Assembly (NCBI RefSeq): GCF_000003815.2
Contig: NC_049995.1
Span: forward strand, 2,665,006 to 2,729,005
Reading direction: 5' to 3'
DNA: 64,000 bases
From: Branchiostoma floridae
Taxonomy: Eukaryota > Chordata > Leptocardii > Amphioxiformes > Branchiostomatidae
Positions 1-64,000 of this stretch are shown piece after piece. Positions within the stretch are counted from its first letter, which is position 1, and every line of letters begins with the position of its first letter. The translations under genes were made by a program, and so were the position numbers. Under the pieces are notes generated by a model, which had not been told where the DNA came from, made no database searches, and saw only the letters and a program-made list of their open reading frames with translations.

Positions 1-637
1 AAACGAAACGTGTTACATTCAGTAAGACAACCAGAGGACAACAAACAATATATACAAATAAACCGAAGCGTCTTTACCAAGAACAGTTGTCAAGGTCAAC
101 AAAAAACGTCAACGGTGGAGGCTTATACTTGACCCTATCGTCTGCACCACTACTAAGACCTTTAGAGGTAGTTTACCTTGTTGCTGTCTAGTCTGGTATT
201 GATAGTCCCTTCCAGAAATCTTAACATAAAAGTAGGATTGGATTCAGATGGTGCATGAAGAAGAGTTAGAAGGTTGCTTTTACACTGTGCTGTGTTACCC
301 AGTGTTACTCTTAAGTAGTAGATAAAGTTTGAAATCCATCTTGAACTGTTCAAATTTTTTTGTGCTCATCACAAGATTTTTAGCACCAAGGACAGTGACT
401 GTATTGAAAACGAGTAAGGCATATGTCACATTTCAAAACCGAGACCGGCCGGGCAGCTGCATTGATAGTCCCTTCCAGAAATCTTAACATAAAAGTATTG
501 GATTTTTTTCAAGAAATATATACCAATTTTATGTCTAGGTTTTCATATTGTATGTAATGTATTTACTAGATATCTCAACAGTTTGTTCTGAAATGAGTTT
601 CTCATTAAGGCGAAATATTTAATAAACCTCACAACAG
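1..637. other. Non-coding flank (RFC1 intron) with a local direct repeat
   Basis: No coding exon is recognisable here; it is probably an RFC1 intron. A 37-base segment occurs twice without change, at 198-234 and 461-497. Between them, around 424-456, lies a fragment resembling the end of the inverted-repeat element at 26864-27068 (a shared GTCACATTTC core followed by a CCGGGCAGCT block), so part of this stretch is transposon-derived. Confidence 0.6.
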
Positions 638-1045
638 AGCCTGCAGCCACAACCAGGAAGCCAGTGGCTTCTAGTAGCCGTGTTGGGAGCCCAAAGAAAC
701 CTACTACAAGTACAAGTCTAACAAGATAGCCCAGAACCCAGAAAATAGTTTGTGATTAACATGAAGTGTTTGATGATAAACCTCACTTCAGAGCCTGCAG
801 CTACAACCAGGAAACCAGTGGCTTCTAGTAGCCGTGTCGGAAGCCCAAAGAAGCCTGCAGCAAGTCTAACAACACATAGCCCAAAACCCAGAAAAGAGTT
901 TGTAATTAACATGAAGTGTTTGATAATCTTTGCTACAGAGCCTGCAGCCACAACTAGGAAGCCAGTGGCCTCTAGTAGCCGTGTCGAAAGCCCGAAGAAG
1001 CCTGCTGCAAGTCTAACAACAACAGATAGCCCGGAACCCAGCCTC
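638..1045 (+). repeat. Three tandem copies of an RFC1 exon start
   Basis: A segment of about 150 bases is repeated three times, with exon-like parts beginning after AG at 638, 792 and 939 (spacing 154 and 147). Each encodes EPAATTRKPVASSSRV followed by a PKK motif. Copies two and three are exactly 49 codons apart with an open reading frame between them, so they may be translated as one exon with an internal repeat; copy one is out of step. The third copy continues into the conserved RFC1 sequence and is the one certain to be exonic. Confidence 0.75.
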
Positions 1046-4000
1046 CTGTGGGTGGATAAGTACAAGCCTCAGACGACCAAGGCCATCATTGGTCAGCAGG
1101 GGGACCGCAGTAACGTGAAGAAACTGCTGAAGTGGCTACAGGCGTGGCCAAAGCATCATTCAGGTTAGCAGGCATCGAAATTAGAATTTCCACACTGTCA
1201 TGAAACAGGCTTTCAGCTAGGATTTATTATAGGGGGTCAAATGTCTTGGTGAGTTGCCGTAAGTGATATTGGCGCCACTATTAGGGGGGTTTGGAGGCAT
1301 CCAACTTCCATGGCCTTAGAGCCAGTCTTAATTTCAAGCCCTAGATCAGGCTACTCTTGTCTTCAGATTAATGTGAACTGATTTTCATTCTTCTTTCATG
1401 AGAGAATGTTTTGAAAATTGAGAGAAAAAATCATCATCATCTGTCTGGATCATAAAATCTACTCCAGTCATATACTGGCACAAGGGGGAATACAGATTCG
1501 AGCTGAAATGCCACATAGCATTTAGATGTAGCTCCAGTCTTTGTAGTCGTAAGGAATGAGTGAATAATTGAATAGAGGGCTTACCGTTTACCGAATAGAG
1601 GGATAATGGAGTAAAACAATACATGACTGACATGATCAATGAATATGAAATATGAATTCTACCTACAAAATCCTGAAGAAAGATCTTCCTTTCACAGGAA
1701 GGCAAGTTAAGGAGGATGGTTCTGGTTTCCGGGCGGCGCTACTGTCCGGACCCCCTGGGGTGGGGAAAACAACAGCGGCAACCCTCTGTTGTCAGGTTTG
1801 TGTATACAGTATTTGTATTACACATATTAACACATGTAGATGTTAGCTATCTACTGAGGTTGCCTCTACAGTACTAGGTGGAAAATGAGTTCCATGGGAA
1901 ATTCATACTTAGTTGTGATGTGTTCGTACATTGTACATGTAGAAGTTGGGATTTACCTACATTGAGCTGTATGCTAGTGACACCCACAGCAAGTGTAGTC
2001 TACAGTATTTTGTGGCAACAGGTCCTACTCTTGGAGACCTTACTCAGTTATAACTGTATTCCTACCATGTACACGTAGGAGTTGGGTTTAGTTTTTACCT
2101 ACATAACATGTCATTGAGCTGAAGGTGACACCCACAGCAAATGTATAAATGTAGCCTACAGTATTTGGTGGCAACAAGTGCTAGAAAAAATCCTACTTAG
2201 GTGTGATGTGTTCCTCCCTTGTACATGTAGGAGCTGGGTTTTACCTACATTGAGCTCAACGCTAGCGACACCCGCAGCAAACGTAGCCTACAGGAGGAGG
2301 TTTCCGAGGCTCTCACCACACGGAGTATCGTGGGCTTCCAGAAACAAGGTAGGAAGGTTCACACACAAGCACAGCTGGATGTGTTTCTTTCTATGATAAT
2401 CCTTTTTCCATCCCTCACTGACTCCTGACTCCTTTGTTCTATTATTCTTTCCTTTCTCCTCCCTTCCTCCTTCCCTCCATCCTTTCCATCCCTCCTATCC
2501 CTCCTTCCTTTCTTCCTTCCCTTGTCCTTTCCATCCTTTCATCCATCCTTCCACTCTACCTCTCATCACTTCCCTCCTCAATCCTTCACTGCCTCCTTCC
2601 ATCCTTTCTCCCTCTCCTCTGTCATCTGTTTCTTCTTTCACATTATGTTTTTCACATTGTTAGAAAGTATACAGTATTTTGTTCCCATTTGCTAGTACAT
2701 GTAAAAAAAATTTAGATATGTCCTATTGTCATAAGGTTATTATGAAACTGTATTAAATAAGAGGAGTCTGTGTTTTGATAAGTTTTTTTAGAGGATGCAG
2801 TCACCGTGCGTCAGGCAGTTATTAAAGACGAGGTGGACGGCATCGGGGGGACGAGGACCCCTTTAACCCTCCTGAAAAATAGCCCAGGCCAGCTGAGGGC
2901 TGTTTTTGAGGAGGGTAGTGTTAACGTTTTATTTCAGAGGACTCCAGTGCCGTGCGTCAGGCAGTGGTTATGGCGAGGTGGACGGCATGGGGGGAACGAG
3001 GACCCCTGTAATAATAACCCTCCTCAAAAGAAATAATGAAATAGCCCTGGCCATGTTAACGTTAATGAATTTTTATTTCAGAGGACGCCGGTACCATGCG
3101 TCAGGCAGTGATTATGGACGAGGTGGACGGCATGGCAGGAAACGAGGACCGTGGCGGGATCGCAGAGCTCATCAACCTGATCAAACACACGAAGGTGCCG
3201 ATCGTCTGCATGTGCAACGACAGGTCACACCAGAAGATGCGCTCGCTCGTCAACTACTGCTTCGACCTGCGGTTCCAGAGGCCGCGCGTGGAACAAATTA
3301 GGGTAAGAGGTCAAAGTTCAAATCCCTCCCACATCTGTTGATATGTAGAGTGGTGCCTGTCTCTGTTTCCATAGCTCTCGGGCCACACAGTCATGCAGAC
3401 ACTACGGTAGGGGTTCAATCTACTGGTATAGGTGTTTTTGTTCGACAACCATACTGTTTTTCAAAGCTGGTGATAGTATGTTTGCTCAATCAAAATTGTC
3501 AGACTTCTACTCCTTGCATTAAATCTTTCTCGAAAAAGGCAGCGTGTAATTTGGCAACACTCATTGTATATGCATATCCATAGATGCATATGGGAATCAA
3601 AGCTCAGGCATACAATTTCTTTAAACATGTTCATCAGAGCACTATAGTCTATAGTGAGTGTGACCATCATCAACGAAGATGGCGCGGAAACTCCCACTCC
3701 CAGATCATTAGAGCAGCGTAGCCAATGTTGAAAATCACAAAGCAGCCCTCCCCCCCATGAAATGATAGTAAGCGCTGCTAGAAGTATGCAAAGGAGGCAA
3801 AATCTCATGCATAATACTCTGTGACAAGAATACATGATTATTAAGAGTTGTGGCTTTTTTATAAATAAATGGTAATGTTCCTACATTACTGGAACATCTA
3901 CTACTGTCATATTGGGAATTGCACACAACTTATGGTGATATTTTTTTAATGTCCACAGGCTGCCATGATGAGTATGGCCTTCAAGGAAGGACTGAAGATT

Positions 4001-7000
4001 CCTCCCCCGGCTCTTAATCAGATCATCGAGGCGACCAATCACGACGTCCGACAGGTCATCCACCAGCTGTACATGTGGAGTGTGCAGGACAAGGCGCTGA
4101 CCTTTGACCAGGCCAAGGAGGCCTCCAAACAGGCGCAGAAGGACATCAAACAGGTGAGGTTTATGCTTACATGATGTAATTAGTATTTTATTTAAAGGGG
4201 ATTGGATCTCTTAAGCTAGAAATTAGAAGATCTTCATCCAGACGTCTTGAGTGACATCCATCACTCTGCTTTAGCTTTGCTAGAATGAATACATATGAAA
4301 ATTCAATGCATTTTTGCATGCACAGTTATAGTGAAAGATTACATGCAGACTGTCATCATACGAGTAGTAACTAGGAAAAAAATTGCGTGTTACTTTCTGA
4401 ATACAGCCCTGAAAAATTTAGGGCCGATAGGTGTTTGTTTTTTAACGAGGTTTTTTTAAAGATTTCGATCAAAGTGATCCAATAACTATTGTTAAACAAT
4501 GTAAGATTGAAATGCATGAAGGATGCTGACATTTTCATCATCATATTCTAATCATACAAATAGACCATTGTACATGTACATTGTACAAGCTTAAGGCACA
4601 ATTTTCTATTTCAACAGAAATCAGGAGAACTATTTAATTAGTAATTCAAATATAATTAATATAAATTATAATTAGAATAATTCTACATTTTCATCTGATG
4701 TCAGATTAAAAATTTGGTGTCCCTTTGAAATTGCCAGTGCTACATGTATGTTGGTCAACCAAAAACAGGCTAACATTGGTCTAAGGTTTTTGCTAGGGTT
4801 GGTGGGGTAACTGGAAACACAACTTATTTTCTTAAGCCTTATCTCAGATTCAATTATATGAATGTTTGTGCAGGGTCCTTTTGAAGTGACCAGGAAGGTG
4901 TTCAGCTCAGGCGAGGACACAGCGAGGATGACCATCATGGACAAGAGTGACCTGTTCTTCAATGACTACAGCATGATGCCACTGTTTGTCCAGGAAAACT
5001 ACCCAAACGTTCTGCCAAATGCTGCCAGGTGCCGCAGTTTCTCATCATATTAGCATGAAAACTTTACCATGTTTGTTTTTGACATTAAGCCATGTTGATT
5101 TGATTATATGGATGACATCTGCACGCGCCTAAATTTTCTGACGTTTCAAAAAAGTAAAAAAAAAAAGTTGTCAACTACACTGTAAATCATTCAAAGCAGC
5201 GGAAAAATTAGCCTCCATAGCAAGCTCTCTATGGCCTTTTTTGGCACTCCCTGCTATGGAGGCTACGGAAAAATGAGGAAATATACAATGTATGTTGCAG
5301 ACAACAAAAATGTACCCAAAGGCATATTTATGTCAATGAATGCTAGCATTAATTCCAATGTCAAAGATTGAAAGGTTTAAAAGAACAAAAATGTAGAAAT
5401 GTATTGCTCGGTTTACCATACTCGGTGTGTTAGGTCCTTTGTTAAACCTTCCTGACCACTTAGATTTTATAATGAAGACAACTGTTTGGGGGCCAAAATT
5501 TTTATTTGCATGCTTGCATCAGTTTTGTGGTTGGAAAAGGATGTCATACATATAATCAAGTCAACATGGCCTTATAGATCACAATCTGTTATAGATCACA
5601 TAGGGCATTTGCAGTCACTGCAACTTGAATTACATTGGGCATTAACAGAATGATTAGAACACACTTAATGTGTGCTATTATTGTTGAAACTTCAAAACAC
5701 AGAGTTACAAAATGTACCCTCCATCCTACGTTATGACCTGTTACAGATTCGAACTCAGAACCTTTAGATTCTAAGTCAACAACATAAGACCACCTTTCTA
5801 TCTCTAGATCTTTTATTGTTTTCAAAACCTGTTTTTTTCTTTCCATTGTTCCAGGAATAATATGAAGAAGCAGTTGTCTCTACTCAGTCAAACTGCTGAC
5901 AGCATCTGTGATGGAGACCTTGTAGACAAACTCATCCGAAGTCGGCAGTCGTGGGGACTCCTACCAACTCAGGTCAGTACTGCAGTATTGACTTTTGTTG
6001 GTTATGATTATATTGAATACTAAGATTTGACATTCTAGTGTTTGTGTTTTATACTGAAACCATCTTTTTATCAAAAGTTTAAGCCTCTCCAAATCTTATA
6101 ATATACAGTAACCTTAGTACATAAATAGATAGAAAACAATGCACTTTGCAAACTCTAGGGGTGTTACAACATGAAAAGGTTTCTTGTCATGCAATTCAAA
6201 TTTCTTAAACATGTTTGCTGTCTTGAAAGAAAAAGGAAAGCTAATTTAACCTTCTCATGGATAACAAATTTCTTATTATACAACAATGTTTTGTGACCTT
6301 CCTTTGGTAATACTTACTTTGTTGCTTGCTACTTCATAATTTTGTTGTCCACTGATTTACCAACTAGAGGAAACTACTCAGGAATGAAACTTTAAATAAA
6401 TGAAACTGTAAGACACTTGTTTAGACATATAGAAATGTTAAACGTTACTTTATGAAAGCCTGAACTTTGAACTCTAACCCTACCAGGCCATCTATGCCTC
6501 TGTGCTGCCGGGTGAGTACATGCGAGGTCACCTCAGCGGGATGATCAGCTTCCCCGGCTGGCTGGGACAGTTCTCCAAACAGAACCGACTGAGAAGACTC
6601 CTGCAGGAGCTACACATGCACATGCACCTCAGGTACATTACACAAGTCTACCAGAAGTTTGTTTGTTTTGCATACCCTGTAAACCGCCTTATGGTGTAAC
6701 AAACTAGGTTTGTACTGAACACAAGCTACATACATTGTATTTTGACAGATTGATCCACTTATACCGGGAAGGACCCGTTTCGACAGGTGCAGTGGGTGCT
6801 TTTAAATGCTCAAGGCGTGGCTCTTCTCAAACAGGGGACCTCCATTTAATTAGGGATGAAGATCTAGTTAAGCTCACTGAAGAGCTATTGTCACTGATGA
6901 AAGACACCGTATGCTTGTCTGACACGTCTGACTGTTTCCAAAATCATATCCAGTTGCTTGAGTAACTGCTTTTTGCCGTATCTTATTATTATTACCTGGA

Positions 7001-10000
7001 TGTCTAACCTTCATCGACGTAATGAATGTTATTGTTTGTCCATTGTTTTCCTGCTTCCTTCAACCTTCTTCGGGAAGATTGATCCTCATTGTTTGTCCAT
7101 TGTTTCTATCTCAGAACGTCTTGTACCAAGAAGAGCCTGCAGGAAGACTACCTCGATCCACTTCGGAGGAGAATTTTAAACCTCCTGGTCACACAGGAGA
7201 CAGAGGGTGTGCCAGAAGCTGTGGAGGTAAGTTTTTTGTGTATTATTTTAGGTGACTGTTGAAATTAGGCTTTATATTTTTGTTAGGTTCTGAGAAAAAT
7301 TTTAAGTGTAGGTGATCAGGAACCAGTAAATCTCAATTGAGCACAATGAATGCTAATGAGTGTGACAGTTCCTAGTAGCATGCAAGTTAGTTGAGAGACG
7401 CCGCTGGGATTCATGCTCACAACCTCTTGGTGTAATGATAGGGTCTTTAATATACAATATTCAAAGAAACTTATTGTAGGCCCTAGTGAAAGATGGCCTA
7501 AAGGCTTAAAACATACCAATTTAATGGTGCTGGGTTCTTAAAACTTGCAGTGTGCAAACAAAGGACCTCTGGCAAATTAATCGTATGTATAAATGTATGT
7601 AACTTCTTGACCTGATGAAATTGTTATTCTCTATTCCAGCTCCTGTCAGCCTATGACCTAATGAGGGAAGACTATGATGGTATGCTGGAGTTGACAGAGT
7701 TCAAGGGTCGTCCTAACCTCGCTGAGAAAGTCAATAGTAAGGTAAGGAACTGTGGATGGACTCCAGTTTGTTAAGTGTGTATTTTGAATGTAAGGGGAAA
7801 AAGGATATGAAAAGGTTTAATGTGCTCACCCATGAAGAGCTTGTCTTACACTTGTAATCTACATGACTTGTACTTTTACGTATTTATCAATATCTAAATT
7901 ATAAAAAATCTGAGAAAATAACAAAACAGTGACGCAGTGAACAAACCCCGCAGTGACACAAGCGTGATGCAAGTGCAGTGAGAGTGTGCAACCAGTGTGA
8001 ACATCTAAATCTTTAATACTATCATGGTTTCTAAAAACCGTTCAATGACCTTTATTTCTCTACCACCAGGTGAAGTCATCCTTTACAATCGACATTCTGA
8101 CCTAATTTGTTGCTTGCAAATTTTTTTTCTACTTGGCATCCTATAACTTTGTTGGGGTTTCAGGCGTTTCAGCAACCATTGTGAACATCTGATAATCCTT
8201 AATACTATCATGGTTTATAAAAATTGTTCATTGACCTTTATTTTTTCTCTACCACCAGGTAAAATCAGCCTTCACACGTGCCTACAACAAAGAGGCCCAC
8301 ATGCAGCCATACTCTACGTGTTTAAAACTGCAACCCAATCTATTAATCAACAAACATGACAAAAGCTCATCAACTGTGTGACAGGATGCATGTATAAGGA
8401 CTCTTTTCAGGTTTACACAAGTTATAACATGAAGTGTAGTCTTCCTATACCTCTAGGTATAGGAAGACTACACTGCCGTACCTTGTCGACTTGCTTAATA
8501 GTTCAAAATGCTAGCTATGAATAAGTCTTGAATGTATACACAGTTATGTTAAAAGTAATTATTGTTATTTTTAAAATGTGTTGAATTATGTACCTCTATT
8601 GTTTTTCATTTTAATTGTAATAGGTGTAAAACATACTGCAATTCAGCCGAGAGATGTAAAGGCTGCCATTGTATGTTATTGTATGTCGCATGACGCGAAA
8701 ATAAACCATTCATTATTATTATTATTATTATGAAATAATGTCATACAATGACTAACATAACGTGAGCAACAGAAGCTGGGATTTGAATCCTGGACCTTTC
8801 AGCCCAGAGGCATGGTTGTTAACCACTGTGCTTTTTCTACACCCCCAGGTAAAATCAGCCTTCACACGTGCCTACAACAAGGAGGCCCACATGCAGCCTT
8901 ACTCCACAAGTGCTGCTCCCAAGAAAAAGCGAGGAGGGGCAGCAAACAGCATGGACATGGAGGATGGTGGGGAGGGGGGCGCTCTGGAGGAGAGTGACGA
9001 AGAGAAGGAAGATCCCAAACTAGACCCTATGATTAAGGTAAGATGTTCAAATTTATGTAAGATTTTGTTTTTATTAGGAGGACTAACGGAAGGTGCTGTA
9101 ACTTCGGACGTAATTGTGTTCGACATCGAATTGTATCAGTGTCAGTTGTCTAAAAACTGTTGCGTTTTGACTAATGATAAATGAGAGTGGTGGTGTTTGG
9201 GAATTTTCCGTTCAGGAGTTTACTTTACATCATCTGTGCACGATTTACACCATGAATCTCGGCCGGTAAAACAGAAAATTGTTGTTGTAAATATTGCGTT
9301 CCACATTGTTCCATTCTAAATAGGGTACCCTAACTTCGGATTACAAATACCTCTGTTTCTCTTTGACTCATTGGAACAATTTTAAGAAAACAGAAAGAAG
9401 AATTTTGTGTCAACTAACTTCAGCTTCCCTCTGGTTCGTATTTTTGGACCGTGCGTAAATTTCCGCCAATGCAAGGCCCGCTGTAACTTAGCGATTGTTT
9501 ACGCCGCTTGTTGCATTCCAAGTCACTTCAACGCTGACGATCTGTTGCTTCGTTTGGCGATGAGAGTAAATACTTCATTTCACACCCATGGCTCTTGAGT
9601 ATGAGCGCACAAAATGCCACAAATTTGTTACAAGAATGCCGAAAGTGTCGGCAGGCATGTTAACACCGGAAACAGATATGCTGACCCCTGCACGGCACCG
9701 CATGTGATCTCAAAGTATGCGGCAAATCCCTCCATCAGTTCAGTGCAAAGTCATTAATATATTTGAACCAAATCCTCGATTTTTTTGGGGACCGCTAGCT
9801 GTGTTTTACTTGGTTTATTTTAGGGCATGCAATGAGAAATTCACTTTCAATTATGTTCGTGTTATGATGCACTCAGCGATTTGCATATTGTCAGATGGGC
9901 GGGCCGCGCGCTGACTTCAAAGCCTGTCGCGAACTTTATGTGAGTCTAAGGTTTCATGCAGACATGAGTTTGCTACATCAATGATCCAGTCGCGTCGTGT

Positions 10001-11160
10001 TTCGTCAGCCGGTCACTGAGATTTTTCAAACTCAAACTTATACGACATGTATAAGCTAGATTAAATGCAATTTTACCGATTTGCGAGTCCTACTTGACTT
10101 ATGTACAGCGCGACCAGAGGTACCTGCACTGTTGTAGGTACATTTCGAACAGCGGTCAACAGATATGTCCGTGACGTAACTTCGGGAGGGCGTTCGACGC
10201 CACGATTACTTCGTAATTTCAGGTCAGTTTGATTGCCAGATAAACTCCCCAGTACCCAAGTTATTGGTGTTTTGTATAGCTTTATGCCTCATGTCTAAAA
10301 CAACTAAATTTGCAAGGTGATTGTTGAGTAAGTTAAATGTAAGAGGCGCCACTACACAGTGACCTTGTTTCGAACGTAGCCATTTTAAATGCTCAAATTC
10401 CTTGGTTACGCAAAAATCGATTATTGTACACAAAACCGTGTTTCATCCAGACGACAGCTGTGTGCATTAACTTGGGTTCTTCGCGATTTTATTCAGCACT
10501 ATTGATGAATACAAACATGCCTCATTTCTGCATAAAGGGACAATCAAAAATTAATCCGAAGTTACAGCACATCCGAAGTTACAGCACCCCCCGTTATGTT
10601 TTGTAGCAACATTTTTGAAAAACTAATGCTTGTAGCTTGATGTCCAAATTTTTAATTAGATTCTGTTTCCTTTCAGGATATATGTTAAATGACTACCGTG
10701 AAATTTGATATGGTTTTGAAATGTCCATTTAGAAATTATGAAAATATACAACCTTGCAAGGGAACATGTTATACTTCTTAAGGGATGTATTGTAGATTTT
10801 TGGCACCAAACTACAAAAATTCTGAATTTAAAGTTCTTTGCAACTAATTTCTGACCTAGTTCCAGCATTCCCTGCAAAGTCCCATAGTTTTTGGTAGCCC
10901 ACTGGAACTTCCCAGCCACATTGTCCAGACGTCTAACAANNNNNNNNNNNNNNNNNNNNNNNNNNNNNNNNNNNNNNNNNNNNNNNNNNNNNNNNNNNNN
11001 NNNNNNNNNNNNNNNNNNNNNNNNNNNNNNNNNNNNNNNGCACTAATTATTTCAATTATCTCTCTATTGTTAGATGAAGAAGCCAACTGCAGCCAAGGGG
11101 AAAAGTGACAGTGAGAAGGGGAAGGGGCGAGGCAAGGGGAGGGGGAAGAAGTCCTCTTGA
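939..11160 (+). CDS. RFC1: Replication factor C subunit 1, C-terminal part (12 exons)
   Basis: RFC1 is the large subunit of the nuclear clamp loader that opens PCNA and places it on primed DNA. Exons read here: 939-1163, 1698-1795, 2231-2348, 3082-3302, 3959-4153, 4874-5028, 5855-5972, 6487-6632, 7115-7226, 7640-7741, 8849-9037 and 11074-11160. All have GT/AG borders and phases that join, giving about 588 residues to the stop. Landmarks are WVDKYKP and IIGQQGD at the start of the AAA+ module, Walker A GPPGVGKTT, ELNASDTRS, Walker B IMDEVDGM, the sensor-1 region MCNDR, YCFDLRFQRPRVEQI, then the RFC1-specific domain with KSDLFFNDYS, ADSICDGDLVD, VLPGEYMRGH and AFTRAYNKEAH. The tail is acidic, then lysine/glycine-rich (KGKGRGKGRGKK), as in vertebrate RFC1. 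The 5' part, including the BRCT domain, lies upstream of the window. One gap (10940-11039) is in the last intron. An alternative last exon is possible at 8259-8381. Confidence 0.93.
1867..2230 (+). pseudogene. Decayed tandem copies of the RFC1 ELNASD exon start
   Basis: Two degraded copies of the intron tail plus first about 60 bases of the exon at 2231 lie upstream of it, with exon-like parts near 1938-2007 and 2079-2158. Both keep the acceptor-like TGTAG or CGTAG, the GGGNTTTACCTAC-like block (interrupted in the second copy) and the ending that reads AGYYTACAG. Both lack the full reading frame, and the second has internal insertions. They are tandem duplications, not dispersed repeats, because the flanking intron sequence (the ACAGTAYTNGGTGG block at 1872 and 2158) is copied too. 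Confidence 0.7.
2420..2645 (+). repeat. Polypyrimidine low-complexity tract
   Basis: About 220 bases of imperfect TCC/TTCC repeats with almost no purines on the plus strand, inside an RFC1 intron. Any open frame here is a composition artefact. Such homopurine-homopyrimidine tracts can adopt triplex DNA; that is a general property, not shown here. Confidence 0.8.
2786..3081 (+). pseudogene. Two pseudo-exon copies of the RFC1 Walker B exon start
   Basis: Upstream of the true exon (from 3082) lie two copies of its first about 75 bases with their preceding intron tails, with exon-like parts from about 2792 and 2938. Both keep an AG acceptor and sequence matching RQAV..DEVDG. The copy at 2938 has lost one base at ATGGACGAG (now ATGGCGAG), which shifts the frame and reaches a stop. 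The copy at 2792 reads RQAVIKDEVDGIGG before losing the match. Both lack the rest of the exon and any donor site. Confidence 0.75.
5085..5540 (+). repeat. Dispersed repeat, copy 1 (related to 44885-45225)
   Basis: This intronic stretch aligns in pieces with 44885-45225: the ATATGGATG block, ACACTGTAAATC, CAAAGCAG, then AACCTTCCTGACCA, AATGAAG and the CAGTTTTGTGGTT block, in the same order. No coding capacity is seen and its class is unknown. A 57-bp MITE (5209-5265) is inserted in this copy but not in the other. Confidence 0.6.
5209..5265. mobile_element. 57-bp miniature inverted-repeat element
   Basis: Terminal inverted repeats TAGCCTCCATAGCA / TGCTATGGAGGCTA enclose a short centre. A perfect 9-bp direct repeat CGGAAAAAT flanks it (5200-5208 and 5266-5274). 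The related repeat copy near 44990-45002 lacks the insertion, so it serves as the empty site. Confidence 0.8.
6745..6880 (-). repeat. SINE fragment related to 40505-40770
   Basis: The stretch shares TTGATCC, a G-rich GTGTGGCTCT-like block and GGGACCTCCAYTTAA with the distal part of the SINE at 40505-40770, in the same order and orientation. The tRNA-like head is absent. It lies in an RFC1 intron. Confidence 0.55.
6905..6975 (-). repeat. Dispersed repeat fragment (CAACTGGATATG family), copy 1
   Basis: Read on the minus strand this matches the elements at 59375-59460 and 60998-61082: GCAACTGGATATG, then TTTTGGAAAC, then GTCAGACG. Sharing across three loci shows a dispersed family; its class is not evident. 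Confidence 0.65.
8003..8258 (+). repeat. Tandemly duplicated intron tail and pseudo-exon start
   Basis: An intron tail with TTAATACTATCATGGTTT, TTCANTGACCTTTATTT and TCTACCACCAG occurs at 8010-8069 and again at 8197-8258, about 189 bases apart. After the first copy the exon-like sequence (from 8070, GTGAAGTCATCC) is badly decayed. After the second it is almost identical to the true RFC1 exon at 8849. Confidence 0.75.
8259..8381 (+). CDS. Candidate alternative terminal exon of RFC1
   Basis: After a good acceptor (CTCTACCACCAG) this segment encodes VKSAFTRAYNKEAHMQPYST, the same 20 residues as the start of the main exon at 8849, and joins in the same phase to the exon ending at 7741. Over these 20 codons it differs from the main exon at four bases, all synonymous third positions (codons 11, 17, 19 and 20). 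It then diverges into 20 unrelated residues and a TGA. If used, it would give an RFC1 lacking the acidic and lysine-rich tail. AATAAA occurs at 8699-8704, though that stretch looks like a LINE tail. It may instead be a recent non-functional copy. Confidence 0.45.
   Translation, partial: VKSAFTRAYNKEAHMQPYSTCLKLQPNLLINKHDKSSSTV
8433..8474. repeat. Perfect 19-bp hairpin with 4-base loop
   Basis: Arms 8433-8451 and 8456-8474 are exact reverse complements around the loop TCTA. It lies just downstream of the candidate alternative RFC1 terminal exon and would be in its 3' UTR. No terminal motif or target duplication was recognised. Confidence 0.85.
8480..8735 (+). mobile_element. Probable LINE 3' end with (ATT)n tail
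   Basis: AT-rich sequence leading to AAAATAAACCATTC and a run of ATT triplets, which is the style of non-LTR retrotransposon 3' ends that finish in a simple repeat. No reverse transcriptase sequence is present, so the class is tentative. Confidence 0.4.
8762..8848 (-). mobile_element. tRNA-like SINE head abutting an RFC1 acceptor
   Basis: On the minus strand the sequence reads GCACAGTGGTTAAC (A-box-like) and about 40 bases later GGATTCAAATCC (B-box-like), the spacing of a Pol III promoter in a tRNA-derived SINE. Its start coincides with the acceptor of the RFC1 exon at 8849. It is not a complete tRNA gene. Confidence 0.5.
9088..10592. mobile_element. 1.5-kb DNA transposon remnant with matching ends
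   Basis: The ends are inverted matches: GGTGCTGTAACTTCGGA on the left, and its reverse complement ending in CAGCACCCCCC on the right, where the terminal block is also repeated in tandem (10562-10592). No transposase is recognisable; the short open frames inside show no known motif. No clear target duplication was found. It lies in the last RFC1 intron. Confidence 0.55.
10940..11039. other. Assembly gap (100 N)
   Basis: Exactly 100 N, a placeholder length. It falls between RFC1 exons 9037 and 11074; reading frame and homology continue across it, so probably no conserved exon is missing. Confidence 0.95.
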
Positions 11161-11540
11161 GTCTCATAATGTACAGCAAGTACAAACTATAGACAGCATT
11201 AGAGTAAAGCTAACCTTCGTCAAGGCAGAATAGCTCTTTGTGGCTGGTAACCCATGCCCTAAGTGTTCAGCAGTAACCTGCAGCTGCATTACAGAAGGAA
11301 GTTTCTTCATCTGTAGTGTAAAAGGTTTATTATGACCTGTCCTCAAATATATCTAACCAGAGAGTGGATATATCAGAGAAAAGCATTCTATCAGATACCA
11401 ACTAGTTGAGCCTTGACCTAAATGTACAATGTTTTGAAAAGTCATCTTGTGATTACAGAGTTACATGATACTACACAATGGACAATAACACAACACACAT
11501 ACACTGTACGTCATGCTATACTGTGTACTGTACAAGTCAA

Positions 11541-11936
11541 TACACCTTTCTCACGCGGCGGCCGTGATAGATCTAAAACGAGTTCAATGAGGCAAACAAA
11601 AGACTGTCCATCATAATTAGCAGTTCAACTAATGATGGCCTGGCAATTAGGAAAACGACCAATAAGAGAATGGCTGCATGTCCGTCAAATATTTGCATTA
11701 TTATGTTTTTATTTTGCATCTCTTAGGGACGATGGGATCAGTCTTCGCTACTCTAAAGTGCTACATCTTTCGGTGCATAGCACTAGTTATAATATTTATC
11801 ATTTGATCTTATATTGTGAAAATTTGTGTGGTTTGGGGGGAAACTAAATGGGAGCTTATTTCAGAAATAAGTTTTGTCTGTTTGCCTCATTGACCTCGTC
11901 TTCGATCTATCATGGCTGCCGCGTGAGAAAGGTGTA
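11541..11936. mobile_element. MITE with TACACCTTTCTCACGCGGC ends
   Basis: About 60 bases at each end are imperfect reverse complements, starting TACACCTTTCTCACGCGGC and running through TGATAGATC to CAATGAGGCAAAC. Length is 396 bp with no coding sequence. Target duplication is not clear. Confidence 0.75.
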
Positions 11937-12237
11937 TAGTGAAATTTCAGGTATGTTATTGCTCAGCAGTATGAATGCATGTATAAAGTATCAGCAGGTG
12001 CTTTATATCTGCATAACAAAAAAATGAGTAGTCTTTGCAATTGTTACAATCATTATGGTTCATTTCAATGTTCTGTCTCAGTACTACCAAGGAACTATTG
12101 TACAGTTTCTACTTCCTTCAACTGTCCTCCAGACCTCCTCATACTTGCAATAAAATCCTATATAATGGGTCCAAATGTACATTTTATTACTTCCATGAAA
12201 ATGGAGGTATTGTATTTGCTTTGTGTGTGTGTCTGTC

Positions 12238-12582
12238 TAATCTCCAAGCAGATCCTTTGGTAGCATAACGGTGCACACCCCAGTTTATTTGGGGTCTCAA
12301 ATTTCACCCAAAACACATCAATTCTTACTTAGCCATGCCAGTATTAAATGCCACTTTGCAGCAGATTACGAGAAATTTCAACTCAAACCCAGACCCTCGA
12401 GATACTTTCATCACATTTTTGTCAAATTGGTGTGTGCACCGATAAGATAGTATCAAAAGCTGGCAGAGGAGTGAAGCTGGCTTAGGAGTGTGTTTTGCTA
12501 CCGGGTCAAATGGACACCTATTGGCTAACTACACTCCTTGGCCAGTTTGGTACTATTATATTATGGCATTGCTTGGAGATTA
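12238..12582. mobile_element. MITE with TAATCTCCAAGCAGA ends, 8-bp TSD
   Basis: Begins TAATCTCCAAGCAGATCC and ends with the matching inverse of TAATCTCCAAGCA. An exact 8-bp direct repeat TGTCTGTC flanks it (12230-12237, 12583-12590). The 345-bp interior shares AGATAGTATCAAA and AGCTGGC with the elements at 13219 and 29127. The 8-bp duplication fits hAT-type transposition. Confidence 0.85.
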
Positions 12583-13218
12583 TGTCTGTCTCCCCACATT
12601 TCAGAATCTCTGGATGGATTGTGATGATACTTGATATGTGGATTGGTCTTGGGAAGTCAAACTAGGACAAGGTTGATATTGGCTCTCTGTTGACTTTGTT
12701 TGGTACTGCAGCAGAACTTGCAACTTTTTGTATCTTTTGTCCTGCTATGGCCTTGATTTTTTTGGTGGTAGTTTTGCACGGTTCAGTCTTTATACGTTAC
12801 CTTCCTCTCCTCTCTGGTTACGCTTTGAATCTACTGTTCTTTGATGCAAGTTCAGTTCAGTTCAATCATACATCTGGTGACACTATAGAGTCCTTCAAGA
12901 TGACTCCATCGTGCATGACGGACATGGGGTCCCTGTCTTGGAGACCAACATGCAAGTGTTTCAACAAAAAAAGAACTGAACGTCATTCGAATTAATGCTA
13001 ATATGGTGGTAATTGACATTATAGAGAATTTGATACCCTATTCCCGTAGACCAAATAAAGCGCTTACCAAAAAGCTTTAGCATGAGAAATGGCCTGTCAC
13101 GGTTTACCAGATAGAGGGAGAGTCATCTGAGACCGACAACGGCCTCTTGCCGGTCATGTGATGCGTACGATGAGATGGCCGCCTTTCAAGGATTCCTCTC
13201 TGCGGCCCGACGGCAAGC

Positions 13219-13400
13219 TAGTCTCCAAACAGACCCTACGGTGCCTTAGAGATAGTATCAAAGCTGGCAATGGAGTATAGCCGGCCAAAGGGAGATAGCC
13301 GGCCATGGTAGTCAAACGGGCACCGGTGCCGGCTATACTTCTTTGCCAGCTTAACCTTTGATACTATCTCTAAGGCACCGTAGGGTCTGCTTGGAGACTA
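13219..13400. mobile_element. MITE with TAGTCTCCAA ends
   Basis: Long inverted ends: TAGTCTCCAAACAGACCC and onward, through TACGGTGCCTTAGAGATAG and TATCAAAGCTGGC, mirrored at 13343-13400. ACGGCAAG occurs at 13210-13217 and 13401-13408 as an 8-bp target duplication. Same family as 12238-12582 and 29127-29265. Confidence 0.85.
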
Positions 13401-13885
13401 ACGGCAAGAGAAGACGCGGTCGAGAACATCCCTGACCCTTAGGAGGTTGATCGAGGAGGATGTTGTCTCCAAGACGGAGACCTATTTTCTGTCATGCGCG
13501 ACAGAGCCGTTTGGGGGGGATTCATGACGTCATCTGATGGATACTCTGAAATGAACTTGCATGAGGCTTCTGATCCTACTCTTGAAATGACCGACCATAA
13601 GGCTTAAATCACATACGACCTGGGCGGTTTTAGCAACCGGTCGAAGGTGTCTGGCAATTGGTATTTGTCACTTTGGACACAGTAAGCTATAGAATATTAG
13701 ACACGAACAGAATTACTTCCTATGAGAAATGTAAGAGTCTCAGTTTGTTTCTTGTCCTGTATGTACATAATTCTCTTGAGGCGGAAATGCGGTACAAATG
13801 GTGAATGCATATCGCTGGTACTGGTTAAATTAGCTTTGGTGTCTTTAACTTTCAAGGGCGCATTTACAAGTGAATGGTACAATTA

Positions 13886-16723
13886 TTACAATGCAGTCTC
13901 CATTTGAATGGCTTCTGGAGGAAGAAATGTACGTCTCAGTTGCATCAATCTCTTTTCTAACCCTTCTGGAGTCGGTCTTGTAGCTGGAACGTCGCGCCAA
14001 CACGCCCTCATCAATCGATACAGGTCCTCTGGACATCCCGGTGGCCTCTTCATCCGTATTCCTTGCCTCAGAATCCCTACCATCTGAAGAAAGCTCAGCT
14101 GAGTCCTGCCATCGTAGCACGGATCTTTTCCCAGCGTGGCGATCTCCCACAGCAGCACGCCGAAGGACCAGACGTCACTCTCACAGGTGTACTCGCCGGT
14201 CTCGATGGACTCCAGTGCCATCCACTTCAGCGGAAGGAGTTCGTCGACGCCTGAACGGTTGGCTCGTACATACTGAGTGGTGGCGTAGACATCTCTGGCT
14301 AGTCCGAAGTCAGCCAACTTGGCCACATCATCGGCTGTGATGAGGACGTTGCGAGCGGCCACGTCACGATGGGCGATTCTCAAGCGTTCCAGCTCTTGCA
14401 GAGCTCGTGCTATGTGCACTGCGTAGCCAAGAAGATTTTCCAATGCGTATTCCTCATTCTTTATACCCCGTAGGAAGCCTAAGAAATCGCCTTTTGGAGC
14501 ATACTCTAGAAGAATGTACTTCTCCGCAGACTTGGTGATGAGCCCCACGAGTCGAATGATGTTGGACTTGCGCTCATTGCCATCTCGTTCTTGCATTTGG
14601 TGCACAGCTACCAGTATGGCCGCTTCTCTATAGAAGTCACGGTAGGACTGTGAGTCCTCCACGCGAACTGTCTTTGCAGCAACGTCGAGTTGTCTTTTAC
14701 GTGTGCGCAGTTGTGCCCTTCTGACCAGCCCAAACATTCCTTCCCCTATCAGGGGACCAGGAGTAAGATGGTGGATCTTCTTCTCCCATCGTCCCAGCCA
14801 GCCCGGCTGTAGGCTCTGTGCTAGGTCCTGCTCCATTTTTCTCAGTTCAAAAAGTATCATGTCCTCCTCGCGCGTGTCGGGGGCTGAGCAAGCCAGAATC
14901 CCTGTTTTGAAGAGTATGGCCATCACTATGGCAACAAGTACGACTAAGGAGCCCAGTGGGACCAGACTTTCGAGCAGCGGTTCGTCTCTGCTTGTCTGTA
15001 ATAACTGGTCACAGTTCCGTCCCGTCCATGGCGTCACACATGCGCAGCTGCCGTCCACGTTGTTACATGTGGCGTTGTTCTTACAAGTACAGACCTGCTG
15101 ACATCTCCGACCGAAACGACGGTTTGGGCATGTTTTTTGACAATCCGTTCCGTACCAACCGTCAGTGCAGTTACACCTGCCGTCGCTAGGACTGCATGTG
15201 GCCTCGTTGTGGCAGTTGCAGTACTTTGCACAGCGTTTACCGTATGTGCCGTGTGGACATTTTGTCTGACAGTTTGTTCCTGTCCATCCCGGCGGACAGA
15301 CACATCCAGCCCAGCGGTCACAGCTGGCACCTTGCAAGCAATCGCACACTTCCTCACAACCGATACCTTTATAGTTCAGTGGGCAATGTACATCAACAAC
15401 AACTGTCGCATTTAGACAGTGTCCGTCTGTGTCGAAAACCGTGCAAGTGTAATATCCACTGTCTGTTAGCTGTATGTTGGAGACAGTTACAGTCATGTTG
15501 TTTTCGTCATTACCTCGTTTTTCAGACCCATTTGGAAAGCGCAGAGATATGGTTTTGGCATCAAGGTTGTACACCCTGCAGTGAAAAGCCACATTGCTGG
15601 AAAAGAAGATATGTCGAGGATCGCTAGGTGTCGTGGTTACCAAGACGTCCTGTTTGGGGATGTCACAGGCCACGCCTTTCCAGCCGGGCGGACATTTGCA
15701 GGCACCGTTAAACCCGTGGCAGCGGGCGCCGTTCTTACAGATACAGTTCTTATCACAGAGGAAGCCGTATTTTCCAACAGGGCAGCCTACAGGACGTATT
15801 TCTATATCTACATATTCAATGTTCGCTATTTCTACGGTCCGGCCGTCAATGCTTGTCCTTGAAAGAATGCGTTGAGATGACGGAATTTTGCAGGAAAATA
15901 ACTTTACTTCTTTCATAGGAAAAACGGACGTGAACAACACGATTAAGTTATACTTCTCGTCGTCCACGACAGAGTTAGGAACAAACCTTCTTAATTTCTG
16001 TATTCTCGATTTGTCATCCTTTCCTAGACCCAGATTAAACAACTCAACTACTAAAAAGATGGGCTGTTCAGGTCCTGCTCTACATGTCACTTGACGTATT
16101 TTGTTATCCCACATATCTGTTAACGCTACGAGATCATCAACATAAGCCGCGTAAAAAGCTACACGGAAAGTACAGTCACCGTTGTTTGTGTTCGTGTTCC
16201 ACGGAGCACGCCTTAGCGAGCGGGAGTCACGACCATTTGGCCATGGTCTTCTCATGTACATAACATCGCCGTTTGCTGTCAACCCTTCTGCCCTTAACGT
16301 AAAGCTAAAAAGTGAAGAGATAACGCTAACGTTCGTACTGATACCGGTTTCACACGATTCGTTATACACTGTAGGATAGCCCACAACGTCAGACAACTGC
16401 ACCCCGACACTGATGTTGTATAATCCCCAACCAATTTTGAGTAGATACACCGACTGTACTGACCATTCCAGAGGGTTGGCGACCAGAATGGTGCAGTTTT
16501 TCGTCACATTAAAGCGGTGGTATGGATCCCCGTCCATTTCTGCACACGGAAGTTCCGCTTTTCCACCAGCCCGGGTCCCTGGTAGGCTGAATATGGTCTC
16601 TCCAACAACGACGTTTTCGGGTACGTAGACCTGGAACTTATCTGTAACAGACACTGTGGTCTGAAGGAGTAATATCAGGTAACCAACCAACATGATAAAC
16701 TTTGTCTGTAGGTTCACCTTCAT
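13886..16723 (-). CDS. Intronless EGF/Ig receptor tyrosine kinase, copy 1
   Basis: A single open frame encodes a type I membrane receptor with an intracellular tyrosine kinase. The start at 16723 (MKVNLQTKF) is chosen because it matches the start of copy 2; an in-frame ATG at 16765 would add 14 residues before the signal peptide. The 945 residues comprise a signal peptide, an unassigned N-terminal region of about 280 residues, an EGF-like repeat (CPVGKYGFLC), an Ig-like domain (AFHC ... DSGYYTC), laminin/EGF-like repeats (CPPGWTGTNC, CPHGTYGKRC), a transmembrane helix (LVVLVAIVMAILF) and the kinase. The kinase keeps GEGMFG, VAAK, the alpha-C Glu, HRDVAARN, DFG and WMALESI, so it should be active. 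The layout recalls Tie-like receptors, but no FNIII repeats are seen, so no orthology is claimed. Lack of introns suggests an ancient retrocopy. Confidence 0.88.
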   Translation of the reverse strand: MKVNLQTKFIMLVGYLILLLQTTVSVTDKFQVYVPENVVVGETIFSLPGTRAGGKAELPCAEMDGDPYHRFNVTKNCTILVANPLEWSVQSVYLLKIGWGLYNISVGVQLSDVVGYPTVYNESCETGISTNVSVISSLFSFTLRAEGLTANGDVMYMRRPWPNGRDSRSLRRAPWNTNTNNGDCTFRVAFYAAYVDDLVALTDMWDNKIRQVTCRAGPEQPIFLVVELFNLGLGKDDKSRIQKLRRFVPNSVVDDEKYNLIVLFTSVFPMKEVKLFSCKIPSSQRILSRTSIDGRTVEIANIEYVDIEIRPVGCPVGKYGFLCDKNCICKNGARCHGFNGACKCPPGWKGVACDIPKQDVLVTTTPSDPRHIFFSSNVAFHCRVYNLDAKTISLRFPNGSEKRGNDENNMTVTVSNIQLTDSGYYTCTVFDTDGHCLNATVVVDVHCPLNYKGIGCEEVCDCLQGASCDRWAGCVCPPGWTGTNCQTKCPHGTYGKRCAKYCNCHNEATCSPSDGRCNCTDGWYGTDCQKTCPNRRFGRRCQQVCTCKNNATCNNVDGSCACVTPWTGRNCDQLLQTSRDEPLLESLVPLGSLVVLVAIVMAILFKTGILACSAPDTREEDMILFELRKMEQDLAQSLQPGWLGRWEKKIHHLTPGPLIGEGMFGLVRRAQLRTRKRQLDVAAKTVRVEDSQSYRDFYREAAILVAVHQMQERDGNERKSNIIRLVGLITKSAEKYILLEYAPKGDFLGFLRGIKNEEYALENLLGYAVHIARALQELERLRIAHRDVAARNVLITADDVAKLADFGLARDVYATTQYVRANRSGVDELLPLKWMALESIETGEYTCESDVWSFGVLLWEIATLGKDPCYDGRTQLSFLQMVGILRQGIRMKRPPGCPEDLYRLMRACWRDVPATRPTPEGLEKRLMQLRRTFLPPEAIQMETAL

Positions 16724-16809
16724 GATTTTATCGCGAATAAAACACAGACGAAGAAACTTTGTCATGGGCTGATTGTGATTACAACGTTAACAGTCTTCGT
16801 CATTTGACC

Positions 16810-16817
16810 TTTATATA
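16810..16817 (-). promoter_or_regulatory. TATA box of kinase copy 1
   Basis: Read on the minus strand, TATATAAA followed by GGTCAAATGACGAAG lies about 90 bases upstream of the start codon at 16723. The equivalent place in copy 2 (near 20345-20375) reads GTAATTAAAGGTCAAAGG, with extra bases inserted before it and no proper TATA box. Confidence 0.55.
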
Positions 16818-17322
16818 ATAGCAACGCAACCGGTTTTTCCATTTTGCCTGAAGGACTGATTAAGGTTATTGACCTTATAATTAAAGGCAGTGCTCAAGAC
16901 ATACATCTTTTGTATCAATCAATACATTGTATATTCAGCTGAGACATGAGAATACACGAGGAATACTTAACAAAAATAACTCCGTGCCAGAAGGAACAAA
17001 TGATTTTCTTAGTTGGAGATGATCATAGTACTTAAGGTATAAATGGTGCACGTCATCAATAGAATTTTTCTCTAATTTACTCTTTCTCTCTCTCTCTCTG
17101 GGTATATATATGTACATGTATATATTGAATTATTTGTTTATAAACATATCTATGATAGTTACTCTGATACGTACTACCATATCACTTTTTTTAATGTATT
17201 TTGGTGTCGTATTTTTCAATGTAGTTTGTTTCTTGCCTCCTATGTAGATAGTTTTCTTGAGGTTTAAGGACATGCGGTACAAATGGCTATTGTACATCGC
17301 TAACATAACTACAATTCATCTT

Positions 17323-17328
17323 TTTATT
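17323..17328 (-). terminator. Polyadenylation signal candidate, kinase copy 2
   Basis: AATAAA on the minus strand about 115 bases past the stop of the second kinase gene. Confidence 0.45.
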
Positions 17329-17443
17329 GGAATTTTCTGGGAGATTGAATAGTTAGCCATTACCCAACAGCCACAGAAAAGGGATTATCTACACTTCTTG
17401 CTTTTTCTTCAAACTTTTCATTCACTTGTGAGGGTCAAATTGA

Positions 17444-20269
17444 TTACAATGCAGTCTCCATTTGCATGGCCTCTGGAGGAAGCAATGTACGCCTCAGTTG
17501 CAGCAGTCTCTTTTCCATCCCTTCTGGAGTCGGTCTTGTAGCTGGAACGTCGCGCCAACACGCCCTCATCAGTCGGTACAGCTCCTCTGGACATCCCGGT
17601 GGCCTTTTCATTCGTATTCCTTGCCTCAAAATCCCCACCATCTGAAGAAAGCTCAACTGAGTCCTGCCATCGTAGCACGGATCTTTTCCCAGCGTGGCGA
17701 TCTCCCACAGCAGCACGCCGAAGGACCAGACGTCACTCTCACAGGTGTACTCGCCGGTCTCGATGGACTCCAGCGCCATCCACTTCAGCGGAAGGAGTTC
17801 GTCAACGCCTGGACGGTTGGCTCGTACATACTGAGTGGTGGTGTAGACATCTCTGGCTAGTCCGAAGTCAGCCAACTTGGCCAAGTCATCGGCTGTGATG
17901 AGGACGTTGCGAGCGGCCACGTCACGATGGGCGATTCTCAAGCGTTCCAGCTCTTGCAGAGCTCGTGCTATGTGCACTGCGTATCCAAGAAGATTTTCCA
18001 ATACGTATTCCTCATTCTTTGTACCCCGTAGGAAGCCTAAGAGGTCGCCTTTTGGGGCATACTCTAGAAGAATGTACTTCTCCGCAGACTTGGTGATAAG
18101 CCCCACGAGTCGAATGATGTTGGACTTGCGATCATTGCCATCTCGTTCTTGCATTTGGTGCACAGCTACCAGTATGGCCGCTTCTCTATAGAAGTCACGG
18201 TAGGACTGTGAGTCCTCCACGCGAACTGTCTTTGCAGCGACGTCGAGTTGTCTTTCAGGTGTGCGCAGCTGTGCCCTTCTGACTTGCCCAAACATTCCTT
18301 CCCCTATCAGGGGACCAGGAGTAAGATGGTGGATCTTCTTCTCCCATCGTCCCAGCCAGCCCGGCTGTAGGCTCTGTGCTAGATCTTGCTCCATTTTTCT
18401 CAGTTCAAAAAGGATCTTGTCTTCCTCCCGTGTGTTGGGGGCTGAGCAAGCTAAGATGCCCGTTTTGTAGAGTATTGCTGCCACTATGGCAACAAGTACG
18501 ACTAAGGAGCCCAGTGGGACCAGACTTTCGAGCAGCGGTTCATCTCTGCTTGTCTGTAACTGGTCACAGTTCCGTCCCGTCCATGGCGTCACACATGCGC
18601 AGCTGCCGTCCACGTTATCACATGTGGCGTTGTTCTTACAAGTACAGACCTGCTGACATCTCCGACCGAAACGACGGTTTGGGCATGTTTTTTGACAATC
18701 CATTCCGTACCAACCGTCAGTGCAGTTACACCTGCCGTCGCTAGGACTGCATGTGGCCTCGTTGTGGCAGTTGCAGTACTTTGCACAGTGTTTACCGTAT
18801 GTGCCGTGTGGACATTTTGTCTGACAGTTTGTTCCTGTCCATCCCGGCGGACAGACACAACCGGCCCAGCGGTCACAGTCGGCACCTTGCAAGCAATCGC
18901 ACACTTCATCACAACCGACACCTTTATAGTTCAGTGGGCAATGTACATCAACAGCAATTGTAGCATTTACACTGTGTCCCTTTTTGTCAAAAACCGTGCA
19001 GGTGTAATATCCACTGTCTGTTAGCTGTATGTTGGAGACAGTTACAGTCATGTTGTTTTCGTCATTACTTCGTTTTTCAGACCCATTTGGAAAGCGCAGA
19101 GATATGGTTTTGGCATCAAAGTTGTACACCCTGCAGTGAAAAGCCACATTGCTGGAAAGGAAGATATGCCGAGGGTCGCTAGGTGTCGTGGTAACCGAGA
19201 CGTCTTGTTGAGGGATGTCACAGGCCACGCCTGTCCAGCCGGGCGGACATTTGCAGGCACCGTTAAACCCGTGACAGCGGGCGCCGTTCTTACAGATACA
19301 GTTCTTATCACAGAGGAATCCGTATTTTCCAACAGGGCAGCCTACAGGACGTATTTCTATATCTACATATTCAACGCTCGCTATTTCTACGGTCCGGTCG
19401 TCAACGGTTGTCCTTAAAAGAATGCGTTGAGATGACGGAAGTTTGCAGGAATATAACTTCACTTCTTTCGCAGGAAAAACGGACGTAAACAACACGATAA
19501 AGTTGTGTTTCATGTCATCCACGACAGAGTTAGGAATAAACTGTCTTAGTTTCTGTATTCTCGATTTGTCCTCGCGTCCCAGATCTAGATTAAACAACTC
19601 ACCTACTAAAAATAAGGGCTGTTCAGGTCCCGCTCTACATGTCAGTTGACGCCTGCCGTTATACCATATATCTTTCAACGTTACGACATCATCAGCCCAA
19701 GTCGTGTAAAAAGCCATACGGGCAGTACAGTCGCTGTTGTTTGTGTTCGCGTTCCAAGGCGCGTCCAGGTGGTGAGAGTACTCAGGCCATGCCCATGTTT
19801 GCCTTGTGTACAAAACATCACCGTTTGCAGTCACCCCTTCCGCCTCATACGTCAAACTGAAGAGTGCGGATATAACGTTAGGGTTAATAGTGGTTTCACA
19901 CGATTCGTTATACACAGGAGGATAGCCCACAACGTCAGACAACTGCACCCCGACACTGGTGTTGTACAAGACCATACCAATGTTGAGCAGATATGCCGAC
20001 TGTACTGACCAGTCCAGAGGGTTGGCGACCACAATAGTGCAGTTCTTTGTCACATTGAAGCGGTGGTACGGATCCCCGTCTATTTCTGCACACGGAAGTT
20101 CCGCTTTTTCACCAGCGTGGTTCCTTGGTAGACTGAATATGGTATTTCCCACAGCGACGTTTTCGGGCACGGAGACCTGGAACGTATCTGTTATAGACAA
20201 TGTGATCCGAAGAGTTAATATCAGGTAACCAACCAGCATGACAAAATTCGTCTGTAGGTTCACCGCCAT
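17444..20269 (-). CDS. Intronless EGF/Ig receptor tyrosine kinase, copy 2
   Basis: Tandem paralogue of the gene at 13886-16723, same strand, repeat period about 3.5 kb, intronless, 941 residues. Approximate layout: signal peptide 1-26, unassigned region 27-305, EGF-like 311-352, Ig-like 356-442, laminin/EGF-like cysteine repeats 444-568, transmembrane 585-604, kinase 646-927. Catalytic elements are present: GEGMFGQV 656-663, Lys680, Glu696, HRDVAARN 781-788, DFG 801-803. The activation loop has DVYTTTQYVRANR with no tandem tyrosines. The kinase differs from copy 1 at only about 15 of 280 residues, while the N-terminal 300 residues are far more diverged. The ligand is unknown. Confidence 0.88.
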   Translation of the reverse strand: MAVNLQTNFVMLVGYLILTLRITLSITDTFQVSVPENVAVGNTIFSLPRNHAGEKAELPCAEIDGDPYHRFNVTKNCTIVVANPLDWSVQSAYLLNIGMVLYNTSVGVQLSDVVGYPPVYNESCETTINPNVISALFSLTYEAEGVTANGDVLYTRQTWAWPEYSHHLDAPWNANTNNSDCTARMAFYTTWADDVVTLKDIWYNGRRQLTCRAGPEQPLFLVGELFNLDLGREDKSRIQKLRQFIPNSVVDDMKHNFIVLFTSVFPAKEVKLYSCKLPSSQRILLRTTVDDRTVEIASVEYVDIEIRPVGCPVGKYGFLCDKNCICKNGARCHGFNGACKCPPGWTGVACDIPQQDVSVTTTPSDPRHIFLSSNVAFHCRVYNFDAKTISLRFPNGSEKRSNDENNMTVTVSNIQLTDSGYYTCTVFDKKGHSVNATIAVDVHCPLNYKGVGCDEVCDCLQGADCDRWAGCVCPPGWTGTNCQTKCPHGTYGKHCAKYCNCHNEATCSPSDGRCNCTDGWYGMDCQKTCPNRRFGRRCQQVCTCKNNATCDNVDGSCACVTPWTGRNCDQLQTSRDEPLLESLVPLGSLVVLVAIVAAILYKTGILACSAPNTREEDKILFELRKMEQDLAQSLQPGWLGRWEKKIHHLTPGPLIGEGMFGQVRRAQLRTPERQLDVAAKTVRVEDSQSYRDFYREAAILVAVHQMQERDGNDRKSNIIRLVGLITKSAEKYILLEYAPKGDLLGFLRGTKNEEYVLENLLGYAVHIARALQELERLRIAHRDVAARNVLITADDLAKLADFGLARDVYTTTQYVRANRPGVDELLPLKWMALESIETGEYTCESDVWSFGVLLWEIATLGKDPCYDGRTQLSFLQMVGILRQGIRMKRPPGCPEELYRLMRACWRDVPATRPTPEGMEKRLLQLRRTLLPPEAMQMETAL

Positions 20270-20509
20270 GATTTTATTGTGAATGAAACACAGACAAAGA
20301 AACCTTGTCGTAGGCCAACTGTGATTACAACCGTCTTCGTCCTTTGACCTTTAATTACATAGACCAAGGTGGTTTGAGCAACGCAACCGGTTTTTCCATT
20401 TTGCCTAAAGGACTGTTGAAGGTTGTTGACCTTAAGGGTTGTCCTAAAGGCATACATTTTGTTGCAAATTATTTCAATCAATATACAGTTAATTTATCAT
20501 AGATATAAA

Positions 20510-21302
20510 TAAGCCTTCTCACACTAGTTAGCATGCATGCGCGGGTGAAAAGAACTCTTGGTAATATGTCAAAGTTGAAGGCCCCCATGGCCAGAAAATC
20601 AACATTCCGCCATTTTCCAGGCGCCACTACGTTCTGGACATTGTTACACAAATCGAAACAATGGTAGACACGAGACTGTTGACATCTGAGGGCCTTCAAC
20701 TTTGACATATTACCAGTGCTGTCTCCAGGACCCGTCCCTCCGTCCCTGGACGGAAATTTACTTGTTGGGACGGAAAAAAATGTCACCCATTCCGTCCAAA
20801 AAAAATCATAATTTCATCATTTTCATGACATAAAAATGCAGTTTCGTAAGCTTAAAATGGCAGATTCAATAACTAAAATAGCCTTCCGAACCAAATCGGC
20901 AGTGTGCTATTCGCGTGGCGCAAAAGAAGGCGGGGCTGCGGCGTTATCTCACCTTACCACTGTGCCTTACCACAGATGTGGCTCTTTAGGCTAAAGTCCC
21001 AATGTCGAGTAGCACCAAAGTCCAAACATAAACTACGGGTGAGACCGGGACTCTTGAACTGATGATGTGGCGAACACGCGGTGTACGCCTGTTCTTTTCA
21101 TAAACATTTTCCAGACACGCCCTACTGGCGAAAGTTCGGGGTTTGGCAGAAATCAGCTTCTTTTCGTACGTAGGCCGCCCGAGCTGTGGGCGGAGAACGC
21201 ATCCCGCCCAATTTGTTTCCATGTAGTAAAAGATGTGTGTGTACATATTACCCAGAGGTCCTTTCACTCGCGCATGCGTGGTAACTAGTGTGAGAAGGCT
21301 TA
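20510..21302. mobile_element. About 790-bp inverted-repeat element with nested palindrome
   Basis: The outer ends are inverted matches: TAAGCCTTCTCACACTAGTT, then GCATGCGCG, then GTGAAA, then GGTAATATGT. Inside, an inverted pair reads GGTAATATGTCAAAGTTGAA (about 20560) and its complement (20691-20715). The segment after 20715 (CTGTCTCCAGGACCCGTCCC, then GGGACGGAAAAAAATG) partly resembles the element at 30033. No transposase is seen. Confidence 0.6.
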
Positions 21303-21378
21303 TACACTACATATCACGAATGTTTTTATTTTTAGCTCAGGTTGAGATTATAATGATGAGGAATAAATAATGCAAATT

Positions 21379-23558
21379 TACCTGGTTTAATTTTCCTGGC
21401 AGACTTCGAAAAAGCCTTTGACACCATCAGAGTAAAATTTATTGTTAAAGCGCTTAGATACTTTGGTTTTGGAGACTCTTTTATAACATGGATTAAAATT
21501 CTTTATAGTGACATCTCTAGTAAAATTATTAATTATGGTTATATTTCCAAGCCCTTTAACCTGTCCCGTGGGGTCCGACAAGGTTGTCCTTTATCTCCGT
21601 ATCTTTTTATATTAGGAGTTGAATTGCTTGCTAGTAAAATTAGAAATAATATAGAAATCAAAGGTTTAGACACTTTTGGAATTACATCTAAAGTCTCCCC
21701 CTTGCTCCCGAACTTGGCTCTCTATACGCGTTGGTTAAGGATTTGGAGATTTTTAACCTTCTATCTGGTTTACGCTCAAATTTTGATAAATGTAGAATAT
21801 TACGGATTGGATCTTTAAGCGGTACAAACTTCTACTTACCTTGTTCTTTCCCAATACTTTGGACAGATGGCCCCGTTGACATTCTTGGAATTCATATTCC
21901 GAGACATATGTCCGACATTGTTCATAGTAATTTTGATAGAAAATTCGAAAAAATAGACAAGATTCTAATGTTATGGAAATCTAAATCCTTAACCCTTATG
22001 GGAAAAATTATCTTGGTTAATACTTTAATCGTCCCACAATTTATTTTTCTATTAACTTCTCTCCCGACACCTCCCTCTGACTTCTTTGATCGATATGAGA
22101 AAAAAATATTTAAATTTCTATGGGGAGATGGACCTGAGAGGGTTAAAAGAAGAACTTTGTACGCCGTTCTTGATCAGGGAGGCCTGAAATTAAGAAACTT
22201 GCGGGCCGTAGATTTTACTTTAAAAGCTTCTTGGCTACCCAAACTATATTTAAATAAGGAATGGTTTTGCTCTAAGCTAATTCTTTTATCAAATTCCATC
22301 TTTCGTACCGACTTGTTTCCCTTTGCGCAACTTAACAAAAAGGATTTTGAATCTCTTTTAGGTAAAATATCCCCTTTAAGTACATTCTTTACCCATGTTA
22401 TACAAGCATGGTTGAAGTACCAAGTTGAACTTAGGCCACCTGAGGAGGCGGTTGAGGTGAAGCAGCAGCTTCTGCATCTAAATTCAAATATAACTATCAG
22501 TGGTAAGCCTTTCTTTTCACAGGTATTTCTTAGTAGGGGGGTCATATTTGTAAACGACATGTTAGACGCAGAAAACAACTTCTTATCATATGTTGATTTT
22601 GTTACAAAATTTGGAGAGTGTGTCCTGAATTCAAATATAATCAACTTATGTCTGCTATTCCCCCTTTTTTGAAGGCTAAGCTGAAATTGAATTCTCCAAG
22701 TTTGGGTGTCTGTCTTCCTGTATGTAGAAACATAGGCTGGCTTCGTAACTGTAATATTAATAAGTGTCTGTATCAATTCTTCATGAACGAAGCCAGTCTA
22801 TGGGGCTCATCTGAAAGAATTAAACTTTCATGGGAAGAATATTTTGACACCCCACTACCATGGCAAAATATATATAGTTTACCTTATAAACTTTCGATTG
22901 ATTCATATACTCGAATATTTCAATATAAACTATTATTCAAATTTTTACCTTGCAATAAAATATTATATTTATGGGGTTTGATAGACTCCCCATTATGTAA
23001 CCTCTGTAACGAGGAAGAAGAAACAGTCGTCCACCTTTTTTGGGACTGTTGTGTAACTTCAAATTTTTGGCGTCAGGTGGACGAATGGTTTTTCAATATA
23101 AATGGTACTCATTTGCATATTAATGCTCTCAGTATAATGTTCGGTATTTCTAGTGATCGTTGCCCGGTTCTGTCGAATCTTATCCTCCTTTTAGGCAAAA
23201 TATTTGTTTTTAAAAATCGTAAGCATTCTTTGAATCTGTCTGCTTTCATATCCTTTGTTTCATACTTTTATAAATTAGAAAAAAACATAGCAATTCGGCA
23301 AGGCAAACTGCTTAAACACAGGGGGAAGTGGGGAAACTTAAATAACTTATTTTCTGTCAGCACCATATCTTAAACAAATGTATAGTGATATTGTTGAATG
23401 AATATGGGCAAAGGGGTTTAGGACTAACGTTAACTGTTGTTACTGGTTTTTGCTTTTATTTTGTGGTTTTACATGTGCTTTGTTTAACGTATCTGTAGCT
23501 GCCATGCTTTCTTTTTGTTGTTTGTTTTGCAAAAAGTAATAAAGAATGATTGGAAAAA
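21379..23558 (+). mobile_element. 5'-truncated Tx1/L1-type LINE, degenerate
   Basis: The insertion starts inside the reverse transcriptase (FLADFEKAFDT), continues through GVRQGCPLSPYLFILGVELL, the thumb-like region (WKSKSLTLMGKIILVNT, IFKFLWGD) and a C-terminal zinc knuckle (CNLCNEEEETVVHLFWDC), to a stop at 23371-23373, AATAAA at 23538-23543 and a short A-rich tail. A 14-bp target duplication AAATAATGCAAATT flanks it (21365-21378 and 23559-23572). The catalytic YADD block is missing: sequence jumps from TSKVSPLLPN to the LYALVKDLEIF region with a frame change near 21705-21725. A second frameshift lies near 22615. It is dead, with the 5' end lost on insertion. Confidence 0.92.
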
Positions 23559-23687
23559 AAATAATGCAAATTAGGATCCAACTTGCATAGTTGAAGAAGA
23601 AGTTTCAAATAATGTCCCGGTCCAAGTTTTCGTTGTTATCTGACTAATGACTTGCGACCTAAGAATCAGTATCAAATGCGGGATCCT
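23559..23687. other. Intergenic DNA after the LINE
   Basis: Starts with the 3' copy of the LINE target duplication. Nothing else recognised before the CCAAT/TATA promoter. Confidence 0.5.
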
Positions 23688-23864
23688 GATTGGTCAATTT
23701 CTTCTGGCTATAAAATGATGACGTTTCCACATGCACACTAATGTACAGGTTTTACTTGATTGACACCAGCATACTTAAGACAAGGTTTGCGCAAACTCTA
23801 AAGGCACGTTTGGTAGGGCTTGCATCTACCTTTTACGTCAGCAGCGGTTAAAGCTAGCGTGAAG
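23688..23864 (+). promoter_or_regulatory. CCAAT/TATA promoter and 5' UTR exon of the secreted-protein gene
   Basis: An inverted CCAAT box (GATTGGTC, 23688-23695) lies 14 bases before TATAAAA (23709-23715). CRE-like sites occur just after (ATGACGTTT near 23716) and in the leader (TTACGTCA, 23833-23840). Transcription would begin near 23740. A donor GAAG/GTAAAC closes a non-coding first exon at 23864. The downstream acceptor TTTCTCAG at 24507-24514 opens the exon containing the start codon. Confidence 0.5.
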
Positions 23865-24522
23865 GTAAACACGATCCTGCATAGCTGTACAAAACCAACC
23901 CCTGAACCGGGAGTCTTTCACATAAAGGACGCGGAGAGCAGCAGTACACCTTTCATCAGCGGATTTCAGGTATTTTTGAGTATTAGAATGACGGTACGCG
24001 TTCGACTGCTTTAAATGCTGTATCATAGAATGGGATGCAATAATAGCAAAGGAGCATACTTCGCTCGAATAGTTGCGATGGCATGGTGGCGGTATGCTTA
24101 GATGAAATGGAATTTTCAAAATTGAGAGCTAAGCTGTGAAGAAGTATAACAAGTAACGTAGCGACGAAAACTAGTCACTCCTGATATCTATCGTCTGCAC
24201 ATTGAAGGCCGCAACCGCTTGTACCATTGCACAGCACAGCAAAAGATTCGTATTACGTGTATTTTTTTATAGACGAAACATGTCCTTTTTGTCCATTCTC
24301 TATAACACTTGTTGGTTTTGACTCCTTGTAGTGTGTCACACAATGGAACACAAGAACCGGCCTCAACATCCATTCATTCAACATTCATTGTACAAAGTGA
24401 CGTTATGGAACAAGTTGTTTGCTTATTTCTGTGTTTTATTCATTATTTCATTACCACAAACGCTGTAAATGATGCACAATACCAGACTTCCATTTTGTTT
24501 TAAAACTTTCTCAGACAGCATC

Positions 24523-25343
24523 ATGAAGACAGTGTTTCTGTTGGCGACGTTTCTGGTTGCCACACAGGCCCGAGAGGACCTGGTACAACAGCTAACAGCC
24601 GGGGCTACGAATAGACTGATGTCAGGTACACATATTGTTACAGCATTATACACCACTGACAATCACATTTATCGTGTTATAATTTTTTTGGTCTCACGAA
24701 TTTCAGATACGCTGTGACAGAAACGCTATCAACAAGATAGGATACACGACAAGTCTTTTTTTTAAAGAAAGTACAGTACAATTTTGTAGCTTAGAAAGAC
24801 ATTTCTTACAACTGTCACATGCACACCTGTAATTTGCCTTACAAACTGGTATGACAAATGCATATAGGATCAGTGAAAATATTTTCCTTTCCAAGACCGC
24901 TAATTTTTGTGCGAGCTATTCAAGACTGTCCCACAGATGTCCTCAAACTGTCGTAAGCCTATCGTGTGACAATCGTAATTTTTTTTCTAACTATACGATC
25001 CATTGCAACATTTTCTTAACAAGATAGAAAAATTCTGTACAATTGTCTCACAAATATCTTCAATTTGTCGTTACTCTGTCGTGCAACGAAGGTAACGCAA
25101 CTCTCACAAAGACCATACATCCACATAACATGTAGTTCCCTTTGCGTGCCAAAGTAAACTGAGTGATACGGGTTAAAACACAAGTAGGTCGGACGTATTT
25201 ACAAAGAGAAGACGAGAAGCACTTTGATGGCGCATCCACCGTCCTTCGTGTCTCACGAATTGTTTATTTTTTAATTAACTGATTATACTGACCACTGCCA
25301 GTGACCGTACAGGATTATCTCTACGGTAACTGGAGAAAACAAG

Positions 25344-25377
<34 letters not shown>

Positions 25378-26103
25378 CACGCATACATGTNNNNNNNNNN
25401 NNNNNNNNNNNNNNNNNNNNNNNNNNNNNNNNNNNNNNNNNNNNNNNNNNNNNNNNNNNNNNNNNNNNNNNNNNNNNNNNNNNNNNNNNNCTACACCTAT
25501 TCATCTAAGTGTACACGTATTTCGTTTTTCAGACAAAATATAAACCTACAACAAACATCAATAGTATAGAAAGATACAAAACAAAGAATTCCATACAATC
25601 TAACAGAACATAATTTATTTCCGTACCCAGCTCGATCTGCCGCTGATGCGGAGGTCCTGGAGGACAACACCATCGCTGACCTCTCCGACCTGACCGACCA
25701 GATAAACAAGATCGGCCTGCTGTTGGCCAAGAACGACGATGATAAAGACGGCTCTGGTGACGACGATGCCGACTTTCTGCTCCACGAATCCGGAAAGCCA
25801 ATAAAACCCTCCAAGAAGCCAGGGAAAGGCTCCAAGAAATCGGGCAAGGGTTCTAAGAAGCCAGGTAAAGGTTCCAAGAAGAAGCCTGAGCCGGTGGAGA
25901 CCTCGTCCGACCGTTTCATATCAGCGGAGCAGCCAGAGCTGGGCCCGGAAGATCTGGAGGCCATTCCCCTGTCCCTGCGACGTTACATCCAGGCCCTGGA
26001 GGACCGTGAGCTGATGCGCAAGCGAGAGGAGCACGAGAAGGCTGCCGAAGCTACACATCTCCGCAGTCTGCTGCAACGCCTGACCAGCAAGCGGCAAAAC
26101 TAA
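24523..26103 (+). CDS. Small secreted lysine-rich protein of unknown family
   Basis: Two coding exons, 24523-24625 and 25631-26103, join in phase to give 191 residues. The start MKTVFLLATFLVATQARE is a clear signal peptide. Next come an acidic stretch (NDDDKDGSGDDDAD), a basic repeat block built from KPGKGSKK units (three to four copies), a linker, and a charged helical C-terminus (PLSLRRYIQALEDRELMRKR ... LLQRLTSKRQN). No cysteines, no transmembrane segment. Dibasic sites in and around the repeats would suit processing of a peptide precursor, but no glycine amidation signal ends a peptide and I recognise no known hormone. A matrix- or polyanion-binding protein is equally possible. The intron holds a 100-N gap (25391-25490) and a (CT)n(TA)n tract, so a further small exon cannot be excluded. 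Confidence 0.75.
25391..25490. other. Assembly gap (100 N)
   Basis: Exactly 100 N directly after a (CT)n(AT)n simple repeat at 25343-25380, which probably caused the break. It lies inside the intron of the secreted-protein gene. Confidence 0.95.
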
Positions 26104-26598
26104 GAAATATGGATGAATATTAGCCTCCTTCACAGACTTCTAGTTTTCTAGCGGGGATGACTGTTATCTTTTTTGTGGAAGCACTGGTTCGCAATTTTCA
26201 ATAGAGGCTAAGGATCTAATGCCTGGAGAGGCATAGGGAGTTCTGCAAGCGACAAAACTACACTTCCCAAAGAAGTTATCTTTATATAAAGAGTCTGTGT
26301 TGAAAATCGCGAATAAGCGCTTCTCCCGAAAAAGAAAGGTCGCCGCACCACAAGTCTGTGAAGGATGCTAGATGAATTTGTAATGGAAAACTTACGTATA
26401 TGAACCCAAACTTGCGTCGTTGATACCAAACGTTTTGTATTTGAAAGGATTATCATCTACTAGACCCTTGAATTAATAACTTTTTATACCATCTTGGACT
26501 ATCCAAACAGGTGTGGTGTTTTTCTTGAGAGGTGATGTTGATATCAGCTGGTTACCAGACTACATTACCTCTGCGTCTTGTACTTTTCTTTGTTGATC

Positions 26599-26604
26599 AA
26601 TAAA
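26599..26604 (+). terminator. Polyadenylation signal of the secreted-protein gene
   Basis: AATAAA about 500 bases after the stop at 26103, followed by a T-rich stretch. Confidence 0.6.
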
Positions 26605-26863
26605 AAAATTTGATTGTAATGGCTCGGTCATCTTCGTCGTGCGATCGTCGTACGATAGAAAACTAAGAGTTCATTCGAAATCTTGGGATATTCGTGCATT
26701 GCCATTTGTCGTGCAAAATTCAATTGTCTCATAACGGTTTTGCATCAACTGAGTTGTCACCTTTGCATGTCACGAAAACATTTAGCATCTGGGCGACATT
26801 CTTTTTTTAAAATTATCATGATTGCCACCTGACGACCCAAAGGTCATTCCAAGGTGTGACTCG

Positions 26864-27068
26864 AAGGTTAGGTCACATTTCCAAATCGGGGCACGACCGG
26901 GCAGCTTTCGGGAGCAAAAAGAATGATATAAAATACATCAAAATACACAAAATGTCAAAATAAGATTCATGGACATAACATGTGTATATTTCTAGGTATA
27001 CATTTTAATTTTTCGTTTCTTAAAACATCACGGTCGAGCCCCGGTTTGGAAATGTGACCTAAGCCTTA
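26864..27068. mobile_element. MITE with AAGGNTTAGGTCACATTTCC ends
   Basis: Left end 26864-26899 and right end 27031-27068 are inverted matches: AGGTCACATTTCCAAA, then CGGGGC, then CGACCG. A related fragment lies at 424-456. About 205 bp, non-coding. Confidence 0.75.
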
Positions 27069-27739
27069 CATTGTACTGTAGCAGCATCTCTTTTCCCTAT
27101 TAAAGGCAGAAACATCGATATCACGATTGAAACCAGCTCAATTGCTCACCAAAAGCGAGGACTAACTTCAGCTTATCGGCAGTACCTGTAGTCAACCTAC
27201 CTGCTCATCTTTAAGATAATGAAATGGAGAGAACCAGCTGTAAGCAAAGCTTTGGTACCGTACGGGCCTGAAACGTTCTGCACCAGATAGCCAGCGGTAT
27301 TTCGATCCGCTGAACTTATGTACCATGCATGACACTACCAGGTGAGTAACCTGCCTGCTAGTCCAATATTTGTGCAACATGAGGACGCGTTAATACTGGA
27401 ACGTTTTATTGAAAATTCGTGCCCATGGGGCTAATTGAAATTGAACAAAGACAAAGTACATGAAATGAATGAATTTGGACGAAATATATGTAGATAATCT
27501 AAATTCTAACATACAAATATTAAGTGGATGAATGTACATACGGTACAGAATAGGGTACTAAATCTACGTAGCTAATATCACAGGGTTTGATAAACAGGGT
27601 AAGTAATTATATAACAGGCGTACATACATAATTTACATACGAACAGACCCGAACCATGCAGCAGCTCTCGCCCTTATGTCTTTTGCACCATGTATGTGTA
27701 AAATATGTGTAAACTGTAACGTTATCTCTGTTACATATT

Positions 27740-27842
27740 TTTTCTGACCCTTACCTCTTCCCTCTTAACCTCAATGACAAGCGGCCTGTAGGCCGATTTG
27801 AAGGTCTTTTTGAATAAACAAAGACTCAAACAAACAAACAAA
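27740..27842 (+). mobile_element. Probable LINE 3' end
   Basis: The segment TGACAAGCGGCCTGTAGGCC followed by a short spacer, GAATAAACAAAG and a (CAAA)n tail has the form of a non-LTR element terminus. No coding part is preserved. Confidence 0.4.
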
Positions 27843-29103
27843 TATAATATGACTCTATATAGTAGGCATTGACTCCCTTGGTGAACGAAATGGCAGACAA
27901 AAAGTACTGGAAGAACTCTATCACTACTTCGGTGGAATAATACAGATGAACAAAAATAATGATAATGATAAGTATACTTGCTCACTATCACGTCTGTTTT
28001 ACAAATTTAAAGGTTTAAAGATCCATCATTAAGATTTTGATAACCCATCAGTGTTGTACACACTTTTCAGCAAATAGCCGCAAGGTGGCAACAGGTCAGT
28101 TCAGTTCAGTTCAGTTCATCCTCATATTCATAAGAGGTGCCACTAATAATAGGTAACAGGTAGCATCTTTATATTGTAATGTATTAAATGTGCCCGCGAA
28201 ATAGTGTGATTTATAATACAGCAAAGTAATTCCAATGTCAACTTAAAACGGTACCTAATTAGCTTTGGTCAATCTAGGAACAGACAGTAAGGTACTAGTT
28301 CAGCGGTTGTGTTGATTCATCTTACGTGTCATCAGGTTCAAGAGGTCAAAGGTCGGCAAAATGGCTGTTCAAGGATGGGTGTGATCCGGTTTTTCGGTGT
28401 TTTCCTTCTTTCTCTTGGATGTTTGCAGTCTATATTTGTTCAAGAAGGAGTCAGAACGTCCTAATAGAAAGGAGAGGATCCAAATTTTATCTTCAGCACA
28501 AGAAGGATTGTCAATAATTGTTCAGGTACGCATAATTTTCAAGATACATTTCATGAAACGCATGCGTAACATACTTTCAGCACATACACATAACAAGTTA
28601 CAAGTACTAGTACTCTAGGCTGCTTTTTGTCTTAATTCCAACAGCATGTTGCAAATTTGAAAACTACCTGTGCTTTCCGGTTCCAGTTTCTAAGATTCTT
28701 GACTTAACGTTAACGTTAACTAGAAAAAACAAAACTAAGAATCTGGTACAGAATGTGGGAGGGGGGCAATTCTAAGTCTGTAACATGCAATGTTAGAACA
28801 TATTATATTAACGTCTATGAGTGTTAACCTATATTCGTCAAACTGACCTTTATCCGTCAGTTTAAAAAAATTGTGCACAATGAGAGAGAGACAATAGCAG
28901 TCAGGTTTCTATTTCCTCGAAACCAATTCATCTATGTGCTTCCGATGTGTTGCTAAATGTACTTAATGCCACAAAATTGTTTCAATGAAAAAACTGTGAC
29001 AATGGTCAAGATGAAAACATATCAAAAGTAGAGTAGAGTTCCATTCTTGTTTCTGCACATTCATACTCGGAACGGCGAATGCGCTTTACATCCCATTGCA
29101 TAC

Positions 29104-29326
29104 TAGCCTGGTATCCAGCCGTAATATAATATCCAAGCAGATCCTACGGTGCCATAAGATAGTATCAAAGCTGGCCAAGGAGTGTAGCCGGCCAAGGGAG
29201 TCAAACGGGCACCGGAGGGAAGTTTGATACTATACATTACGCACCGTGGATCTGGTTCGAGATTACCGTAATATAGCTCCCGTGTCTCTTCTCTCCTCTT
29301 CGCAAGTACAATTGGATACCAGGCTA
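29104..29326. mobile_element. TAGCCTGG-type MITE interrupted by another MITE
   Basis: Ends TAGCCTGGTATCCA / TGGATACCAGGCTA. ATTGCATA flanks the element (29095-29102 and 29327-29334), with one extra base at the left junction. The interior is split by the element at 29127-29265. The uninterrupted relative is at 40143-40263, in the opposite orientation. Confidence 0.85.
29127..29265. mobile_element. Nested TAATCTCCAAGCAGA-family MITE
   Basis: Left end TAATATCCAAGCAGATCC and right end GGATCTGGTTCGAGATTA, 139 bp. An exact 8-bp target duplication CCGTAATA lies at 29119-29126 and 29266-29273, within the body of the outer MITE. The interior shares CCTACGGTGCC, TATCAAAGCTGGC and GTCAAACGGGCACCGG with 13219-13400. 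Confidence 0.9.
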
Positions 29327-29447
29327 ATTGCATATTAACGTTATATTGTCTTCTGAAGTCTTTTTAAGCCATACAAGTTACTATATGTTGTATCTTATTG
29401 TGAAGCAGTAATTAAAGGTTATCATTACTATCATCATTTTTCATCAG

Positions 29448-31810
29448 ATGGCTGAAGTCATCACCATGGTAACAGAGCGTGTGAGCGAGTACCCCGCCCT
29501 ACCCACACGGCTACAACAGCACCTGGACCTCCAGAGGAGGGCGGGGCAGTTCTGTGACGTCACACTGTCCGTACAGGACGCCAAGTTCAACCTACACAGG
29601 TACAGTCGTTTTTCTACTGGTGACAAAGTCGTGATACAGCAAATATTGCTTTTCAATACATGCTACAACATGAACTGTTCTCCAGAATTGTTTTAATGTA
29701 AAATAAAACACTGCAAACCTCCTTTCCCCTTCTAATAGTTCTACCATGAAATAAGTCCTAGTAAAAGTAAAAATTACAGTATCCAGGTATGTAGTATAGA
29801 GATTAATGTATGTATTGTTGTTTATGCTGCCCAGATGTGTGCTGTCTGCTTTCTCCCCTCATCTGACGGGGATGCTGAACTCAGCTGGCCCACTAGAGGG
29901 CGCTGCTAACAATAGGTAAGCTGCAGCAATATTTCTGCATAATTATGTAGCTAGTTTTGGCACCAATATTTCTGCATATATGTAGCTAGTTTCGGCACCA
30001 GGATATTAAGTGTTAATGATGGCTGTCTGATGCAGGGCTGTCTTCTGACCCAAAAATTTGCTTGATGATGGGACAGAAAAAAATTTGAAATTCACTCTTT
30101 CCATGAAAATATCTGAAATTCATGACACAATATTGATTAAAATGTATCTTGCTTGGATTACAAATGACAGATTTAACAAAGCAAACATCAACATGGGCTC
30201 CCAGACAACAAGTGAGACAGAAAAAATGTTAAGCTAGCTGTAGGCAGCCCTGGTCTGATGTAGGTATCATAATTCAGATTATTATTAAATAAAAAAATAA
30301 GTTATTTTGTAAAAAAAAAAACTATTTTGAGAAGGATTCAGTATGATTCTAAGCACAAAATGTGACATAGCTTCCCAATTTCTTTTATTTTTTAAAAACA
30401 TTTTCCTTCCCATCTTCTAGTGGTACAGCCCAGGCAACCCAACTTGACCTTCCTGAGCTGACCAGAGAGGGAGTGACCCCTGTTGTGAACTTCATGTACA
30501 CGTCCAAACTTGTGCTGACCAGGGACAACATCTTTCCTGTGTCAGTGGCTGCCGGATACTTCCAGATCCGCGAGCTGATCCAAGAATGTCAGCAGTACTT
30601 TCAAGAGACGCAGCAAAGTCAAGGTCAAGGTCTCCAAGGTCATTTCTATCCAGGAGGGAGTAGCGTGCGTGCTTCTCCAGGAACAAGAGTACTGCCAGAG
30701 CAATTTCAAACTGTCTCGGGAACAAGGATGGTACCAGAGCAGCATCAAGCTACCTTGGGAACAAGAATGCCATCACTGCAACAGCATCACACTACCCCAG
30801 GATTGAGAGTGTCGCCAGAGCAGCATCAAGCTGCCCTGGGAACAAGAATGCTATCACAGCAGCATCATACTGCCCCGGGCACAAGAATGCCTTCAGAGCA
30901 ACACCACCACACTCTCCTGGGAACAAGAATGCCATCAGGGCGGCTTCAGACTACCCCGGGAACAAGAAGATCCTCTGGTAGCACAGAAGTGCTGTCTGTA
31001 GACTCTTCCCCAGGTTTACAGTCCCCCACTTCTACCTCACAGCAGGTGTACTCAGGGAGGAATGATCAGGAAACAGGGAAGAATGATCAACCAGGAGCAA
31101 CAGCAGGTCACGGATCAGAAGACACTCTAAACACTTCTGCCAATGATGAGACTGCAACAGACCCTGCAAACTTTCCTCCCGCAGACTTCAGGGTAGAAAG
31201 CAGTGATGAGTTTTCCGGTGAAAGTCACATTGAACATTCAAACATCAACTCAGAAGCAGTTGTTGTGAAGCAGGAACCTGCAGAAAGTTGGATGGACTTT
31301 CCAGAAGGCGCAGCGACTAACCAGCAAGAAATGGACAGTTATATGTGGAGGGGAGGGAACCATGTTTCAGACGATTCAGACAAGCCGTTTCAGTGCATGT
31401 TCTGTCCCAAGCGTCTGCGCTCAAAGTCGTTGTTGGCGATGCACATCAGACGACACACTGGGGAGCGCCCGCACGCTTGCCCGCTGTGCTTCACCAAGTT
31501 CCACGAAAAGTGGTCGCTAACGAAACACATGCGCGTGCACACCGGAGAGAAACCGTACAAATGCACGCAGTGTCCCGCCACTTTCGCAGACGCATCCAAT
31601 CGCAACAAGCACAGGAAACGGATGCACGGTGTGTATACACAAGGGTCAAACAGTTACGCTACAAACAGCACTCCGGAGAGAGAATTTGAAGGTTTTCCAG
31701 GACCTGTAAACCACATGGATCACGTTGGCATGCGAGCGAACCAATTGTTCAGTGTTCCTAACACAGAGGAAAGTACAGACTTAGACACACAACAGACTTG
31801 TGTAGAATGA
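29448..31810 (+). CDS. BTB/POZ domain C2H2 zinc-finger protein
   Basis: Coding exons 29448-29599, 29835-29915 and 30421-31810 join in phase to 540 residues. An acceptor (TTCATCAG) immediately precedes the ATG, so a non-coding first exon probably lies upstream. Residues about 20-130 are a BTB domain (HLDLQRRAGQFCDVTL, LHRCVLSAFSPHLTGML, VTPVVNFMYTSKL, AAGYFQIRELI). Residues about 155-263 are a low-complexity array of 16-18-residue units around PGTRMPSEQHH. An acidic linker follows, then three C2H2 fingers at about 401-480 (CMFCPKRLRS, CPLCFTKFHEKW, CTQCPATFADAS) with TGERP and TGEKP linkers. This is a nuclear DNA-binding transcriptional regulator of the ZBTB type; vertebrate orthologue not identified. 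Intron 2 carries a hAT-like MITE. Confidence 0.9.
30033..30252. mobile_element. CAGGGCTG hAT-type MITE
   Basis: Ends CAGGGCTG / CAGCCCTG, 220 bp, with an exact 8-bp target duplication GTCTGATG (30025-30032, 30253-30260). No transposase. It lies in intron 2 of the BTB zinc-finger gene. Confidence 0.9.
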
Positions 31811-31829
31811 ACATCTTTCCATGCATATA

Positions 31830-32015
31830 CATATCCGTACACAAGGGTTGAACAGTTCTGCTGCAAACATGTACAGCACCCCGGAGAAAGAATTTGAAGG
31901 TTATCCTCTCATAAACCACACGAATCACGTTGGCATTCGAGCGAACCAGTTGTTCAGTGTTCCAAACACGGAGGAGAGTACAGGTGTAGACACACAACAG
32001 ACTTGTGTAGAATGA
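31830..32015 (+). pseudogene. Duplicated 3' end of the BTB zinc-finger gene
   Basis: This tandem copy of 31632-31810 starts just after the stop codon of the gene. It encodes TPEKEFEGYPLINHTNHVG then IRANQLFSVPNTEEST and the same final DTQQTCVE plus stop. The reading frame is kept despite many changes. Being downstream of a stop, it is translated only if an alternative splice bypasses 31808-31810; otherwise it is a 3' UTR relic. Confidence 0.75.
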
Positions 32016-33714
32016 ATGAACATCCTTCTGTGCAACCTCAAGTGTAATTAATATACAGTAACTAAATCGTGTGGCATAAATATTTGATTGATATAGATAT
32101 ATATAGGGAGAAGGTAATGATGAGAATGATTGTACATTTTCCATCCAAATTTTGCCCTATTCCTTTTATGAAGAAAAGGAAAAGTATTAAATCAAGATCA
32201 CTTAAGTTTGTAAATACAAAGTAGATACTATCTCAATCTAGTTTGTCTTGAAAGTGAAATGAATCCATTCTCGACACATATTTTGGTTGAAATGTGTTTA
32301 TTAAATATTTGCAAAGAAAGATTGTTCTTTAAGTACTATATGTGCTTCCTGTAAGCTGAATCTATCAGCTACTGTCACATGTCGTACAGTGGGTTTCATA
32401 CATTGGACCTAGATGTAAGTGGAAGATACCATCTATAGATGTATACAGGGGGTAACCTTGTGTAATTTTTGTCATAAACAGAAATGAACAGTTCAAAGGA
32501 TATGGATTCTTATTTTTTTATGCGTTTTTATGCTTAATTATACAATAAATTTGTGGTGGAGCAAAAATAGAGCTTGTATGGTTTTAAGTTCATAAGTCAA
32601 ACAAAAGTAGTGCTACAGTTATAGCACAAAGAAACATTCATTATTGGCTTTAAGTTTGTGGTGAAGAAGCCAACATGAAAACTCCAAATCTAACCGCAAA
32701 CATTTACAGTAGTTTCTTTTTTTTATGAATTCAAATCCAATTTCAGTAACATCCACCACCATACCATAAATGTATCTACCCACAGCAATATACATTTTCT
32801 ATGCCACCATCAAAAATCTCTAACAGTCCTCAACCATAGTTTTACACGATATCAAATTATCACAAACTGTTTTCCCCTTCCGGTCTAACTATTTACCAGA
32901 ATACAGCAGAATGCATTAAAAGTAGGGTTAAACCTACTTTATTTAGAACAGAATTATGATTAACTTGAAATATAAACTATACCTAGTGTGGACTGGTACC
33001 TATTACTCAGACACCACTAAACATAGTTCAACATGGTCAAATGATGACAAATGTGGTGATGGGCCAAGATCACCATTGCCCAGCATTTTGATGTGATTTC
33101 TTGTTCCCAAATACATGTACATCATTTCATGCAAAAATACAGAAACCTTCAATGTTTACCCTTTATCAAAGCATACTGTATAAACATCATATTCCAATGT
33201 ATTCTGGTAAATAGTCGTGACCCCTTGCAAAACGTCTAGTCTTGTTGTAAACTCACAACAGCAGAGTATTCGGACCAACCAGCAATCCTTTAAACAACTA
33301 ATTCTATAAACATATAGAATATCATATGATTATACATAATATAAAGTAGGCCATGTTCTACATGTAACATTGGATATACCATAATTTTGCAAAAACAAAA
33401 CATAAAATATAATGTACCCCCAGTACACTATGGATCTTAAATGCACATGAAGACATCTTTTTTTAACCAAGACTTTTTGGTGATGCCACGTTCTAACAAT
33501 TTATGGCTAAATTTTTGCCAACTGTCATAAATTTCTCTCTAGCAACTATCATATTGTAGGGAACTGCAATAGATATACTTAGTAACAATATCTTTCACCT
33601 AGTGCAATTATAGAAACAAATGTACAATTGTTACAAAGATGTCCTCCAATCCTCATATTGGTCTACACCCTTCATCAGTTTGCATTGGTAAGTGCATTCA
33701 AGATTATCAAAGAT

Positions 33715-34701
33715 CACGATGGTAAAATTTGGCCCAAAAGTTTCCATTCGAACGTGGAGTATCGGGTTACCGGGGCTCCCGCGCGGTCCCCGCGGAGGGC
33801 TGACGGTGACTGAAACATCTTCTACAAGATCGTGATAGTTAGAAAAGCAACCTCTCACACGTATCTCGTCGAAATTAAATGAAAATTGACAGTGTGTACA
33901 CGTTAAATCTTACCGTGTACGTGTGCTGCACAGTTTCGTTTCAATGTTTTCTGAAATATGCCTAGTTGGTTGATTTAGAAAGGGTGTTTGGTGCACAAAA
34001 AAACAAATACCATATTTAGATCGGTCCTAAATTTGACTGAAAATCCAAATCTTTTATATCATATGACTAATGATTGTAAGATCAAACTTTCTGTCTTAGG
34101 GATTTTTGAACTTGTACTTAAAACTATTTTTACAGCCCAGATAAGGTCGAAAAATCATGTTTTTCACACTCAAAGACTCGTAATTCAAAATTGCCTCCAT
34201 ATTCCAAAAATCCCTAAGACAGAAACCTGGAAATATTAGTTGTCGACAATTTAAGTCCTCAAAGAGTTGATTTGCACGCGTTTTGTATGCGATTTAAATA
34301 CCATGTTTGGCCGTATGTCGAGTTACACTGATAGGGACATGGAGTAATTGATACCGCCGTAAACAAGTGTTGTGATATTCAAGGTCACCAATAATGACGC
34401 CAGTAGCTTTGTTACATGTCACATATTCGAAACTTGGCGGCAGCAAAACTAAGCTTGCCAGACGTTTTATATTTGCGAAAAAGTTAGTTTTTCTTCTGAC
34501 GCATGGCACCCAGGAAAACAAGGCTGTTTTCTGCGTGTTTACTGTAACAACCTGCGGATGACCGCGGGTAACCTCTAATAGAACGCCCGTTCTGTTCGAT
34601 CTCGTCAGCGTTCTGTTCGATTACGTCAGATGGAACATGATTCGTGTTCTAAATCCCTAAATAGAAGTCTGGAAATTTTGGGGCCAAATTTTACCATCGT
34701 G
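33715..34701. mobile_element. Non-autonomous element with CACGATGGTAAAATTTGG ends
   Basis: Inverted ends of about 30 bp, starting CACGATGGTAAAATTTGGCC, flanked by GAT on both sides (33712-33714, 34702-34704). A CAC start with a 3-bp duplication fits CACTA/EnSpm-like transposons. A second inverted pair (TCTGTCTTAGGGATTTTTG near 34090 and 34205) lies inside, suggesting an older nested element. No transposase. Confidence 0.6.
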
Positions 34702-35584
34702 GATACAGAAAACCTACCCACCTAAAATCATCAGAACATATGTAGACAGGCACTTAACGTAGTTAACATGTCACTTGCAACTGCAATTATGGCCATGTAT
34801 TTGTGCACCAAACGTTTCATGCATTGCACCATTGCACTAGACTCCTGATTTGCACTACAGGGGTAGAAGGGGTACACCTTTAAAGCATGTGAAAGAAATG
34901 TACAGAGACAATTTCTGCTATGACTTTGCGAAGAGTTGTCATACACTAATAAGTACACCTTTGTATAGGTAGAAGAACTAAATGCTCTCTGGAATTAAAC
35001 ATCAAATTACCTGATTGTGCTTTGACAGCATGCACATGTAACTAATCACTGATTTGAAGGCACATACATGTAGCACAAAGTAACAAATCTGTTAGAATTA
35101 CTGTAACAATGATTTCAAGTTGCAGCAAGTTTTTTTCTCCAAAATCCTACCCAATACAACCTAGTCAAGATCATAAGTATACTGATTTTCTGACTCAAAC
35201 ATTTTCAGAGCATCACCACCTTATATATCTTTTTCGGTTATGGAATGGTTCCCAAGTGTGTACTTAAGTATGTTTATGGCAATCATACATTAGGAATGGG
35301 GTAACCGTAACTTAGGAACATGTCTTCTTGAAAGTTGTGTTGTATATGTCTTTATCTGAGTGTATAGCCGGTATAACCGCCCTTTTGGCATAACCCACCA
35401 GCTTTGTGGGCACGCAGCTCGGCAGCAGCTGGTTATGGCTATTTCTTTACAACCACAAGGTCAGCCTGTGACCTTTGCTGATCATATTTTTTTTCAAATG
35501 TGTCTAATTTTGCAAATTGTACTTTGCTAGATGTGCATAACAACTAAACTCCAGCAGCAAGTTCAACAACATGGATTCCTATAT

Positions 35585-35919
35585 CAGGGCTCAAAATACC
35601 TGTTTCAGCATACCTGCACAGGTGCAGGTAACATTGAAAATTACCTGCACCTGACAAATTTTACCTGCACCACTCTGAATTTAGGAAGTATGGATCATAC
35701 TGAAATTGTTCAGGAACCATTATTTTATATCTAATAGGTGGTAGCAGTCAGTGCAGCTTATGACAATCCCTATACATCTAAATCAAAGGAAATTTATGTA
35801 TAATTTACTATAAAGCCAAGTACATGGACCAGTTAGGTGCAGGTAGACACCAGAAATACCTGCACAGCTCCAATTTTACCTGCACTAACCTGCATATGCA
35901 GGTAGTATTTCGAGCCCTG
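35585..35919. mobile_element. CAGGGCTC MITE rich in ACCTGCA motifs
   Basis: Ends CAGGGCTCAAAATACC / GTATTTCGAGCCCTG. The interior has many ACCTGCA and TGCAGGT words in both orientations. Target duplication is not convincing. It sits beyond the 3' end of the RNF217 gene. Confidence 0.7.
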
Positions 35920-36037
35920 TATTATGAGTGAGCTGAAAAAAATTTTCATCTGAACATAGCCCTGATATTGTATGGAAAAAAACATTATGATGATTTTTGT
36001 GTTGTACGGTGTACATGAAGTAGCAGTACATTGCAGT

Positions 36038-39000
36038 TTATGAAATAGTAGCAGCACGGCCAACCGGCTGTATCTGGTTGTTCAGAAACCTAGCGTATGG
36101 GTCGCTACCCCTTCGTTCCAGATGTGGGTGTACGATTTCCAGCGTTCCCTGGCTACGGAGCTGTCGCTGAAACCTCCGCCTCTTCTTCTGCGCCTGCACA
36201 GCCTTGTACTTCTTGAAGAGTCGGTAGCCGCCATAGACGGGAAGAACGAACGTGCCGACTCCGACCAATAGGCTGCCAGCACCCACCGCTAGACCTGCCA
36301 GCACTGGAGCAGCCACAAGTTGTCCGCCTGTTTCAGGACAAACATAATACATAAGTTAGGGTAGGTGAATATGGGTGCCATCTTGCAGAATCAACTAGTA
36401 TTGCAAGGTCCCACCTCTAGAATGGTAGAAATCTCCAAGCAAACCGGTAGCATGACTGTTGAAACATGCCACAGCAGTTGAATCTGTTTCGAGGCTACTA
36501 CCACTGGAGCAGCAACCATTTGTCCACCTTTTTTCAAGGAACACGTACATGCTGTCTTACAAGAGTAAGCTCTACCTTAAGATAAGCAGAATTGTTCAAA
36601 AAGAAAACAGGTTAGGACAATCCGGCAGTCTTGGCTATCTAGACTGATGGTCTAGACTGTCCGGACAATCCGGACAGGCCAGATCGTCAAATGAGAACAT
36701 CAATTTTTTTTCTAAGAACCCTTGAACACTACAGTCTTACCGAGCACAGCTCCGCGGATCATCTTGCGCTGAACAGGCTTCTCCGCCTTGTACAGATATT
36801 TGCAGCCGAAGACGCTCAGCTTGGTGTAGTGGTTCCCCATGAAGCGAATGTCCCGGAAGCGGTCCCCGCAGCGGTAACAGAACTCCGTCTTACACCGCGT
36901 GCACGTCATGTGATCACACCCAGATGTCCTCTGGATGTAAATCTAGAAAAGAAATGTTTAAATTTGACGATCTGGCCTGTCCGGATTGTCCGGACAGTCT
37001 AGACCATCAGTCTAGATAGCCACAAATGGACATAAATAAAATAAAAATTGGTAAAAATTTGTAAAATCTTCATTGTTACAATTCACAAATTCTAAAGTGT
37101 CACCATCATTTCATTAGCAATGGCATAAATGAAGAAAAAATTTTGTACTTATTGATGTAGTTTCAACTTCTATATAATGCATTGTATGACTTCCCTAGGA
37201 GGTACTGTGCTATGCACTACAGTACATGTATTCTTTCATAATTTTTATACTCCAAAATTCTAAACTAGGATTGAATAAATTGTTAACATGTACATTGCCA
37301 AAACCCTTTTCAAACCTTTTGTATCTCAGATTTTCAAAACTACAGCAACCACTTCTACAGATGGCTTTATTTGCATGCTTTCCAAGATGGCAACGCCCAT
37401 ACACATCACGTAAACAGAACAGCTTGTTGGACATAACAGTTTTCTTTTACACAACCAGTTTTTCTCATCTGCTGACGTTTTGATGTCTGTCAGACATCTT
37501 CCAGAGCTTCGAAACATATGCAGGTGAGAAAAACCGGTTGTGTAAAAGAAAACTCTAACTTATGTCCTATGATCTACCAACCTGATGAAATTCTTTTTTT
37601 TTTTGGAGAACAATTTGTCATATTTCCTCACCTTACATTTGGGACATTTTTGTGCATTGACCTGCCCCTGACATTCCTCCTTGGCCCAAACCTTCAGCAG
37701 TTTGTCCCCCTTCTGGTACAGCCTGCAGTTCACCCCTTCGTGCCAGGGGGCGTGACAGGGGAAGCACCACACCATGCTGCACTCCTTACACACCACCTAA
37801 GGTTGCAATAAGAACAAAAAACATAAAACATACATTAAAATTGATATATTACATTTTTTTCTGGGCAACTTTTTGCAAATTTTTTTCATTTCTTCGCAAA
37901 TTTTGTGCCATGTAAATTCAACAACCCTATAATGCTAGTTTACCTTTATCCGTGGGGAAGCCTATATCCGTTGTATCTAAAAACAGGGCACACATTAGGT
38001 AAATCAAACACACAGTTTCATTACCATAGCCTGGACAATACATGTTTTTTCTGGGCAATTTTAGCCAATTTTAGTTTTTTCTTGGTAATTTTAGCCTCCA
38101 ATTTTTAGCCTCCTATTATAGCCTCCAATATACAAAGTTGCCCCTACCATAGCCTCCTCAGGTGACCAGTCCTTCTTGGAAACCAGGCGCTTGTCGACAG
38201 TCATGGGTTCACTGCAGCGTGGACAAGTTTTAACATGGGGCTCTCCTAAACATGGCAGAAAACAAAATTGAATTATCATTAATTTTATATGTCTAACATA
38301 ATTAAGAAGAATTAGATTAGTACATGACTCACATGCAGTTGAATTTGACGCTATTTTCCTTGGAGTGAGTTAAAGGGCACTCCAGGCACGTGCATTAGGA
38401 GTTTATGACAAAATCAGTACGTTTTTTTTTATAGGCATTTGTTTAATGACATTAAAACAACAAACTGATACTTACTGTTTGCTTCCACTAGATACCGTTG
38501 AAACTTCAGTCGAGCATCGTCGTCCAGCCTGAAGGTGATTTCCTCCCGTGAAACGGTGCTCTGACACTCGCTGCTACAGCAGTACAGCTTCACAATAGCC
38601 TGGAGGACCTGAGTGAAGGCAGCAGAAAAACAGAAATTAGTAAATAATTTTTGTGACATATATAGTAAACAGTACCAAATCTTGCCTATAACGTTAGTTC
38701 ACCATTATCCGCGGGGTAACCTATATCTGTTGTGCTACTAAACAGGGTATCTAGGGATATCAAGTCGATGGACGGTAGTTTCAAATTGTACTATTTTCAA
38801 AATATTGGAGTTTGAAACCATTTCTGTCGACTTGATATCTCTAAATACATTGTTCTTACAAAGAACGGATAAAGGTTACCCTACGGATAAAGGTGAACTA
38901 TCGTTAGCTAATACTGCTATATTATGAGAGTAACACAAAAGAGTCTGACCCATATCTACATGCATAAAAATTAACATCAGACATAAGGAATTGTCTGGGG

Positions 39001-42000
39001 AAAATGAAATATTTCTAAAAGTAATTAAGCCATGACGCATGTACACAATTACATTTTTACGGAGGCAACTCAGACTAATAAATCGATGACGTATGATGAC
39101 TCATTCTACTGGTCTTCAGAATTTGATTAAATGTTTTATCGATTTGATTGTTTCGTCAGAGGGCTTGGTGTCTAGTGAGTCACTAATTACTAAGGCACGA
39201 TCTACACACAGTTTTTCCCGATATCGGCGAGAGGTTGTCGCAACCTCTTGCCGACAGCTTTTTTTCATCGTCTAGATGGAACTACTATATCGCCATTACG
39301 ATATCGGGAAAATTTCTCCCGAAAGGTCCGGACCATTCGTACGATACCTTACTGATAGCTTAGCAGGGGTCCCCAACAGCTTTGCGCGCGTGTAGATGCT
39401 TCCCAACTTCGGGAAGGCTCATTAGCATATAACGCCATTTGGAAAATCGCGCTATATGTTTATGACTGCAAGCGCCATGGGTGTCTGGCCCCCTACGTTC
39501 TAGATCCCTCCCGACATCTCCACAGATATCGGTAAAAACTGTGTGTAAATTGGGCCTAAGTAAAATAAGACATGCCCATAAGGCATGTGAGGATCTAATT
39601 CTATAATTACATTGTCAGAATAGTGATATTTTTTATGATTCAATGCAACCAATTTTACTTCTCTTTTTCAGAATTCTATTCAGGCAATTTTGTTATCAAG
39701 AATAATGATAAATTGATTTTTCATGCATTTTTGACACAATAGCATCATGTGGCATAAACCCTTAGTGTTACCAAAGGCAGTCATATGGTATTTTACATTT
39801 TGTGAATCTCGTGACTACTATATGAGCTCTTCCTTGCTCTTCCCTAAACACTTCTTTTTAAATGACAATTGAGACATACTGTATATCTGCTTTGACAAAA
39901 GCTTGTACTCCCTTCAGTAACCACATGTAGCCTTTGTTTCTGCTCTCTTTGTTGTTCTAAAGAGTCACAAGACCTATATTTATTCTCTACTGGTCCACTC
40001 ATGTGAGAACAGACAAAGGAACCCAAATTTAGATCTTCATGATATGAAACTCAGACGAAACAGGAACTTAAAGTTAAAAGACAAATGATATCCGAATTTC
40101 AAAAAAATTCTGTCTAAAACTTTAAATGGGCCACTATTGTGCTAGCCTGGTATCCAGACGTATCAAACCTACTGTCAGTCCTGACACTTTCATGTCCTCT
40201 CTACAAATTTGCATAGAGGACAGAAGAGACTCAGGGGCTATAATACGTCTGGATGCCAGGCTATCGTTGTGTTGTTTTCTGAACAGCTTAGCAGGAAATG
40301 GGTTTCAAAGAGTTTTTTTTTCTAAATCAGGTTCGTAGGGCCTGATGTTACCATCATGGTGATGAAGAGCGGCCCATAGCGATAACTGTAGCAGCATCTC
40401 TTCTCCCTAAGTCAGAAACATCAAGCTTAAGCAAGCTTGACTTCACTGACTCAACAGGCGAAGCAGGGGTTACGAGGCTGCTCGGGAAATTCCCTACCCC
40501 ATTTTGGCCGGAATGGTTTGATCCGCTCACATCGCACCATCGCACATGTGGCGGGTTGTTTTACGTGCCCGGGGTGTGGCTCTCCCCAAACACGGGACCT
40601 CCACTTAACGTCCTATCCGAGGGACGACTCATTTTCACTTGAGTAAAGTGAGGAAAGTCGTGTAAAGTGCCTTTCCCAAGAGCACAAGACCAGCAACACG
40701 GCAGGCGGATTCAAACCGGCGACCTCTCGGTCACGGGCCGAATACACTACCACTGTGCTACGCGGCCCCACTTAGTTTATGTTTTTGTTATTGAGTCGTC
40801 TGGAATCCATGTTCAGAAGGGACAATAAACCATCCTATATGGGATCGAGCCTCAGCCCTTAAATTTTGGCGTGCTAAAGAACCCAACACACTTATTGGGT
40901 CACCAAGTATTCTCAGCTTAAAAAAACACATTGCAAAGCCTGACATTACTTAAAAAAATCCTCATGACTGGTTTACCTTAGAATTCATTTAATTCTGTGA
41001 AGACTTTTTGGAATTTGGTGGTAGAAAGGGAAAAGAGGTTGGTGCAGTGTTTTAATATATTGGCATAGTAGTACATGATAGTATTCATAAACTTGAGAGA
41101 CACATATTCATAAACTTGATCCATGAAAAAATGGCGAGGCAAAAATTGAACCACTACAAATGTTTCAAGACTTACGGTACTTTATATATTAGAGGGTCTG
41201 CATGCTCTTTTACGTAAGGCGTAGGCAGCCTATTTTATTTTTCGTAATTCGTAGGGAAAACCATCTTATCTACGTAAATCGTAGCGAGGCGACGAAATTT
41301 AGCGTAATTGCCTTCCTTGATTTAGCGTAATACGTAGGGGGTTCTCCTGAATTCAGCGTAAATCGTTGTCAGGACGCCCCATGCTGACCCTCATATTACT
41401 CTGGTTTATATCCCAGAAACAATGGTTGTGCAGTGTTTTGATAGTCATGGGTATTGCATTGGGAGACACATATCCATGAAAAAATGGTAAGGCAAAAAAT
41501 AAAAAGACAACGCAAAAAATGCAAAATCAGTAATATTTTAAGTCTGTATTGCATTCACTAGGCCTGTTCTATATCCCAGAAACAATAAATCCTGTGGACC
41601 ACCCAAATAAACATTCCCAAGGGACCCACTGTAACAGGTGGCTGTATCAGCAACATGGTTAACATCTCAAAACACTTCATTAGGGGCCATCTAATTGATT
41701 GCATTGTTTACAAACATTGGGAGGAATTGCCTTATCAGAAAGAATCCTTCACAATTAGTGACTGATTTTAATTATCTAACGCTAGTTGACCTTTATCTGT
41801 TGGGTAACCTATATCCGTTGTTTTTCAAAACAGGTTATTTTAGGCACATCAAGTCGATGGGAGGTAGTTTTAAACGGCAATATCCTGAAAATATTGCAAA
41901 TTGAAACTAGTGTCCATCGTGTGATATATTTCTCCAAATATGTGTAATATCTCCAAAACAATGCATTACGAAATTGACACAAGTGTTTCATGAATGGATT

Positions 42001-44218
42001 CAAAAATATGCATCTATAAAGTTCATTTGGAAAAGGTATGAGGTCGTGGAACTCTAGTATTTAGGGTATAGTGTAATATCATTTGAATGTTAACATTGCT
42101 GATGTGGCCTGTGTGACATACAGTCAGTGTGACAGTGAGTCATCACTTATCGGGTCACTGCATTTTGTTTACGCTCTGGCCAGGTGGAGACAATACACTA
42201 AGTACATACTGGGGACAAACCATTGTCTCTTTAGGGGTGGTTTTCAAAAGAATAAGTCCTTTTTTCAAGTAGCATTTCTTGAAATATATTTTCTGACCTT
42301 TATACAGTTGTACAAAACTTTAAAAGGCAATTTGGAGCTTTTTCTGTACACTCCCCCTCTGTTGTTGATGGTTTGCCCTAGAACCACATTGCTTGGAGGT
42401 CAGTCTGCATGTACCATATTTGTTTTAGGGGTCATCTTTAGGTGTAAGAGAAACAAACTAAAGAAAAGTTAAGAACTCCTCATGAAATCACAATATCAAG
42501 GTATCAAACTAAAAGAATTTTTGCATCAGAAATGGAATTCATAGAGGAATTAAATGAAGCAAAGAATTTTGAGCGTGACTAAATAACAATTATGACAATG
42601 TTTTTTACCTATTTAGACTGCAAAAATCTATATTCCTAATGTATTAAATACAAAGAATATTAATAGTGTGTTGTTGACAGATTGCATTATATCCAATGAT
42701 AGAAGCACTTGTTCTATGCCGCCCTCTATGCCCCACTTTGCCTGAAAACTAAGGTGTGTCCCACCTCAATGTCATGACCTCAATTGTCTGAAATGCCACT
42801 GTACTTAAGTCAGCTGTCACGAAAAGTAAACTATACATAAACCCTACTCTCCAAGCAGAGGTTAAGCTCCGGCTGTTTTACGTGTTTTATGGTCGTTTTT
42901 ATCTGGCTTTCTATTTTGTCATTTTTCTTGAAGTACGCCAGCCAAACTGGTTATGTTAGGTTTTGACACAGCAAGATAAAATGAAAAACAGAAAGCCCGA
43001 TAAAAACGACTAAAAAAAACGTTTAAAAAAAAAAACAGCCGGAGCCTAACCTCTGCTTGGAGAGTACATAAACCCCACAAGCTTCTGACTCAAGAAAAGC
43101 AGAACTGTTCCAAACAATAGCTGCATTGAAGGAAAAAGGAACTAGCCAACTTTCCACATTAGTAGAACATAAAACTGTATTAAAACCATTAGAGATGCAA
43201 TTTGTGAATTCAATCTTTGTTTGTCTAAGAGTAAAACTGTAATTTGCAAAATGACCAATGAATGCCATGTATTTGAGTTTATTTAGCTGATGCACCTGCT
43301 ACCTGTTGCCTTTATACTATGGACCCCATAACATATTTATTAGGGTACGGACAAAATATAAGTACAGTAGAAGCCAGCACATAAAAATAGGCTTCCACTG
43401 TATTATGATTAGTAAAAGGTGAAGAGACATATGCACACACACACACACAACAAACAAACAAATGTAAGACTGCGAAATACCTGTGTTGTAAAGTACTGTT
43501 TCAAGCAGGCATCACAGACGGGGAAGTTACAGCAAGGCCGGCGGTGGAGGGCCTGCGTTTCGAGGCACACGCCGCACTCGGTCACGGTGAACTCACCGAC
43601 GAGGGACGCAGAGAGCCTCGGGGACGACTCCGTTTCGTCCCGATCCAACTCGATGAAGAACTCGGGGTCGTCCACGATCTCTGCGAACTGTTGTATCTGC
43701 TCTTCGTCCAGTTCTTCTTCTAAAGTCTCGTTCGAGGCCGTTTCGTCGGGATCGAGCATCGAGTTAGCCTCGGAGTTCGGCCCGTTGCGAGTCCTCCGTC
43801 TCCGGAGTAAGTTTTCCAGCAGAAGTCTGTGTTCGGGTGTTAGTCGGATTTTCCCGTCCCTTGCAGGTCTGCCTACCGAGGTCTCTGGTAGTAGTAGATC
43901 GTCGTCGGCGAAAAGGTCGAGTCTTCCCCATGCGATGCCGTCGTCGTCAAGCGAGTCGCTCGAGCCGGATTTTGGTACGCACCGGACAATGGTACACCCT
44001 CCATCGGCAAGGTCGGCCACTGAAGCCCGCCTGGCTTCCTTGAGTGTACCCGACGAGCATTCAGTATTCTTGGTCGTAATAACGTTACCTAACTCCATGT
44101 CGAATAGATCGACAGCGATTGCGAAAATGAAATCCTCATCATCGTCGTCGTTCCCGTTTTGTTGTTGTCCTTCTGACGTGTGGGTTTCCCCTTGCCCAGC
44201 AAGAGATGAATCAGCCAT
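36038..44218 (-). CDS. RNF217: RNF217-like RBR E3 ubiquitin ligase (6 exons)
   Basis: Exons in gene order: 44218-43481, 38608-38476, 38245-38148, 37796-37632, 36942-36741 and 36327-36038. Phases join and encode 541 residues. After an acidic N-terminal region, RING1 starts at residue about 215 (CGVCLETQALHRRPCCNFPVC), an IBR follows (TCPRCSEPM ... VVCKECSMVWCFPCHAPWHEG) and then RING2 (CPKC/KIYIQRTSGCDHMTC ... FCYRCGDRF). Cys387 in TSGCDHMTC aligns with the catalytic cysteine of RBR ligases, which forms a thioester with ubiquitin before transfer. Near the C-terminus is a hydrophobic segment (APVLAGLAVGAGSLLVGVG), a membrane anchor as in vertebrate RNF217. Exon 5, which holds the catalytic cysteine, lies between perfect 60-bp inverted repeats. 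The 4.9-kb first intron is full of transposons. Confidence 0.92.
36500..36545 (-). pseudogene. Decayed copy of the RNF217 exon 6 acceptor
   Basis: On the minus strand, an AG acceptor followed by GTGGACAAATGGTTGCTGCT and CCAGTG resembles the true exon 6 start (GCGGACAACTTGTGGCTGCT and CCAGTG), and the preceding intron bases (TGTTCCTTGAAA against TGTCCTGAAA) match as well. It is 174-218 bases upstream of the real acceptor in gene orientation. Confidence 0.6.
36633..36692 (+). repeat. 60-bp perfect inverted repeat, left arm (RNF217 intron 5)
   Basis: Exact reverse complement of 36962-37021 over 60 bases. It ends 48 bases from the exon 5 donor boundary. The sequence holds inner palindromes (TCTAGACTGATGGTCTAGA, CTGTCCGGACAATCCGGACA). 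Confidence 0.95.
36962..37021 (-). repeat. 60-bp perfect inverted repeat, right arm (RNF217 intron 4)
   Basis: Exact reverse complement of 36633-36692. It begins only 19 bases upstream of exon 5, so the likely branch-point region falls inside the stem while the pyrimidine tract lies in the loop. Confidence 0.95.
37439..37554. mobile_element. Short MITE in RNF217 intron 4
   Basis: Ends AGTTTTCTTTTACACAACC / GGTTGTGTAAAAGAAAACT with further pairing (GTTTTTCTCA / TGAGAAAAAC). 116 bp, non-coding. Confidence 0.8.
37933..38010. mobile_element. Partial AACGNTAGTTYACCTTTATC element
   Basis: Carries GCTAGTTTACCTTTATCCG, then AGCCTATATCCGTTGT and AAACAGGG, matching the left half of the elements at 38689 and 41780. 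The right end is missing. Confidence 0.6.
38689..38912. mobile_element. MITE with AACGTTAGTTCACC ends
   Basis: Left end AACGTTAGTTCACCATTATC, then GGGTAACC; right end GGTTACCCTACGGATAAAGG, then TGAACTATCGTT. The interior has AACAGGGTAT and CAAGTCGATGGACGGTAGTT, shared with 41780-41930. First RNF217 intron. Confidence 0.75.
39194..39556. mobile_element. Harbinger-like MITE, TAA target site
   Basis: Left end GGCACGATCTACACACAG followed by TTTTT, right end the inverse of GGCCCAATTTACACACAG. TAA lies on both sides (39191-39193, 39557-39559). G-starting ends with a 3-bp TWA-type duplication fit PIF/Harbinger; the interior repeats CGATATCGG several times. Confidence 0.7.
40143..40263. mobile_element. 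Uninterrupted TAGCCTGG-type MITE
   Basis: Ends TAGCCTGGTATCCAGACGTA / ACGTCTGGATGCCAGGCTA. 121 bp. In reverse it aligns with 29104-29326 minus the nested element there, through TATAGCCCCTGAGTCTCTTC. Confidence 0.85.
40505..40770 (-). mobile_element. tRNA-derived SINE
   Basis: On the minus strand it begins GGGGCCGCGTAGCACAGTGG (A box) with GGTTTGAATCC (B box) about 40 bases later. A central block TTGGGAAAGGCACTTTACAC follows, then a tail shared with 6745-6880. The structure is that of a tRNA-derived SINE with a conserved central domain; the family name is not assigned. Confidence 0.75.
41192..41392. mobile_element. MITE with internal CGTAA-CGTAG repeats
   Basis: Ends GAGGGTCTGCATG / CATGCTGACCCTC, flanked by ATATTA on both sides (41186-41191, 41393-41398). 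The interior carries five or six degenerate repeats of the form GCGTAANNCGTAGGG, each about 30-40 bases apart. Confidence 0.75.
41780..41930. mobile_element. Half copy of the AACGNTAGTT element
   Basis: AACGCTAGTTGACCTTTATC, GGGTAACCTATATCCGTTGT and ATCAAGTCGATGGGAGGTAG match the left half of 38689-38912. The right end is not preserved. Confidence 0.65.
42845..43066. mobile_element. MITE with TACTCTCCAAGCAGAGG ends, 9-bp TSD
   Basis: Left end TACTCTCCAAGCAGAGGTTA, right end the inverse, with imperfect pairing extending about 80 bases. An exact 9-bp duplication CATAAACCC lies at 42836-42844 and 43067-43075. Its interior is unlike the 12238 and 13219 elements although the terminal core is the same. 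Confidence 0.9.
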
Positions 44219-44884
44219 GTTGGAAACCTTTTTGTCCGGCGTATTTTTTGGGGCACTGGGTTCGACTCCAGGTTAGTTTCTGTGCTCTGTTTAGTCGGCT
44301 GAAGACCCGAGAATGTCGCGAATGCTTGCTCGAGGAGCTAAGTCAACAAGAAGAGCGGTGCCACGAGTTGATCTTGTCCCAAACTGCCAGCAGTCGGGAC
44401 TATATAAACCGCGGCCTTCCCTGACTCAAGAATCAAAATAGAAACATGACCCTTGGTTACTTCGCACTCCTTTATATACGAGGACCTATTTCCGGGTTTT
44501 GCGTCATCGACGTGTCAGAACAGCCCCCCTGCGAGCGCGCTGATTGGCTACTTGGTAAAGGTGAAAGGTGAAGAATTGGCGCGAAATTGGCACACCGGAA
44601 AGCGAAGTAAACAGACTTACGTGGTGCATAATTTTAGCTGACCAGGTAATGCTATTTCGTCATATCCTTTGAAATCAAAAGGTGTGCACCTTTGATCCAT
44701 ACTCCACTGAAGATTTGTGTGAAAACATAAGAGAATTACATAGGCATAAAGCTTTTGTACCAAAACAAAACTAAAGAAACTTATAGTGCAAGTCCTCTCT
44801 AATCTACTAGTACTACAACGTAATTAAGGGTACGTATCTATATTCAAACCTGGCCCCACCCCTGAGTTGGTAAAATTTCATGTT

Positions 44885-45225
44885 TATTCAGGCCATGTGA
44901 TTCGATCATATGGATGGCATCCGGGCATCAAGCCCGCCCCCCCCCCCCCCTCCCAAAGTTTGCAATCACACTGTAAATCGCGCAAAGCAGGTGCAAAATG
45001 AGAAAATACATGCCGCGGTAGCAGGGTAGGTTGCAAAAATTATGTCGGACAACGTATACTATTGTCACAGAATGCCAAGCTCAATTGCAAGGTTGACATC
45101 ATACTGTGTGTTCAGTCATTTGTTCAACCTTCCTGACCAAGTAAGATTTCACAATGAAGGCAACTTTTTGGGGGGGCCAGACTTATTTTCATTCATACGC
45201 TCGCAGCAGTTTTGTGGTTCCAAGG
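44885..45225 (+). repeat. Dispersed repeat, copy 2 (related to 5085-5540)
   Basis: Matches the intronic repeat in RFC1 in blocks and order (ATATGGATGGCATC, ACACTGTAAATC, AACCTTCCTGACCA, CAGTTTTGTGGTT). It contains a run of C at 44936-44951 and lacks the 57-bp MITE present in copy 1. Confidence 0.6.
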
Positions 45226-46280
45226 GGAACATTGCCTTATCATCTTGATTTCTCGGTATAACCTTAGGGAATAGCGCCCCTGGCGGTTTTTGTACAAAAC
45301 TCAGGACGAAATTACCTCAGCGTTCAAAACGACAAAAGGATCTTGCTGTTAATACAGATATCCGACTAAGATAGCCCATCTTTTCCAAATTTCGTCATAG
45401 ATTATTGACTTATATTGCATCATCTGGGTCTTGCTCATTCATTCATTCATTCATTTTTAATCAATCAATCATTCATTCATTCATAGATAAACAAATGGCC
45501 GTCATATTCGTGGAAAGAAATATTTAAGTCATGGGATTACTTGTAAGTTCTTTATTTTTACACAATTCATAAAGAAATTTAATCTGTAAATCTCATATTT
45601 CTATCTACAATATGTACAAATAGGTCATTATCACTCGAACATAAAAGTGGCAAATTACATGGCTGTAACACACTTCTTTCTCCACCTATGGCTCGGATGA
45701 AAAATTACAAAAATATTTCTTGTAAACTAGACTGTTGTAAGAAGATCTAAAAAGCCCAGTGGACTGATATCAATTGGTGAGTTTCAAAACGTTTCATATG
45801 TTTTCCACGAACCCTCTGTATTCATTCTCTTAATTCTTTATTCCCGGCAGTTAAAGGAGGAAATGCATTTGTCTGTAGACAGAGGAGGTCTGACACACTT
45901 CCCAGCATTCCTTGCGACACAAGTTCCAAAGTACACATACCGGATGGGGTTGTGACCTTTGACAGAGCAGGGTCCCTTAGAATTTGATCATTTAATTTGC
46001 TTTGCTTGAATTGTCAAAAGACTATAACAGTCCATGAAACTGACTTTAAAAACTTCGGTACAACTTTTTGCATTGTGTGAAAATCATACACACTGGTGGA
46101 CAATGATGCAAATACATTTCCTTCAAATATTGTGCCCAAACCTTTTGCTTGTCCATCAGCGAATAAGTCACATGAAAATTTAACACATGGGCAAATAAAG
46201 AAAAATATATTTCATGTTATTTCATTTGTAACAATTGTCAACAATTACACTTGTTGTACACGGTCGCCTGCAGATCTGAC

Positions 46281-46787
46281 ATTCTCCACTTACACACTTC
46301 CCATAATTAAGTGCGAGAGGGTTCCGGATATAGCTGCTCCGAACTCCGGAACTGACTCCAAGGGCACAGAAAATTGGTTCTAACCAATTCCGAACACAGA
46401 AAACATCAAGGGGATGATAGTTTGGTGTGGAACCGATCACAGGACAATGGTTTAATCACTTTCCGACAGGAAAAAAACAAAGGCTGCAGACGAAACGCCA
46501 AGGTGTGGCCCATGAGGTCATCGGAAGAAACCAACTAACAGCCACAGTGGTGCACGTGTTAGGTAGTTACTTCTGACCACAAAACTTGTAAGATTCTCGG
46601 CCCAAATGATAACTGTACTATATTCGCCAGACAACTTATTAGTTTATATGCTTTTCCGCCCTCGTACTGAAGGTTTTAGCTGGTTCCACCCTGGTTTCGC
46701 ACCCTGAGCAACTGTGGTAGCATCCAAGTAACATCCATATCCGGAACCCTCTCGCACTTAATTATGGGAAGTGTGTAAGTGGAGAAT
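46281..46787. repeat. Perfect 51-bp inverted repeats around 405 bases
   Basis: 46281-46331 and 46737-46787 are exact reverse complements, starting ATTCTCCACTTACACACTTC. They lie 70 bases beyond the stop codon of the CRAL-TRIO gene, in its presumed 3' UTR. No target duplication is seen, so a MITE is possible but unproven. Confidence 0.9.
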
Positions 46788-46857
46788 TGTGTGGAATATG
46801 TGTTGCAATGAATGCTGGGAAGAATGTAAGACGTCTTCTGATATGTAGAGGTCATAT

Positions 46858-46902
46858 TCAGCTCTCTTCCACTTCGGCAGCCTCTTCAACCTCTTCATCT
46901 TC

Positions 46903-46934
<32 letters not shown>

Positions 46935-49728
46935 CTATAGCGACTAGTTCCTGGCCAGAATAAGACATGGCGGAGAATTCGTCCTCGCAGGCTAGCAGGG
47001 TGTCCGTCCACAGTCGGCACGCCTCGTCCAATGGGGGCCCAGTTCCGCCATATTCCGGCGGCAAAGCATCACGGTCCACATACTGCAGAAGCGTCTCTGT
47101 CTTGGGTCCGTGAAGGTGTATCTGCATCATGGAATGAGGTAAAATCATTTGCTGTAGATGAGATTTCTTGAAGTAGTATCACATAATATCACAATAATAT
47201 CACAACTGTATATTGTCACCATAAATGTTTTCTTCTAACATACTAACGTTATATTAGAAGACCTCATTACTCCGTGAAACGCAAAGTTTTGTGAGCGTCT
47301 TATTTTGTTCATTATTCTGTCCATGCGTATTTCCGGTCTTTCTGCGGGACTTTAGACCTCGACCAAACCTACGGCAACAACTTTGGATCAGAGCCAAACC
47401 AGCAGGTATCAAGTTACAACATTTGAAAATAACATTGGACAGTGACCGGGACTATCTTCTTACGCTCAGCTAACTTACCAAGTAAGCCTTAAAATCTAAA
47501 TTTTCTAGTGTTAACTTCCCAAAGAAAGGCTTGAATTTGTTGTTTCAAAGTCAGGAAAAAGTTCTCACCCTGTTTCTCATTTTCTCGGACATAAATGGCT
47601 TAATGATAGCGAAGATGGCATCAAACAACATCGGTTGATTCAGTAGGTGAATCTCCTTAACCCGGATGGGAAATGCGTCCTGTCAACAAATAAACAAAAA
47701 CAAATATTATCAGTCACAACAGACTCAAATGCCTTTAAAAATTAAAGAAAATAGCTAAAGGGAATGAAATATTTTTGGCTTTGAAGGACCTTGACAGCAT
47801 GAACGCTAGTTCACCTTTATTCATGGTTAACATATATACGTTATTTGTTTATTGACATCAACGGACAATTTTTTAAACATGTAACAGTTATTGCACCGTC
47901 CGTCGACTATCCCTAAATGTCTTACTTTTAAAAACAACGTTGTGTAATGGTTTATTGAGCAAAAACATATCGCTACATTCGCAGCCTGACGGCTGAATTG
48001 CAGTTGCAATATCACATTAAAACAAACGCATTCGATCTATGTCCAACAAGGCAAATCATTAAGATAAAAGTACGTGTAAAATCAGTTAGGTACGAATATA
48101 ATACATGATATCGACCAGCGAATATCTAAAACGAAAATTAGAGGCATACAATATTGGCAGGATTAAGGCATGGGGGCATTACAGTTGAGTAGACGTAAAC
48201 GTTAACGGATATATATATAGGCTATTCCACGGATAAAAGTAAACTAGCGTTACAAATTTACGATCGATATGAAAGAAAATTTCCTAAAAGATGCACAAAT
48301 GTCTGTCCTATAGAATAATTAATAATCCTCACCGTTGTTATTGAGCCAATCTTTTTGGCGACTCGCGGTCCGATTTGATAGGCATGTGAAAATGAGAGTC
48401 CGGCCAGGTCCGCAATCATAGCGATCCCATGGACCTGTGCGAGAAGAAACAGGTGTCATATTTAGGATAACGAATTTAAGAGTAATACTTTTGTGACAAT
48501 TGGAAAAAACGGACTATCTAAATCATGGGAAGATCGCGCTCTATCTACCTGGGTATCCTCCTCTTGGATGATCTTCTCCGAGCTGATCATGCTCACTCTG
48601 AAAACCTCGTACGCAGAAAATTGATACGGATCCCATTTTCCTGTAAAGAAAATAGTATACATGTATTTTGTAACTACATACTGCACGAAATTGAACAAGT
48701 ACACACACGCTATCGTTAGTATGTTGTGTCTATCGTCATTCTATATAAGATACTAAGTATTTCACAGTGCTGAATAAGCATGCAGGAACATCGAGGTCTA
48801 AGGTTTTATAGTTTTATATACATCTATTTTATAGACGTGTGTGCAACGTTTCCATAGATGTTTTATTGTTTTGATTTCTTTTGATAATTTTCTTTTACTA
48901 CATGCTTTCTAAAGAAATTTGGCAATACTAGACTTGCCGATGAATAAAAGAGTGTCAACCGCTTAGTTTTGCAAGTGCCAAAGTCCTTACCTATTCTATA
49001 GAACATGACCTTCCTGCCGTCCTGGTCCCTACCCGGTAGCGCGGCATGATAGCCCGCCTCTAGCAGTCCGCGTACACTGGAGGGGCGCATGTTACTGCAG
49101 ATCTCCGGGCTCTGAGCTCGCCATTTGTGGTACTTCTCCAATAACTGTATGTGTAAATGAATCATTTAAGAATTTTATCTCATATTACATATAATATATA
49201 ATATTACATGATATTACATATCATATATATTACTAAGATGTGAGAATCTTAAATTTCAAAACCAATGGCTGATGGACAGCAAAGATATGTCTCAAAATGT
49301 TAGTCATTACGGGTATTATAAAACACCAACCTAAAGACTTAAAAGAGTATAAGGTCTTAACTTCTCGCGAGACTCCGACGCTCGCGAGAGATCATGATAT
49401 GAAGTTGACCTACAAGGTTTATACTGTGTAAAAATAAACATAACGTTATCAATCATTCTTTCTTTTTGTCATATACAACTCTTAATGTCTTATACTCCAC
49501 CTTGAATGCTTGTTCAACGTTGAAGTATCTTGCTCGAAGGAACCTTAAAAGAATGTGGTCGTCGTCTTGGATACAGAGATCGGGACTTTGCTTAATCCTT
49601 TCCCTGAGAGCTTCTACCATAGCCAGCCTGGTGGACGGGTCTTCGTTCAGTTCTTCTCGTGCCTTTTTCAGGGCCTCTTCGCTGAGCTTACAGGTGTAAC
49701 CGCTAGGTGGCGAAGTCGTCTGCTCCAT
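46858..49728 (-). CDS. CRAL-TRIO lipid-transfer protein, alpha-tocopherol transfer protein-like
   Basis: Exons in gene order: 49728-49501, 49144-48991, 48640-48549, 48434-48333, 47679-47569 and 47121-46858. Phases join to 316 residues. The CRAL-TRIO N-terminal helices (residues 15-75; RERIKQSPDLCIQDDDHILL, RFLRARYFNVEQAF) precede the lipid-binding lobe (YHKWRAQSPEI, GRDQDGRKVMFYRIG, VHGIAMIADLAGLSFSHAY, RVKEIHLLNQPMLFDAIFAI, PFMSEKMRNR, IHLHG, LPPEYGGTG). These motifs are typical of the TTPA/TTPAL/clavesin branch, cytosolic carriers of tocopherol, retinoid or phosphoinositide ligands; the ligand here cannot be told. The C-terminus ends in an unusual acidic tail with ten consecutive Glu. The second intron from the end carries an inverted-repeat element (47802-48251). 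Confidence 0.9.
46900..46937 (-). repeat. Coding (GAA)n microsatellite
   Basis: A TTC run on the plus strand encodes a run of ten Glu in the C-terminal tail of the CRAL-TRIO protein, followed by more acidic residues. Confidence 0.85.
47802..48251. mobile_element. Inverted-repeat element with AACGCTAGTT ends
   Basis: Left end AACGCTAGTTCACCTTTATT and right end AAAAGTAAACTAGCGTT pair over about 20 bases, then more weakly. It shares its ends, but not most of its interior, with 38689-38912. About 450 bp, no coding sequence recognised. Confidence 0.65.
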
Positions 49729-52700
49729 TCTTGGCCTAATTTGTGTAAAATTACTTCATAAACTTTTGTGAAATATACGAAAAAAAACAGGTCACACTGA
49801 CAGCCACCGTTCCATTTATGCTGTGGATTTGGAAACTGCTTATAGTTTATAATGCCATAAATTTCTGTATGGACAATAAAAAATGTAAACATAGCGAAAG
49901 TCACTGAAGTTTGTCCTCACAATTTGCTCTACGATGTTGTGTGACTTTTTTTATGGCAATTATTTACAGCTTGCTAAAGAGGGGATGTTTATTCGCAATC
50001 TTTTCGGGGTCCAAGTAACAGCATAAGACCTGACAAACACCGTATCACCAAACAGTGTCACTCAAACTTATCTTATATGTCTCATGTACGCTTGCCGGGA
50101 ATGGTCTAGCTTTTTTTTTTAGTTATGGCGAAAGATATGTGTACTGAATAAGTAATGCATTGTCTGTGTATACGCAAAATCCGCTGTCCGGGGCAGCAAC
50201 TGGCCCCTTCGGCGCGATTTCTTCAAGCTAGCAAATAGTAACTGCAGTGTATTTAAAAGAACATCTAATTAACAGCTACCTAGAATGTTATTTTAGCAAG
50301 CCATTGCCATTGGTACTGTGACCTTACGTCGAAAGAAGTGGGTACTGAATGAGTAACTGTACTGTATTCTGGAGAAACTCTCACTACGCAGGAAGCTACA
50401 ATGTATTTTGCAGCTACCAGGCCATTTGTATTTAGGGGGAAATCTCACTTCGTAGCTAGCTACAGGGTTATTTTAGAACGCGTACGCCTTTTGTACTTTG
50501 GCCTTGCTGAACAATACACGCCGGGGTCCCGGGACAACAACAGACGACGTTTGAGTGTTGTTACCTCAGCTGCGAAAACAGTTTGAATACGTGAAAACTT
50601 GTGACATTACGTAACTTTTAACACGTGCAATACGTCCAAACCTACGAACCCCGCACTTGAACTTTGACCCACACAGATCCAATACACAGCTCGACTCACG
50701 TATGACGGTATGTTTAGATAAGTGTTGAAAAGGATTCGTTACTTGATACAGAAATGGGAAGGAATGGAAAGGTTTTGGTTTCTTTAAAAATCTGAGACGG
50801 CTTGGCGATGACACAGCACTTCTATGGACCTTATAATAACCCCCAATCAACCGTGCAGGTATACGTAAATGGGAAGGGGTAATGTTATCAAACAGTTCAA
50901 AGCAACATAGGTATGTATTACAATAAAAAGAGCAAGTTTTGAGTCCGTTTTGATGGTGCTCTGTTTTGAGTCCTTTTTGACGTTGCCCATGCCATGTTTA
51001 TCATGAAATAACAGTATGTAATAGACATTTAATGAAAACTTGGAAAAAATGGAAGTTCTGCTGCAGTACCAAGGTCACACACCAGGGGGTCCAAAATCGA
51101 CCTTGACCTTTGTCTTCCCAACCCCCACCAACATGCCATATATTACCGTAGTCCATCATGAGGTTCTAAAGATAGTTAAGTTATGCTGACCACACATACA
51201 CGGAAACACAGACATACAAACACACACGCCAAAAACTTTTCCTCCATTTTCATGGAGATAATAATTTGTGGCATACGTCAGGACAGGTACAATAGTAGCC
51301 TAAAGTACGTGGTGTCCCAAAACGTGGAAACGCCCCTTTGTAATAAATGTGGTCACTCGGTGGGGTCGGGGGCCTACTCAAGGGGTTTGCTCTATTTTAA
51401 GAGCTTTTGCATTAATAACCCAGATTCGTGACCACCTAAGTATAAAACGCCATGATTAAAAGCAAATTATTAGACGGCATCTACGCCTAACCTTGCATGA
51501 GTTTCCTCAAGTTCAAAATAACTGTCATAGCCAAGTGTACTCTTGAGAAACAACGTGTTCATAACCAAATATCATGACACAAAGTTAACTTAAACGAATA
51601 GCTTACTACATTGTTTAGTCTAGTCTAGTCTAGTCGTCTTAGTTTAGTAGTCTTACCTTAGTGCCTATGGCTTCTTTAAGGTCTGGATGTCAAGACGTTT
51701 CCGTGGCTTGTTGCGTTGTTACGTAAGCCAGCTGATTCTTCCCGATAGAAGTATACTGCAAAGTAGGTCATAGGCTAAAGAAGACTGTACAACTTGCCGC
51801 TCTTCCGTTTGGCTATGTCTACCTTAAATGCATTATCGTAAGCTCTAGCAACCTTAAGGGTATGTAAAAAAAGACCGGGAAGAATATAAGGTTCTCAGGA
51901 CGTGACTAATTAGCTACTCCGAAAAGAGGTGCAACTTCCGCAGTACACACGTAAGCACGAGGCAAAACACATGAACCGTGACCTCCTTTGACCCGAACAC
52001 GCTACTCCCAAATATGGTAAAAGGGGCGTGGCCTTACAAGGTATGGACAGACACCTGTTGCGTAATGCGGTCTAATGCTGCACGGTTTTAAAGAAACAAA
52101 ACGGACGATTAAAAAATAATCTGAAGAGATGTTGTTTGAAAATAGAAATATGAATTTTAGCTGTGAGTTTTCGGAACAAAATTGACAAGAAAGCTGACCA
52201 AAAAAAATTGACAGACAGACATAAACACTGTACAAAGCTTAAAAAACAAAAAAGACACTAATAAATTATCAATCTGAATTTCAAATGAACTACATTTTTA
52301 CTAGTTGTTACTGTGAATTTTGCCTAATATCTAGAAATTTTGCAGGGGCCGACATATCATATTTCGCAGATCCTCAAACTAATCTCCAAGCAGATTTAGG
52401 TTCAGTCTCCGTGGGTTTTATGTGTGTTTTGCGGTCCTCGTCAACTTACGGACACCAACATAGCAACATAAAGAATAACCAATACATCATGTCTGAATAT
52501 CCTCAGTGGTAGAAATATAGCTGAGTAATTAATGACAATCACAAAGGGGTACAAGGCTCATCAAGTAACGGCCTAACAACAACATAGCAACGCGAAGAAT
52601 AACCAATACTTCATGTCACAGGAATCCCACCTCACCCCCCCCCCCCCCTCCGGGATTTTCAGTGGTAGAAATATAGCAGTACATGTATATCCATTGTTGT

Positions 52701-55700
52701 TCGAGGAGCAACAACCACAAAAAACAAGCACCGCCCACAAAAATGCATCTACATCCCTTCAAAGTGTAACAGAAATACGAATTTCATCACTAAAGATCGC
52801 TTTAAGACAAAGAAAGACATTTGCACCGTGCTTTTCTACAGTACACATATGACACTCTGGAACTCTGGACCTTATATATAGCTAAAAGCCAGTGAGTTCG
52901 GTTCCGGCTGCGTCGCTCACTCTATTATCGATCCAAGCAGAGGTTGGGTCGCGGACATACATTTAGTAGTGGTCGGGATCGTTACTGGTTTGCTTCCCTC
53001 CTGAGTCCTGACCACTACTGTCTCCTGAGGGATGCGACCCAGTAAAAGTCTAGACCACTTCCATCTCCGCGACTCAACCTCTGCTTGGAGAATGGCTCAC
53101 CCCACATGAACGCAACAGGAAAGGGTTGCGGTCCTTTGGACGGTCTCGTTGACCACTGGTCAATGGTCTAATCGGAAAGAGCTAGTATCCTCTTACAATG
53201 AACCCGCAAATACTGTACATAGACCCTCTAGTCTCTGTCATGACCAGTGGAAGACTAGCTCTTTAGTTTCAGTTTCACTTTCATACGGAAACGTCCACAA
53301 TGAACAGAAAATGTCCTTGCGAAGAAAGTGGACTACCGGAGGAACCTTTAAGAAGCCTTCGCCTTATCTTGTGGGTTGTTAGGGAAAAATGTCCCCTAAA
53401 AGCTCTAAAAAATCACGGGCAAGTAAATCACTATATACCCCGTGCATCTGCTTGCATTGAAAGGCTAGGACTTGTCAGTATGTACTTACCTCTTGTCTCT
53501 GTCAAAATGTATAAGAACAAATCGTAGTTCCAATTGGAATTAGTGCACACGCTCGAGACACTCTAAAACAATGCTCACCACATTCAATTGAAAATAACGA
53601 GTTAACAAGAAAACAAACCTTTCTACGGTGCGCGTGCACTGATGTTCGTTGGGTTGTCTGTTCCTTATTCAGGTACTCAGTATTTTTGTAACGTATTGTG
53701 ACGTCAGGTCATTTACATGATAATCATACTACTACGGGCGTGCGTTTTTCCTGGCATATCCCTGGAGAGGGAGGGAATGGGCCGAAACAAAAGGATAATT
53801 TTCTAACCCTCTATCAGTCATTTTCACTTTGACGTCAACAAAACGTACAAGGTTTTGTAGTGGTGGAAACGACGACGTCATCGGCACAATAGCCAATCAT
53901 AAGACTCGTTACTGGGAGGGGGGTCAGCAGACAGCAGCAGATTGCGTCAAGCTTGCGCCACCGAAGGGTTCGTTCACTGCGTCACTGTTTTGTTATTTTC
54001 TCCGATTTTCCATAATTCAGATATTTGTAATACGAAAAGTATGAATTCGAAGACGACAGAATACACAAGTAAGAAAATTCGTTCTTTATCTCTGAAATTC
54101 GATGAGTATCTTTCGAACCCCGCAGTTATACAAGCGTGACGCAAGTGCAGCAAGAGTACACCTTAAACGACAATGGAAGACAATGGTGCCCCGCCTCAGT
54201 GCTAGTACTGCAGAGAGGCTACAATGATGATGATGACGATAATTTTCATGACGTCATACCTATGTGTACTACGTGTATCTACAGCCATGGTCGTTTGAAA
54301 TAGTATACTTAAGTAATGTTATCTTTCCGCTGTAGGGTACTTATACGAAAAAGTCAGCGCAAAACGACACTAAATCCCCCGTACTGCGTGGATAACATTC
54401 AGACATTTCATATTTCCTTTTCTATTAGATAAGTAAGGTTTTTACATCATTTAAACATGATCATCCCTGTACCTGACACATAATCAACGCAAAGCACCAA
54501 TTTGCAAGTACATCCCAATGTTTAATCAAAAGACACAGCCACTGTACAGTTTTGCTTTAACTTTCAATACATAATCATGTTTACTTAAGGCAACCATTCT
54601 CGCAACCCCCCTATATATCCCTAAAAATCAACAATTTGGTCTAGTTTTAACAGAAATTATGTTCTACATGAAGCATGTATTATTAGCTCCAGCTATCCGT
54701 ACATTCGGGAAAAACGTTGAAGCTGAATATTCTAATATACATTAGTCACATTCTATCACATTCTTATCACTGTAAATGTAACTGTACTTCGTCGAATCTG
54801 CTTTATCATACAAGACCATAAACGTATAATAAAGGTGTTTCATTCTATCATTTTATAATCGCCGTACTTGAAATTCTCTTGAATAACAAATCAGAAATCA
54901 AATCTGACAATGCCGGACATTCTGAGTACAGAAAAAGATGCTGACCTATTAGATCATTGTTCACACACACTATCAATACACACTGCTAAAACGTCTGATT
55001 TCATTTCTGTAACTATAGCCGAGATTATTGATATTTTTAAACCTGTCCAAAATTAATTTCACTTTGCAATGTTTTGCAAAAGATAGGGATTCAAGCAGTT
55101 AGTCACGCTTAGGACCAACCTCATCTACATACTTCTTCCATGCCCAACTGTTATATACGCCTATGTATATAATGCACATCAAATGAGTCCAATCTATTCG
55201 TAATTGACATGCTAAAAGTTATGATTTCCTCTGGTATGAATAATACACTAGCCATTTAGAATTGTTACGAAATATGTCCTATACATTAATCAGTTACATT
55301 TTATGCGCTACGAATTTCAAAAAAATTGAAGTTGCCGAAATTTGCCATACTTTATATCTTGTACAGCTATTTACAATAGAATTCATTTATTCATATAAAA
55401 CATCGACCACGTTAATCAGCCTCATTACTCATAATGGGTACCTACTGGCTGGCAAAATACACCTGGTGATTACTTTGATGTTAAATTTCGTATTCTGGAT
55501 TTTTTCATCTTTGATTAATGCATGCACTTTTTTTTACTAAAATCATTGAGACAATGAGCGATATATCAAAATCTAAGAGGTCCCTGTCAGTAATTGTGTA
55601 AATTTTCGATTATTGACTTTAGACCTCTGGTTCGAATTTCGTAGTTCCCATTTTTTTAGCCCTTAAAAAAATATTTCAGAAACACGTGCTATCTACAAAG

Positions 55701-55749
55701 AGTTGTGCTAGCATAGGGTACAAACCTTAAACCCATTTTATACCAGTAC
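49729..55749. other. Six-kilobase gene-poor region
   Basis: No gene was recognised on either strand; the open frames are short, AT-rich and lack family motifs. It contains a single left end of the CTCCAAGCAGA family (52380-52394), a full member (52923-53094), a TAGTC simple repeat (51617-51636), a poly-C run (52626-52648) and a motif ACAAGCGTGACGCAAGTGCAG at 54130 that also occurs, slightly changed, at 7957. Confidence 0.5.
52923..53094. mobile_element. MITE with CCAAGCAGAGGTT ends
   Basis: Left end has ATCCAAGCAGAGGTTGGGTC, right end the inverse of TTCTCCAAGCAGAGGTTGAG. GCTCACTC and GCTCACCC (7 of 8) flank it at 52915-52922 and 53095-53102. The interior has an inverted GGTCAGGACT-like core. 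Confidence 0.7.
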
Positions 55750-56352
55750 ACTCTTTGGTATAATAAAGGGATAAGACCCCCGCTATCCCATTTTTTTGCC
55801 ATAGGTACTTCTTGAAACACTCTTTGATCTAATAAAGGGATAAGACCCCCGCTATCCCATTTTTTTGCCAATATGTACTTCTTGAAATACTCTTTGGTAT
55901 AATAAAGGGATAAGACCCCCGCTATCCCATTTTTTTGCCAATAGGTACTTCTTGAAACACTCTTTGGTATAATAAAGGGATAAGACCCCGCTATCCCATT
56001 TTTTTGCCAATATGTACTTCTTGAAATACTCTTTGGTATAATAAAGGGATAAGACCCCCGCTATCCCATTTTTTTGCCAATATGTACTTCTTGAAATACT
56101 CTTTAGTATAATAAAAGGGATAAGACCCCCCGCTACCCCATTTTTGCCAATAGGAACTTCTTAAAAAACTCTTGGGATAACAAAAGGAAAAAACCCCCGC
56201 TATCCCATTTTTTTGCCAATAGGTACTTCTTGAAACACTCTTTGGTATAATAAAGGGATAAGACCCCCGTTATCCCATTTTTTGCCAATAGGTACCTCTT
56301 GAAAAAATCTTTGGTATAATAAAGGGATAAGACCCCCGCTATCCCATTTTTT
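55750..56352. repeat. 70-bp minisatellite array
   Basis: Nine copies of a 69-70-bp unit containing ACTCTTTGGTATAATAAAGG, then GATAAGACCCCCGCTATCCC and TTTTTTTGCCAATAGGTAC, beginning at 55750, 55819, 55889, 55959, 56028, 56098, 56168, 56237 and 56307. The array runs into the gap at 56353, so its true length is unknown. A one-base length alternation (69/70) shifts any reading frame between units. No spacers of unique sequence exist, so it is not a CRISPR array. Confidence 0.95.
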
Positions 56353-56452
56353 NNNNNNNNNNNNNNNNNNNNNNNNNNNNNNNNNNNNNNNNNNNNNNNN
56401 NNNNNNNNNNNNNNNNNNNNNNNNNNNNNNNNNNNNNNNNNNNNNNNNNNNN
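56353..56452. other. Assembly gap (100 N) inside the minisatellite/TLR end
   Basis: Exactly 100 N between the minisatellite and the TIR-coding sequence. The 3' end of the receptor gene, including its stop codon, is missing here. Confidence 0.95.
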
Positions 56453-59179
56453 TCTCCATTTGAGAACCGTGACCTCATTCATCACATAGCGCACTTGATG
56501 ATTGTTCACTTCAGATGCTGAAATGTCCTCCAGAAGAACGATGATGGGAAAGGGAAGCTGACCTCCACTATCAGCATGCTTATACATGTATCTATTGAGC
56601 TCATCCTTACACCAGTTACTCTGTAGAAAGTTCTCGCTGACAACGCAAATGATTCGTAAGCTTCCTTGCTGAGCATTTTCAATGTTTTCATGGATATTCA
56701 CACCCCCTACAAAGTCTCTTTCATGGTCGATCAGTCGATAGTCTTCCTCTAATTTACTATCTTTTATCAGCTTATTTACCCACCACCTATCTTTGTTGCT
56801 ATACATTACGAATGCATCGTGTGTTTTTGTAGTCAGGTCAAATATTTTGATATCTTGGGGTCCTCTCGATTTCAACCGCTTCCATGAGACGTATACAGCT
56901 ATAATGACGACGAGGATTGCTACTGAGAGCATTATAGCCAATAGGGTGCTAGATTTGTGAGTACAGTCTATGTTAAAGAATGTCCCTCTGGTTGAAACCC
57001 TTTCCCTGTCATTCTGATGCTTTTGTGACAACCCTTCCTTTATTTGACGACCATGCAAGTAACTAGGTACAGCACATTGGTAGCTTTGCGAAGGATACGG
57101 GTTGTTCCAGTCCAACACAGTGTCATAAATGTCCAGGGCCCACTCAACAAACCACAGTAGGGTACAATCACAAAGAAACGGATTGCCTGAGATGTCAATG
57201 CTCTCCAACTGCTCTAGAACAGGGCTGACGGTGGTTTGATCTAGCACAGCTAACGCGTTGCTTTTCAAACTCAGTATCCTCAACAAATGCAAATCGTCAA
57301 AGGCGTTACCGATGTCGACAATTTCGTTACCTGCTAGGTTTAGCTCTGTCAAGTTACCTAAACCGTCAAACGTCAGTGTCGATATCTGTTGTATGTTGTT
57401 GTTACTGAGGTCTAGGAATTCTAGATCTGGCAACCAACGAAAGGCTGACGGTGCAATGGTGGCAATTTTATTGTTGCTGATATCAAGTTTGGTCAATTTG
57501 TTTACCCATCGAAATGTACCTTTCTCGATAACTTGGAGCTTGTTATGAGAAAGTGTGAGTGTTTGGAGTGTGACAAGTCCTTCCATAAACTTTCCGTCTA
57601 TCGCCTTCAGTGCATTATTATCGAGCTTGAGCGTTTCTAAAGTTGAAGTTCCAGCAGGTGAGGCGACAATCAATGATTGGATGTGATTGTGCGATACGTC
57701 TAGGTAGGTTACATGAGGGATGAACAGGACAGAATTGTAGATGTAAGAACCGATATTGTTGTGCTGCACCTCGAGCGCATCTAAACGCTCAGGTAGTCCC
57801 ACTGTCGGTACATGAGTAAGCCTATTAAAGCTTAGATTCAGACGACTCAGATTTTCAAAAGACGAGAAGTCAAACGAAGCATCATACTCAACACCTTGGC
57901 GCGAACTCTCTAACTGGTTATAACTCAGGTCAAGGTGAGTTAGAGAAACAAGACCTTCGAATACACCTCCTGGTAAAATCGAGATATCATTCGACCCCAG
58001 GTCAAGGTCGGCAAGTGACGTCATTCCAGTGAACGAATGGTTTTGTAGGGTTTGCAAAGAACCCCCTCCCAAATTGAGTTTTCTTAAATGTACGAATCCT
58101 TCAAATGCATACGCGTGTATTGCCTTACAGCCTCGTGTATCTATAGTAATCGCTTCCAAATCCAACAGACCTTTCAATGCATCTAGAGTATTGGCCTTTA
58201 TGGCGTCTTCTCCCAAACCAAACGCAAGCTCATGTATCCGTGTGTTGTTTAGTTCGGGCAGTACTCTAACAAGATTAGAGAATGAGTCCAAGGTAGCGTC
58301 CCTGAGTTCCAATGTCTGTAGGTGACTTAGCGAATGCAGTAGGCCGGGCTCTATGTGATACATCGTGTAACTGGCAAGACTTAAGTGTTTTAGAGTTGAT
58401 GTGAGAGATCTAAACATTTCAACAGTAAGGTTAAGACGACTTGTTCCAAAATGCGACAGTTGAAGCGACTCTAGTCTGGAAAAATTTTGGAATGCAGACC
58501 CGAAATGAAAAATATTGTCATCTCCAAAAATGAGGACCAGTGTTTTGAGTTTGTGAAGTGGTGCCCACAAGAGTCCTCTTTGAAAGAAGTTATTCGCCCT
58601 GTCGTAATGTATTGTTAGATTTTCTAGTGATGCCAAAGGATAAAAACTCTGGTCCGGAAGATTGGATGCATCCACTAAACGGAGATGCAAATACTTCAGT
58701 TTAGCTAATCCACCAAAAATATGTTCACCAAACGTGTGTGCGGACATTTCCAGTACCAGATACTTCAGACTGGCGAGGTTTCCGAAAAGATTATTTTCCA
58801 GATGTGTAGTGTCTGTGCTGAAAGCTATATCTAGCCATGTCAAATTCTTTAACGCTTCGAAAGCGCCTTTCTGTATTGTCCGAATCCTTGTTTGTGACAG
58901 ATCTAAATGTTTCAGATTCGTTAGTCCTTCAAAAGAATCGTTGTAAAGTCTGGTGATGTTGTTTCCTGTTAGAGTCAGTTCGGTTACAGACTTCGGGATG
59001 CCGGGTGGTACTTGGTTTAGAGGTTGGTGGATTTTGTCCCAGGTATACGTACAGTCGACAGTTGTTGAATTCCATATCTGACACAGGGGCGTAGATTCTC
59101 CTTCAACAGGTTCAAGATGAGTTGTTATGAACAAACTCACCACAATGCAGACACCGAAAGCAACGCTCGTAGACTCCAT
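56453..59179 (-). CDS. Toll-like receptor, single exon, C-terminus lost in a gap
   Basis: Uninterrupted frame of 909 visible residues from the ATG at 59179 (MESTSVAFGVCIVVSLF, a signal peptide); an in-frame ATG at 59227 would add 16 residues before it and is less likely. An N-terminal cysteine cap (CQIWNSTTVDC) is followed by over twenty leucine-rich repeats (LTGNNITRLYNDSFEGLTNL and similar), one C-terminal cap (FLCDCTLLWFVEWA), a transmembrane helix (AILVVIIAVYVSW) and a TIR domain (HDAFVMYSNKDRWWV, RDFVGGVNIHENI, SENFLQSNWCKDEL). A single cysteine cap before the membrane makes it the vertebrate-type architecture. It should sense microbial or damage ligands and signal through TIR adaptors. 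The last 25 or so residues, with the FW box, fall in the gap. Confidence 0.92.
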
Positions 59180-60726
59180 GTTGACGTGTCGATGTTTTAC
59201 GTTATGAAGAAGACCCCTCACCTCCACACTGTTGTGATAATCAAAATATGTGAAATCAGTGAGTAATCAATGTCTTTGTAAACAGAAAGTCACAGCGATT
59301 ATAAGTTACAGATGAAAGAAGAGTTGGAATCAATTTCTAGTCCATTGTTCCAACTTACACCAAAAAGTAGTTACTCAGGCAACTGGATATGGTTTTGGAA
59401 ACGGTCAGACGTTTGAACTGCTATCCGCAGTTTTCGTCAGTGACACTGAAGTGGTCTGGAAGAAACAGGTCTTTTATACTCTAACTATGAATGAGGACAA
59501 TTTCAATAAGAAACACTTAGCTCCTGTAACCAATACAACAGGAGCTAATTGACTCATTTGCATTAACTTTGTCTTAGCTTTGTTTCCCATTGACATCCAA
59601 AATTGTCTACCCTTGCCTTAGTTGTAGTCTGGCTACTGGGCAATAGGTGCTAGTATATCGCATTGTTTGATAGGTCAAATGAATATCTGAATCAGTTTTG
59701 GACCCAAATCATGTTTACTGTAGGTGTATGGATTCACTGCCTTTCACCAGTTTTAGTTTTTGGCAACTTAGATTTTAAATTCATATCCACAAATTTGACG
59801 ACAGTAGGCAGGGCTATGACGTCACTGGTAGTGGGGCGGGGGCAACCGTTACTTGTATTGTGTTAGTAACATGCCCTGTTTTGTGCTTTTCTTGCTACAA
59901 TTATACGGCTTCCCTTTGGGACAGCAAAGTACACGTATGTTGCTAATAAGCACGTGCAGGTAAAAGGTAAAGGTCCTGGTATACATGTTCAAATATTGAT
60001 TTATATCGCCTGCTCATGAGCTGCATCTGTCAGTTTGTATAACAATGTACGGCCGTGTTTTGTTTATGTCTAAGGGTTATGTCACATGCACTGTGATGCA
60101 CAGTTAGCAAGAACACCATTATACATTGCAATGGTACCCCAACAGCTATCAGTAGCTATAGTAACGTTGTTACATATCCAAAAAGTCACCCAATACCAAA
60201 GATTACATTTTGCATGACAAACCAAACGCGCAGAAATCAAAACGTTTATTAGCCTGTCTCACAGCAATGGAAATACACCATTTGACAAACTACACGTATC
60301 AACCAACTGCAATCGATTATGATAGTATGTCACCTGGTCAGAGACTGTGACAGGACAGAGTTAACGTTGTATGAGCTTGTGTACAACTGATTAGTGTATG
60401 TATACAGGCAGAAGTACAGTAGATTTGTTCATATACGAATGTGTTCCGATATTGTAACATTTTCACGGGATTTGTACTGTTTCGCCTTCTTCTTTCCGAA
60501 CAAGAAGAAAGACAATATCCCAAAAGCATACTTTCTAAGCTAAATAAGTATTCAGACAGATTCAAATGCTGTGGTTTCACAAAATTGAATTCGAAGGTCA
60601 AATAAGCTGAAATAATATCAAAATATCAGAATGGGTTCAAATATAGAAGTTTCGTAAATGCATTCGAAGTCAGCACAACTATTAAGATCACTCTTAAGCT
60701 TGTTGTTACACTTCGTGAATGAACCG
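59180..60726. other. TLR promoter side and spacer
   Basis: Contains one copy of the CAACTGGATATG repeat (59375-59460) close to the receptor start. A CRE-like TGACGTCA occurs at 59818-59825 beside a G-rich stretch. No gene recognised. Confidence 0.5.
59375..59460 (+). repeat. CAACTGGATATG repeat, copy 2
   Basis: GGCAACTGGATATGGTTTTG, AAACGGTCAGACGTTT, then CGTCAGTGACACTGAAGTGG and TCTGG. Matches 60998-61082 along its length and 6905-6975 in part. Upstream of the TLR gene. Confidence 0.75.
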
Positions 60727-62014
60727 CTAGAGCTCAAAGACGTTCTTCATCGTGGTGAAGAAGGTCACAGTTGCCAAGGTAACCAGACTGACTCTGATGG
60801 TTGTGGCACCGCCACCACCTCCCACACACCCATTGTCGTCGCAGCAAGATACACAGGTGTAGGCGTCAGAATGTAGGTTGCAGAGATTGTCGTTGTTTTC
60901 TTTATCTGTAAGAAAATAGATAATTAACGACATTCGTCGATGAAGATTTATATAGACATCCAGGTAATGAGATATGCTAAAAAGCAGTTTTTCTTGAAAG
61001 CAACTGGATATGATTTTAGAAACGGTCAGATGTTTCAGATAGCATCCAGTATCTTTGGTCAGTGACGCTAAAGTGATCTGGGAGCATTTACTTTGTCTTT
61101 TCTACAAGAATTCTGTCATAAAGTCATTCTGTCATAATGACATGTTTAGCATTTTTTATTGTCTCTAATAAATCGCGATGACATGTGTTTTGCAAAGCGT
61201 TGTGGCTTGTTAAACTGTTTTGCAATGGGTTTGATAATCCAAGCATGTTGGGTAACATGCGTTTAAGAATTTATCGTCATTAGTGAATTAACGTGTTATT
61301 TGACTGCATGTAGATAATTTGGGAAGTATTGTGTTAAAAAACGTTATAACAGGTACACACTTCCATAACCTACTTATAGACATTCATTATCAGTTTGAAA
61401 TATACGTTATCATTGTTGATATTAGTTTTCACATAATGTTATAACCAAGAATCAAATTTGTCAACTTTTAATGCTATGAACACAGCAGCACACAGTCCCA
61501 AAGTAGTCAAAACGTTTTACTTTTCTCACAGGCTTCCTTAGATTCACAGCGGTTACTCCATTGTTCTGGAAGGTCGGGGACCTCTGAAAGGATAATGGGT
61601 TGAAATGATGAGTACTTTTGTTCATATGTTTGTTTCAACGAGAGTAAAATCCCTACTGACGTCAAAGACTTTGATTACATTCTCTATGAAAAGGTCATAT
61701 AGGCAACGAAGGGCTAACGATGTTAGTCGTAAATACCATAGACAGTCCCATAAAAATTCGTCACTGCTTCTTGAAATATGCTGTTGATCCAGGAACACTT
61801 AGTTTCTTTCACAAGCATAAATACAAACGCCACCAAAATCATTGTCACTGTAAATGTACTTCATTGCACTAAGGTTGATATCAAAGTTGCAATTTACTTG
61901 TGGTGGTTGTTGCGCAATAGCTCTCCGTTGAATCGGTACACATTTCCAGTGGAGACGCGAGGCACTCTTCCCTGGAGTTCACACCGACGCAGGCTGGACA
62001 AAGAAGAGTTTTAT
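60727..62014 (-). CDS. Ly6/uPAR-like GPI-anchored protein, last three exons
   Basis: Exons 62014-61898, 61583-61521 and 60905-60727 join in phase 1 throughout and encode a cysteine-rich domain: LLCPACVGVNSREEC, MCTDSTESYC, NRCESKEAC, DNLCNLHSDAYTC, SCCDDNGC. The CxxC start, regular cysteine spacing and adjacent CC near the end are the Ly6/uPAR three-finger pattern, with 12 cysteines rather than the usual 8-10. A glycine run and a hydrophobic end (TIRVSLVTLATVTFFTTM) look like a GPI-anchor signal. The signal-peptide exon should lie upstream (above 62014) but was not found. No function can be assigned beyond a cell-surface protein. Confidence 0.6.
60998..61082 (+). repeat. CAACTGGATATG repeat, copy 3
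   Basis: AGCAACTGGATATGATTTTA, AAACGGTCAGATGTTTC, TCAGTGACGCTAAAGTGATC. It lies in the last intron of the Ly6-like gene. Confidence 0.75.
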
Positions 62015-64000
62015 CTGAAAAACAAAAGATGCTAAATTAGTTTTAAGATTATCATTCAGGTTACTCTTTTCTATAAACCTGCACTAGTTTCTGTAACATT
62101 CAAAACCTTCTGTTGCCAAGCATCTTCTTATCAATAACGGAAACGGGGCTATATCTGCTTAGCTTTCGTGTAAGAGTTAACTTTGTAGTGGTACCATGGC
62201 ACAGGAGTGAAAATCCTTTAGTTTTTGATTTCTCGGCAATAATGCGAACACTTTATATTTCTTTCTCTTGATTTGTGTAAACTTTATAATAATTAAACCC
62301 CTTTTAGATGGCTGATATGCCAGGACTGTTTTCTTGCTTATTTCTCCCTTTCAAAATTCAAAAGATCTAATCTACATGTAACATTTACAACAACTATAAT
62401 TTTGACCCTGTGGTTGACAGAAAAATAACGTGTACATATATCATCTCATTGAATTGAAAAATCTACTTTTATTTTCTCAATATTCCGTTGTCAATATCAT
62501 GGCGTAAAATGAACAAATGAACTCCACATGAAAGTAGATTTAGACACTATGATTGATAGACCACTATATGTTGCAAATTCGGCAGCAATGATGGAAGGTA
62601 ATAATACCACCTCATTCAAGGGGTGTACAGAAAGTGCGAAATAGACGAATGGGCGAAACGGAACAAAATATGAAGCAAAATGAAATAAAATCGATGGGAA
62701 TAGAACGAAACGGTACTGTGCGTGGAAGGAAAGAATCGTGGAAATGGGTGGAAATGAATGTGTTTTTTTGCGTGGCTAAATTATTCTCCCAAGATCCGCG
62801 AAATACAATTAAACTGAACTGATGAGAGAAGAAAGAAGGACTATATGCCATATTGGATGGTAGATATAGACATCGAGCAATATGCATTTTCAGAATTTAA
62901 ACTGAGGCAAGCTTGAAACTCTGTTGTTGCGAGGGGGGGGGGGTCCTTCTGTTCTCTCAAGACTGTTTACGAACTGCCTCGGGCCCCACAACATGGTTAT
63001 GGACTGAGAGCAACAGCCCTCTAACTGGAGACATGTTTACAACGAAACAGGTTGTGAACGGGCTAGACACGCAATACTTGGTTTGGTGGAATAAAGGCGC
63101 TAATATCAGCATATCGGATCTCAAAATACGTCCTTAAGTAACAATCTCGGGTCATTTGCATGCAGCGTTTCCATGCTAGAAGAACCATTGAAGCCACACA
63201 AACACAACACCATCGATATAAGTTTGCCTCATTATGGTAAAAGTCTAAAAAATGTATATTTGATTATGCATTTAGTCCTTACATTCTTATCTCAGTTCCA
63301 TTTGCTGGTATTTGGTGGATCTCGAGGGAATAATTTAGCCACGGAGAAAACAACAACGCTGTAAAAATTAAATCTTGTCTCATTCTGGGTATAATTCCAA
63401 AATTAAAACACGTTTCATATTCATTTCCACTTCCTTATTTTATTTCCGTCCACAGTACCGTTTCCTTTTATCCCCAAAGATCTTGTTTCAGTTTGCTTCA
63501 TATTCCGTTCAATTTCGTATTTTCTGTACACCCCATTTAAGCCCTTATATTACGTTTCAAAACAAAAAGATACAAGGCAAAGTTTACCTGCTTGTTCAAA
63601 TCAACCAGGGCAGATCCTGCATGCGCTGTTTTTCCTCGGCTCAGATATCCTGCCTTTACAGCGACAAACAAAATACTTTCGACAGGTATCGTTGTTCAGG
63701 CTCGAGCTACGCCGCGGTTGAGTCGTAAAAAATGCCTAGCTCAAGCGCATAGGATATCTAATGTCTACAGCAAAACAGGCCAAGTTCGTAACGATGGTCT
63801 GGATCCACAGAATGTTTGCCTTTGTTCTATATGAGCGCTGCATGGCTTCATGACTCTTGCTTTTTGCAGTGTGATTTGTATTTTTAATTTCACCACAAAA
63901 AAAGGTTCTAAGCGAGCTTTGGGTTACTGTACTGGATTGTGATCTCAGATGTTTGTTCAACATTGACTTGAAAAGTTTAACACCCATCAGGGAATTAATC
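62015..64000. other. Upstream part of the Ly6-like gene, mostly transposon
   Basis: An inverted-repeat element fills 62621-63533. Beyond it, 63590-63675 read on the minus strand is open (SRGKTAHAGSALVDLNKQ) and ends in CAG/GTAAAC, which looks like an exon with a donor; the family is not recognised, and it could belong to a neighbouring gene or a repeat. Confidence 0.4.
62621..63533. mobile_element. 913-bp inverted-repeat element, hAT-like TSD
   Basis: Ends GGGTGTACAGAAA / TTTCTGTACACCC, with imperfect inverted pairing over about 200 bases (ATATGAAGCAAA, AACGGTACTGTG). CATTCAAG and CATTTAAG (7 of 8) flank it at 62613-62620 and 63534-63541. No transposase frame. Confidence 0.75.

Follow-up and report, generated by a model that had tools for sequence, protein, structure and literature searches.

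The window analysed here, a 64,000-nucleotide stretch of the Branchiostoma floridae genome, contains on its minus strand a gene with six predicted coding exons (36038-44218), all with GT/AG borders. The coding exons 1 to 6, at 44218-43481, 38608-38476, 38245-38148, 37796-37632, 36942-36741 and 36327-36038, join into a single open frame of 541 aa. Above their cut-offs, Pfam searches of this product returned IBR (two stretches) and IBR_1; the first RING was not matched by any model, and a hydrophobic C-terminal segment is visible in the translation. Exon 5 (36741-36942, minus strand, 202 nt) has AG and GT at its flanks, is entered in phase 0 and is supported by the IBR models; it encodes IYIQRTSGCDHMTC, which aligns with ARIH1 at the cysteine of IYIQRTSG-C-DHMTC. 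Counted from the exon lengths, the aligned cysteine of RING2 is residue 387, and its counterpart in ARIH1 is taken by us to be the catalytic one. The IBR matches, the RING2 with a cysteine aligned to ARIH1 and the C-terminal hydrophobic segment suggest that the gene encodes an RNF217-like RBR E3 ligase; the name is that of the vertebrate protein. Vertebrate RNF217 is described, in passages of one report, as a ligase for ferroportin (PMC8295296). When the exon 5 peptide was searched against the genome, one match was obtained at E values up to 0.001 (10 candidates scored).

The introns of this gene contain several further features. In intron 5, the beginning of exon 6 and its acceptor are partly duplicated in decayed form (36495-36547, minus strand); 27 of the 32 positions in the core of the duplicate (36502-36533) are identical, a score unmatched in 1000 shuffles. 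Intron 4 carries an inverted repeat of 46 nt and 87% identity near exon 4 (37438-37554). A tRNA-like match in intron 1 (40696-40767, minus strand), with 33.2 bits against a threshold of 29, is perhaps a tRNA-derived SINE; it was not called by ARAGORN, which reported no tRNA in the window. Elsewhere, two long uninterrupted ORFs of 966 and 968 aa (13886-16786 and 17444-20350, minus strand) stand in tandem, both with Ig and tyrosine-kinase domains, and are identical to each other over stretches as long as 117 bp. Another uninterrupted, single-exon ORF (56339-59266, minus strand) contains leucine-rich repeats and a TIR domain of the Toll-like receptor type, and adjoins a 70-bp tandem array (55748-56352) and an N gap. 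The segment 31806-32015 (plus strand) looks by eye like a further copy of the C-terminal tail of the BTB/zinc-finger ORF next to it (30371-31810).

Exon 5 is bracketed by an exact inverted repeat. The left arm (36632-36692, plus strand) lies in intron 5 and is the downstream arm in the minus-strand pre-mRNA; the right arm (36962-37022, minus strand), its reverse complement, lies at the end of intron 4 and is the upstream arm. The two are free of mismatches over 61 bp and are separated by 269 nt. The original prediction had described identical arms of 60 bp, of which the identity stands and the length is corrected to 61 bp. Its description of the 269 enclosed bases as holding the 202-nt exon with RING2 Cys387 agrees with the measured spacer, the splice sites and frame and the ARIH1 alignment, and 19 nt do separate the upstream arm from the exon, as it had stated; the downstream arm is 48 nt away on the other side.

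In 64 kb of uniform random sequence, the expected number of exact inverted repeats of 61 bp within 1 kb is approximately 1.2e-29, and the arms are therefore not a product of chance. Ten exact repeats of at least 20 bp in the window pass the filter used; the exon 5 arms are the longest, and one of only two of at least 40 bp, the other being a 51-bp pair at 46281-46787. Under the same filter, a sample of 20 stretches of 10 kb (200 kb with 29,668 N, from 18 contigs of 18.5 to 35.3 Mb) contained no exact inverted repeat of at least 40 bp within 1 kb, one of at least 30 bp and seven of at least 20 bp. When a repeat of 61+269+61 bp was placed at random in the gene, 480 of the 7791 possible placements (6.2%) enclosed a whole exon and kept the arms free of exon sequence; relative to the 5284 placements with exon-free arms, the share is 9.1%. 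The bracketing of exon 5 is thus a 6-9% coincidence in this gene. The identity of the arms bounds their divergence only loosely, as the probability of finding no difference over 61 bp is 0.54 at 1% divergence and 0.08 at 4%.

Each arm is itself partly self-complementary. In the left arm, the hairpin scan, self-alignment and predicted fold agree on two abutting hairpins (36638-36677, plus strand), one with a 7-bp stem and 5-nt loop (36638-36656) and one with a 9-bp stem and 3-nt loop (36657-36677), both stems being perfect; the hairpin scan found the same two mirrored in the right arm (36977-37016, minus strand). Tandem hairpins of this kind occur in the window at the two arms only, and one was found in total across 10 shuffled windows. 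Single hairpins of at least 9 bp number 5 in the window, within the range of 0-8 seen in 10 shuffles, and so show no enrichment; the longest stem from the scan is a perfect 20-bp hairpin with a 2-nt loop at 8433-8474. Alternatively, the arm can be folded as one quasi-palindrome of 45 nt, which in the left arm spans 36645-36689. The self-palindromy score of the arm was reached by none of 1000 shuffles and by 6 of 1587 61-mers from the window, a count from which the arms' own 61-mers are not excluded. Just outside the left arm, and there only, the hairpin core recurs in part in direct orientation at 36615-36628 (plus strand), with 11 exact nt, a 1-nt deletion and 3 more nt. The 11-mer has three matches in the window, two of them elsewhere, and the fragment may be due to chance.

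Searches of the whole 513-Mb genome (513,431,437 bases in 431 contigs) with the 61-bp arm returned, at E values up to 10, two matches, which are the two arms; match counts of this search are lower bounds, very common words being skipped. With up to 3 mismatches allowed, a 22-mer containing the first hairpin matched the two arms alone, 2.6 matches being expected by chance. A 21-mer containing the second hairpin, with up to 2 mismatches, matched the arms and two places on other contigs, each with 2 mismatches, where 0.46 matches are expected in random sequence; these two places are absent from the results of the 61-bp search. As a positive control, a 61-bp query from the end of the 46281-46787 repeat, a MITE with 51-bp perfect arms (I6), gave at least 40 scored matches from 60 candidates, with 39 lying outside the window, so that a family comparable to it would have been detected for the arm. 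The ends of nine repeats were also compared with the 20 sampled stretches. The end of I14, a MITE-like element in intron 1 of the RNF217-like gene (42845-43066), was found in 5 of 20, that of I10 in 3 and those of I5 and I15 in one each. The exon 5 arm was found in none, as were the ends of I4, I6, I9 (a MITE-like element at 13219-13400) and I11; since I6 is dispersed, this test is weak by itself. As far as these searches reach, the arms are unique to this locus in the assembly. Scans of the arm against viral contigs and prokaryote genome contigs, and of the MITE end against viral contigs, gave no match, as expected. Over 36300-37400, Rfam returned only three sub-threshold matches, one of them on an arm (mir-1420, 23.2 bits against 70). 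Full-text literature searches yielded no recognisable paper on the exon 5 inverted-repeat locus and none on the MITE end.

Target-site duplications were sought around the pair as a whole, where the best was 3 bp, and around the single arms, where the best were 4 and 5 bp; all are at the level of random pairs. Among 12 inverted repeats tested, a clear duplication was present in I9 (8 bp) and I14 (9-10 bp) only, the ends of which look alike by eye, and the other nine pairs had 4 bp or less. The proven MITE I6 had 3 bp, which makes the absence of a duplication at the exon 5 arms weak evidence; it is their uniqueness that carries the argument.

In RNA, the arms are predicted to form the long duplex that the original prediction had envisaged as looping out exon 5. 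The arm-arm duplex has a calculated energy of -127 kcal/mol, against -26 to -28 kcal/mol for each arm alone, and in a 651-nt context the mean pair probability across the 61 bp is 0.994. Beyond the perfect arms, base-pair probabilities predict that the intron 5 stretch 36696-36714 pairs with the polypyrimidine-tract side of the exon 5 acceptor at 36944-36958. The probability of being unpaired is 0.28 for the polypyrimidine tract, against 0.76 when the downstream arm is shuffled (mean of 12), and 0.08 against 0.31 for the branch-point zone. The acceptor AG becomes slightly more open with the duplex (0.16 against 0.07 without), and the 5' splice site hardly changes (0.41 against 0.35) and is not closed by it. 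The claim that the upstream arm covers the branch point is borne out in that the arm spans the usual branch-point zone, and the final 90 nt of intron 4 contain a single yUnAy, which lies within the arm at -65; at least one yUnAy between -25 and -39 is present in every other intron of the gene (1, 2, 3 and 5). Minimum-energy folds computed at eight successive 3' ends, as static structures rather than as a kinetic simulation, keep the upstream arm folded on itself until the downstream arm emerges and then pair the two, and the local folds of the arms (-26 to -28 kcal/mol) could delay the duplex.

If these predictions hold in the nascent pre-mRNA, the arms would pair across exon 5, mask the branch-point zone and partly occlude the polypyrimidine tract, probably leading to some skipping of exon 5 and perhaps to small amounts of a 202-nt circular RNA. 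On the modelled folds, partial skipping or circular RNA is plausible. The exon lengths and the joined translation demonstrate that skipping shifts the frame, as had been claimed. A skipped mRNA would encode a protein of 390 aa ending in CPKCKADNLWLLQCWQV, lacking the catalytic cysteine and the C-terminal segment. Its stop codon falls in exon 6, the last exon, so that by the usual rule nonsense-mediated decay would not be expected.

The repeat is best read as an inverted duplication, unique in the assembly and probably recent, that arose by local reverse-complement copying through template switching; we consider this reading probable, with confidence somewhat better than even. In replication or repair, a polymerase would have used about 61 bp of one intron as template and placed the reverse complement in the adjacent intron, some 330 bp away, with the hairpin-forming, self-complementary sequence of the arm assisting the switch, and later template switching may have maintained the identity of the arms. 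The core fragment, found beside the left arm and not beside the right, hints at the left side as the source. The mechanism is one that we infer from the form of the repeat, in which a reverse-complement copy lies close by and is found at the exon 5 locus only. In passages of the studies cited, template switching creates perfect inverted repeats, homogenises their arms, can invert spacers and acts on self-complementary sequence (PMC8604942, PMC8794818, PMC7954356). The original prediction had offered recent origin, gene conversion or selection as the meaning of the perfect identity. Zero differences over 61 bp are compatible with a recent origin, and the failure to find other genomic copies speaks for an origin by local mutation; selection is distinctly unlikely.

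The duplication could instead be older than its arms suggest and have been held identical by repeated homogenisation through template switching or gene conversion, which we regard as fairly unlikely. Arm homogenisation of this kind is documented in passages of PMC8604942, and BLAST detects a gapped resemblance that continues past the perfect arms toward the acceptor, for 90% identity over 83 bp in all. If these inner flanks are homologous, the duplication is older and 61 bp of it were homogenised. The anchored score of the inner flanks was reached in only 24 of 1500 real windows, but 126 of 1000 dinucleotide shuffles attain it, both flanks being T-rich; the local alignment score was reached by 131 of 2000 shuffles and 16 of 2544 windows.

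A functional splicing switch, in which selection keeps the stem and regulates inclusion of the catalytic exon, turning the ligase off or producing a circular RNA of the active-site exon, is distinctly unlikely as the reason for the repeat. It would be consistent with the predicted duplex across the branch zone and polypyrimidine tract, with the truncated 390-aa product whose stop lies in the last exon, and with the circular RNA reported, in the passages cited, from human RNF217 (hsa_circ_0077765, PMC6966810). That circle spans approximately 31.6 kb of the genome in the same source and is no evidence for an exon 5 circle here. Against selection, the identity of the arms is equally well explained by youth (probabilities of 0.54 and 0.08 at 1% and 4% divergence, as given above), and enclosure of an exon is a 6% coincidence, or 9% if the arms must avoid exons. 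Passages of PMC5814467 put the complementarity that may suffice for circularisation at over 30-40 nt, and the size of circle-forming exons at 200-300 nt; the two flanking introns of exon 5 exceed this complementarity (61 bp, perfect), and the 202 nt of the exon are at the lower edge of the size range. In the portions cited of two other papers, inverted repeats at the flanks are only a modest predictor of circularisation, with about 100 nt of complementary sequence spoken of (PMC12093144), which exceeds the 61 bp of the exon 5 arms, and inverted repeats are not sufficient (PMC4479058). The splicing mechanism of the original prediction is possible, and the sequence can be explained without it.

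On another reading, a small mobile hairpin element, similar to mitochondrial double-hairpin elements, inserted twice, once on each side of the exon. This fits the anatomy of the arms, with two abutting hairpins in a quasi-palindromic whole, and the core fragment adjoining the left arm. It is nevertheless quite improbable, as no further copy was found in the genome, a uniqueness that goes far toward refuting it, and neither arm has a convincing target-site duplication (4 and 5 bp, at random level). An assembly or sequencing artefact, such as a fold-back chimera, has to be considered with one assembly at hand and 100-N gaps elsewhere in the window. The nearest gaps, at 25391 and 56353, are not close to the locus, exon 5 and both its splice sites are intact and in order, and a chimera would be expected to drag flanking sequence along with the arm, making an artefact very improbable. 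It is barely credible that the arms are terminal inverted repeats bounding a single transposon which captured exon 5 or inserted around it: several elements with such termini are present in the window, but exon 5 belongs to the gene itself, reads in frame and encodes a peptide that has one genome match, and this reading is rejected mainly on copy number (2 matches against 40 scored for I6), with the missing target-site duplication as weak support.

A recent template-switch duplication may still be segregating. Heterozygosity in amphioxus is given as 3.2-4.2% in passages of PMC12500494, and set against this value the loose bound on arm divergence means that the duplication may postdate the mean divergence of two alleles, and hence be polymorphic. 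If so, alleles with and without the repeat in one animal would provide a direct test of whether pairing leads to skipping or circular RNA. Because no other copy of the arm was found in the genome, there is no repeat family to confound such a comparison, and the locus is a clean natural case for measuring the effect of a perfect stem across an exon on splicing. Template switching or recombination between the perfect arms might also invert the 269-bp spacer, and the catalytic exon would then occur in both orientations in the population as a reversible, heritable on/off polymorphism, although this is highly improbable. Spacer inversion is documented in yeast, where the changes described in passages of PMC8604942 are of 2-5 bp.

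Several known systems resemble the exon 5 repeat in part. The B. floridae MITEs and MITE-like elements of the window (46281-46787, 42845-43066 and 13219-13400) likewise have inverted repeats a few hundred bp apart, but they have dispersed ends (46281 and 42845) or target-site duplications (42845 and 13219), and the exon 5 pair has neither. Mitochondrial double-hairpin, or repetitive hairpin-forming, elements share the unit of two adjacent short hairpins (passages of PMC2800124), whereas the exon 5 arms lie in a nuclear-type gene, in two copies only and without dispersal. In the amphioxus VCBP2/5 genes, haplotype-specific inverted repeats are reported between exons in the passages cited (PMC2632668); these are larger inserts of gene or element fragments, in contrast to the 61-bp pair at exon 5. 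Exons flanked by inverted Alu elements or short intronic repeats also have complementary arms in both introns, and the exon 5 arms exceed the 30-40 nt quoted (in part of PMC5814467), but these arms are a unique duplication belonging to no repeat family and lie very near the exon. A further likeness is to short template-switch mutations that create inverted repeats, described by the four-point model and in yeast (passages of PMC8604942 and PMC7954356), with which the locus shares a locus-specific, perfect and quasi-palindromic inverted repeat with no target-site duplication and no family. It differs from them in enclosing an exon and in the size of its arm (61 bp) and spacer (269 bp), which exceed what is typical in those passages: short template switches in great apes have a median of 12 nt and a maximum of 128 in the template-switch literature cited above, and the yeast study, as described in its cited passages, considered spacers up to 70 bp only (PMC8604942). 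A copy of 61 bp at approximately 330 bp is at or beyond the long end of the template switches so described, and the inverted repeat around exon 5 is a mutation of a known kind.
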